Source of the DNA: Lepisosteus oculatus
Lineage: Eukaryota; Chordata; Actinopteri; Semionotiformes; Lepisosteidae
Direction of reading: 5' to 3'
Assembly (NCBI RefSeq): GCF_040954835.1
Contig: NC_090704.1
Coordinates: forward strand, 14,720,001-14,784,000
DNA length: 64,000 nucleotides
Made by a program: the position numbers and the translations under genes
The notes under the pieces: generated by a model
Told to the model about the DNA's origin: nothing
Database searches by the model: none
What the model saw: only the letters and a program-made list of their open reading frames with translations
Part shown: piece after piece, positions 1-64,000 of the stretch
Numbering within the stretch: the first letter of the stretch is position 1
How the letters are laid out: the number at the start of each line of letters is the position of its first letter

Positions 1-2420
1 CACATAGATAATGATGTTATTCCTCCTTTACCTTTATGAGCACATCAAATAATTCCCAACATGAGCAAATAATACTGTAACAGGAGGAACTCGACAGCAC
101 TCTGAAGTGATGAATTACGAAAGGGTCTTATTAAAAATGAATATTTTAAATCCAAGTTTTATTTTATTTCTCTTCCAGGGGTATTGGAATGCAAAATCTC
201 TAACATAATTAGCTCAGGGAAGTCAGTCAACCAGTCTAGGTTTCAACAAATAAAGCTAATCATGTGGAAATTAACATCACTTGCAAATGTTCGGCTTGTA
301 TTACTTCATACGGTTCCTACTTCTCTTTATATAAAACACATTTAAGGTTTTAAAACCTAATTTAATCAATACCTATATCTGGTAACAGATGTAGAAGTGT
401 GAATAAGTTAAAAATAAATTACTATATGCACAAATTTGATAAATCTGCCAGCCTTCATTCCAGACTCATTTTGCAACCACTTTAAGCTCATAAGAACATA
501 ATTTCAGTGGCTACTAGAAGCAACAGTATCAAAACCATAAAATATTCCATAATAGATGCTAATGGTAAGGATATACACTCTCACGGGTTTGTACATTTGT
601 GTGTACACAACCATCTTTTGCTTTTCAGAATCTGAAAACTCACAATTATTTTGACAATAGCTCTCAAAAACATGCTTTGAAAAAGCGAGATTTGCCATTA
701 AGCTGCCTTTCAAGCTTTTTTTATGTATTTAAATACATATCAGAAAAAGCTAAATAAATATAATTGATGCTTTGAGAAATAATTTTAGCCCTTTCAGCAT
801 AAGAAAGTGCAATCATTTTCATCGCAGGTTTTGTTTGCAGCAATTTCTTCGAATTAAATCACTTTAAAACCACTTAATCCTGATCCCCTGTGCAGATCCT
901 GAGAAATAATGAGATTCCTTCATAATGATCTACTTTGCATTGCAAAATAATTTCACATGTATTGCTGTTAAACATACAAACAAAAGTCTTGAGCTTTTTT
1001 CCCACTTTTGGTGGGGAAGTGGGCTTTGGAGATTTACCCCGCAGATTAAGAAATAATATCATTGATGAAATTCTAGAACTCAGGATTGGTTTGAAACCAC
1101 CATTTGATTCTTGTTCCATGTTCTTATTTTTGGGAGAAACAGGACTTCAGCAAGAAGGAGATCACTAGTAGTCAGAAAATTAGTGAGAAAGTGGGATCAA
1201 AGACTGCTGGGGAGCCATTAGACTGAGCCGTTCAACAAACCCCAGGTATATACAGTACAGCATGTACTGGTCTTATGTATTATTTATCACCTCTCATTAA
1301 TGTCAATGAAATAAATATTTCTGCTAAGACAAAGTAATACAGCAGTCTCATTCATTATTGCTTTTCAAGCATAGTACAATATATATTGAAGAAGTAAGTA
1401 CAGTACAAGAGCTTTTGGTCACAAAGTAGTAAAAAGATTAACATTCATATGATAACATTCATCAAAAATACAAATACTGAAACATGCAAAAAATATAAAT
1501 ACTGAAACATGCAAAACATTTCCAGTGAATAATTAGATGATGGATGTTTCTGTGACGTATCAACAAACAATAGTTAAAAATCACAGTACTGTAGCAAGAT
1601 GCAGAATATACTGTGTGTTCCTCATACTATCTGCACATACTGTATGTGACATCCACCTCAAACAAAATGTCGCATTTTGCTGATTTAAGCCAATTCCTTT
1701 CTCAAGGTGTCCAGCAATGTCACAGCTTTTGCATTTGTTGACTAGGAACTTGCTCCCTGCCAGCGAGAATTAAACATTTACAGCTAGGAGAAGAAAACAG
1801 AAAGAGTCAGTTCTACTGAATGACAGTGGGGGAACTTTTAGCAGCAAAACATCTTCAGGTCACCGAGCAATTCATCTTTCAACACTGCAAATGTTGTCGA
1901 GCCCTCACAGGATAATGCTGTGTTGTATCTCTCCAGCTGTGTCGAGTCAGACTGGAAGGAAGATACTAGATTGTGTGCCACATGTGTTCATTTAAAATAA
2001 TCTTCCAACTAACTTTGCTCACACACAACTGAGAACATTTCCATTGTAAATGAATGACACTTAAGCAAATTAGATTAGTACATCACATGTTTTGAGGTAT
2101 TGTTCAACAGCTGGTGAAAGAAACACAAAATAAATGCTTTCAAATCAGTAATTTTTTAGTGTTCTGAACTATAAGTAAAACAAAGTGGAACAACTATAAA
2201 TAAGTCTTTTGTTTCCATTTTTTTATTCCATGAATTTTCCATAAATTAGATTCACAGCCATACTGGAGTAAGGGATCACTCTGGTGTTTTTAGTGCCGTT
2301 CTCAGCTTGCCTTTCACAGTGTTTCACAAAACACAGTGGAAAGATCGAACACCTTGCAGAGCTCAAAAGACACCTCTGTGAGAGACAAAGGGTATACCTG
2401 AAACCTGCTAGCTTTCAAAA
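1..2420. other. intergenic, no gene recognised
   Basis: AT-rich sequence with only short open frames on either strand and none with family resemblance. The one local structure I noticed is a roughly 25-bp unit repeated twice in tandem near 1468-1520, containing the words AATACTGAAACATGC. No splice-flanked exon could be defended here. Confidence 0.6.
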
Positions 2421-2429
2421 TTGTAACAA

Positions 2430-2835
2430 AGCGTTAATCAGGACCCTACGCAGACGGAAGAATCCGGAAGGGAGGGAAACAGACACGGGGGGAGAAGACT
2501 GGGAACTGGGCTGGTAGCCGAACAGGGGGGCGTATCGATGGTGCGCTGGTGCTTGGGGGGGCAAAAGTCCAAAGGGAAATCCAGGGCGAAAGCAAATGTC
2601 CAGGACTGGGTGATCCATCCAAAACAAAACAAGACAAAGTTAATTACCATAACGGAATTAGGTGCAGGGACAGGGAATAAAACAGAATCACGAGGCCAGG
2701 CGCTCTGAACCCCGGACTCAACTGGGTCAGGACACCTATGGGAGGCCTGTGCCCTCAAGCCGCGGGCGTAGGGCGACTTGGTGGTATTCGGCCCTCTGGG
2801 CGGAGCGCCCTTAAGAGGAGGTCATGACAGTCATG
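2430..2835 (-). repeat. dispersed GC-rich repeat, copy 1 (LTR-like or DNA element)
   Basis: Read on the minus strand, this block matches the + strand block at 8338-8865 in the same order. Shared words include CAAGTCGCCCTACG, then a TGTCCTGAC word, GAGTCCGGGG, GAGCGCCTGGCCTCGT, TGGATGGATCACC and a closing TAGGGTCCT or CAGGGTCCT. It begins with a TGTCATGA-type sequence that recalls an LTR start, but I could not fix the ends or find a protein. Short open frames inside it are by-products of its GC content. Confidence 0.7.
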
Positions 2836-3040
2836 ACAAAATCATGTCCATCTTGACATGAAGGAAAGATACAGACGTCACTACTGTTATTTTGGACCAC
2901 ATAGTGGAATGTTAGAGATTTAAGAGTCAAAGCTATTCAGAACTGTTTAGCATCAAACAGGTGTTCATGTCCGACTTGTGTCCATCACTGACAGATGAAA
3001 CTAATCCAATTCCAGGGAACTGGAAGTCATGAGTGAATAT

Positions 3041-3312
3041 TCGGAGTGGAGGCTCTGTGTCTAAGAATCTGTGCCTGTGGCTGGGAGGTTGCCGGTCAAA
3101 TCCTGCTGCCGGCAGAGGATTCCTACTCTGTTGGACTCCTGAGCAAGGCCCTTAACCCCAACTGCTCCAGGGGTGCCATACAATGGCAGACCCTGCGCTA
3201 TGACCCCAGGCTCTCTCCCTGTCTGTGTGTCTCATGGAGAGCAAGCTGGGGTATGCGAAAAGATAAATCCTAATGCAAGAAATTGTAAAGGGTTAATTAA
3301 GTAATGTTATTA
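3041..3312 (+). repeat. tRNA-type SINE, full-length but diverged
   Basis: Same family as the copy at 25059-25335. It shares the head (GGCTCTGTG..CTAAG), the middle (CTGAGCAAGGCCCTTAACCC, then CTCCAGGGGTGCCAT) and the tail (GCAAGAAATTGTA followed by a short AT-rich run). The RNA polymerase III B-box equivalent has lost bases (GGTCAAATCC instead of GGTTCAAATCC), so this copy is probably inactive. Confidence 0.8.
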
Positions 3313-5225
3313 CTGTATATGTTCTGAGAAATTTGTAGCTGGAGTTCCCTAATCTTTTCTTTCGTCATTTTTTTAAAAAAGCCCATAACTTCCAGAAGTG
3401 GTAAACTACAGAGGGTTGACACAATTCTGCCAGTGAAGAGAGAAGCAAATCATTGTTATTTTTATCCACAGTTACATATTATCAGGTGCTCAACCAAGGA
3501 GGAGCGCAACCAAGTTTTCCTTTTGAAACAGGCAGAAACAGCTTCATCACCAGAGTGGGATGGTTTAGGAAAAAAGGCTTTCCACTTTCCTTGTTAATTT
3601 TTACTCTTCCACTAGACAGAGCAGATGCTTTCAATAAGAATATTTTAGTAACAGATTTTTTGGCACGGCAGAATGACATACAAGAATTTTCAAAAATGTC
3701 AAGACCAGAACTCCAAAATGCCACATTTTCTCTTCTTTTGTGTTCACTAAGTTAGGAGAAAACAGACTTCTTCTAGGGATAACCAAGAAAAGAAAATGTG
3801 TGACAACATTTAATTTAATCAGAAAATAATTTACTATCACATTAAGGCCATATTTACACATTCTGATTATGGTTTATTGGTACTGAAAAACATTGTAGCT
3901 TAGATATTTAGGTTAGAAGAGAGAAAAAATGGAAATGCAATATTGCTGTTAGTGACACATTCTTTTCTATGTTTAAGAAAGAAATGAAGGATGATTAGAA
4001 ATTGGTTTGAGATTTTAGTGCATTGTGCTGTACAGTATATGGAGAATAATACTAGCTGGGGTGTTAAAAATGTAACTTAGAGAATTTTAATAATATTATC
4101 CTTTATTAGAATGATTTTGTTAGATCTGAAAGTTCATGGTCATTAATTTTCCACATTGGAACTATTAGAAAAACCCTTAAAATTCATAGATATTAACATG
4201 CCAGATCCTTACATACAGTATATGGACAAGTGGGCAGAACCATACTGAAGGGTGGTCCCAGTCTTTTCTGGAAGATGGCTTAAACGTATAAATTTAAAAA
4301 GGCAGGCTGTTTTGCTTACAATACCAAGTGAAACTGTGCTAACTGTGCTAACTGCGATGTGTATCATTATAGAAACATGCATCAGGCATGAGCCCTGTGT
4401 TCCTTGATGAGAAAATATACAATTACAAAATGCCAGGAACTAGATACTTAGTAGACTATTACAGCCTTATTAACTATTTAGAAGCTTTTAGAGTTTAATT
4501 TTATTCTTCATAAAGTTGTTTTTAATTAATTTATTAACCAAACTGTCTAAATATGACCTTAATGTGATAGTAAATTATTTTCTGTCATATCAGATGTTAT
4601 CGAAGTGTCAGCACTCAACACTCAATGGGTTTTAGTCCAGAAAATAATATCCAGTACATAGTTTTTGGGCTGTATGTATGTGTATGTGTGAAGCACAATT
4701 ATTAGAAAAGGAGTGGGACAAAAAGCATTCACAAAATGGAAGAAGCAAAGGCCTGAAAAAAATCTACTGTTTTATTATTGCTCTTTGGGTCTCCCAGACC
4801 AAGAACAGCACCGCAGGGTCAAAGTAATTGTTTAAAAATAGACTCAGGAATAAAACAGTAGTTTAAAGCCTAAAACATTGGTTTGCTCAACGTTTCCTTA
4901 ATATATCGCTTGTCTGGTTGCGTGTTTGGGTGTCTTTTAAAAGACTTTAAGAGCAACACTACCTTTAAAGAATTTCATAAATCATTCTTGTTTCATGGAA
5001 AAACAGCAAAGCTTGCCTTACTACTATTGTTTTGACTATTTTTAATGGAAAAAATAAGAATGGCTACATTCGGTCTTCTACAACACAATTTTAATTATTT
5101 CCTTTAGAATTTATGCAAGTAAAAGCCACTGGAATGAGAACTTAACAATAAGAAGTTAATTTTGGTGGTTCGATAACTCGGGCAGGGATATAATTGTAAT
5201 AACTTGTAATTAATTTATTATTCGG
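3313..5225. other. intergenic, no gene recognised
   Basis: AT-rich spacer. A 100-codon open frame at 3453-3755 on the + strand has no recognisable domain, and an antisense frame of similar length lies over it, so I do not call it. Nothing else structured was seen. Confidence 0.5.
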
Positions 5226-5424
5226 GTGGGTAGCTGCGTCAGCATGCGTAGGCTGCAAAGGAACAAGTAATAGGTTTATTCCATGCTGAAAAAAAAGAAG
5301 AAAGAGAACACAACGTTTCGGCCGTGGAGCCTTCTTCACGTAACCTGAAGAAGGCTCCACGGCCGAAACGTTGTGTTCTCTTTCTTCTTTTTTTTCAGCA
5401 TGGAATAAACCTATTACTTGTTCC
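5226..5424. repeat. foldback repeat with 79-bp inverted arms
   Basis: Arms at 5260-5338 and 5346-5424 are reverse complements over their whole length, including the 8-base A and T runs, around a 7-base centre. A leader (GCTGCGTCAGCATGCGTAGG) at 5232-5251 precedes the left arm. The same leader and arm recur at 28339-28530, and one arm occurs at 20290-20366, so this is a dispersed family. The right arm carries CTGAAGAAGGC, a short loop and GCCGAAACG. That resembles the catalytic core of the hammerhead ribozymes found in Penelope-like retroelements, with one base different from the CTGATGA consensus. Confidence 0.85.
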
Positions 5425-6007
5425 ATTAATTTATTATGACAATTTAGGAATGACATAAATAAATAAAACATTTCTCTATGTAAACTTGTTTTAATTGTAA
5501 TACATATAGCACCTTCTTAGTTGAAATGATCAGGCGATACACAGTGCGTGTTTAATAATTTTGCTTTGATAATAATTTTGCTTCTTGTTAAAACTTGTTT
5601 TGTATGGTCGTTCCGACTTGTGATTGTCCGCTTCTATACTTCTAAATATATAACACTGTAAATTCAATCTAAAAACGTTTTTAAACATGCCTTTGATTTT
5701 TTTTTTGCAATACCTCGAATAAAATTGTATTTGTTCGTATGCTGTAGGTGTGCATTACATTGTATTGACAATATATCATTATTTTACGCTATAACATATG
5801 TTGATTTTCTCAAATATTTTAGGATTGCATGAAGTAAAACCGCTACAGTATTGTACTATTGAGTATTTTGCATATTTTGTATACAGCGCCTTTCCAAGTT
5901 TTCTTATTTTTATATTTTAAATAGATAACACGTGCGTTTTATGCACACATTTGTACAAAAATGGCGCGAGCTTGACCAAGGTATTAAGGAACCTAAATGG
6001 ACAAGGT

Positions 6008-6015
6008 TATAAAAA
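6008..6015 (+). promoter_or_regulatory. TATA-like element upstream of dmrtb1
   Basis: TATAAAAA lies 250 bp before the first in-frame ATG of the DM-domain gene, after a GC-poor stretch. It is the best core-promoter candidate in the interval, but it rests on a short AT word in AT-rich DNA. Confidence 0.3.
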
Positions 6016-6117
6016 AAATACCACATAGTATCTGTTTCGCGCTATACACTTTTCCCACGCATATTTCCCACGTTGGCACCAGTCTTCAGTGTAACTAGAA
6101 ATTTCGCGTCATACTTT

Positions 6118-6144
6118 ATGTTGAAGTTTTCCAGAGAGATTTAG
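6118..6144 (+). promoter_or_regulatory. short upstream ORF in the putative dmrtb1 leader
   Basis: ATG followed by seven sense codons and TAG, upstream of and not overlapping the dmrtb1 start. It matters only if transcription begins near the TATA-like element at 6008. Confidence 0.3.
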
Positions 6145-6207
6145 CCGTTTTAGTTCTCCGTTCCGTGCTGTCGAGCTTAGAGATACGAAACAATACGAGA
6201 GACCTAT

Positions 6208-6369
6208 ATGCACCTGGGGGAAGACCTCCTGAAAATTGTACCCCTCAAAATACAATCATGTCCACAATTTCGAAGCCAGACAATCAAGAGGACAGATCTG
6301 CAGAATGCAAAGCCATGCGGACTCCGAAATGTGCTCGTTGCAGAAATCACGGCTTCATCGTGCAGCTAA
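6208..6369 (+). promoter_or_regulatory. upstream ORF overlapping the dmrtb1 start codon
   Basis: A 54-codon frame (stop included) begins 50 bp before the dmrtb1 ATG in a different frame. It ends inside the DM-domain coding sequence. If present in the mRNA it would be expected to reduce initiation at the main ATG. The coordinates are read directly; the effect is inference. Confidence 0.35.
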
Positions 6370-9300
6370 AAGGACACACGGGCAAGTGTCCGTTTTATCA
6401 CTGCTCTTGTTGGAAATGCTCGCTTATTACAGAAAGGACGAAGATTATGGCATCGCAGAGACGTTTGAAAAAGTTACAAAACGAAGAAGCTTTAGGAAAT
6501 GCTAACCTAACTTCCGAGAAGGAACCTCTTACCACTACAAAATTCTCCGATTGCTGGACAGGGGTGTTCAAAAGCGGTCGAGAAGGCGCTGGGTCGCGAC
6601 CCGAGAGTTACCTACAAGGGGAACCCCCTGTCCCCAAGGTGCAGCAGCTGTCTGCCAGGACAGAAAGTGTAATTAAAAAATCGGCAAGGAGACAGGGTTG
6701 CGAGAGTTATTGCACCGAGCTAGCGGTGCCTTTCGAGACTAAAAGTGATCATTTGAATGTTCCCAGAATGGCGGCATCCAGTTCTCTTGGAGGCCCTTCG
6801 CAGAATTCAGACTTGGAAGCGGCGGGAGACCGTCCCCCCTTAGCTCAGTGGGGAGCTGTGGGCAGAGACGTGAAAGACAACGCCTTCGTTATAGGCAGAA
6901 GTAAGTCCTAATGCATTATCGATCGCATTTAGACACTGTATCCCTTTATTGCTTATATACATCATAGCAGCAAAATCCTAAAAACAAAACTAATCTCCTG
7001 CTAATGGGAAATTAGTTTCCCAAAGGCAAATTAATCGCCTTTGAGTTATCCATTTTGAAACACGGGTTGAAAATGTGTGAATTCATTTATTATTTCTACT
7101 TTGAATCGCTTTATCAAAAATGCAAAACACTGTCTATAAAATGAGTCAAAACAAGCGTGTGCCGTGCTTTCTTGTATAATTGTGCAAATTAAAAAAGTAT
7201 TAAGTATTAAGTTGTGTTATTATTGACAGATTTGAATACCGTTTTATTGCGCTTCATGGAAACACCTGGTACATGTAGATAGCTCGGACGTCTAATAATG
7301 TTGATAGAACTCTGCAGAAGCCTGTTTATGCCAGGAATTCTGCCCCAGAGAGCACAATCCACTCTATAGGTAAAGTAGGTACCCATCGCACCCTGAAGAA
7401 AATTTATTCGGTTACAGATTGTAAATGATATCGTTAAACGCATCGCCTCGAAGTGTGGTTAGCTGGGGAAATGCACGAAACACTTCCTATTAAAAACATT
7501 TTCTGAGTAATCACCTTCCATTGACAACAACTTCACAAAACTTAAAACAGACAACTGACATTACATTCGCTGTCTGATCAGATGTTGTTTCCGTCTTCAA
7601 CGCTTTTGACAGAAAATGCAGGCTGTGCTTTGACAGATGTGCTTCTCATTGATACCTTGACTGCTGTTTTTCAGACCCATCTCATGTGCCGAAGGATTTT
7701 GCACTGGCAGAGGTCACCCAGGGCGAAATGGGTACAGGGCAGTTCATGAATGTGCCCATCCCTGTAAAACTGTACACCCAGTATCCCAACGGCTACTCCT
7801 GCCAGGCCTTCTTACTTAGCATGCCACCAGCCCCGGGACCGATGGAGAGCCACTCTCTCCATTCTGTTCAGCTTGGCTTCTCCCACTTCCAGCCTAACAG
7901 CTCGGTACATTTACCAGAGTCCCCACAGGTAAGGAGACTGCGTTTCTCTGAGCAGAACAGTGAACAGAACAGTTTCTCTGAGCAGAACCGTCATGAGAAA
8001 ACGACATATCATTTTCTCCAGTTCCAGAATCCCTGACTCAGTAGGCAGTAGGCAATGACTTAAATTAATACCGTAATGTGTTTAGCTGTTTGATGTTAAT
8101 ATTTTGTAGAGTTACTGTACACAGTTTACCGTGTTTTTAGTATGGATACATGCAGCGCCTGTTACTGTATCTGCTCATACCAGTGCAGTCAGGCCCGTCT
8201 CAAAGTGGGGGCGAAGGGGGCGGCTGCCCAGTACCCCATGCTTTGGGGGGCCCCCCACCAGCCAACTCCCTCCCCCCCCCAACCCAAATCCCGCTTCACG
8301 CACGCATAAAAGTATAAAGACATGTTTAAATATTTTAATTGTCATGATCGTCATCCCTCCTCTAGAGGGCGCACCAACCCTTTTTTGTCGTTTAGTTTCA
8401 TTATCACGTTTGCCTGCCCCTTGTATCGTTTGTTGTTATTTAAACCCAGTGCTCCGGAAAGCTCGGGGCTCTGCATTGGAAAACGGACGCCCGGAGGTCC
8501 GCCTAGCATCAAGTCGCCCTACGTCCGCAGCTTGAAGGCATAGGCTTATGAACTGCGTCCTGACAAAGCTGAGTCCGGGGCTCGGAGCGCCTGGCCTCGT
8601 CCCTCCGTTTTTTAACTTCCTTGTCCCTGATCCTGTTCATGTTTCTATTCATGTCTTGTCTTGGATGGATCACCTGGTTTTGGATTTTGGACTGCGCCCT
8701 GATTTCCCTTTTGGACTCCCCCTTGCAACAACAGCTATTCTGGATCACTGTCGGTACCCCAACCCCCCCGCCCCCGTTAGCCATCCCTTCCATTCCTCAC
8801 CTTGTTTTCCCTGTAGTCCTTCTCCAGTTACTTCCAGATGATACAGTCTGCACAGGGTCCTAAACTACACACTTCAAGGGAGTCAGGACCGACTCCCATT
8901 ACTTTAATAAAGCAACACACAAAACGCTAATTTTAACACAAGATGAAATCTAAAGCTAGCGTTAGGGTAGTTGCTTTATCCAGAACTGGAGGCGTGTCCT
9001 GCGATAACTACGTCATAGGCCATCAGCTGCCAGCTAAAAGTGATTTCAGCAGAACTAAACTAGCTTGGGAAAAAAAGTTAGCTGGTGGAAAATGGCGAAA
9101 ATGAAAACTTCAGTGGGTGCAAGAAAAGTTAAAGGAAGCAGAAGAGGGAGGATGCAAATGTGGCATTTAAAGGGTCTTTCCGTTCGTTGTAAAAACCAGG
9201 AGCGAAGAAAAAATGGACACGGGTGGTGATCTCGACGACGACAAGGGTGCTGGCATTGAGAAACCTGAAGATGCATCCAAAATGGCCATATAAATGGCTG

Positions 9301-11717
9301 ACCCTGCGTTCTGACACCAAGCTTCTTTCTCTGTCTGTGTGTCTAAGTCTCGTGGAGAGCAAGTTGTGGTTTGCGAGAAGATAAATTCCTAATACAAGAA
9401 ATTGTATATGGCTAATACAGTGATCTTGTCTTATACCGCTAGCATTAGCAACAACGGCGATTAGGAGTTCTGTTTGGTTCTGTATGTCTGTTTGCGCAGG
9501 CCAGTTAGGTAGCCATTTCATCACCTGAACGCTGCCCCCCGCCATCACTACACACAAGTACTCCCCCACGCTGGGCCCTGCGACACCCATTCTGCCCTGG
9601 GCCCCGCCTACCCCTTGAGACAGCCCTGAGTACAGCATCAGCAACACATGCAGCCTCTTGAGCCTCAATTCTCCTTCGTCTTCTAGTGTTATGATGCTTA
9701 ATTAAGCTTCTAGGGCCTTTAATTGAACCATTCTCTTAATTAGATCTTTTGCTCAGTGCTCACTCCTTGCTGGTCCTTTAAGAATAATTTGCTGTCTGTA
9801 TCACCAGATGTATCACATAGTAAACATTGTCTGTCCTTGACATGATTCATGAACTGTAGCTCCCCTATAGTTTTCTTAACAACAGCTAATGACTAATTAA
9901 TGGAATGTCATTGTGTCGGACATCCTGATAATATTCTTGGTTCTGTACGGGCGCTTCTGCTCAATTTCCACCTAGTCGTTGAAACAATAAATCTGAACAA
10001 GAGGAGTCCAGAAACCCTGCATAGCAGTACCCGCAGGGTTATTGGTCATTTCTAACCTCACAATACTGTTGAAGAACTTTCAAAAAAAGTTTAAATGCGC
10101 AGCTACCTTAATTGTATTCATTAAGCCAAGTCAATTAAATCAAGAGTTCAGTTGGAACAAAAAACCATAAGAGATGGATCTTGTAGGTTTAGGCCTGATA
10201 TGTTTAGTATGTGAAAACCACCAGGGCTGACATGTGAAAGTAGGACTACTCTTCTATGAAAAAGCTGCCAAAAGTTTGCCCACAGAACACACATCATTCC
10301 TCTGACAGGTGATAGAGACGCCACCTACTGGTCCACCCACTCCACTTGCTGCAGTAACCCAATTTGCCCTGGAGGCCTCCCAGTCTGGGACTGAGACTGT
10401 GTACTGGGTACAGACCAAGCCCAGTCTTGCTTAGCCTCTGCGATCTGATGAGATCAGGCTACAAGGTGGTAATGCTGTAAAATCTTAACGCGTAACATTT
10501 TTATATGCATTGGGTTAGCACATGCTGCATATCCATAAAGGACATCTTTAGAGCAACTCTGGAGAGCCTGTTTTTGGGAGAATATTATACATTGTTCCCT
10601 AGAGGTCCCACCTAATGAGGTTTAATTCTTGTTGCTGCGGCAGGAAAACAGGTTTCCCTTCCTGCCACCTCAGTCTGCTGTACCCACGAGCTTCCAGGAT
10701 GGACTGCAGTTCAGACACCCCTCTCCCCCCGACACGCCCTGTCCCAGGGAGAGGAAACAGGCTGCAGGCATGTCAGCCAGACAGCGGTCTTTACTTCCAC
10801 TCCTGGACAGCCCCGATCCCACAGATTTCACAGGTAAACATTAAATCGATTAACCAACCCTTGGAACAACTGAACTGTGATCAAGTAGGTAGGTGGGTTG
10901 TCTGACAGTGATTATTTCAACGTCCCATGACTTTTCACAGGACAGCAAATGATTAAAAAAAAATAGTGCTAATATTGCGCTTTCATGAGAAATATTTGAC
11001 TTCCCTCTTTTGTCTTTCAATGGGAAATCCAGTCTTGTTTTATAGAATATACTGCACCTGTTTAACAGTTGTTTCAGTGCTGAAAACTACGTGCTGTTGC
11101 TGCTCATCCACACCTTTTAAGCACAATCTCTTCTGATTCTGTGCCACAGCTGAGGCCTTTCAACAGCACACCAGTGCGCTTTGGCACAGTCTGGGAAGGT
11201 AGAAGTAATTTGAAACGAACATCTGGATATTCTTTAGCCCTCAAGCACCAGAGCTTCCGTAATTGAACAAAATGCTTGATGAATCAATAACTTGAATGTC
11301 TTGACTTAGAGTTAGAGCAAAACTAACTGGTTTAGTTAGAACTGGAAGAAAGACCCCCAGAGATATTCTGCAAGAAGAAACCTGTGGTGAAATAGCACAA
11401 AATCAACAGCAGAGGGCACCCAAGATTACCTTTAAAGTATCTGTTACTGCTGAATTATTTTCATTCATTCCTAATTATAGTGATTCAATCATATATATGT
11501 ATATAATATATATTAAAGTATATTTATAGTACTCTAATTTTAAAGTTGTATACATTTAATTTTAATTATTACAGATTTTCAAAGGATCATGTGTATAAAC
11601 CACAGTCTCCTAAAACGTATCCTCCACTGTTTTTCACTATGTATTGCAGTCCCAAATGGAAGCCCAATTTCTGCAGACATTGAGGATTCTTCTGAAGAAA
11701 ATGAGATTGCTGTCTAA
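6258..11717 (+). CDS. dmrtb1: DM-domain transcription factor DMRT6/DMRTB1, four coding exons
   Basis: Coding exons read as 6258-6900, 7675-7928, 10644-10833 and 11650-11717 (stop TAA), giving 384 residues. All junctions are GT-AG and keep phase (1, 0, 1). Exon 1 holds the DM domain at about residues 21-68: [13 protein letters not shown], then KGHTGKC and a CSCWKC cluster. The eight zinc ligands are C25, C28, H31, H40, C44, C49, C51 and C54. The KGHxGKC and ERxKIMAxQ words resemble mammalian DMRT6 rather than DMRT1/2/3, which have KGHKRFC. The last exon ends in an acidic tail (DSSEENEIAV) like the acidic DMRTB1 C-terminus. The start is the first in-frame ATG; the open frame extends upstream without another ATG. 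Family role: sequence-specific DNA binding, linked to germ-cell development in mammals. dmrt2b follows in the same direction. Confidence 0.88.
8338..8865 (+). repeat. dispersed GC-rich repeat, copy 2
   Basis: Sense-orientation copy of the family at 2430-2835. It begins with GTCATGATCGTCAT and CCTCCTCTAGAGGGCGC, runs through the shared GAGTCCGGGG and TGGATGGATCACC words, and ends near CAGGGTCCT. It is longer than copy 1. No complete protein could be read, so its class is left open. Confidence 0.7.
9285..9430 (+). repeat. tRNA-type SINE, 3' part only
   Basis: Contains ATGGCTGACCCTG, the CCAAGCTTCT word, CTGTCTGTGTGTC and the AAGAAATTGTATATGGCTAA tail of the family at 25059-25335. The tRNA-like head is absent, as is usual for 5'-truncated copies. 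Confidence 0.75.
10305..10481 (-). repeat. 5S rRNA-derived SINE, antisense
   Basis: On the minus strand the sequence shows 5S rRNA words: TGATCTCATCAGATC, GAGGCTAAGCAAG, and TGGGAGGCCTCC with a GGGTTACTGC-like end. An extra stretch of about 30 bases interrupts the 5S-like part before TGGGAGGCC. It is a pseudogene-like SINE head followed by a short body, not a working 5S gene. Confidence 0.7.
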
Positions 11718-12078
11718 AGACAGGCAGAGATAAGAAGGGTGCTTGCATCTGTGTTTTCCTGTTTTGGAATTGTAATTAAATCTGTTTGAAAAAGCTATTT
11801 CTAATGACGCTCTTAAAAGCAGAGAACATCGGATAAAAAAATTAAAACAATTCAAGAGGCACTGCAGAGTGGCAATGAGAAAAATCTGAGTTTTTTGATC
11901 AAATACAATTGGGGTGTAGATGCTCTTAAAGCTTGTTTAAAAATGGTTTTCATAAGACTTCAGTCACACTGGGAGGATCAGTGTGAATGCCTTACAACTT
12001 GAAAAGAATTACTCGGAATGACCAAAGAAAATCTAGTGCTCTACGTATTTATTTTTTCTGTTGTCTAAAGGCAATGCC

Positions 12079-12084
12079 AAATAA
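12079..12084 (+). other. candidate polyadenylation signal for dmrtb1
   Basis: AATAAA lies 362 bp after the dmrtb1 stop and is the first canonical hexamer I found downstream. Usage cannot be judged from sequence alone. Confidence 0.4.
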
Positions 12085-12099
12085 ATGTTTTTGTGATTT

Positions 12100-15000
12100 G
12101 AAGTAAGATTGGTTCAGTTTGCAAAGTATGTGTTTATATTTGAAAAATATACTAAGCAGCTAAAAATAATTTATTAATACATATTTTAAATTGCTTTTAA
12201 ATATTTATTTAAATAATAGTAGCTGAGAATTTATTATGAATTAATCCCTCATCCAATGCAGTGTTGTCTGTTTTGATTGAAGTAAACTATCAGATTTATT
12301 TTTCTAAAGCAGTATGGTTTCCTAAACTGCCAACACTTCTCAAATAGTTATAGACTATATTGTTACATCTAAGCAAGTTCAAAAAATTGTTGGAAAAGCC
12401 ATTTAATTCTTGCCCAATTATAGTTTCCAATTCACGAATGAGTATTAAAGCTAGGATTATAGAGTGTCAGATTTTTTGGGGAATATATTCTGTTTATATA
12501 CTGCATGTATTATCTTATGCATAAGTAAGCTTGTGACATATTCTTGTTTTGCTAAGGTTTTAATCAATCCATTGTGAAAATACAGCATTGTAAAAAGAGA
12601 AATAACATTTGTTTTACACTAAGTATTTTCAGGGTTTACAATGGGATGAACAGTATTAGCTGTTGTAAAATTAATAACTAATGTATTTAGTCATAATTCG
12701 CTATTTTTTGTGCTCTAGTTCATTCATTAAAATTTGTAAAACGGATACTGTCAGAAATCTTGGATTATTTTTTTTTATTTTCATTTGCTCAAGGGAAAAT
12801 GAGCAAAACACTTAAATGGTAAGATTTGTCCATGTGGAAATACAAACTGTAGAAAAAATGTTTGTTAAATGGGGTTAACAAGTTAGCATTTTCTTTATTT
12901 GTAAAACAGATGCAAAAAATGTAATTACTGGTACAACATTCATGTTATTAGTTTATTTTCATTTAATATAGTTAAAGAATTGAGAATTTCCATTCAAGAA
13001 CAGCCTTCTTTCAAGACAAATTCATAGAAAATTAAGAATATTTGCAAAGTGGATACATCATGCAATCCAGATTTTTAAATGTACTGAAGATTGACATATA
13101 TTTTGAAAATTGTTACTCAAAACACATGCATATTTTAGCAGAATTCATATAACATTTAAACTGTTCAAAAAAGGTTCTCTTCTTTGAAGTTATACTGTGG
13201 TTTTTAGCTTAAGAACCTGTCTTTTCACAGGAATTTGATTCTTTTTCTGGATAAAAGAAAGTAAATGTACATCAGTAAGGAATCACAAGAACTGCTTAAC
13301 TAGTTCATACACATTTACAGATTACATTCATTATAAACCTTGGATATAGATGAATAATTTGCTTATAGATGATTTTAAGAGAATCTTTAAATAGTTTTAG
13401 ACATAAACAAAGCTCTTGAACTGCTGTAATAGCCCAGGTCTTTGTTACTTTTTGTTTCTGGAATTAGTTCATTTAAACGTTATTTGTCTTACCCGTTCAA
13501 TGTTCTTCTTGTTGTTATCAAAAACAGGTTAAAAGACTATTTTTATATATTTTGTTCTGGTTAACTTTGCATTTCTGCAAATAAATATTGGAGACAATAA
13601 AACTGCAGTTCTGTCTTTTCTGGAATATTATGTTGTGTTGTCTGAGAACAATAGTCTAGGATCTGGTTTGGCTGAAGCTTACACATGGAACACAAGGTGG
13701 CAGTATTGGTAATAAGGCAAATAAAATGTCTCTCCTAATCTGGTAGTAGTATCTATCTGTATATGTATAGCATTACTCCTCTGGCAGTGAGAACTAAGGC
13801 AACCTATTGGCTTAGACCAGGAAACATCCCTCCTGGAGAATCCTGCTGTGCGGAAGAGAATTGACAGTCTCATCACATTTTCCCAGCTGTGATTGGCCCA
13901 GTGGTTCGAACCATGACAGCCTGTCTGTCGTGTTTGGTCAGGGCTTGCAGATACTGTAAGTCTACTTATAACACCACATCATAAACAGCTGTGTTTCTGT
14001 AAACAAAGAGATTGAACCTATCAGGTAAATATTACAGTATTCCCAAAAGTACCATATCCTGGTTGTATCTCAAATCAAATCAAAGTTTATTTATCAAGTG
14101 CACAACAATACAGTGTGCAGCAGTAGTTGCTGGCAATGAAATGTCTTAATAAAGAAATAGACAAGGACGAATGGGAGCTCGCAGGACGGCAGCCTTCCCT
14201 GTCGGCGCCATCTGCATTATCCATGACCCACAGTGGAATTTAGCTAGAACATTATGATTAACAGCCCTACTTGTTTGAACATTATGATGGGATTTTAAAA
14301 GCCAAGCAGTCAGGGCCTCAAGCAGTTACTGTCTCTTCTGAAGTCAGGTATTCCCTGTGCAGTGTCCCCTGTCACCAGAGTAAGGCATTGGTTTGGAAAT
14401 TCTGCACCGGGGAAAGTGCGCCCCCTATTGCCCTCCATTTCGATAAGCAACCTGGTTTTCCTTAGCATTCTGCCGTCTCTCTGACCAGGCTGTCTTGCTT
14501 AACCCATGTGCCTTCCTTGAGCTAGAGAATCACCCTATTTACAACTCAGAAATATTTTCTGTCCTCTATATTTTCCGTTAGCTTCAGCACGTATTGCAAT
14601 CAAGAAAAGGGATGGTAGAATACACGTATTTTTTATGAGCGTTTCTGTCGTCAAATAGTATTTTAACATTGTACAACAGAACAGCACAAATGTTACTGTA
14701 CATGTAAGAGAGGCTCTTTTCAGCAGTGCGCCATCCAAGAACGTTATTATAGGTAAAATGATTCTTCTTCGTATTAAATACGAACACTTTTCTCACACAC
14801 CATACAAATTCCAAATACCCACAATGCAATTATAGGTCGTTCTCAATTATTCATTGTTATCAATGGCCAGAGAGAAATCAAATGGTTTCTGCACTTAATG
14901 AAAGAGGAGCATTTGTGTCTGTGTTATGACCACTTCCTTGGTTAAATCGTGCTGTTCTTTCAATTCGTATTCACATTTATTAAGACGCAATACCTGCCTT

Positions 15001-15739
15001 GCAATCCAAAGCTGAGCTGATCAAATAAAAAAAACAACTTTGAAACAATTTGCCAGTTTTAATTTTAGTCCGTAATGATGCACTCTCGGGTGAGATTAGT
15101 GTTTACCATGCAATTAATTCCTTGAATCCGCTGTACTTACCTTCGTCCCATTCAACTACTTTACTGTATATGTAGGTCCAGCAAAATCTGGAACGCTAAA
15201 GTTAATGTTTGTTTTTATATTTGTTTGAACGGCATGCTTAAAAAAGCACTAGATGTTCATGTCTTTAACAGTGAATGTCGGCTATTGAGTGTCCTTGGGG
15301 TCGTGGAAAGAAAGGGTTAAATTTCATGTCAAGACAAGTGACGTCCAACATTATTTGGGGTGTAGACAGTACACTCATTAAAAGCAAAGACAGAAATAAG
15401 AGGTAAAATGAGGAGGCGGTTAGCACAGGTAAACCTGCGTGTACATTTCTCGGGTTGGTTTAATTACCATGGGATGTCAAAGGAGCAGCGTTGTAGTGTG
15501 AGCTGGTGAACATCTTGGACACAGATCGAGTAGGACTACAGCGCGTTGTTTTTAACGGCTTTAACATAATTTTGGAATGAAAATGAATAGGGTGCAAAGT
15601 TGATACGAAAATGAGTAAAAAGTAAAAAAAAGTTCAACAGGTGAATCTGGTACCGAAGTACGTCTTCTTTTTTTAAAACAAATCTTTCCCTGAACTACAT
15701 GTGATACATTTCTGTGTAGCGGAAAGGTACCGATTATAG
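12100..15739. other. intergenic spacer between dmrtb1 and dmrt2b
   Basis: This is where a dmrt3-like member would lie if the dmrt1-dmrt3-dmrt2 gene order were kept. I looked for the DM signature ([13 protein letters not shown]) on both strands and found none. The sequence is AT-rich to about 13.6 kb. From about 14.6 to 15.7 kb it is less repetitive and could hold dmrt2b regulatory DNA, though no site stands out. Confidence 0.5.
14070..14170. repeat. short interspersed fragment
   Basis: CAAATCAAATCAAAG followed by TTTATTTATCAAGTGCACAA is the kind of 'tcaaatcaaat..tttattt' sequence common in fish retroelement 3' ends. The fragment is too short to assign. Confidence 0.4.
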
Positions 15740-18700
15740 ATGTCCAAAGGGTTGAAAACACAGCAGGAATCGAAAAGGCTCGATTTGCTCACACCGGAGT
15801 GCGATGAAGACATCGATGTAGAAAGTGTGGATGGGTGTCTGTCCCCGGGAGGCTCGGAGGAACTCGGCGTCGGCCAAGAGCGAGGGGCGAGGCCGGTGTC
15901 CGAGCTGCAGCAGCGCGGCCAGACGCGCAGCCCCAAGTGTGCGCGTTGCAGGAACCATGGCGTGGTGTCCTGCCTCAAAGGCCACAAGCGGTTCTGTCGC
16001 TGGCGGGACTGCAGGTGTACCAACTGCTTGCTCGTCGTGGAGCGACAGCGGGTGATGGCAGCGCAGGTGGCCCTAAGGAGACAGCAAGCCACGGAGGTGG
16101 GTGCCCTCTTTATTTAATACTAAAATTAGGTTCATTTTCTCTCGGGTGAAACCGTGCCACTGACGCTACGTATTCAAACGAGTTAAAATACACGTTGAAA
16201 TAGCAGTACAAAAGATTAATTTTCATTTTACCGTAAACTTGTTGAAGTGATCAGCAGTAATGTTACATGCTTAAACTAAAGAGATATTTGATGTGGTAAA
16301 AATAATTTCCTTTAAAATTTCTAAATATTTTTATATATCGTCATAATATTTAATATAATATTTAAATATTTATATTTACAGTATACAAGTATATAAATAA
16401 TGCATTAAGACTGGATAAATGTATACAGTTTACAGCCTCATGCTTCTGCACATATAAGCGTGCAAACTGCATGATTCTGATGGTGAATTATATATCGGTG
16501 GCAGACAACAACTGCTGTCCGCCGATACTGCAATGTATCTTGAGTTGGTTAGCAGTTCGATTTCAATCCATGTCGTGCTGTGCGCTCTCAATTTCCAAGG
16601 TTTTGTTGCTTCGATTGCGTGCAGTGTGAGTACACTGTACAGTATGTCCAAAAAGGTGTATTATTGTCGAGCGAAATCATTGTTTTTGTTTTAAACCGTT
16701 ACTGGAATATCATCTCAGTGACAGAAAACACTGAAAAACGGTAATCCCTGGCTGTTTTGTATTTTAATTAAATTAAGGTAAGAATCCAATTTTATCTCGG
16801 ATGTTTTTTTCAGGTTAAGAAAGATGCCAATGGAATCGCAGTCTCAGGAGGAGTCAAAATCAGAAGACCTCCCTACCACCGCTACACGAGGGAGCCTAGT
16901 CTTCTAGCAAAAAGTATTCTGGAAGGTATAGCTTTGTAAAATGTGTTTATAATGTGACATTTAGGATAGGACAGTTATGTTTTTGTGTTTTAAAATGAGT
17001 ACAATACATTTAAGAGTGCTTAATTTAAAAGCTGTCAACTGCTAATTGTAAACAAAATTAAGATAATAGATATTCCAAACAGAGTACCTGGTCAGCTGTA
17101 TTAAGAAGTTTAGGAAGCTATCTATGATGTGGGGAACTTAATTCTTTTTATTGTACCAGATGGGAAATTTGCTGTACAGGCAGGTAAAAGCCAAAATACA
17201 ATACACAATACATTTGGCACAACATGAACCCCTTCAACGAATAAGAAACGTGTATGATGAGAAAAAATATATAAAGTAAAATACATATTCAATTGTAGAA
17301 GTTAAGCAGGTTAATAGCTGTGGGAATAAATGATGACTTAGTTCTGTTGCACTTGAGTCTGGGTAATTTACTGTAAATCAACAGCCAAATGGAAGGAGCT
17401 CGAATTCACTGTGCAAGTGGTGGTCATGACAGTCAATGATTATATTGGTTTTGCGAACTATTAATGTTTAGATGTCTGTTAGCTGTAGGTGTCGTCCACC
17501 AATAATTTTGCTGGCTGTCTTGCTCAGTCTGTTCTTATTGTGTGATTTAAGGTTACCAACCCCGGCTACCTTGGTAAATGTTAGGACAGATTCAATAAAA
17601 GTGATTGGGAATATCAACCACATTGTGCTGTTTGTAGATGGAAGAATTCATTTTACATTATTTTGTACTTAAACCTTTTTTCTGTTTAGTACAAGTGATA
17701 ATTCTGACAGCATATTCATTATCCTCATGCTAAATCAGGCTTATGACATTTAACTTATATTGACCTATATACAGTATACACAACATAGTACCTGTGTATG
17801 TATAAAGGTCTAAAGTGTTCTTTTGAAATGTGTTGGACATTAGATTTTCCTTGCTGTTAGTCCCATGTTTATGTATTTACAGCTTTATTTTTAATGATAT
17901 AATATTAAAATATCTTTTTTCAAATATTGTTACTCGGGTTTTCGAAGGGCAAACCTACTCAAAGTTAAATCTAGGCCTCCAGATGAAGGTTGGAATAAAA
18001 CATGAACCTGCTCGTTCCCTTCAGGATACAAGCCTGCTGTTTTAGAAGACTCCGTGTGGGCAAAGACGACGCCCTACCCCGCCCTGAGCGAAAGGATGAG
18101 GAAGAGACGGGCTTTTGCAGATAAGGAGCTGGAGGGCATCATGTTAGAAAGAGAAGTCAGGCAAAAAGAACTGGAAGACCTGTCTGGACTGAAAATGCTT
18201 GGACCTCTGTTGCCAGGTCCTGTAACCAGGTGCTGCACATTTCAAGGGCCAATACAAGACGCTTACTTGCCTTTTCTGAAAACCAGTCCCATACTACTGG
18301 AGTGTGGGTTGCAGTGCTGCTTAGCCCAAGAGCTGGTGTTGTCCGGGTCAGAGCAGTGCCATAACGAACATCCACCACTCCAGGACAACAGGCTGCTGAT
18401 GGAGCCTGTGGATGTGCCCGGAATAAAGGATCTGGGACGTTTGGAAAGCTGCAGGGAAAGCCTGACCTACTGCGGGACTCTACAGCCTTCACCCCCTCCG
18501 AGGTGCGCTTTGCAAAACCCGTGTCCATCGGAGCGCGCCGCTCCAGTGCGTCAGAACAGCACCGATGTCACCTTCCAGCTCCAGCTCCCATGTCGACGGG
18601 TCACATGCGTGTCACCTCCGAGCCTCGAGGGCGCCGAGTCCGAACCATGGGGAGGCAGTCGTGAAGACTGTAAGAATTCCAGGTGCTATGGATTCACAGT

Positions 18701-18821
18701 TCAACCCCTCAAAGAAACAAGTGTCTGCAGTGTCAGCCAGGAACAAAACGACACGAAAAAGCCGCCATTCCAGGGAGTAAGAACATTGCCTTTTTCGGTA
18801 GAATCACTGCTGAGGAGTTAA
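15740..18821 (+). CDS. dmrt2b: DM-domain transcription factor Dmrt2b, three coding exons
   Basis: Coding exons are 15740-16096, 16814-16925 and 18025-18821 (stop TAA), giving 421 residues with phases 0 and 1 and GT-AG junctions. The DM domain spans about residues 65-115 ([47 protein letters not shown]) and is almost the Dmrt2 consensus. Two further Dmrt2 hallmarks follow: [11 protein letters not shown] at the end of exon 2, and [20 protein letters not shown] at about residues 179-199 in exon 3. The distal C-terminus is diverged and the protein is shorter than mammalian DMRT2. The dmrt2b name rests on linkage to dmrt6: the ordinary dmrt2 sits with dmrt1 and dmrt3. Exon 1 is strongly GC-rich compared with its flanks. 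Dmrt2 proteins act in somite and left-right patterning in fish; a role here is inference. Confidence 0.88.
17150..17665. repeat. probable old interspersed element in dmrt2b intron 2
   Basis: The phrases AGCTGTGGGAATAAATGATG, GTTCTTATTGTGTGATTTAA and CTTGGTAAATGTTAGGACAG have the look of a recurrent fish retroelement segment. Assignment is by recollection only, and no second copy lies in this window. Confidence 0.35.
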
Positions 18822-21800
18822 AAGGAATCTAAAGCCATACAAGACAATTCAGTCATGTACTGTATGCAGTTTCCTCAGTGTTAAGCGTCAAAGAGCAAAT
18901 TAGTTTCTGTCTAATTTTAAAACCAAGTTCCAGAGGAATGGGGCAACCCCTATATGGTATCATAAATTAGTAAAAACAGTAATTATAGCATAGCACAATG
19001 CAATAATGGTAATAACCTGATAAAACAGAAAGTCAAAGGTAATGCATTGCACAAACTCTGGGAGAACATGGGCAAAGAAAAGTAAAATGTGTGGTGTAAA
19101 AACACCAGGTTATACTTCAGTTATACTGAGATTGATTGATTGAGATAAGCAATCCTAAGGAACAGCATCATAGCATGTCCAAACAACACCAAAGGGAAAC
19201 TAGAACAACTTTTCTGAGTTAACAGTTCTTTATGTCTGGGAAAAAAAGGCAAAATGAAAAGAGTTTGACGAAAAAGTGTTCCCAGTTCCAAAGTGAACAG
19301 ATAAACTGGTCAGTGTAATCCACAAGGAGGCAGAACATAAGAAGTCAAAAATAAGAGGCCATTCAACCAAATAGTTAACTGATCCAAGGATCTCACAAAG
19401 CTGTCTCTCCAAAGAAACCACGGCCTCAACATCACGGCTGGGTAGCTTATTCTAGACTCCTACAACCCATTGTGTAAAGAAGAGCCCCCTTATCTGAAAT
19501 TACATCCTAAAGAGGAGTTCTTTGATAAAGCCATCTTGTGTTCTGTTTACAGAAAATAGCCTCTGCCGTAAGTTCTCAGTGTTCCGGAACATTTTATGCA
19601 TAATAACATTTGTTACTACACACAGTACAGTATCTAACAGTCAAGAGCCAGGGACATATACAATCAATTTTAAAGGCAAATGAAAGATAAAATGTATTAA
19701 TGTGCTTGTGTGGTACAGTAGTTTACCAACAATGTGGAGAAGTGTGTATTTTCATTAGAGCTTCTGCTCCTTCATGACTTGTTTTGATGAAGAAGCAAAT
19801 ATTTTGCTTTTACTGATTCATATTTTGAAGAATATCTCAGGGATTATAGATCTACAAGAATCATATGGACCACACCTGTATATCACGAGCCTGCTATGAA
19901 CATCTCAACTTTGAAACCAGTCCTGGACTCATAAATACTTGAAAACAATTCACAACTGGTGTGAAACCCTTAATTAATAAAGTTAACTCATGAATATATT
20001 CCACCTCTAATATCTTATATGTTTAAAAGTCCTTTTTTTAATGTCAGTATTTTTATATATTAAAGATAATAAGGATATTCTGATGCTTTTTATTTTTGAT
20101 ATACTTTATAAACAATATAATAAGAGCTTTATGAAGCTCTTGCAGAAAGAAAGTAACTGAAACTCAACCCTGAAAAACAACCTTTCCAAACTATAGTTAA
20201 ATATGACAGGTATGGGATTAATCAATTTATCAGATGTATGCTCACTCTTACTACAACATATCCTTATTTTAGTAGTCAGTCTGTTAGTTTGCAAAGGAAC
20301 AAGTAATAGGTTTATTCCATGCTGAAAAAAAGAAGAAAAAAACACAACGTTTCAGCCGTGGAGCCGTTAAGTTTGCCAAATAAAATAAAACATAAGTAAT
20401 GGGTACAATACCAGATGTCTGTATTGGAAGGTGCAGATAATTGTTTTGCAGTTTCATACTCATACAGCAAATAAAGGTTATTAAAACCATAAAAATACAG
20501 GATGGTACAAAGCTTTTTCTAAAAATGTACATCTGTCTTTCATATTATAAATAAGAAATGGCATAAATTTGTGTATTTAACCATCAATATTCATATGCTT
20601 AAATGATGTATTACTGGGTAAAAACATCCAGGGTTGTACAGACAGATTAAAAGCACATTATTTCAGGATACAGTGTTGGATTATTAAGCACTTCTATATT
20701 ATACAACATAGAAAAAAGAGCAAAAATAAAATTACAAGATATATTTAATTATTTTGCATTAATCTTGATCAGCCCTTAATATCCTTTTTTTCCACACAAT
20801 TTTATTTTACTGATTAATGTGCTCGGCCATTCTCCGAACTAAATCGGTAAGGTCTACTTTATGTTTAGTATTATACTGTCGGTATGTTAGAATTTACATT
20901 TTTAATTTATTAAATAACCTGCCTTTAACAGGCCACTTTTAGTTCTTTTCCTCATACTGTGTTTTAATGTTTCAAAATGATGCAGTTAATTGCTCTTCAG
21001 GGAGAATATATATATATATGTAACCAGAAGTTATTTAACTGACATGTATTAAGAGCATGTTAATGGAAATTAAAAAAAAATGTGCTTCTAAATCATAGCC
21101 TCAAGGAACACTGAGAATTGAATTCCCTTATGAAATGAATGCCGCATTGGAATAATCTATTCACTTTCTTTTTTTGAATATGAAGCAAATTCAAATAAAT
21201 ATTTACTAGATTTTTCTTTTCACCTTTGTCTTTTCCTTCTGTACCCTGAATCCAATAACATAACTCGTATTCCAAAATGCCCTAAAGAGACATTTAGGAG
21301 ATGAGGCATTCGTAGGTGACAATTGTTTGAATGCTTGGAATACCTGGGTTCACAGAAGGGTGACCTTCGGATAGTATTGCCTCAGTTTCGCACACTGACC
21401 ATCAGAAAATGTAATTGCATGTATATACAGTAGCACATATGACACTGCTGTTTTCTTACACATCTTAATCACTAATCTTGGCAGAGCTGAAGGAACCAGC
21501 AAAGAATGGTAAAAACGTGTTGCTGTAGCAACATTTTCTTTATAACACCACCCTTATGGAGCCTTTGCAAGTTTGTTTGAACTCTCTGCTGATCTGTATC
21601 AAATACTGTTCCTTTTCACCATTGTAAACCATACGATATGGCATCAAGATAGTTTTTACTGCTCCGGACCCTATGGCGTCAACAATAATGATAACATACA
21701 GCTCCATCCTTTGTTTGGAAATATCGCAGTACATCTTGGAATGTAGATAGGCACTTTATCAGAACAGTTCAGAAAGAAAACCATAACACACTGAAGAAAA

Positions 21801-24800
21801 GGGTTTATCATGGCTTTTGTAATTCTATCTACACCTATTTCAAATAATAAGACCACATACAACCTTCAACTTTTTTCGCCAAAAATAGTTTTGGAAAGCA
21901 CAGTGATAAATTAGTGCTTATCACACGGAGGAAAGTTAATCTTTTTTCTCCACTTTTCATTTTATGGATGTATAGAACCTTACGCTTTTTGTTGATGAAT
22001 TCAGGCTAGGTTCTCAGCATTATTGCTATAGTTTCCTCTGTAGGACTGTGCAGAATACTGATTAATCATATTGTTAACATTCTGCAGAGATGTCTTGAGA
22101 ATTTGCCTCATTCTAGGAACTGATTAATATTTTCTTTGGACCCGAAAGGCAATTATTTAATAAATGACAAAACAGCTGACAAAGTATCAGATTTAAACAC
22201 TTCTTTGCAAAAAGCTGTATATCTTACTCTCTTGTCTCATTGAACAACTTGATATTTTAATATGGTTTTTCACATGTTTCAGGGAAATACTTTTTATATC
22301 CACGTCTTTACTCTTCTCATTGAACATGTTGCTAGACTCGTAGGCCAAGTCCAGAAATCTCACGCATAATTCAGATGGAAAATCAGAACAGAAATCTCAA
22401 GCTGTGTTTGAAAACTAAACATAAAGGTACAATACAAGCATTTAAAAATTTTCCTCTTAATCCCTTCAGAGCATGAAACTATCTCAACAAGTTTGGTAAT
22501 CTACATACCAGTGTCTCGCTGCCTGACAGGAAATCAATATTTGTTACCAGGGACAGCAGCGCACTTTGATCATCCTGCCAATTCCCGTTATGCAGGATTC
22601 ACAGGATTCCCTTCCACACACTTGGCAAGTGTGTCCCAGAACACTGGATATTGGGTTACAGCTTGTATTGCTCTCAAGGGTGGGCTGGGCAGGAGCACTG
22701 GACACATCACCTGCTGAGGTGAATAAAAGAAGGACTGTTTGTCTGCACCAGAACACAGAAAGGCTATACACTGGGCATACGCTGGGCTCAAGAGGAGCAC
22801 GTCTAATTAGTACAAGCACACAGAGCTTTATGTCACAAAAACTACCTAAATCACTAGTTCTGCTTCTCAATTCACAACCCTTCCAGAAAAACTGGAAGAA
22901 GAAATGTTCTTTATTTTATCTTGATTTAGGCACAAAGCAAGGCTGCAATGCCTGAGGGTGGCCACACAGCCAAGTATCCACATTAACTAAGCTAACAGAA
23001 TTCAGACATCTGACATGAACAGACAAAAGTACATTCACTGCTCCTTAACTCTCCCCAGTCCAATGATATGCTGAAGCTGTGGCAATGTAACCCTATTGAG
23101 AGGTATGGATATTGAGTGATCATAACCCTTATACAGTACATGCAGAAATGTCCCTCAAGTCTGTTTGAGAAAACAACAAGGGATATGCCAAAGGATCAAG
23201 AAACATCAATAACATAAGCAATGCCTCTTTATTTTCCATACATCTGGGATTTCTTTTCTAAAATCAGAAAGTGTAAACCACAGATTTTCAGCTTCCATTG
23301 GAATTAGGACATGGATCCTGTTAGCCAGTTGTGAGCACTCTGAAGTATCCATCCCAACACGCAAAGTGTGTTTCAACCACCAGCCTTGCCTTCATTCTCC
23401 TGTATACCTCCCAGGCAAAGCAACAGATGCTCAGATATTGCGGGAACTTTAAGAGTTGAAAGGCAGCTGCAATAAGCAGATGAAAATAACTTTGTCCCTG
23501 CGTGAGACATTAACATGGCATTCATGAAGGCTGGTTTTGATTCTGTTCTTTGGTAACCTAAACCGACAAATGCCAATAACGCTCAGAACTTAGAAATTCA
23601 AACCCAACATGTTATGAGGTCCCATCTACAAATGGTGTGTGTGAACATACTGGCACCTTCTTAAGCGTGATTTATTGCCCTGCAGTCTTGCTCATAAAGG
23701 AAAAAAAACGTTATTGTCTCATAAAACTAAATTTTAGTGTCAGAAGATGGCAGGAGCAGGTCATAAGAAGAATAACAGCTGTTAGACCCAAAGAAATTAG
23801 CCAGTTTACCATGCTGGCTGGGGTCGATAGCGTGATAGTACCGTACCAACATCTTCACCCACGACAGCTGTTTCATGAATAGGAACTTTTTCACCTGCCA
23901 AGAACAACATCACTGTTAAATGCTATTTATTCTAACTGGATTACCATAACAGACATGACAGGCCATGTCCCAGTTTCAGGGGAAAAATGTATGGGTGTTT
24001 AAAAAAAGAAATGCTTAATAGTCACGACAATATATACTCACACTAAAAGGGTTATTACACATCTAGGATTTCTTTGTCGAAGCTGAATTTTCATTTGTTA
24101 TAATCATTCTTCCTTTTCTTCCTTGTTTATAAAGCATTACAGGAATTTGAAAATGAATGATTTCAGTGAAATACTTAAAACAATAACAGATCCATGACTG
24201 AGTAGGCCTTTCATTAACAATGTGATACATTCCTTTTCTTTTTAATTTAATCTACATGCTTGTTGTGCTTGGTCCCATCACAGTAAATTAAGTAATTCAA
24301 AAACAGTAAAATGAATCACGTTGAAGTGAAATATTTCACAATATGTTATTTTAATCCCTTTTGTGGGTGGTGCTGTTGGGCAATTCCTCTTTTGAAAGAC
24401 TCAACCCATTCTGGATTGAACACAAGAAGGTGGCATTTTGTTTCGTTTAATACATCAGCAGATTTATCTGTGAATATCACTTAAAAAAATTGTGAAACTT
24501 TTTTTCAATTCTTTTTCAAACTTTTTGCAATGATCAGTTCCAAAATCAGTACCTGAGATAATTAAGGACTACATGCTGGACAAAACTGAAAACACATTTT
24601 ATTCTCACAAGTACAAGCTCAATTATACCTGTTCAACTTAATATTTATTAAGAGTATAAGGGGATATTTTACACACAGGGTGAAAGCAGGTATTAGTTAT
24701 TGTGTAAAAACAACCCTATTTACAGTATCTAACTCATTTTAACATACAAGCAGAAATAGGTAAAACAATTATCTGAACAGCACAGTACTGCATAACTTTC

Positions 24801-25058
24801 CATTACTACCTGCCTTATAAGACAGTCTGTGTCAATATTGCCTCATCCATGAATATCATTTTCAACTGCAGATTGCACTGCGGGAGTTCCTGAAGCTTGT
24901 CACAGTAAGAAAATTGCTCTCCCAAAGGCACAGTGACAGAAAAAAAACCTTGCAAATTGTCCTACCACCAATCTCTTCAGGTTCCCTTCTCTGTATACAT
25001 TTCCATACTCTCTTCAACCAATAAAGGAACTGTTTCTTTGTGGCTCAGTCAACATATC
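18822..25058. other. start of a 26-kb gene-poor stretch
   Basis: AT-rich, apart from one foldback-arm copy at 20290-20366. A region at 22490-22960 has overlapping open frames on both strands (up to 129 codons) and is less AT-rich. It shows no domain and no convincing splice sites, so I do not call a gene there. Confidence 0.55.
20290..20366 (-). repeat. single arm of the foldback repeat family
   Basis: Matches the left arm of the 5226-5424 element (AACAAGTAATAGGTTTATTCC, then CAACGTTTC and GCCGTGGAGCC) with small changes. The sequence stops abruptly after GGAGCC, just before the hairpin centre, so the second arm is missing. Confidence 0.8.
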
Positions 25059-25335
25059 AGGGCGGAGCAGTGGCTCTGTGGCTAAGGATCTGCACCTGTG
25101 ACTGGAAGGTTGCTGGTTCAAATCCTGTAGCTGGCAGAGGAATGCTACTCTGTTGGGCCCCTAAGCAAGGCCCTTAACCCTAACTGCTCCAGGGGTGCCA
25201 TACAATGGCTGACCCTGTGCTCTGAGCCCAAGCTTCTCTCCCTGTCTGTGTCTCCATGGAGAAAAGCTGGGGTATGCAAAAAGACTAATTCCTAATGTAA
25301 GAAATTGTATAGGGCTAATAAAGAAACATTATTAT
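25059..25335 (+). repeat. tRNA-type SINE, best-preserved copy
   Basis: About 277 bp. The tRNA-like head contains a usable B box (GGTTCAAATCC at 25115-25125). The body reads CTAAGCAAGGCCCTTAACCC and CTCCAGGGGTGCCAT, and the tail reads AAGAAATTGTATAGGGCTAA followed by AAAG-like sequence. It serves as reference for the copies at 3041, 9285 and 47452. Confidence 0.85.
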
Positions 25336-28300
25336 ACTGTAGCTGATCTCTCCTGTCAGAATTTCTTTTTTCCCTTTAGTACACACTCCTCACCCCCAGC
25401 GTTTTAGGTACGCTGTAGATCCCTGTTCTCCAACCTGTTTTTTTCTCCTCACTCAAAGCTGTACACATAGCTGATTGCGTTTGTTATGTCTACCTGCTGA
25501 TGGGGTTCTCCACAAATATTTAGCCTGTAATAGAAACCTTTGAGCCTTCTGTTTTTACTTCAAACAAAGAAATTACTCACTTAATCGTTCCAATCAACCT
25601 GGGATCAGAAACATTATTTGGGGTAATAATGACTAATTTGTGCTAATTCAATTAGATAATTTTAAGGCTTTGGCATGCATGTAGTTAGCCGTTGTCATGC
25701 ACAGGATATTTGCACTGTGTGATTTCAAAAGAGTTGCTAAAATTTACAATTGGATGTTAAACATAAACTTACAGTTATCGTGCTTTGATATTTTTTTTAT
25801 TAATTTGGTGGAATGAGTTCAGCATATGTGTGTAATGAAACAGAAGAATTGACTTCAACTGAGACTAAGGAGAAGCACAGAGATTTATGCCTCGCTTGTG
25901 TTTCTTTCAGCCGGTAATTTATGAGGTTATGTCTCCATTGGTCTGCCGCCAAATGTTTGATATCTTAGACCAAAGTACTTGCTGCGAATGCATGTATTTA
26001 AAGATGCAGTCGCTCTTATTTCAGGCTAGTTTCCTTCCATGCCACAAGACATCAGTCACTCCAGACATTATCCAGTTCTTGATGGGTGGCAGTGGAGTAG
26101 CCAGAAGGGAGAGGGGATTGGAAAACTAGCACTTCTCAAGTGAGTTTTGTGTCAGATTCACCCTAAAAATAAAAAGTGAACAAAATGTGCCTTTGTTAAA
26201 TAGAACATCCAGTTATTAACATCTGTGTCATTTCTTTTTTCACACAGAAAATGGGTATTAAAAAATCTTAAATTGAAAAAAGTGCAATTGCAATCCTGGT
26301 GATTATTTTTTCCACTTGAAAAGAAAAATGTATATATTCTGTTAACTGTATTTTGTTTAGCCTTTTGCGGTTATATGCTATTTTAACAAAGCAGATAACA
26401 CTTAGCCCATCTCCGTGAACACTGAACATATGATCTTGCATAGTTAAATTTTGATTTTGACTAGACAGGAGTAAATGCATTTAGTATTTGCCGAAGTGTG
26501 CATAAGTCAGTATAAAAATGTTCACATTTCTTAGCTGTCCCTTAATTCTACAAAAGTAGGTGGTTCTGCGATGTGCAGAAGCTCCAGATGAAAAATTGAT
26601 CTGCTAATAAGCTGGTGAATTTGGCTGTCAAAGCAGTGGAGACTATTGTATATATGCTTGTGTAACTGGATAGCATTATGTAGCACATTCTCACCTTTGT
26701 AATTTTGAAATAACATTGTGGGGTTTTCCTAAAAAAAGAAAGGAGCATTCGAAATCCCCCAAAATATATGAAGGTAAATAATGTCACATACTGAAATCAA
26801 CCACTGCTTCACAGCTGAAAATGCGGATATCAGCTATGTGCTGTTTCAGCATATTCTGAAACACATTCTTATTCAAGGCTTGATTTCAGGTATGTGCTGA
26901 AGGAATGATCTGAGCTACATTGTCAACATTATGTAGCAGGTACAGAAGTGCAAAAGGTCACATTCTAAAACAATCCTTTATTTCACCCTGCATAGATTTG
27001 TCTCAGTTTCAGACTAAAATCTTTTTTATAGAGCTGCCTACATTTCCTTTGGGAAATTCGAAGTAAGTGCCCTCATACAGAACCCAAATCATTTGTAGCC
27101 AACCCTGAACATAGCCTTTTCTGGATAGATTTATGTCTCTTGTACCTCCTTCCTCTGTTTTTCAAGTGGGTTTTCTGTGTATTCGGATTGCAGTCGATAA
27201 ACAGACTAAGACTAATGGGTTAGCAGAAGGATCAGAGCTAGATTTTTTTCATCACTTGCGCATTCTGCGTGTAGCCACAAATAATTTACCCGCCTTTTCT
27301 GAGCATCAAAGCACAGAATAATTGAAAAAACTTGAGAAGCTTTTGGAACCACTTAGAACTACAGTATCCTAAATTTGTGGACACATTTTTACTGTGTATT
27401 AGCTAGTTTTGAATGAGTGTCCTAAGAGCTGAAACAGTTGGTACTCTGTTTTAATGGGAACACTGTAGCACTAAGCCTTTGCTATGGACTTTCAAATTCA
27501 AAGTGGAAAAGTTAGCTGTTATTTAATTTGAGTTATAATAGCTAAGTGATTAAGGAGAGCTATCCCTTACCCCTGACACCAGGAAAGCACCTGAGAGAAT
27601 GAGGCACAGCATAATGGAATGTGAAACAGAATAGGTACCAGACACACAACTGCTAGCGCAAAGGGATTTAGCGATTGTAATCATTTTTGACTGGAGTGGT
27701 TACACTATGATTTGTTGTGCTTAGAATAATGAAATCTGAGATTCCATTCTTGCCATTTCTAAACAGGAGGACATGACATGCCTAAAACAGACTGACAGTA
27801 TAATAAGACTACACAAATGTTATTTTTTCTTATTCTGACTTGTGCATGGAAATTTTAAAAAACATTACAGTGGCTCCATTATGAATTCAAATGTTAGTGT
27901 GTAAATAGTTTTTAGAACCTGTCTATATATAGAGCAGTGGTTCCCAACTCTGTTGCTAGAGAAACACTGTCTTCTGGTATTTGCTCCCGTTGAGTTTTTA
28001 AAGACAAACTGATTTCAGTTCTCTATTTTGGGCCTAACTCAGGTGTGTTTCTGAAAAGTAACAAACTGCAGAAGAAAACACTCACTTATGGGAAAGTCTG
28101 ATACAGTGTCATTCCCACCTGTGTTTATTAGCAGTTAGCAGTTGATCATCTACTAAGAGCTGTTTAGTCAGAAACAACAGAAAGCAAGGAGAGGCTGCAT
28201 AAAGGTCTTTATGCTGATGCTGTTGAAAAAAGTATCCTTGAATTAGAGTGTTTTTGACACTCATGAATGAAAAAAAGTCTAAATCCTAATCAAGTGAGCA

Positions 28301-28338
28301 GATCCTTTAAGTCATCAATAAGCAGTTCATGTAGGTAC
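25336..28338. other. intergenic, no gene recognised
   Basis: AT-rich. Short open frames only, none longer than about 80 codons and none with a motif. Confidence 0.5.
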
Positions 28339-28530
28339 TGTAGCTGCGTCAGCATGCGTAGGCTGCAAAGGAACAAGAGACAAGAGAAGAAAAGAAACAC
28401 GTTTTTTGGCTGTTAGAGCCTTCTTCAGGTATCAGGTACCCACCTGAAGAAGTCTCCACAGCTGAAACATTGTATTTTTTTTCTTCTCCTTTCAGCATGG
28501 AATAAACCTTTACCTGTTCCTTTGCATCAA
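28339..28530. repeat. foldback repeat, diverged copy
   Basis: Has the same leader (GCTGCGTCAGCATGCGTAGG) and the same arm layout as 5226-5424, with arms meeting around 28435. The arms have drifted: CCTGAAGAAGTCTCCACAGC and GAAACATTGT replace the paired words of the first copy. Still clearly an inverted repeat. Confidence 0.8.
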
Positions 28531-28849
28531 TTAGCAGTGAAGATTTGGAGCTAAGCTGGAAAGAAAAAACAGTAAACACAGTGTGTCTCCGGGACCAGGG
28601 TTGGGAACCACTGAAAGGAAGGACCCAATGGTAATGGGTTAGAAATGTCTTCGCAGTATGTCAAGTTTCTGTTATGCCTTTTTATTTTTAACACATTTAT
28701 AAATGCTATAAAATAAACAAAATCACAAAGTGAAGACTGCTCTACAAAAAGGTACCCACCAGGTCACTTATGCCATCCATCTGATATGCATCCTGAATGT
28801 GCCGAAATATGGGCATCCAGAGATTGGTGGGATTCAAACAAAGCCTGAT

Positions 28850-28910
28850 GCAATATTATAATAATATATAATGTAATAATATATATTATTATTATTATTA
28901 TTAGTATACT
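28850..28910. repeat. AT microsatellite
   Basis: Interrupted AT and ATT runs (TATATATTATTATTATTATT-like). It produces a spurious isoleucine-rich open frame on the minus strand. Confidence 0.8.
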
Positions 28911-31900
28911 ATGATACTCTTTTACTATGAAGTGTAATCCCAACCACATGTTTTGTACCCCTATAATATGAAGGCCTCCTGCTGTCTTTAAAATCATCTT
29001 GACAATGAATATCTCCAATCAATAAATCTAAAGCATTAAAGGGAAAGATTTATTTGATCGATTATATCATTTTTCCTACTGATGCTGTGTAGCATGTTAC
29101 AAAAAAGGCGTGTTAACTAAAAACGTTTCAACTGTTTGCACAAGCAGAGGCAAAATGAAACATAATGCTTCTGTTTTTTGTGCATGTCAGTGCAGTGATG
29201 TTGTAAATAAAAAGTGGTCCTAGTTCAGATATTTTCTTTTAGAAATCCGAGAGTTGCAGCTTTCATTTGGGCATGGAAAAAACTGTACCTTCGCTATTAA
29301 AAAAGAATTAAAAAGGAGCACAAAACAGGATTCTGAGCATTTCTGGCACTTAATGTTTTTGGAACATTTTACACCATTACATGTAAGACAAGCTGACATC
29401 TACTCATGTCATTAATATCTAGACACTGGCATTCAAGACTATCACTTATTAACCATCTTGAAGAAAAGTTCTCAGCCTGTTTCTACTGCCTGTTGTTTCT
29501 GAAAACCCCCAATGTGCAGAACTAGCCTGAGCATCAGGCTGAAGTGAAAGATACTGAATGACCATGCAAAACAATGTCAGGCGAAATTAGAAATTATTAG
29601 GGGAAAAGGCAGAAAACAACAAACATAATAAGATCACACATAGAAATAAGAATGTTTCTGAACAAGTGATTATTAAATATAATTACTTGCTCTAATGATA
29701 GCTTTCTCTATTATGTTTAACAGCCCAGTAAAACATGATGTATATACAGTACACCTTAAACAACTCTTTTTTTTCGCAGAATTGTTTTCCAAATCAACTT
29801 CATTTACCATACTGTCCATTCCCATGCACAGATGGTAGGGCAGAGGATGAATGAGAAGAAGAACTTTCCATATGTTTACTGCTCAATACGAAAGCATCTC
29901 TGCTTCTCTTCCACCACCTGAATATACTGAACCAGGCCAAAAGAACCCCCCAAAAAGTTTATAAAAACACAGAAACTCCAGAAGGAAAAACAAAAGGTTT
30001 ACATAGAAGACAGATGGTGAAAGAGGTCGTGGCAGGAGATTTTAATTTCAGGGTTGAACTTTCTAGTAGTAGTTTGATCGGCACTCAGTTTGCTTTGGTT
30101 TTAAAAGGGGCTCCTGAAAGCCCCCATAATGCAGTAGTAACAGCCTAGCTGGAAGGAAAGAGTATCATTTTAGCCACGTGTCTCAGTAAATGTTTTTGTT
30201 TCCTAAGACAGTTTGAGCTGTGTGACTCTAGAGCACCTTTGAGTTTATTTTGGGCTCAGCATGTGGGTTTTGTATTACTTTGAATTATAGTTCAGTACCT
30301 TGTTAAATATCAAGTGCTGCCCAGAGGACCCTTTTTTTCTTTCGGGTGTTTTTGAAATGGATATAGAATGCGCCAATATGTACTGTAGCTTAAAGGAAAG
30401 AAATGTTAACTTAAATAGGGTAAACATAGTAAATTGCACAGCACATAACTGGGACTAACACAGTTGAAACCTAAACTCATGTACAAAAATGACCAATCCT
30501 GAACAGCCTTCTCTGTTAGTTTTCTCAACGGCATGCCTGCAAATGTGATGTTGAAACTGAAAATCATATTTCTTATTTTGAAAATCACAGAGCATAAACT
30601 GCAGCCTCTTCAATTAACCAATCAATAAATAACACAAATCAAAGACAGCAAAAAAAGAGAAAACATTGAACACATGCAGGGTAAATGTCACTTAGCAAAA
30701 TCACTTTTTTCCTTCAATCATTGATGTATGCTTAAGGCTCTAACACAGTAGTAGTTTAAAATATTTTAAAGAAGACAATTTTAAACACATTTTTAAAACT
30801 TTGTGCAGTTGGTAAATGTATATGGTGTGTTTAACTGTAGTAGGCAAGCTTTATTGTCCAGGTGGTTACCCAGGAGTGGTGTGTCGGAGAATGGTTTTAT
30901 TTTCACTGAGGTAAAGCCGGTTCTTTTCTCAGACTGAAACGTTACTTATCGAGTCCAGATGAACATAATCTCCAAATGCATCCTGTGAAAGCACTGAGGA
31001 AATGAGTCACAAACCCTTTTAGCAGACAGTGTTTGGTTTTAATCACAGGTGCCGTCTCTTCTGGACTGGGAACAACTGAGGATGCATTTCACCCGCCATG
31101 CAAGCGTCCAATCACACACATACACACCCCCACGTTGTGAATTCGCACAGAGACACACACCAAAGTATTAGCTCAGGTTGTTACATTTATCCCAAATGCA
31201 TTCTTCAAGGCTCATTGCCTCTACAGATTACTGTTATTATTGTTCTGCAATAACTTCAGCAGCTCTTTAAAGAACATATATGCTATATGATTCAAGAACT
31301 TAACAAGTCTTATTGTGTTGATAGGACGTTTCTATTTTGCACAGCTTTCTTTTTTGTCCTGCATGCAAATAATCCATCAAGGTTTGAGAAATGAACCAAA
31401 ACATCACATCAAGCAAAGCAGTTCATGTTTGTAAAAGACTCATCACGAAGACAAATCCATATGTGAGCAATTTGTGCTAAATGGCCTCCTCTTGGAAGTG
31501 CAGGATGTTATCTACGCCGATACTACCTCAAAACGTTTTTTTTTTACACAAGACAAGATCATTTGTGCGTGACAGAGTAGACACTTGTGTTTATCTTTCT
31601 TTGATTGTAAGCATGCATGTCACCACTGACGCCTCTGATTCTCCATGTTTGTCAGTGGGAAGGTGTTATCTCAGCTCATTCTTCTTTTACCTTTTTTTCC
31701 CCAGACAACTTAGCCTCACTGCTGCAAGCTGATAATATCGTTCACTGGGGAGAATGAAACCCAAGCAGAAACGTCTCCATGAAGAAAAAGAAGAAAGCAG
31801 GCTCATGACTGTGCCATTCTGTTCATACGAAATGGTTGAAGTGGTCTGAGGTGGGACATGCAAGCAGAACTGGAGGGGAAACATTTTAAAAGTAACACAA

Positions 31901-32000
31901 ATTGAAATCTGCATTGAAGACTTTTTAATATTTAAAAATGATTTTTTTTTTCAATTTCACACTAATTTTAGTAATTATATATGTTTGCAGCCAGCAGCTA
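28911..32000. other. intergenic, no gene recognised
   Basis: No supported feature on either strand. Base composition and short-frame density match the rest of the gene-poor stretch. Confidence 0.5.
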
Positions 32001-32484
32001 CAGAAAATCACCCTGTAGCTCTAAACTGGCTACCCACTGAAGCTAAGCAGGGTTGAGCCTGGTCAGTACCTGGATGAGAAACCTCCTGGGAAGCTATGGT
32101 TATTGCTGGAAGTGGTGTTAGTGGGGCCAGTGGGGGGCGCTCACTCCACAGTCTGTGTGGGTCCTAATGCCCTGGTATAATGGCGGGGACACTATGCTGT
32201 AGTGGGCGCCATCTTTCAGATGAGAAGTTAAACCTAGGTCTGACTCTCAGTGGTTATTAAGGATCCATGGGCATTTCTCAATAAGAGTAGAGAGTTATTC
32301 CTGTGTCCGGGCCAAATTTCCCCCTCAGCCTTTCCCGCGGTCTCCAAATTGTCCCCATGTATGATTGGCTTGCACTTGCCCTGTGATGGACTGGCGCCCC
32401 GTCCAGGGTGTACCCTGCCTTGCGCTCGTTGCTTGCCGGGTAGGCTCCTGGATGGTATAAAGCGGTTTGGCAAATGACATGACA
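32001..32484 (+). repeat. 5S rRNA-derived SINE, long copy
   Basis: The head resembles 5S rRNA from its ACCACCCTG region onward: GAAGCTAAGCAGGG (the A box), GCCTGGTCAGTACCTGGATG and CCTCCTGGGAAG (the C-box region). A body follows (AGTGGGGCCAGTGGGGGGCG and so on). The LINE-like tail contains CTGTGATGGACTGGCGCCCC and CAGGGTGTACCCTGCCTTGC. This is the SINE3 architecture: 5S head plus a tail borrowed from an L2/CR1-type LINE. Confidence 0.85.
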
Positions 32485-32494
32485 TGTATGTTTG

Positions 32495-32765
32495 TGAGCA
32501 GCAGTGGTTAGCATTGCTGCCTTGGGGCTCTGGGTTCAGTTCTGGAACTGTCTACGTGTTCTCCTAGTGTTCACGTGGGTTTACTCCAGGTGCTCGTGTT
32601 TCTTCCCACAGTCTTAAGACATACTGTTAGACCAGCCCTGGTGTGAGTGCTTGCGTGAGTGTCTGTCTTCCCTGTGATGGGCTTGCGCCTGTTGTTTGCT
32701 GGGATAGGCTCTGACTCTCCTGCAACCCTGAATTGAAGTGGTTAGAAAATGGAAGGTTGGATATA
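32495..32765 (+). repeat. tRNA/L2-type SINE
   Basis: Starts GCAGTGGTTAGCATTGCTGCC and contains GGGTTCAGTTC, CTTCCCACAGTC, CCTGTGATGGGCTTGCGCC, TGCTGGGATAGGCTC and an end near AGTGGTTAGAAAATGGA. It directly abuts the 5S-SINE and shares the LINE-type tail. Another copy is at 41976-42310. Confidence 0.8.
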
Positions 32766-35336
32766 CAGTAGTATATATATACTTAACATTAGATTATGTT
32801 CCTGCATTGCTAGTTCCATTGTATTACTGTAATATTAGCAGCTTGGGTTTTACTGGTTTTGTATTTATAGAAAACTGTTCTTTTTAAAACTTATAATCCA
32901 TTTAGGTATTGAAATACTATCTGCAGATGATATTGCTTCTGTTATTGCAATATGTTGAATTACTGTATTATGTATTGTTGTTATACTGTTGATGTTGCAA
33001 TTTGTAATAAAACTGCATATCATTGTCCAATTTTATTAAAATATGTTTGTAGGCAACAAGCTTCTCTGTCATTTCTATGAGTGCATAATAGTCCATCTAC
33101 GCTGATTATGTACAGTGCACCAAAATATCTTTCTCACAAGCTTTATAATGACATCTCATAGCTATAAACATGTTTAAGCACAGTTGATTGTGATCCAAAT
33201 GTAGCTACTGGCTTCATAGGTAAAAAGGAAAATCAGGCTCACTAGATGTTACACAAAGGAGGCTTTTGTTTAAACAAATGCCTACTGCTGTCAGTGTACA
33301 GTAACTGTGGATAAGGCTTTTCAGTGCACTGAAATTAATATGAAACAAATTTTGCTTGTCTTTATGTAGGACCTACAGCTGTTTGTGTAACTGACAGCAC
33401 TCTAAAGATTGGCAGGCTTTAAGGAACCCAGACAGTATTCTTAAGCCAAATGAATCACAGGGCACATCAAATTTCACATCCAGGGGATTTTTCCACCTGT
33501 CCCACTGTTAAGTGTGCTGCCGATGCTCTTCAGAGGAAAGCCTTTTTCTTAATAGGAGCTGTCAACATCAAGTCAAATGTGTGTTCTGGCTCGCTTTAGG
33601 CATGAAAACCTGCTGAACAATCAGACTGGCATGGTCTAAGCTAGAACATGACACCACCAGGTAACCTGAGAAATTTGTTAGCACAGTTTTCTGGAATCCA
33701 TGAGTATTTCTGAAAGGGTTGCATAACATGTACTGTATATGGTGCAATTATGCCTTGCACCAAACCATTTTTTATTACCTCTCACACTCAGGGATGGGCA
33801 GGCATGTGTTGGGCCCAGTTTTGGTTAGAGGCCCATACCAAATCTATTTAAACCTCAACTGACCTACAAAGTAAATAAGATTCACCCAGAAACTGAAAAC
33901 ACAGGTAGGTTGTACAACTGTGTCCCCTACCCTCAGCAATTACCACCTACTGTTTCTAAGTCACTGCTCACAAGCACAACCAGCCTCACACTCTGGTATA
34001 ATCAGTGCTTTAATTTTCATTCTGGCACAAGTACAACTTATTTATCATCCTAGACCAGCTTTCTGAGAATGAAAGCTACAATAATACAATGAAAAAAAAA
34101 GGGTCATTTGGCCCACCATTGGTCTTTAGCATGCAGTAATCCTGGACTTTTAAGGTGCATCTAACCCCAGATTAATCAGCCTTAATAAAATCAAACTCTT
34201 TACCGGATGTTCCAGTATCAGGAGACCTTGTGATGGCATGAACACTAAAGGGGAATGCAGTTCTGCAGGGAAACACATTACACAACTGGAAGAGCTGGGA
34301 AATGAAAGTTGTGGGTTGGTCTCTGAAGGGACTGTAAGAACTGCTAACCTGCCATTTGATGACACCGGAGGCCTCTATCACTTGGGTGACCAGAGTCTAA
34401 GGCAGCAGAGCTGAGTAATGAGAATATAAAAAGCATCTCGAGCACAGGTGCTGTAATAGGAACATGCTGAGTATGAACCAACTACAATCTAAAGTAGGGC
34501 TGATATTAAAATAAGCAATAGGTGCTAATATGTCACGTGTGGCACAGAAATGTATTGAAGACACCTTGCAATAGAAGACAGCAATTGTCACATAATACCA
34601 TACTGTAGCACCAGCACAACCTTTTAATGGCTAGGGACCAAAAATATGCCAATTTTCAAACCCAGATTTAAGAGTTAATAAGAAAACTGCATCCGGATAT
34701 AAGAAAATTGTCATTTATAGTCTAAAACTAAATATGTTCAGAATAGAACAAATAAGATTTGATCCAAGCATATAAAATTCCACAGATTATAGACCCAGTG
34801 AATCCAAAGGATTGCACCATACATAATAGAAAAACAAGGACACAGGATCAAGGGGAAACAATGAAATCACAAAGTGGTACTTCCTCAGGAAATTGAGGCC
34901 CAAACTCTGGGCTCTTCTAAAACGTGTCTGAAGGGCATTTTAGATTCACTTAGCTACTAAACTACTCAACAGAGAAGATTGTTATCCTCTGCCCATTAAC
35001 AGATTTAGGTTGTAAATAATTCTCACTGCTGGCAAAGACATGGTTTATTCCCTTGGTTTTATAATCATATATGCAGTTTTATTTATTTGTTTTGTGGTGG
35101 TGTGGAAATTGGGGCATGTGAGGTGAACTTCTTAAATGCTTTAAGCAGAGATTACACCAGGAAGAAGCCAGCAAATTTTAAAGACTGTAATAAAGATCTA
35201 AAATTCTAGGACACTGTGACCTAGTTGTTCAGCTTCCACTTAGACACAAATCATCTTCAATCTTAATGTTCTCTTAAGAGTTAGAAAGGTCATCTGAGCA
35301 TTAATGTAACATAACATTCTGACAGAACTTTGAAGG
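32766..35336. other. intergenic, no gene recognised
   Basis: No recognisable exon or element. Overlapping 70-codon frames at about 34150-34380 (minus) lack motifs. Confidence 0.5.
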
Positions 35337-35337
35337 T

Positions 35338-35408
35338 GTAATATCACAAAATGTGATATTACACAATGTGATCAATGTGACAATGATATCACAAAATGTG
35401 ATATTACA
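35338..35408. repeat. tandemly duplicated 11-bp hairpin
   Basis: GTAATATCACA-AAA-TGTGATATTAC at 35338-35362 is an 11-bp perfect stem with a 3-base loop. The 23 bases from 35341 recur exactly at 35386-35408, a 45-bp offset, giving a second hairpin with a stem of at least 8 bp. Confidence 0.9.
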
Positions 35409-37380
35409 GTTCAATATTAAGTCATCAAATTTGTTTCAGAAAGTTATTCTACAGCATATAAATTTAACAAATTATAATTTAATAAAACAGTACACAAAAT
35501 TAAAGTAGAGGTACAATCTGGCTTCTAGTAAAAGATATTCAACAGAAATAGACATATTCATTTATTTTTTCACCCTATTTAAAAAGAGTTTATAGCATTA
35601 TTAAACCAGTTCTAATCACAACTTAAATAACCCATACACACTTTGTAGTTCTCACAATGAAATAAACCTACATAACCGATGTCACAGGACATGTATTGAT
35701 TCTAATTTTTCCTGGCTGAAATATTCAGAAGAGAGGAATTCTACTTGGAAAAAAGAGAGTACGGGGAAACTGGGAGCTGATCAGATGGATTCAATGTTGA
35801 AAACCTAAGTCTCACACTGCCTCTTAGAACATCACAAGGCATCACTGTCTAGACACATGTAAGTTACCTTAATGGACAATGCACGGCTGAGAGCAATATT
35901 ACCATTTACTCTTTCAGTTTTACAGACACGGCTCTGTTACTTGTGCATTTAAAACAGGGCAGGGTCCAAACTGACAATCTGCAAACATGGAAGGATTCTT
36001 GTTTGGAAATCCAATACGTAATTTGTTTATTTGTCACCAAGTCACCAAGTAAAACAGAAGCCATCAAGAGATTTTAAGTATAACTGGAATGCCAGTGTAT
36101 TTCACAAAACCAGATTCTGATTAGAACTTACATCTTCGTTCCTGTATGTCCTGAATAAAGGGAAACGTATAATGAGCAACACAAGAAACTTATCACTCAA
36201 TGCATGTATGTTTTTTTTAAAAAAGGTAGAAGGATTTTGTATATTGTTTACATGTTGTTGCAATCATTTTGATTAACTGCATGTTCATGATGACCATTAT
36301 ACAATGTAGGGACTTACTTGCATAAGCTCTAAATCACTTCATTAATGGTTGATTTGGCTCAGGTGCTGGGGTGATTCAACCTACAGAATGCAAGTGTAGA
36401 GAGAATTTTCAAAAGAGAAAAACATAGAAAGGAAGAAACATGTCCCAGTTTTCAAAAGAACAAAGCCCTTGTCTCATCGGTATGTTGGAGGCTGTGTCAT
36501 GTCAGCACACTGGCGCCCAGAGTCTGGTGTCTAAACAGGCAGCGATTCCTAACCTGGCAATGGTGTTGCAGCCAAACATAGTCAGACCATAGTATAGGAG
36601 ACCACGCGTCATGACACTTCACCGACACTGACACATCATCATGATGGCTTTGATGCTGTCCCGTCCACCAGTTCACGAAAACACGCACAAAAGCAATTTG
36701 ATAGAGGGCACCTAAACAGTTATCACTTGCAAGGTAACAAGGTAACAACTAAACAGGGGCCCAGTGTTAAACGATACAACGGAATGAGGTGGTGTCAGCA
36801 ACTTTAGCAATGAACCAAGGTGTTGTGTAGAATACTTTAATTGACTTAAGCCAATGTGGCACAGACAGGTAGAATGACTCAGTACACTAATTCTTGTGTA
36901 CAACAGACCAAAAGATGGGGATCTCCAACTGTGATGGCCTGAATAATAGTGCTTCCTTCAGGAGATTGACTGCACATAGACCTAGGCCCGAGGCCTCACT
37001 TGTTGCCATTCCTATTGTATCATCCTGAAGTGACAGGACAGAACAGGACAATACTCGATGCTGCTCTTGTGACAATTATTTTCTTGTAAGATGAGAATGT
37101 GACAGTTAGAAAAGACAGAATGTGCCCTGCTCACCGGACTTGAGACCCCTTGAATATCTCTGAATGGGTTTGGATGACAAGTGGTGTAACATGATAGATG
37201 CATCACAGAAAAATCTCCTGGAAGCTGAAATTGCATTTGTTAGACACTAATTTCCCATAAGAAATTATGTATAAGTAGGAGGGGGGAAGTGTGTTCAAGG
37301 TTCAATTCAAAATAAAAAAATATATATTTTTGTTTTGCATTTTATGAATTTGTTGTGCTCTTAATCCCACCTTTAAAGAA
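35409..37380. other. unassigned, possibly an eroded transposon
   Basis: The section 36480-37260 is less AT-rich and, read on the minus strand, has several medium open frames one after another (83, 63, 62 and 74 codons). This could be a decayed DNA transposon, but I could not identify a transposase motif or terminal repeats. Confidence 0.35.
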
Positions 37381-37381
37381 A

Positions 37382-37650
37382 TACATCCACCTTCTAACAG
37401 CTTCATCCAATTGAAGGTTGCAGGGGAGTAAGAGCCTATCTCACATGGCAACGGGTGCAAGGCAGGGTACACCCTGGACGGGGCACACACAGGCACACAT
37501 ACTCACACAAGGGTCAATTTTCCCAGAAGCCAACTAACCCACCAGTATGTATCTAGACTATGAGAGGAAACCCATCTGAACACAGAGAGAGCGTGAAAAT
37601 ACTGCGAAGATAGCAGTCCATGCTGGGAATTGAGCCCAGGGCCGAAAAGT
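37382..37650 (-). repeat. L2/SINE-type fragment, antisense
   Basis: Antisense to the families at 32495 and 41976. Examples are AGGCAGGGTACACCCTGGAC (the complement of the LINE-tail words), CAACTAACCCACCAGTATGT and GAATTGAGCCCAGGGCC at the head end. Confidence 0.75.
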
Positions 37651-39982
37651 AATAATGATAAAGTTAATTTAAATTAACTAAAATTTGGGCATGTGAGCTG
37701 TAAGAGAAGATGGACGGGAAAATAGCCCAGCACAGACATATGTCACTGACATACATTTTTAGATTTTGAGCTGATGGTTTTTGGTCTCATCACTAATCAA
37801 GGCCTCTTACTAGCAATACTCCCCCCAGCAGCACCACTAACACTGTTCTATGACTCATCCTGGTTTGACAGCCGACACAGCAGTGTGTCCAAATCACCTC
37901 ATCCTTTCTAGTGCCAGCTGTGATCGGGCAGATATCTCATTAAACCAAGTGCACCAGTCAGGATATAGCCCAATTTCTAAAAGCGCATTAAAATGAACTG
38001 GCATTGGTCAAAACCGTTCATGGAGAAATTGACTGAATGAGCTTGGTGTGCAATTCTCTAGAGGTTCAATAATAACACAAAAGTGAGTTAAGAAGGGTGC
38101 GCATTGTCGGCCTCCTCTTTACACTGCCAAACCACACATGAACTCTTCAGGTTGATGCGCTAGGCAGGCCTCAGCAGTCTCCTTCAATAATCTGCCATCT
38201 GCAAATTGTGGACCAAATGTAAATCACCAGGGGCCGGGTCTGGTCTGCATTGACCCAGCAGAGAATACACCTTGATCAAGGAAAATCCTAAATGCATGAC
38301 AGGTGCCTGGATCCTCACTGAAGATGAGAAAATGACTTGATTATGTATATTGCTGGAAATTGTGAGAACTGAGGTTTCTGGGTGCCATCTTACAGAGACC
38401 TAGGACATATCCAAATGCTCATGGATGACAATCAAAAATCTTGACTTATATAAAGTAACACTAATGATTTTATTTTTGATGACATTAACTATCACAAATA
38501 TCAGCATGGAGGGCCAGTGTGTCTGCATGGTTTCTAGGTCTTTTTAAAGCACCAGCACCTTAAGAACCTGAGAGAGGCTGCTAAATTGGTCCCCTTCAGC
38601 CAATAATGAGCTGACTGAGCTTGTTCAAAAGCTAAGAATGAACACCTGTAGAGACACTGCCATCCCTGCTTTAAAGGTTTCAAAGAAGCTATGAAGCAAA
38701 GAGCTGTGATGAATTTAAATACGCGTATAAACGTTTTAGCCACCTTTGGAAATACATTTCTGAATCTGACAATGTGTGTAGCATAAATATCATAACAATA
38801 TCATAAAAGATAAAGATAAAAAATTAAATGAAACACTTGAGTAGCTCAATAAGATATTTCAGTGTAATAAAAAAAAGTAATTTTTGCAGGTGAGATTGAT
38901 GTGCTATATGCATGGTTTGCTAGATTTAGCCTAAAGGAAAGAAAAGGCCCCATTCAGAAACACTATTTCATGCATCAATAATACAAATAGAGAGGCATGC
39001 TAGCCACACTTCTGAGATAAAAAAAGCATGATATCCTCCTGTTATGATATATGGAGTATGGAACAAGCAGCCCAGTCTTATTGTGGAAGCAAATCCCCTG
39101 GCTTCTTTCAGGAACCTGAATGAGATCCTCAGATGTATTGCAACAATGGAAACCCTCAGCAACAGATTCCCAGTCACTCATAAGATCTTCCACTCTACAA
39201 AACCTTGCATTCCTAAAAATGACAGCTGATACTTAACTGTAAAGTAAACCGAGAAGAACATCAGTTTAAAAACGAAACTCTCAACTGCATCCCTTTAAAG
39301 AATGTTAAAAAAAGTAACCACTAATTACGGGGGTTTTCACTTTCAGCGATGCCCGCTGTCTGTTCCTTGTTCACCTGTCTGTCCGATCCGCTTTTGACAG
39401 CATTCCCAGGCGTGTCTGAGGAGCTCCTCTTACCAGACAAACTCCCACTTGAGTGAGGAATGAGACCTGAGAAGTGAACCCTTCACTCTGAGTGGCGAGC
39501 ACAGTTTCAGGTGAGGAAGCCACTGAATTTGTGGTGATGAAATAAACACGGTGCTGTAGAAAAGAATTCTTCTCATGCAACAGTCAAAAGCAGAGATATA
39601 GGAGATACGACTGTGCTTATTACCGTACAGATCTACAGAAGTGAAAAGTTAACACACATTCCATCTTCTTATAGAAAATTACAAACCATTATTTTGTACA
39701 TTATTCTCAGCAGAGAGGTGAATGATTATGCAATTATTTACCTATAAGAAATTGTAGAACTATCTGTTTTACCTGCAATTTATTTTAAAGTGTCTTTGTT
39801 ATCTCAAGTCCTTATCCATGTCCTTAGTTACTGTACCATACATACAGTATATATATGCAATAGATCCATCAGCGTTACTACAACTCTCCATAAGTTGCTT
39901 CTATCCACAACACTCAAGCTAAAGTAGGAATTCCTTCAGCCAACATAATAGACTGTAATTTTCTACCCACTCCTATGTATGT
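37651..39982. other. intergenic, no gene recognised
   Basis: Contains moderately complex sequence at 37740-38720 that does not read as exons. No family was recognised. Confidence 0.45.
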
Positions 39983-40215
39983 ACAGGGGCTATCAAACGT
40001 ATTCAGACCCTTAGACTTTTTCACAGTTTACTATGTTATAATATAGAGTCAAAATATACTTGAGATTTTCTGCCGATACAAAACAATCCATAATGTCAAA
40101 GTGAAAACATATTTCTACACATCCTCCTAAATTAATTATAATTAAAAAACAGAAAACAAGTGATTGTTGACTTGTGTTTATCAATGGCGAAAAATCCCAA
40201 ATACATTATAATTCC
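39983..40215. repeat. Tc1/mariner-like terminal fragment
   Basis: GGGGCTATCAAACGTATTCAG with GACCCTTAGACTTTTTCACA, then CATAATGTCAAAGTGAAAAC, is the familiar end of a fish Tc1-like element (TATTCAGACCCTT.. ..AATGACAAAGTGAAAAC). No transposase frame is left. Confidence 0.7.
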
Positions 40216-41975
40216 AAATTGTAACACAGTAAAACGTGAAAAAATGTGAATGTAACTCAGCCTCCAGACCCCCCAGACCCCTCTGGTGACAGAATTCCAG
40301 GACACAGTTGTTGTGTGGACCCAGAAAGCACGAACAAAGGAAGAGGATAGCATATTTAAGAGTTCATTAGAGTCTAATTGTAGGTCTGTTGAACACATGA
40401 TGGTCATCACAAGTGATACTTCAGTACAGTATATATTGCAGGTATGAGGTAAACTTTGTTTTCCCTAAGGAATTCTCTTGTAGAACTCTCATTGAAAACC
40501 AGCTTTAGAAATGTTTTGTTTTTCCAGCGCATGACATTGCTATCATTAGTCACAAATAAAAATCACCAGCCTAGTACAAAAATGATGACACACATTTTAT
40601 TATTACGGCAAACATAAGTGGATTTGTAAAACCAGTGAAGAATTAACTTAAAACAGTATAAACCTATGCTAAGAGTTTTGATGAGAATTTTTAAAACCAG
40701 TGAGTGGATGAAACAGTGTTTTTTAACTTCACGTTGTTCAATTTTGCCTGCAGTACAATAATAATAATAATGATGACTTATTCAGAATTACTAAGAATTC
40801 AGCCTTGTTGAATTGAGTTGTAGCCTTTCTTGCTTGATCACTCCTGTTGAATTCTGACATAGCTCTAATACTGCAAACTGTATATAAGCATTTCATTAAA
40901 AAATATTAGTACTGTAAAGCAGTACTGTAATACAACCAATATAATTCATAACTATCTAAAGAAAAAAAATGCACCTAATGGCCTCCCTTGCTAGCTAACC
41001 CGTGTTCTGTTTTTACAGTTCCGTTTTTATAAAGACAAATGGATTCTGATTCGAAAAGAACGCAGTCCCCGCTCTTCTGAATCCTATATGAGCACGACCG
41101 CCCTCTAGTGTTTTTCCCAAGTAACTACCAAAGGAAGAAAAATGGAACTTGCAAGAAACCTACAGCTCCTTATCAGGTATTGCTGATCATGTGCTGTTAG
41201 TTGGGTTTTTTTTCTTATCCACTGTGTGGTAGAGCAAGGAATGTAAGATCAGGGTAACCTGTTTAATCACCGCGGCTAAAAGCCCAAACCTATTTGGAAT
41301 TATATTCCATTCTGAGAGCAGGGATACAAATATGATCTTTCAGACAAAATGCCAAGCGCTCATGATCGTAGCACAGTTCTTTGAAATTAAAAAAAGACAA
41401 CACTAAAACAACTTCCCATCTGCAATTGCAAGGCTTATCTTATAGATTATGATATTCCAAGTGTGTCCTCCAACCCACACGGAAAGTCTGTCAGCCAGGC
41501 AAACCCATAATAATGTACATTTGCTGGTGCCACGAGGTGATAGCAAACAAATTTATCTGGACCCACAGAACACCGTGGCCTCTTTTTATTTTCACAATAC
41601 AATTGAAACCAGATCAGATGCAGTGTATCCTATTGCATGTCTGTGCAGACAATACGCTAGGTGGTGTATTTTCTTTCTGTTTTATCTGTCCTTTTTCAGC
41701 CTGCAGCTATGGATGACTTGTGCTCACAAATGGAACAGGAGCCCGTGTTTAAACTAGGAAGTCCCATTCCAATGTTTTAGTTTATACTGTAAGATTCTCA
41801 CAAAGCATTTTTCTGTACTTTTTAGAAGGATAAATCTGTGTGGGTTGCCACGCAGAAAAAGGGCATGATTTCAAAATGCTGTCACACAATCACAACAGCA
41901 CACTACTAACAGACAAAAGGCAATAATGGCTTTTGTATTATTATATAATCAATATTAAGTATTAATACTACATTT
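40216..41975. other. intergenic, no gene recognised
   Basis: AT-rich spacer. A 102-codon frame at 41449-41757 (+) overlaps another frame in a second register and has no motif. Confidence 0.5.
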
Positions 41976-42310
41976 GGTTGTGCAGTGATTAGCATTGCTG
42001 CTTTGCAGCGCGGGGGCTCTGGGTTCACCTCCTGGGGTAGTCTATGTGGAGTTTGCGCATTCTCTATGTGTTCACTTGAGTTTTCTCTTCCCACAGTCCA
42101 AAAACATACTGGTAGGTTAATTGTCTCCTGGGAAAAGCTGGCCCAGGTGTGGGTAGTTGTGTTTGTGTCTGTGTGTGCCCTGAGGTGGACTGGTGTCCCA
42201 TCAGGGATGTATCCCACCTTGTGCCTGTTGCTTGCCGAGACAGGCTCCAGCTCTTCAGCTCTCCTGTCTGTACTGGATAAAGTGGTTACAAAATGGTTGG
42301 ATGAATGCTA
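41976..42310 (+). repeat. tRNA/L2-type SINE
   Basis: Begins GTGCAGTGATTAGCATTGCT. It contains CTTTGCAGCGCGGGGGCTCT, GGGTTCACCTC, CTTCCCACAGTCC, CATACTGGTAGGTTAATTG, TGGACTGGTGTCCCATC, and ends ATAAAGTGGTTACAAAATGG. Better preserved than the copy at 32495. Confidence 0.85.
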
Positions 42311-44960
42311 AATTGGTCCAAATTCACTGAAGTAGGTTAAGCTGACCCCACAATAAAGCCACAGTTCAAGCCACACAATCCTTTGCTGTACTGTGGAAAA
42401 TCTGCCCAAACATTAGCAACAAAACTCAGCTCAGACGCTCAAACAGCATTTCACAAACATTTGGAATTCCATGGCTAGAGTTCAGCCTGTATAGCCAAAA
42501 GACAAACCAAGCTGTTCACTTCCAACGAGGGAATAGAACTCCATTCACAGGAACTACAAAACGCTGTATCTTGGCCATTGTTAACCCAATTTCTTCAATA
42601 AAGGCTTTACAAATATCCTGCCCACTAGCCTGGACAGTTCTCACTGGCCCCCCCGGATCAGCTCATAAGGAATCAGCAGTCATGCGTTTACTAATGAAGC
42701 AATAATTCACAAAAATGTTTTAAAAAAACATTACTTTATTTAATTAATTTGTACATAATGTACATTATGTGAAGTGACAACGGGTTATTAATTGTATCTA
42801 GTGAAAAACAAATATCAGCAAATAAGAGCAAAGAACCAAGAGCATACTTACAAAGCTGACCTGGCCAACTAAAACAAAATATGGCTTTTTAGAAGACCCA
42901 CAACAATACAAAACCCTCACATCTTTTAAACTGTAGGAATTGTTTAAACAATATTATCACAATGCAAATTAAAAACCTACAAGGGGAACCAGACTCATTG
43001 GTTTTATTCATTTCGCCTGAACTTGGTTGTTTAAACATGTTGTCAAAACTTATCAAAGATCACAGAGATGACTACAGAGTGCCTTGGAAACCTATTAGCC
43101 CAGCTGCACATGAATGAGCAGGGATTAATATTTCCATCATCACATACCTTGGTTTGTTAAACATTTCAAGAAGCACTATCTCCGTCACAGTTTGTGCTTC
43201 CTTTGTTATCAACAAGGCAAAAGCTATTTTATCATCAGAGCATTGCAGTGTGGTTTTGACTAATGCAGCCTTTTACTTTATAACAAGTCAATTAAAAACA
43301 ACTGAGTGGAATTACACTGCTTAACACGGTTTAAGACTTTCTTTTATCACTCCATTTAATGACACCTTAGAGGACGGTTCTGAAAACTGACAAAGGTAGG
43401 ATTAAGTCATCAAAACCTGGAATTACAGCTTTCAGTGCTGGGTACAATTCAGATTGATACAAGAAAACTCAATTGCCCTTCTCCAGGGGTAAGCCCATAA
43501 AATGTACAAAATGAATTAAATTATGAGACAAATTTCCAATTCGAGGAAAAGGACCAGATTTTGATCTTCAGAAAGATTTAGGAAAGTCATCAGTCTTTGC
43601 TAAACAAACCAAGTAAAATACAAATAACTCCCTTTCTAGTCAATTAGAGATTGAATCATGATCAGCCTTTGCATTCCCATTAAAGACATCAATATACAAA
43701 ATAATTCGAACAGCTTCATCCTTCAATGATGCTCAATGGAGGTGCATGCACTTTAAAAGGTAACATTACACTGTACATAATGAGGGTTGGAGTGTCACTT
43801 GGATGGTTTCTTACAACATAATAGACAGGAATACAGCTGAGATGAGTTACAACAAGGGTCAGCTTTCTATGTTCTTTGCCTGAAGCATTAGATCCGAATA
43901 TGCACACAAATCTAGAATTCTGGAATATCAGTGTTATAATGACATCTGATTCCAGAACTAAGCCTGATGAATACAAAGGGACAGCTTTTCAAGGTAGCCA
44001 TTATATTGCTTTTTTTAAAAAAAAAGATGCCCTTTAATTTCTGGTCCAAAGTAACAGATGACTATGTGCTGTAATAATGGAACAAAATACCATGAATCAC
44101 CCATAATGCTCCCAAAGGCAGCTGAAGTTTAGTATTTGTTCACAGATTAAATGAATCAGTATCTAGAGTAACCTCATGGAAGCAACGCAATTATAAAAGA
44201 CAATAAAGCTCTGTTTCCAACGTTTGCTAAAAGCCAGCTCAGAACATTCCGAGAGAACAGGCATTCCACACTATGGCTCAAGTCACTGAAAAATCCAGGA
44301 TCCCATCATCACATACTTCAACTCTGTCCTGGAAGTCATTCTGCACTTCTGAGACTTCATTAAAGCAGCTATTAGACTCACGCTTTTCTAGAGCACTTCT
44401 AAAACAAAATATATTCACTTTCCCTAGAGACAATGTAGCCACACTTCCGTGTGCTGTACTACGGCTTCTCAAGCTTCACTGTCAATAGAGCCTAAGAACT
44501 CAATTTAACTGTGTCCTATGACACATACAGTACATTTGAGAACAATTTACCTTCATGTTTACAAACTATTCAAACTTGTCCTCCCTGTATTTTGAGTTAA
44601 CATTTAACCACTGATCATAGTACCAATCTCACAAGTCTAAAATGTTAAGAAAGTCTAATACTGAAGACCAAAAATCTAATTTGTCTTCTTAAGTTTATAA
44701 TCTCAATACAGCCTACTCAAATTACACAATACAGCTGTTCATATCCCAAGAGCACGAGTTGCATTTTATTACACAGTCAAAGTGAAAGGAGACGTTCTAA
44801 AACTAAAGAAGCATTAAAGCAGGATTTTTTTGTAGGCGCAGTTAATATTTGGTTTAATAGTAGTATCAATTTAATTTCAATTATTCAGCATTTGTGGTAC
44901 AAACAAGAGCGAACTGCGCCCTCTTGCGATACATTGAAGTTTTATTCGGTCCATTGTTTA
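42311..44960. other. intergenic, no gene recognised
   Basis: No exon-like sequence. Marks the right end of the gene-poor stretch between dmrt2b and cfap144. Confidence 0.5.
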
Positions 44961-44962
44961 TG

Positions 44963-44975
44963 GTTGCTAAGTTAC
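44963..44975. promoter_or_regulatory. RFX X-box-like site upstream of cfap144
   Basis: GTTGCTAAGTTAC compared with the X-box pattern GTNRCC-(0-3)-RGYAAC has two mismatches and a one-base spacer. It sits 155 bp before the cfap144 ATG, where ciliary X-boxes usually lie. Suggestive only. Confidence 0.35.
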
Positions 44976-45130
44976 ACATCAGAGCAACAAGCAGCCTTCC
45001 GACGTGGTCGAACCTATCGCTTTTCTAACTTGACAGCTTTCCTGAAGCACCTTGCATTTCTCCCTTACTCCAAGTTGTTCTTGCTGGTTTCTGATCGGGA
45101 TAAGACGGCTAGCTGGAAGCACGGAGCAGG

Positions 45131-46704
45131 ATGGCGGCTAAGGGGAAGGAAAAAGAGAAGGAGCCGGTGGATATTGTGCACCAGAACGCAATCCTCTGTG
45201 AAACTATCATGAAAGAACAGCGAAGCCAAAAACTCTACACCCAATTCAGTATTAATCCCTTCAAAAAACGTAAGCAGTAACATTTACAGATTGAATCACA
45301 GGCGTCTCGGCGAAACATCATTATGTTGAATGTTATGTTTATTTCCCTCGAGACTTCTATCGATTTTGACCAACAAAAATTAGAAAAGTGCAGACAAGAT
45401 AAAAAAAACTGCTTTTTGAAATCGACACCAATCTAATGTATATATATATTCCCCCTAGTTCACGTTTTGCCTGGGAAGCCGATGCCGAGGCACGCCAATG
45501 AAGACGGGAAGGAAGACCGTAAGTGAAGTTAATCACTTTAGAAACGATTGGTTTTAAGATGCATATTAAAAGTGTTTTTGTCTCCCTACGGTCGCAGTAG
45601 GTTAAGAAAGTAGAACAGTCTTCAGTCCTTCGAATTATACGTTACACTTTTCGCAGTGCAGCTTTGGAGGATCTTTTCAAATTTTAAGGTCCTTAACAGC
45701 ACATTAAGGCTTCGTCAGTCCCCCTGGTGTTACTTACAAGTCACATAAGAACGTCCATCCATCGCTTCATTTCTTAGAAATATTACATTGCCTTAGTCAG
45801 GTGGGAATAAAGTATCACGCGTTTGCTTATTGGGTAATTAAAATGACAAACTCAAAAGAAATTACTGCAGAATTTTAAAGTTTCAACTTGGAAAAATAAA
45901 GCTGAACAGTTCTAATATTTTTTTCCCCATAAGACCCCTGCTGCAGATATACAATTTTCTGCTTACATGTTGTTCAAATACCTTCATGTTTTGAAATACT
46001 ACATAAGTAGCCAACTGTACACACATTTCTTGTTTCTTTTGCCTCCTAGCTAATTTTTTAAAAATCATCCACGGCGCTAGACTGGAACCTACAAAGAAAT
46101 ACACCCATCCGCAGACAGAGAGCCAGGAAATTGGCTGGATATCCACACCCCTGGTAAGCTGCATGGTCCACAGATGCATGGACTGGAGGAACATTCGAAA
46201 GCCAAATGAGATTAGCAGTTCACAGATTTAGTATACAGTATGTTTGATAAGACGTTTGCACAAGAAATTGTGAAGAGAAGATGTAGCTCAAACAGTGTGT
46301 CTCATTGGAAGTGTTTTATTTGTATGAATACCTGTTGTATCAATCAGGCATTTAGTGATTTAACCAATTAACACATTGAACACTGAAACATAAATATGTA
46401 GCAGTTTACCCTGTACAGTGAAATCCAGTATTGGGCAAGCTGCTTTTGTGAGCCACATTTAGTCCTATCTTCAAAGCAATATCTACATGGAAAATTAATA
46501 TTTAATCAAACATAATAACAGACCAGGAACTAAATGTCCTGCATGAGTTTCTTAAAAGGAAGTTTTTTTTAACACATGCTGCTGTTGCAGATCGTTTCAG
46601 ATCGAAGCGATCGAAGGATCAGCTTCCCACGGCAGAATTCAGAAATCACGAAGTACATGGATGCAGCGTGGCGCCTGAAAGAGCAAACGCAGAACCTGGG
46701 ATAG
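45131..46704 (+). CDS. cfap144: cilia- and flagella-associated protein 144 (FAM183A)
   Basis: Coding exons are 45131-45269, 45459-45518, 46050-46153 and 46591-46704 (stop TAG), giving 138 residues, close to the ~134 of the human protein. Phases are 1, 1 and 0 with GT-AG ends. Family words are VHQNAIL and [14 protein letters not shown] in exon 1, GKPMPRH in exon 2, FLKIIHGA and [15 protein letters not shown] in exon 3, and SDRRISFPR in exon 4. No signal peptide or membrane segment is seen. CFAP144 is a small microtubule-associated protein of motile-cilium doublet microtubules. The next genes, ebna1bp2 and cfap57, are its conserved neighbours in vertebrates. The ATG opens [10 protein letters not shown] and is the first one in the exon's frame. 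Confidence 0.9.
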
Positions 46705-46859
46705 CATTTCCTCCACTGCAGGACAGCAAGTTACACGCGGAGAGCTATTGCCTCTCCTTGAAAAGCAGGAGAATGAACGTTCACAGCTGTAAACCAGCAT
46801 TCTGCCCCAAACTGTAGCTGAACTATGCAATGGTGGCCACCTGTCTTCCAAACTGAATG

Positions 46860-46865
46860 ATTAAA
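46860..46865 (+). other. candidate polyadenylation signal for cfap144
   Basis: ATTAAA, a common variant hexamer, 156 bp after the cfap144 stop. Confidence 0.4.
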
Positions 46866-47451
46866 CAAGATCTTGACAAACTATCAAAATTCATTTATTT
46901 TAAAATCAACTGTCTTGGTTAAAAAACTTAAAATATAAGGAGAACATACAATCATAATCACCAAACCCTTTCTTCAGTCTTTTTGTTCAGAATTGCAGCC
47001 TAAAGCTGTACCAGGGGCTTCTTAAAAGTGAATCAAAGGACACTACTGGACCACACCCTCAAAATGCAATCAGGTTGTTCATTCTTTTAAGTGGATGGAG
47101 AACAAATAGTTTATATACATTTTTAGGCTGTAAAGGGCACTTTTGCCCTTCATATCATACATATTTCAGAACTGATACACTATTTTATTAATAGGTTAGC
47201 AGACCTTTATCCAGGAGAACTTTATATAAAGAGAGGCAAGATTTACTTGTCTTTGTACCATGTTTCAAGTTTACAGAAATGGTATACACAAGTTAAAAAA
47301 ATGAGCTAGAAGAGCAACACAAAGAAAAACGTGACCCAAAACAGTATACAGACTGTGTGTGCACCAAGGCTGTCCGATGTCCTGCACAGCATGAGGACAG
47401 TAAATGAGCAATAAGCCCACCACACTGCCATGCGGAACTACTATATCCCAT
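46866..47451. other. spacer after cfap144
   Basis: Nothing recognised apart from the flank of the SINE that follows. Confidence 0.5.
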
Positions 47452-47667
47452 GGCCAGCAGAGGAATCCTACTCCGCTGGGCCCCTGAGCAAGGCCCTTAA
47501 CCCCAACTGCTCCAGGGGTGCCATAAAAATGGCTGACCCTGTGCTCTGACCCCAAGCTTCTCTCTCCCCACCTGTGTGCCTGTGTCTCATTGAAAGCAAG
47601 TTGGGGTATGCAAAAGACAAATTCCTAATGCAAGAAATTGTATATGGCTAATAAAAGTGATCTTATA
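47452..47667 (+). repeat. tRNA-type SINE, head-truncated
   Basis: Starts within the body (CAGCAGAGGAATCCTACTC), continues CTGAGCAAGGCCCTTAACCC and CTCCAGGGGTGCCAT, and ends AAGAAATTGTATATGGCTAA plus TAAAAGTGATCTTA. Same family as 25059-25335. Confidence 0.85.
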
Positions 47668-48103
47668 TGTACAGTGAGGGGTACCTTGCTCATTTAACTT
47701 ATTTTACACAATCATTCATGCACAAGAAAATTAATGCTAAACTAAACTAATTTGAATGCATACTTATATATAATAAAATTTCAAATTGAGCAAAATAAGT
47801 TTCTTAACATTAATGACACTTGCAAGTTACCGGACAATTCCTAGGTGAATCCATGCATCTTAAATATTGTTGCAACAATATCACAATTTGTGAGAATGCT
47901 GAATGTTTTTAGTAATTTATTTTTCAATACTTGAAAAATCTGTACAGAAAAATACAAAACCACAGGTACAGGTAACTTTCATGAGATTATACACAGAAGA
48001 AGGTACTTCCTATAACATTATTTCTACAGCGTATTGTAATAGAAATGCCCGTGTATCTTCTTAACATAAAAGTTTTATTTAACTCCCGATTTAAAAAAGA
48101 AAT

Positions 48104-48499
48104 CTAAAAAAAACTTCTCCAAACAGAAACCTGTACATCAGCACACTTTTGACAAATCACTTCTGCAAGTTCTGTAACTCTCTGTTGCTGTTTTCCTGCT
48201 TGCCTTGGAAAGCACATGTACAAAACGTTGCCAAAAGAACATTCATACACTGGCTGTGCCAAGACACTCACTGAGGCTCCCAGTGGTTCCTCTGGATGGT
48301 GTGGAGAAAATACTGACGTGTCCACAAAAACAGCCTCAAACACTGGCAGCTATTCAAGGAATTTGTTTTTGAAAGACTGTAGCCCGTAGGTACCGAACTG
48401 AAAAACATACAGAAAAGGTGTCTCTCCATTTGTCATGAATACTGTATAGGGGGAAATTAGCTTTGAAAACTCCATTAACATGGTTTCCAAAAGTAGATT
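48104..48499 (-). other. unexplained open frame downstream of ebna1bp2
   Basis: Behind a good acceptor (TCTGTTCCCAG at 48510-48500) one minus-strand frame runs 132 codons with a single internal TAG at 48350-48352. The first part would encode 49 residues and the second 81. I do not recognise the product. The stretch could equally be the ebna1bp2 3' UTR, since a TTTATT (minus AATAAA) lies at 48074-48079. Possible readings are an alternative terminal exon, a decayed exon of another gene, or chance. Confidence 0.25.
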
Positions 48500-48563
48500 C
48501 TGGGAACAGAAAGACAAATCAGTAGAGACTAAAAAATAAAACCAAAAAGGACCCAGGCAGTAC

Positions 48564-51500
48564 CTATCGAGAGCGATTCTTCATCTTCTTCCGGACCTCC
48601 TTGCCTGGCCTCTTCTGCAAAGTAAAAAATAAAAAAAGTCAGAAAAATAAAACAGCAGGAAAGACTTCAGTTGTCAACGTATCATTACCATTTCTGTAAC
48701 TGTAGCACACCTTTTTAACCCTCCAGATAAGAAGCCCCAAAACAGTCCCCAATACTGTAAGGTACAGAATATAGAAAGATCTAGGTGATAAGATTTTTAA
48801 ATAGATCCAAAATGTCTCTAAGAAACAATTCCTCCCACCTGCAGCAATTCATACATTCTTAATACTCAATTATTTTAAAAGAAGCAATATTATTTTTAAC
48901 TTTCAAAGGTGACAAAATAGGTTATCAAAAAGCTATGGGCGGTTATCAATATATTGTTTATTAACCCTCATTTGTCAATCACCTGTGTTTTTTTTTCTCG
49001 TTTTCAGCAATAAATTAACCTTTCTTCTTTCGTCTGCAGCCTGCACACTGACTCAACTAGTCAATTCACCATCTTATGTTAAAAAGCAAATGCATCTTTT
49101 AAAAATGACAGTATATTTTGAAAGCCCTGGTTCACACCAGAGGCAAAGGGCATGCCACTCACGTTGGATTTCTGCTTCCGTCCTTTCCCAAACTTCCCTC
49201 CTTTGCCGTGTGCAAATTTCGCCTTGAAGCCCGAGACATCATCGTAACTCTCCTTGGTGTTCCACTTCGAGCCGCGTTTCTTGCCACCAAACCCAAATTT
49301 CTGGTCCTTGTACTTCCTCTTTGCGCTGGGGCTGTGGACAAGTACAACAGTTCGGTGCTAAACTGACCCCTGGTAGCGTGACGGACGGAATGACAAGAGA
49401 TTATCTACAGATCTCACGGGAAGTACCCAAGTTGTAAGGTTAGACTGATGAAGAAAAAAAAAAGGAGAGCTCTTACCCTCGTTGATTCATGACTGGCTTT
49501 GATAGGCTATCCCCTTTCTTGCCTTTTTCCTGGTCACCATCCAGGAAATCAAGCTTGTCGGTCATTCCTGTAGAGTAAGAATTTGCTGTACATTACGCAT
49601 CAAGATTAAAAAACAGTTTTTACCTACAGTAGTATTACAGTCCCCTTCAGCTTCACTTGTTTTTCTACAGAAAATGGAAGGAACAGTAAAATCACTTGAC
49701 ATTATTTTCCACTCACAAGAAAATAATTGAACTGAATCTGAAAGTCTCTTATTTGCCGTCTTTTAGAAATGTATTATTATAGCACAATAAGACAAGCATA
49801 TTAAGGTAAAGTCATGGACTGGTATCTAAAACCAGTCTAAAACCTTGCGTTAGTATCCTCATCCTTTGTGTAAGCCCACTGTACCTTTCTGGTATTTCTT
49901 TACTGCAGTCATCATGGCTTTCTTCGCCTTCTGTCTTTTCTGCAGCACCTCCGTCTGAACCTACAACACACCGATAATTCAGAAAAACAGATCCCCACAA
50001 ATCACCAAACAATGACCAACTTTAAAAGCTTAATTCAAAAGTGAGAACCCTCAGTTTGTACAAACCATAATAAGTAGGATGAAGATCTATTACACTTTCA
50101 TTTGTACAATTCATGCAGGTCATAAAACATGCAAGGTATGAGTAAACAACTGTGGAAGGAGACAGTCCTTACAGGTAGACAGCAGAACCCACTGACTTAC
50201 CTTTTTGCCATATTTCCGCTGCTCTCGGAGTTTCTTGGCTTTCTCAGACCTCTCCATTGCTGTCTGTTTGGCCAGCAATTTTGTTCTAATCTACAAGAGA
50301 AGATGTACAGGATATACATCACACAAAAATCAGATCTCGTTCAAAGGAGTTAGTTCAATACAATTTTTTTCAAATGCGAATTCATACCAGCTTTAACACA
50401 CTTGGATACAGATGTGAAACACGAACGCACTTGACAGATTTTGTAAAGACTTCACGCCGTTTTGAAATGTCAAATTCAACAACAGAAGAGAATTTAGCAT
50501 TTTTGTCTATGCTACAGACTGATTAAGATGCTAAACCATTTGCTGGAAAAGACAAATTGCCTGTAACAGACTGCATTAGGAGCCCCCAAGTTTATTTTAA
50601 ATCCACTAATAATCTCTCTGTGTCTCATGCGTCAGTATGTGGGACCAACCTTTTGCATTTGCTGGTCAGATTTGGCCATTTCAGCAAAATAATCCTCTGG
50701 TCTCTTGGTAGCAATCTTCAATTTGTGCAACCGTGGTAATGCTTCCAGCACAGAAGCTTGGGCCTGACGATAGCTAAAATACATTGAGGAAAAACAGGCA
50801 ATGAGAAAAAAAAGTGTGATGAATACTTCCCACAATAACACAAGAAACATGCGTTTATCCACTGTTTTTCTCTTGGTGTCTCAAGATTTTTTGAGGAAGC
50901 TTGCCTTGGCATTTATCTTCATTACGTACGTCTATATGTACACATGGGAAAGTAAAACATAATAGCAATATAACTTGACTCATGAGCTTAAAAAAAATAA
51001 AGACCCAGCAAAGGCAAGGGTGTATATATAAGCCTGTTCCAAGATGTTGACAGTTGCAGTCTAGTCTCTCCAATAGATCGAGGCAGGGAGTTCCACAGAC
51101 ATTGTGGCTCATTGCGAGAAGGCTGTCTTTAGTACCTTATACACGATCAGGACAACCTTACAGTCCACTCCACATTTTACAGGAAGCCAGTGATATGTAC
51201 AAAAGAATGCTGATGCAGAATAATTTTAATGAGTGCACAAGCCACAGCATTACTGATGTACTCAAGATTATTTAATATACAAGGGAGATAACTAATAAGT
51301 GAGTCATTTTTGTAGCCTAACTGATGAAAAAGGGCTTAATTCATATTTCAGCATTAGAGGCAAAAATCTCAACCCTTTAAAGTTCCAATCTGCAAAATGG
51401 CAACTCTTTGCATACTGTGGTGAATAAAGGCTTTTGCGGGCTTACAAGAACATCTCTCTCTGGAAGTCATCCTCTGCATTGATCTCCCCACTCTCCTCTG

Positions 51501-52301
51501 CTACTGGCCTCCCTTCTGCTTTAGCCACAATGTCAGGCGCTGGCAAACTGGTCAAATCCAGCCGTTCCAACCAGGGTAATTTCTTTCGCAGCTCGGACAA
51601 GCACTGCTTCAGACCTTCCTATGAACACAAAGACAAGTGGGCTTCAGTTTAGAGAATTCCAAGACATTTGGTTTAGTGAGAAACTTCAGCACCAGTAACA
51701 CATTTGACAAACGAAAACATTGTAACAACTCCCATATAAAACTGTCAATGTCTCCTCGTCCTACAAGTTTTAAGAACCCAAACAAACAAGGAAACAAGAC
51801 TCACCATATTGTTAACGATCTTCTTTTCCTGTAGAGGAATGTTTAATCCAGGCTTCAGCTCCCCCTTGGAGAAGGCTTCCTGGAGCTAAACATATAAAGA
51901 CAATTAATACCGTTAAGGGCTTACTTTTGATTTTAAATTAAGCCTTTTAAATAAATACAACAGACCTTAGAGCTCAATGAGACATATGTCTTAGTGGAAA
52001 AACTCAAAACGAAAGATAAACTGTATCGATAGCTATCCAGACCTATAATAGTTTAAAATACTTACTAAATAATGCAGACTTATAAAACTATAATAGAGCT
52101 CCTCGCGTGTTTGGGGGAAAAACGTTTAAGGAGAAGAAATGAACACAACTTTTAACATATTACTACAGTAATAAACTGTACTGATATGGACAAAAATAAA
52201 GACCGGATTTAAAAGCGCGTGCTCACCTCTCCATCCGATAAATCGGCGTCTTCTTCCTCGGACTCGAAGCCTAACTGTAAATCATCTTCAACATCCTCCA
52301 T
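48564..52301 (-). CDS. ebna1bp2: EBNA1-binding protein 2, nucleolar 60S ribosome assembly factor
   Basis: Nine coding exons in transcript order: 52301-52227, 51885-51805, 51618-51446, 50773-50650, 50290-50201, 49960-49885, 49567-49477, 49331-49163 and 48614-48564 (stop TAG), totalling 309 residues (human 306). All junctions are GT-AG in consistent phase. The N-terminus is very acidic (MEDVEDDLQL.. ESEEEDADLSDGE). The centre has LQEAFSKGELKPGLN, EDDFQREM, YRQAQA, PRLHKLK and TKRPEDYFAEMAKSD, followed by a basic, probably coiled-coil stretch. The C-terminus carries KYKDQKFGFGGKKRGSKWNT, ESYDDVSGFKAKFAHGKG and a lysine/arginine tail. Ebp2 proteins work in the nucleolus in large-subunit pre-rRNA processing with Rrs1-type partners. 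The start is the first ATG giving the acidic N-terminus. Confidence 0.93.
51030..51290. repeat. probable LINE 3' fragment in ebna1bp2 intron 3
   Basis: GGCAGGGAGTTCCACAGACA, AGAAGGCTGTCTTTAGTACC and TTACAGGAAGCCAGTGATAT follow the word order of a widespread fish LINE-derived segment ('ttccagagctt..ggaagccagtg'). Diverged, and judged from memory. Confidence 0.45.
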
Positions 52302-53273
52302 CTTACAGTCAACAAATGCAAGCAAATCTGAAAATTAAAACTCCTCAGCGTGTTGCAGCTCACTCGCATGGACACATGGAGCACAAGAGGAAGTGGAGAC
52401 CAAGTACGCACGCAATTCTGCCCTGGATGAGGAGTGCTTGAAAGAAACGTTCCGCAAATGTTATGAAGCTATGAATTAATTTCTCCGTTTTATAGTTGAT
52501 TAATAATCAGTAAGTGTTAAAATATAATAAATATAAAAATATCAAATTCAATGTTTCCTTTATTTATTGATAAATCGACTGAGCAAATTCTACATTTATT
52601 AAATTTGGGAACTAAAAGAGAACTTCACTACAATTCCCGGTACACATCACTGCCGTAAAGATGTCTGGGAGCATTCGTTGTCACAGTAACACGTGAACTT
52701 GACACTTTCTGTCCCCTTGGTAACCGGTAAACAATGTTAGCGGGACTGCAAACTGGGCTCGCTGCAGACACAAGTGTTGGTAGGTGTCAACATATTTTTT
52801 TTTAAAGAAGCGACGAATTAAGGACTTCTGAAGTTTAAAAAACACAACATATACGTTAAAGAGTCAAAAGTGTAAAGAAATATACCAAAAAAGGATTTTT
52901 AAATATTGATAATGACTTAAGCTTTTATATATCCGTTGTGACTTTTTTCGCGTTAAGGCAAAAACTTTGTACAACACTTAGAGTAGGACATTTCTAGCTA
53001 ATTAAAATGATAAAAACTAAAATAATGTACCGGTATCAACAATTATCTTTCTATTAGTGCCTGGAATAAATAAATATTTAATATTAAATTAAATATATTG
53101 GTAAAATATGATAAAGTTATTTTAAAATGCGGCGAATGAGAGTATAGTTTTTCACTGAATCGATATTGCATTTTAATTGAGCACAATGCATTTTTGGCTT
53201 ATGGGATTTGTAGAATTGGATCTTGTATTAGCAGGTCCGCCAAGTGACTCGCAGGGCGAGCAATCGCTGAACA
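52302..53273. promoter_or_regulatory. head-to-head spacer between ebna1bp2 and cfap57
   Basis: 972 bp separate the two divergent start codons, so the interval probably holds both promoters. It contains an E-box (CACGTG at 52690-52695) and an X-box-like site at 52711-52724. Downstream is a possible noncoding first exon of cfap57: a donor-like GTAGGT near 52780 and an acceptor-like TTAGCAG just before 53234. The UTR exon model is inference. Confidence 0.5.
52711..52724. promoter_or_regulatory. RFX X-box-like site for cfap57
   Basis: GTCCCCTTGGTAAC matches GTNRCC-(0-3)-RGYAAC with one mismatch and a two-base spacer. RFX factors drive many axonemal genes, and CFAP57 is one such gene type. Confidence 0.5.
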
Positions 53274-56200
53274 ATGTCTGCGGTTGTTATTCAGTCTCAT
53301 CACATCTTCGGTCTCCGGGCCGGGGTGACCAATAATCTCCTGTACTTTGATGAGCAAACTGTCATCTTCCCATCTGGAAACAACTGTGTGCGCTACAACA
53401 TTGACCAGAAATGGCAGAAGTTTATTCCAGGTAAGAAAATGCATCTCCATAAATTGACTATATTGTGTTGTCTTTTTAGATTGTGGACCTCAATATGGGA
53501 ACTCGGTATCTTTGATTTTAAGGAACGGTCTGTGGTTAATTCTGTTCTAATTATCTAAAGAAGCATTAAGAATATTTTTCTTGCAAATGAAACAAACATA
53601 TAATATTAGATATAAGGTGTGTGAATGTGCCAATTGGATGGATATAATTCGTAGAGTGCCATAGAGGTCTGTGTTCGGAGCACTATGCTGACTAGTTTGT
53701 ATCAATGATCTAGATTCTGGCATACATAGTAAAATACTGAAATTCACAGACATCAAAACAGGAGGATTAGCAAAAACAGAAGAAAGTGAAAAGGAAATTT
53801 AAAAAGATTCAGATGGAATTCAAGTCTGAACAAACATCTAGTAGATGACATCTAATGTAGACAACTACAGAGTGTTACATGCAGATACCAAAGACATAAA
53901 CCATAAATTAAAATGGAAAACATGAAGCTGCCTATAAAACATACTTATGGATTTTTGTACGATGTGACAGACACTTCTAGACAATAAACAGGCAAACAGA
54001 ATGTTAGTATATATATTTAAGAACATAGAGTTATAGTTATAAAATTTAAATGATGTGCTGTAATGTTAAAGTTGTACAATACACTAGTAACACTTAGAAT
54101 GGGTGCATAACTTAGGTTAATATGATACAAAAGAGGTATTGCCTCTCTGGACTGAATACAGAGAAGAGTGATCAGCTACATACCTGTATTCAGAAGATTA
54201 TCCTACTCTAAAGGTCTAAAAGAAGTAAAACCTTATACCCTGAAATAGAGAAGACTATGAGTTGACCTAATTCAAGAATTCAAAAAAATGTTCCAGGGGA
54301 GACTTTCCTTAACAGCTGTGTTGTGTCTTGCTTGGTTTGCGTTCGTGTGGGTCCGCCTTTGAAGAGAGGGAACTTTAGGCTGTGGAATGTCTTGACTCAG
54401 GGACTCATAAACTGTAAATATTTTGTAGATACTAGTTTGTGTGTCTTGTATATTTGAATTATAACTTAATCTTTGTATGTGTTTTAAGTTTGTCTCCTCG
54501 TTATTATGCCACCTTTAAACTGTATAACAGTTTATAACACGTGGCCAAACTTGACTATAGACAGCATTTTATTAATTTTATGTGTAATAATTATTGCAAC
54601 TAGTATACAATTAACATTCATTAATTAACATAATAATTAGTGTCTAGTATATACAAATAACACCTTTGTATAAGGACCCTACATTTAAAATCCCCCTATT
54701 TATAATATTTAGCATCACATTTCAAACAGATTTGGAACTCTTTTGCATGTCTGTCACGTTTAACAGAACAATAACCGATAATGTGGAGACTGTTAACCAT
54801 CAGTGCTACTATGCTCTGCAGGCACAGAGAGAAGCCATGGCATGCAAGCCCTGGCCATTAGCTCCAACCGCCGCTACCTGGCCGTGTCAGAGAGAGGCGA
54901 GAAAGGCACCATCACTGTGTACGACCTGCAGCATGAGCAGAGCAGGAAGAGGAAAGTCCTGAGTGGGGGGGACTCCCCAGTGCAGGACTTTGTCTACATG
55001 GCTTTCTCTCCAGACTCCAAATACCTCATTGGCCAATCGGGGGCTCCAGACTGGACCCTGTTCTACTGGATGTGGGAGAAACAAAAGGTGATGGCCACAG
55101 TGAAGACTGGCACCACAACTAACCCTATCTCCCAGGTACTGAACAAAACAGGGTTTAAGTTTGCACGCGACTAGTTTAGATGGCCACCTTATAGTCCTTC
55201 TTGAGTTTCTACTGACTTTGCCACCAGTGGAAGCTAATAAAGATAAATTGCATGAGGGTGGATAAAAAAACAAAACCCTTTTAAAAACCTGAGGCATGAA
55301 GAAAAAGTGATGAAAACAGTCTTAAACTCAAAAAAGACATGATTGTGAGTGGATGTGTTGGATTTATGTAATTTGAACATACACTGTTGACCACAAGTTA
55401 AATGGGTTAATGTAACTTTTTATTAATTGAAATATCAATGTAAGTGTAGACAGTGGTGACTAATTTCTTTTAATCATTAGGTTTAAACTAATGAGTTATT
55501 TTGATTTGTCTATCTGTAAGTGAAAAAACAAAAAGGAGCTATTAATGTTTTAAAATACACATTTCTTTTATTTCCTAAGGTTAGTTTTAATCCTCAGGAC
55601 AACACACAGATCTGCGTGAGTGGAAATGGGGTGTTTAAACTCTTCCGCTATGCTGAAGGAACCCTCAAACAATCCAACTTCCAGAAGCTGGAGGCTCACA
55701 ACTTCCTGTCCCACATGTGGGTGTCGGATGAGAGAGTTATTGTCGGCACAGAGACCGGGAGGCTCCTGGTGTTTGAGTCAGGAGATCTGCGCTGGGAGAT
55801 GAGTGTGGTGCCAAAGTTAACCACTAGAGATACTGACAGGTACAGTGAGAGAGGGAGGCTGGAGAGACAAACAACAACTGTTTCTAAGCTGTTCACTGAT
55901 GCTCCTCTTAAATATGTAGTACAGACGTTTCTTAAGGGACCTCAGAAATTTGCAATGAAAATGTTGACTGAATCTTCTGCTGTTTATGCCACCAATTACA
56001 TCCATGTGTCAGAAATGTGTACACTTGAATCAGGAAGTTAAATAACCGAAAGTTTAAATTTCCAAAGTAAAGCACTTGGAATCAATGGCATCATATGAAC
56101 ACAGGTTGATATTAGGAACAAGAGAAGTATTTCATTTATGCCAAGTACTGTATGAGTCCCCAGTTCTTCTTGATACATTTGTGTTGTGTACAGAGATTAT

Positions 56201-59200
56201 TATGACAACAGATTAACAATGCCTGTTCATCCATCTTGTGTGTTCATCCATCCACCTTCAACAATAAATGCGCATTAAAGCGACAAATAATATGTTAACT
56301 TTCACACTTATAATGTAAAAACATAAAATGCATGCAGTTACAAACTTCTGTTTTTGCTTGTTAGGTCAGTGGAAAAAAGCATGCTGGATGAGCCAATGTC
56401 CACCTCTCTTCCTCATGTCTCAGCCATAACTGCCTATTCCAAGGGGTTTGCCTGTGCAGCTGGGCCGGGGACAGTGTGCTTGTTTGAGAAGACAGACGAA
56501 AAGGACACATATAAGAGAACCAGGGAGATCAGGGTGAGAGAGTATTGTCTCTTGACTTGATTTGATTACAGAAATGTTACTTCCTTTATCAAACCTTACA
56601 AAAGTTTAGTCTAGAACTTTTATCAAGTTGGAGAAGACAGGATCATAAAAATGTACTACGGAGATTCCAAGTTCAGTATGCTTGTTGTGGACTTTATCAT
56701 CTACATTTAATACAGGTATTAACTTATTTTGTTAGTTCATTCCTGATGAGATACTATATAGTGTGTTGCATGGTGTATCACAAGCCAGTGGCCAGTCAGC
56801 AGTAAAGATTGTGCTTCACTAACAGATTCCTTCAGACCAGTACAGTAATGAGCCCAGCCTGGCAGAGCAGCAGGAGATTTCTTCACTGTGTATCAGCCCT
56901 TCAGAGGAAACCCTCGTTGCCAGCACTGACCGTGGCCAGCTCTACAGCATTACCCTCTCCTCTGCAGAGATGAGCAAGGTACTGCTGATGTACACCCATT
57001 CAGATTCTATTGGCTTGTGAAAGGCCAAACATAATTCTAATTTTTATGGAATGTTTTTTTAAGTATTAATTCCTTATGTACATATTGCACTGCCATTTCA
57101 GTGTTACATAAAAATGTTGTTTAAGATTCCTGAAGTGATTAAGAACCTATAGTGGTCTTTGAATTTACATTGAAGTTTTGTTTGCATGTTGTGTTATTTG
57201 AAGGGGGAGCAAGCACAGTTTGAGTTCCTGTCCCACTCCTTTCACTCTGGCATCATCACTGGTCTGTCCATATGCATCCGTAAACCTCTCATTGCCACCT
57301 GCTCTCTGGACCACTCTGTTCGAATCTGGAGTTTTGAGAACAAGTAAGCAGAATGACCAGATAAGTGCACAGTGTTTCATCCTCCTGGGCTGCTTTACAA
57401 CTTTCCATTTCCACAGATGTCATTGTCTTTTAAAAACTACAGTTTTCAATGTCAGGAAAATAAAATCAGGAAAAGTCAGGTACTTTGACTATTATGAACA
57501 TCTGCTATTATTGTATACAACATAATTTGCATAGCACATTCTATTTATATGAATATAATATTTATATTACCATTTAAGATGCCTATAGTGCTGGTTTAGC
57601 ATTGTGTATTTGTACATATTTTTGTTTATGTCCTCTCTACTGAACCCTCCACTCGTTCCAGCACGTTGGAACTTTATAAAGAGTTCCAGGAGGAGGCATA
57701 CAGCATTGCACTCCACCCATCTGGTCTTTTCATCCTGGTGGGATTCTCAGATAAATTGCGGCTGATGAACCTGCTCATTGATGATATCAGGACCTTTAAA
57801 GAATTCACCGTGCGGGGATGCAGAGAGGTGAGATCAAACACAGAAACAGATCCATTCAGTAGTGCAGATTCGTTCTAACAGTTGCTCAGTGTAAATGTAT
57901 CAATTTGAAAAAGAAATATTAAGGAATTCTTGTAGTTCAATAACTGCATATATCAACATTTTAAAACAAGAAGTTTTGTCCCCACTTTGGAAGTTCTAAC
58001 TGTATTGATGCCTGTCGTGTATACTGTAGGAAGCAAATGAAGTGCATTACATGCTACAGATTTCAGATAAGACTGCTTTATTTCCAGTGTGCTTTTAGTC
58101 ATGGTGGCCACCTGTTCGCAGCTGTCAATGGAAACATCATTCACATCTATTCGACAACAACATTTGAAAACATCCTTAACCTGAAAGGACACAATGGAAA
58201 GGTGAGACAAGGCACCTGTTTGTTCAAGCTTAACCTATATGCTTGCATTTACAACTGAACATGGTGCTTAATGAGTGGCATTATGTACAGTAAATGTGAA
58301 CTTGCATTCTGAGTGAGATAAAGCCAGTTAAAAAGAAAATAAAAAAATACAGAATACTTGAAGTTTTCAGAGTCTTGGCAAAATTGCAGCTGCAAGGTAA
58401 TACCGATTTTTTTCTTGTGATTTGCTTTCTTGTGTGCTCCTCAGGTACGGTCCATTGTGTGGAGTGCTGATGACAGCAGGCTGGTGTCTTGTGGCATGGA
58501 TGGAGCTGTCTATGAGTGGAACACCCTCACCGGCAAACGGGAATCAGAGAGCGTCTTGAAATCCTGCAGCTACAATGATATCACCATCTCTTCTGACAGC
58601 AAGACCATCTTTGCTGTCGGCTCAGACTGCACTCTGAAAGAGATCACAGATTGCCAGGTGTGGGAAGCGTACTGTAGAGATTCCTTTGCTTTTTTCTCTG
58701 TGTGGCTGAGAACATCATTTCATATATGCATGATCAAAACTAGCTGATGTTTTTGAATAATTCTGTTTCATGCCTTATGGAAAAAGTAATTTCTCACTTT
58801 ACTCACTTTTTAAATGCAGTACATTAGAACTTTGCTGTATTCTCCCTGACACTATATACAGCATCAGAATCCAATTCTAATCTTCTTATCTAGTACAGGG
58901 ACAAAGGGGAAGCCTGAATCTAACATGGCAAGCAATGAGTGCAAAGTGAGATACATCCTGGATGGGATACCAGTAGTATCAGAATCACATGGCATAATTA
59001 TCTTATTTGTTGGTGTGTAGCCTTTTTACATAAATACACAGCTGTGCAAAAGTCAAACATTTTGCATTGTTCTGCTCTTTTCAGTCAATGTTTTTCCTTC
59101 TTTATGTAGAAACATATCTATAGTGATTTTCTACTGATGTTATTTATTTAGGGTTAGGTTTAATCCTGACAGATCAGGTATTGCAATAGACAACCTTTTA

Positions 59201-62200
59201 GTTGTATTGATATGGACGGAGGAATGAATGAAAATAATGACAAGCAACACCAGACAATCTTTTAAGATTACTTGGTAAATGTGATGGAAAAGCTACTACA
59301 AACATTCAAATTTGCTGCATGTGTATAATTCATCTGGGTTGTTCTAACCATGTTTTCAAACCTCCCAAATTCAATATGAATTAACAATTTCACATTTCAC
59401 ATTCAATTCTCATACAAACATAAATATTTAAATTAGAAGAATTGGTTAAGGCATAAAGAAATTGTTCATGCTCATGACAGAATATTTCAAATCAATTGTA
59501 CACTTCTGTGTCAGATTCCTTTAGATTTTTTTTTATTTTTGTCCTGCAATGTTTGAAGAACAACAGGTTGTTCCTTGTTCTAAGTTAGATGACTACTATA
59601 AATAGTCCTGCAGTCCTGCTCTGCTATGGTGACTCATACGCTATTTAATATTACTTTGTTATTGTTATACAATATTTGTTTTTAATGGCAGCAAAGTGTG
59701 TAGTATGTGTACAAGAACATGTTTCTCTCTACAATCAGTATGTTTTATTTTTTAATCATATTCTAATTTTAAAGGAAAAAATATTTATATTTTGCTTTTA
59801 TAGATCCTGCGAGAAGTTTACTCTGATGATGTGGTATACACCAGTGTAGTGATGTCTCGATCAGGACGAATGTTGTTCACCGGCACATCTCTTGGAACAA
59901 TTAGAGCCATCAAATACCCTTTACCAATACAAAAAGACTGGACCGAGTATCAGGCACATGCTGCACCTGTGACAAAGGTGCGTTTCAGTATTTTATTATT
60001 CATAAATATGTTAAACATGCCAGCTAAGACCCAAAAGTCATATAACAATACTATATTATTATGAAGTGTACTGTATGAAAGATGAAAGATGTTGAATCTT
60101 TCATCTTTATCCAATTTGCATTTTTAATAAATGATTTGAAGATTAGGTCATTTAAGAAAAGGTCTAGGAAAACAACAACCAAATCAATTAATGTTTCACT
60201 CATTCCATGCCTCTTATGGTTGCGCCTGCAGATGGTTATCACATTTGATGACCAGTATTTGCTGACAGTATCAGAGGATGGGTGTTTGCTGATCTGGAAG
60301 ATAATTGACAAAGAAGGACGAGGCCTAAAACGAGACAAAGAGGTCACCTATGCAGAAGAGATTCTCATCACCAAGTCTGACTTGGAAGAGAAGGTAATTG
60401 TAGTTTATTTGGTATGTCATACAGTAGGGCAGTAACAGTGCAATAAAAAGGAGTGATTAGCGAAGTCATATATAATATAGAGTATATGGTATATAATATA
60501 TATAATTTATCAATGCATACAATTTTTACTTTCATTTTGTATTAAAGAATGTATACATTCCTAAAAAAACATTATTGTGAAGTAAGGACATTAAATACTA
60601 TCCAGCATTAATAGTTATATTTCTAGTGTTTTACATTATGTTGGGATTAATTGTGTGTCACTTTTCTTTTGTTTTGCTTACATAGTTAAATTCTAAGTCT
60701 CTTCGAACATAAGAAGTATAAAAAATTGGGAAAAAGAGAGATGATTTTTTTCTCTTTATCTCCATGTTACAGAATCAGGTCATGCTGGAATTGAAAACGA
60801 GGGTAGAAGAGTTGAAAATGGAGAATGAGTACCAGCTCCGACTGAAGGACATGAATTACAATGAGAAAATCAAAGAGCTGACTGAGAAATTTATCCAGGA
60901 AATGGAGTCCCTGAAAACAAAGAACCAGGTGTGCGATCAGCAGGACCTTTATAAATAATGCGGCAGATTTAAATTTACAAAACATATTCAACAATTTTGT
61001 ATTAGCTTAAATTTAAACCATAAGCCAAGCTTCTACTGTATAAACTTCCAGAGATATTACAAAATGATTGAGGGGACATAATTCCAAGTGGAAATTGACT
61101 CTTTTTCTATTGCCAAGAAAAGGTTAATCAGAATAAAATGTTCCTTATGCCAGTGATGTGACTGAATTAGCAACACTTTACAGTGGAGTACAACACCACA
61201 TTCAGCAGGTTACTTAAGTCTTATGAAACTACCATGAATTTGAACCTGGTTAAATTACCTCAATATTTTTTTTCACTTTTTACTAATTTGAGTAATCCCA
61301 GAGGATGGTTCAATAAATGTGCCCAAGTGCATCGAATCTCTTTTCCTGAGGTGTTCTGGTGGCTTTTAATCAAATTTCAAAGCTAACGTTACGCAAACTA
61401 TCTACAGTGTTTTAAAAACGAATGACTTCCCTCACTGGAATATTCAGCCTTTTCATGCCTGGTTTCATAAAGGTTCTCAAAACAGAGAAGGAGAAACAGG
61501 AGCAGGCTCACGAAGAGGAGCTGGCAGTGGTGATGGAAAAACACTCCAAAGAACAGCAGGACTTAGGTGATTTCTCCGACTTTCCACCAGTTAGGGTATT
61601 TAATTAAAAGCGACTAATGAAACATTATTACATCATAGTACTGTATATTGATCTTGTACATGCACCATTAGAATTACTAGTAGAATTAGTAGCATTTTTA
61701 AAGATTTTAAGTGATATCATGGCCTAATTAAACGTTCAAATCAGATGAAAGACACCATATTGTAACTGAAAAGTTAAATATTATTTTTTAAGAACACAAT
61801 GTTTTTTTATTATAATACATTTTTGTTGGTATAATGGCAATCCAATTGTTTTAGTAGTGATATGCTGTGCTACAACGAGACAAAGCAAACTACACCAAAA
61901 GACTGACCAAAGCCAAATTATTTGTACTTAAATCTCCTGCTGGTCTAAACCTGCTGTCTAACATCCCTTATGCAGAGTCAGCGAACAACCAAAAGCTGAT
62001 GCTGGAGTATGAAAAGTACCAAGAGCTGCAGGTGAAGTCCCAGAGAATGCAGGAGGAGTATGAGAAGCAGCTGCATGAGATGGAGGAGAGCAAGACCCAG
62101 GCACTGGAGGAGCTCACAGAGTACTATGAGTCCAAGCTTCAGGAGAAACTGCTAATGCTGGAGCAGGTAACAGTGTTAACACTAGACTTCTATAGAAATA

Positions 62201-63770
62201 TTTGTAATGGCATTTGATTAAAGCATTTCATAAGGACACTTTAAAAGTTGTACTGGAACAGGTTTTGAAATGTTTAAAAAAATCAAAGTCTGCATTTTCT
62301 CTCGATGACCAAAAATATTTAAGCAGATCTTAAAGATAACAAGTAACAAGTGATATTTGTACAGGGAGAATTAAATTGAAGGAGTGCCAACAGCACAGAC
62401 CCAAATAATCCTTTTAAAATCAGTAGAAGGTTTCTAAAGCAACAGTTACATAATGCTGCAAAAAAAACATTGAAATAAAAAAATCAGGAAAATGGAACTA
62501 ATGTTCTCATATTTTAATTTAATGAACAACTGAAGATCTATTAATTTTTTTTTTCAATTTGATTCAGTGTTGCACCTTACCTGGCCTTCTGTGTCTCAGT
62601 CTTGTGATCTCTCTGACAGTGTCAGGATGAGTCACGGCAGCAGGTGCGAGAGTTCGAGGAGTCCAAGAAGCAGATGGAGGAAGATGGGGATCGGGAGATC
62701 CAGGACATCCGCATCAAGTACGAGAGACGACTGAGAGACGAGAAGGAGACCAACATGCGACTGAAGGGTGAGACCGGAATCATGAGGAAAAAGGTGGGAA
62801 CAAATTTAGAGAGAGGAAAGCTTCCAGTCCACTGAATCACTTTTTTTCCCATTCTAACTCAAGCCATGTCCTCATAGCAAAGTACTATATAAACCATTGC
62901 TGTAAACAGAAAAACCCAAATGAGAGATACCATCATGTATGATGTGATTATGAAGATGTGTGATAAAGTATGGAAGAAGGACTTTGGTGTTAGGATTTAT
63001 AGCAATGCTGGGAAAAATAATATTTGCAGTGACTCTTACATGGATTGTATGTGAAAAATTCAAAACTCATTTTAAGTTACGTTTTTACAGTAGATGTCAA
63101 GAATCTTAATGTCAAAAATGTTGTCAAGGATGTCAAAATGTTTATTATTTTTATTGTATTAATTTTAATTTAAGAAACAGAATATTTCAATTTGACCCTA
63201 TGACAAAATAGGGTGTCCCAAAGGCCAGAGAGTTAGACTGTTGCCTCGTAGCTCTTGAGTCCTGGCTTTGACTCCGGACTGTGGGACCTTCTGTGTTGAG
63301 TTGCATATTGCATATTTTCGTTGTGTTCTCCTGGGGTTGTGCCAAGTGCTCCAGTTTCCTGCTTCTCTCCAAAGTCATGGTGGCTAGATTATTTGGTGTC
63401 TATAAGGAGTTCCTATTTGCAATGGACTGGAGACTGGACTTCAGTTCAGAGTGTTTTCCTGCCTTGTGCTTCCATGACAGGGGACTCTTACCAGGAATAA
63501 AAGACGCTCCAATAGTGGCTGAATAAATTGAATACATCAAATGTATTTTATAGTGACATTTTCTTCAATGTGATTTTCTAAGACCCTTCTGTCTTTCCTT
63601 TGTCAAATCAGTTCAGCAGTCTGCAGAAAGAGATTGATGACAGGAATCTGGAGATTGAAAAACTGAAGTCAGAGCAACAGAAATTGCAAGGAGTCATCAG
63701 ATCCCTAGAAAAGGATATCCTTGGACTAAAGAAGGAGATCCAAGAGAGAGATGAAACTATCCAGGACAAG
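53274..63770 (+). CDS. cfap57: cilia- and flagella-associated protein 57 (WDR65), 3' end beyond window
   Basis: Sixteen coding exons: 53274-53430, 54822-55135, 55580-55839, 56365-56533, 56826-56978, 57204-57343, 57662-57827, 58088-58201, 58445-58657, 59804-59977, 60232-60393, 60773-60928, 61473-61566, 61976-62166, 62620-62793 and 63612-63770. They join in phase to 932 codons, about three quarters of the ~1250-residue family. Residues 1 to about 674 form the WD40 part (QSHHIFGL at the start; [42 protein letters not shown]). From exon 12 the protein becomes an acidic/basic coiled coil ([29 protein letters not shown]). CFAP57 acts in motile cilia in assembly or anchoring of a subset of inner dynein arms. 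Compared with my recollection of the human protein, a serine-rich stretch around the exon 3/4 junction is missing. The stop codon is not in the window. Confidence 0.95.
53640..54310 (+). pseudogene. decayed CR1/jockey-type LINE reverse transcriptase fragment in cfap57 intron 1
   Basis: Reading through stops and frameshifts, the + strand gives [15 protein letters not shown], the conserved LINE word near the reverse transcriptase active site, followed by a lysine-rich stretch. Farther on, about 54160-54290, come traces of the 'sleeved' end region in which the LINE protein reads like RVQRRATKLI..LEKRR. There is no intact frame. Confidence 0.65.
58893..58982 (-). repeat. small L2-type fragment in cfap57 intron 9
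   Basis: GATACATCCTGGATGGGATA followed by CCAGT, preceded by GGCAAGCAATGAGTGCAAAG, is a diverged antisense copy of the LINE-type tail seen at 32400-32450. Confidence 0.55.
59040..59330. repeat. possible Tc1-like MITE in cfap57 intron 9
   Basis: Starts CAGCTGTGCAAAAGTCAAAC, close to a known fish Tc1-like terminal sequence (GTGCAAAAGTC). The rest is AT-rich and I did not find the matching inverted end. Confidence 0.35.
63200..63535 (+). repeat. diverged tRNA/L2-type SINE in cfap57 intron 15
   Basis: GTTAGACTGTTGCCTCGTAG, GAGTCCTGGCTTTGACTCC, CCTGGGGTTGTGCCAAG and a CTGCCTTGTGCTTCC tail follow the order of the copy at 41976-42310, with heavy divergence. Confidence 0.55.
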
Positions 63771-64000
63771 GTGTGTGATGCCTGAGTTATCTTACAAATA
63801 CAAACGTAAATATCAACTCTCAAACTTAGCTTCTGAAAAAAAGGATTAAATGCAAAACACATACAGACAGCTGATTGCAACAATACCTGCCATACAAATA
63901 CCAAGTCAGCAACAGCTGGGAACAAGGGGGAAGTTTGAAAGCTGAAGATGAAAGATTACATTATGAGTGCTATTATAGTGAAGCTTGCGGAAGACTCCCA

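Follow-up and report, generated by a model that had tools for sequence, protein, structure and literature searches.

The closest described systems are those of gar and coelacanth. Mawaribuchi et al. (2019, PMC6737965) report that gar has both a dmrt1-type and a dmrt6-dmrt2b cluster and that dmrt6-dmrt2b also occurs in coelacanth, the cluster being conserved in these two only among six vertebrates; they did not find dmrt2b in tetrapod databases, and credited the dmrt2a/dmrt2b pair to the early vertebrate duplications (2R). Dong et al. (2020, PMC7689362) propose two ancestral chromosomes, one carrying kank1/4-dmrt1/6-dmrt3-dmrt2a/2b-dmrt4/5 and the other the same series minus dmrt3, and describe a kank4-lrp8-dmrt2b synteny. 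Their count of a single dmrt2 in coelacanth conflicts with that of Mawaribuchi et al. As to function, Dmrt2b knockdown in zebrafish affects somites, slow muscle via Hedgehog, and left-right asymmetry (PMC2749440), while DMRT6 has been described as a germ-cell regulator in mouse and, in the testis of coelacanth, has the highest expression among 25 genes of male development.

The window analyzed here, i.e., the whole 64,000-nucleotide stretch at C9:14720001-14784000, carries two DM genes in tandem on the plus strand, both matching the Pfam DM profile (PF00751). This is the arrangement that the first-pass annotation had described, a dmrt6-like and a dmrt2-type gene in the same orientation, and its limits also held, with the start codon of the first gene at 6258 and the stop codon of the second ending at 18821. 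Exon 1 of the dmrt6-like gene (6258..6900, +) is delimited by this ATG, the reading frame and a donor site (GCAGAA/gtaagt), and its translated region (6258-6911) matches the DM profile at 75.6 bits against a cutoff of 27 (E 2.7e-21). The DM domain itself (6318..6488, +) matches DMRT1 4yj0 by phmmer at E 8.5e-16 and keeps all eight invariant Cys/His columns, which we take to be its zinc ligands. Exon 2 (7675..7928, +), placed from the sequence and a splice model, follows in frame with both acceptor and donor present, and presumably resembles the middle of DMRTB1; the two exons together keep an open frame across 897 bases with GT/AG junctions, the exon 2 acceptor being modest (2.5). Direct reading further yields a probable last coding exon (11650..11717, +), which has a weak acceptor (1.6) and ends in ADIEDSSEENEIAV followed by a stop. 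The frame would require an extra exon ahead of it. A search for this intermediate exon returned two splice-flanked candidates at limits stricter than some of the accepted junctions and four at looser limits, none of them recognizable. An open frame at 10603-10905, within the interval between the two genes, contains three of these four candidates.

We evaluated the identity of each gene from 48 DM columns, through direct identities and through trees (LG+G4, ultrafast bootstrap) of ten sequences: five loci from the same genome, the two window genes, 4yj0, and working reference sequences of DMRTB1 and DMRT2. The first gene is closest to DMRTB1 (32/48), followed by dmrt3 (29/48), dmrt4 and dmrt5 (28/48 each), and dmrt1 and dmrt2a (26/48 each). 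Seven private positions are shared with DMRTB1, and no more than one with another of the five references, and the gene groups with DMRTB1 at a support of 96 in the ten-sequence tree. Measured against this working DMRTB1 reference, its DM domain is thus of the DMRT6 type, as had been proposed from a first reading. The nearest solved sequence for both window genes is the DMRT1 DM domain, 4yj0.

The second gene comprises three exons that splice through GT/AG junctions to 1266 bases, i.e., 421 residues plus stop. Exon 1 (15740..16096, +) holds the DM domain (82.6 bits for the translated region 15740-16117, again above the cutoff of 27, E 1.8e-23; phmmer to 4yj0, E 1.1e-26) and was bounded by its frame. 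Exons 2 (16814..16925, +) and 3 (18025..18821, +) were placed from frame and junctions, the second donor, at 16925, being weak (0.7 on a simple matrix). Exon 2 is 61.9% identical over 21 residues to its counterpart in the same genome's dmrt2a, and exon 3, which matches that of dmrt2a at E 6.3e-13, carries a 13-residue Dmrt2 block, the C-terminal FSVESLL and the stop. Both the block and the C-terminal FSVES(L/I)L are present in the two genes, which have a common exon layout and align exon by exon at 63% over 119 columns, 62% over 21 and 37% over 112. Within the DM domain, 44 of 48 residues are identical to dmrt2a (39/48 for the next gene of the genome), and five private positions are shared. 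The gene joins dmrt2a and the DMRT2 reference at a support of 91 in the ten-sequence tree, and dmrt2a at 87 when the tree holds only the seven genes of the genome. By DM type and 13-residue block it belongs to DMRT2 (2a/2b), in agreement with its initial description as Dmrt2-like. It is the second dmrt2 of this genome, taken here as dmrt2b, located on C9 and outside the dmrt1-dmrt3-dmrt2a cluster of C3. Identity to the DMRT2 reference is 48/48 for dmrt2a and 44/48 for dmrt2b, values consistent with tetrapod DMRT2 being orthologous to dmrt2a, and dmrt2b being the second copy, although a faster-changing dmrt2b would look alike.

The start codons of the two genes lie 9.5 kb apart. A spacing of 4 kb between them, as given by the first-pass annotation, applies only when the probable last exon at 11650-11717 is included; from the last firm exon (7675-7928) the distance is 7.8 kb. 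That annotation had also considered the place of dmrt3 to be empty, which agrees both with the position of the genome's one dmrt3 on C3 and with a tblastn search of the interval (7929..15739, +), where four queries, with a working DMRT3 reference used to cover the DM part of dmrt3, detected no DM-domain relic of that gene. Specifically, best scores were 18.1–19.2 bits in the interval vs 16.9–20.0 in a reversed decoy, the interval exceeding the decoy by 1.2 bits for three of the four queries and falling 0.8 below it for the fourth, while real DM domains cross-match at 64.7–103 bits.

Across the whole genome (1,200,105,466 bases, 813 contigs), PF00751 yielded seven matches: the two window genes on C9, three on C3, and two elsewhere. 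Named by eye from their DM exon and position, those on C3 are dmrt1 (C3:22466519), dmrt3 (C3:22418619) and dmrt2a (C3:22398827), and the remaining two are dmrt5 (C9:27236412) and dmrt4 (C1:64125661). Because all three C3 genes lie on the minus strand, their order along that strand is dmrt1, dmrt3, dmrt2a, i.e., the one-strand order attributed to vertebrates at the outset is seen in this very genome. KANK genes, recognized by the KN motif, are found at four places (C9, C3, C11 and C32), two of which flank the DM clusters. One (C9:14531273, +) is 195 kb upstream of dmrt6 and the other (C3:22491724, −) 25 kb upstream of dmrt1, each on the strand of its cluster. The suggested comparison of KANK flanks thus returned matching order and relative orientation, KANK-dmrt1-dmrt3-dmrt2a on C3 and KANK-dmrt6-dmrt2b on C9. 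By simple arithmetic, if the four places were random, both clusters would each have one of them within 200 kb with a probability of ~1.3e-6.

Other gene families extend this relationship beyond the two clusters. PDE4 (PDE4_UCR, nine exon matches) is found on the same four contigs as KANK, and NFI on C9, C11, C32 and C1, the last instead of C3. The SMARCA-type QLQ motif was detected on C11 and also, 100 kb past dmrt2a, on C3; a genome search found no such partner on C9. As a control, the Runt family maps to C2, C11 and C13, with one of three loci on a paralogon contig and that one (C11) 12 Mb from the KANK there. DM genes are absent from C11 and C32 in the whole-genome PF00751 search. Overall, C3, C9, C11 and C32 form a fourfold paralogon of the kind expected from early vertebrate (2R) duplication. 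None of the families shows extra copies (DM 7, KANK 4, NFI 4, PDE4 on four contigs, QLQ 2, Runt 3 loci), and hence there is no sign of a teleost-type additional duplication. Together with the absence of dmrt2b from tetrapod databases (PMC6737965), this makes the source a bony vertebrate that is probably a ray-finned fish outside the teleosts, such as a gar.

Taken together, these patterns make it very probable that dmrt6-dmrt2b is a remnant, on one post-2R copy, of a KANK-dmrt1/6-dmrt3-dmrt2 cluster that lost dmrt3, with the sister copy on C3. The ancestral cluster would have been duplicated in 2R; one copy would have been kept as KANK-dmrt1-dmrt3-dmrt2a (C3), while the other, on C9, would have lost dmrt3 and so been left as KANK-dmrt6-dmrt2b. 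The reading of the pair as an ohnologous cluster, already offered by the first-pass annotation, is supported by the KANK flanks, the C3 cluster, and the NFI and PDE4 paralogon. Its further proposal that dmrt6 takes the place of dmrt1 stood by position but not by DM identity, where dmrt1 (26/48) scores below dmrt3 (29/48); as DM identity does not pair the gene specially with dmrt1, this correspondence rests on position.

An alternative origin for dmrt2b, as a teleost-era duplicate of dmrt2a moved beside dmrt6 by translocation, has next to no likelihood here: although older papers credited the gene to a fish-specific duplication (PMC3010978; PMC2749440), dmrt2a and dmrt2b sit in two members of the fourfold paralogon, with a KANK gene upstream of each, and the same pair is reported from gar and coelacanth, both outside teleosts (PMC6737965). 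Nor is a lineage-specific dmrt2 duplicate indicated, the genome having two dmrt2-type genes, one per cluster, on different contigs. The claim that dmrt2b is older than teleosts accords with the placement of both copies in the paralogon and with the published gar and coelacanth pairs; an age beyond that visible in this genome is what we infer from them. The first gene might likewise be a divergent duplicate of some different DM gene (dmrt1, dmrt93B or dmrt3) instead of dmrt6, and its margin between DMRTB1 and the genome's own dmrt3 is indeed modest, three columns of 48 in a comparison that leaves dmrt93B and DMRT7 outside. However, the grouping with DMRTB1 at 96, the seven private positions against at most one for five other references, and the published dmrt6 at the corresponding place in gar and coelacanth (PMC6737965) leave this only a slight chance. 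More plausible than either of these, if still unlikely, is that one of the two genes, more likely dmrt6, is decaying in this lineage. The splice-candidate search found no third exon for it, only five of 17 fish species have dmrt6 (PMC7689362), and it has become a pseudogene in a skate (PMC6737965). Against decay, exons 1 and 2 remain open over their 897 bases with GT/AG junctions, and the Cys/His columns are intact. We thus retain the 2R-remnant reading, with both genes present; each protein would bind DNA through its DM domain, and, by analogy with the species studied, dmrt2b may have a somite, slow-muscle and left-right role and dmrt6 a male germ-cell role.

Outside the pair, one further gene was recognized in the window. 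This is cfap57, a WD-repeat axonemal gene that runs on the plus strand from its first ATG at 53274 to at least 63782 (53274..63782) and probably extends beyond the window end. It was delineated from CFAP57 matches, with the remaining exons placed by eye: the piece at 54797-55174 matches CFAP57 at E 5.8e-33, and that at 55520-56038 matches 9fqr_Hy (labelled Dynein axonemal intermediate chain 3) best, at 1e-35, and CFAP57 at 8.8e-33. Among 342 open frames of at least 50 codons outside 6000-18900, no other gene was recognizable by eye, and scanning the window for tRNA genes and Rfam families returned no match. The gap between dmrt2b and cfap57 (18822-53273, ~34 kb) is accordingly without a gene recognizable by eye, and may carry regulatory sequence of dmrt2b. 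A near-perfect palindrome of ~170 bases (5257-5427), which over 168 aligned bases has 97.6% identity with its reverse complement, resembles a short foldback transposon and has related pieces at 20290-20365 and 28340-28526. A dispersed family at 3042-3312, 9285-9427, 25063-25334 and 47453-47666, with 79–86% identity between copies, is possibly a SINE.

Set beside the described clusters, this locus shares several elements with the spotted gar LG10 and coelacanth cluster (PMC6737965): the same pair, a sister cluster on another chromosome, and kank and pde4 members nearby. As in spotted gar (PMC6737965), dmrt5 shares the chromosome of dmrt6-dmrt2b, here at C9:27.2 Mb, and two paralogon chromosomes are free of dmrt genes, LG6 and LG19 there and C11 and C32 here. 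The scheme of Dong et al. (PMC7689362), in which one ancestral copy is without dmrt3, equals the hypothesis favored here, yet most of their 17 fish are without dmrt6, while dmrt6 and dmrt2b are both present in this genome. The arrangement, its 2R origin and the correction of the older view are thus already known from published work, and the locus adds a clean example, with both sister clusters and their KANK flanks within one genome, of dmrt2b as a relic of those early duplications, not a novelty of teleosts, against the older view of a fish-specific duplicate. Among the papers searched, none treated cfap57 together with dmrt2b. It is conceivable, if on the doubtful side, that this is a lineage without a reported dmrt6-dmrt2b linkage and that cfap57 is an undescribed downstream neighbor, in which case the locus would supply a marker for the ancestral block, along with a genome-wide map of its four copies (C3, C9, C11, C32). 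Relative to the gar and coelacanth account of Mawaribuchi et al. (PMC6737965), in which we noticed no cfap57, the present locus has that gene 34 kb downstream of dmrt2b.
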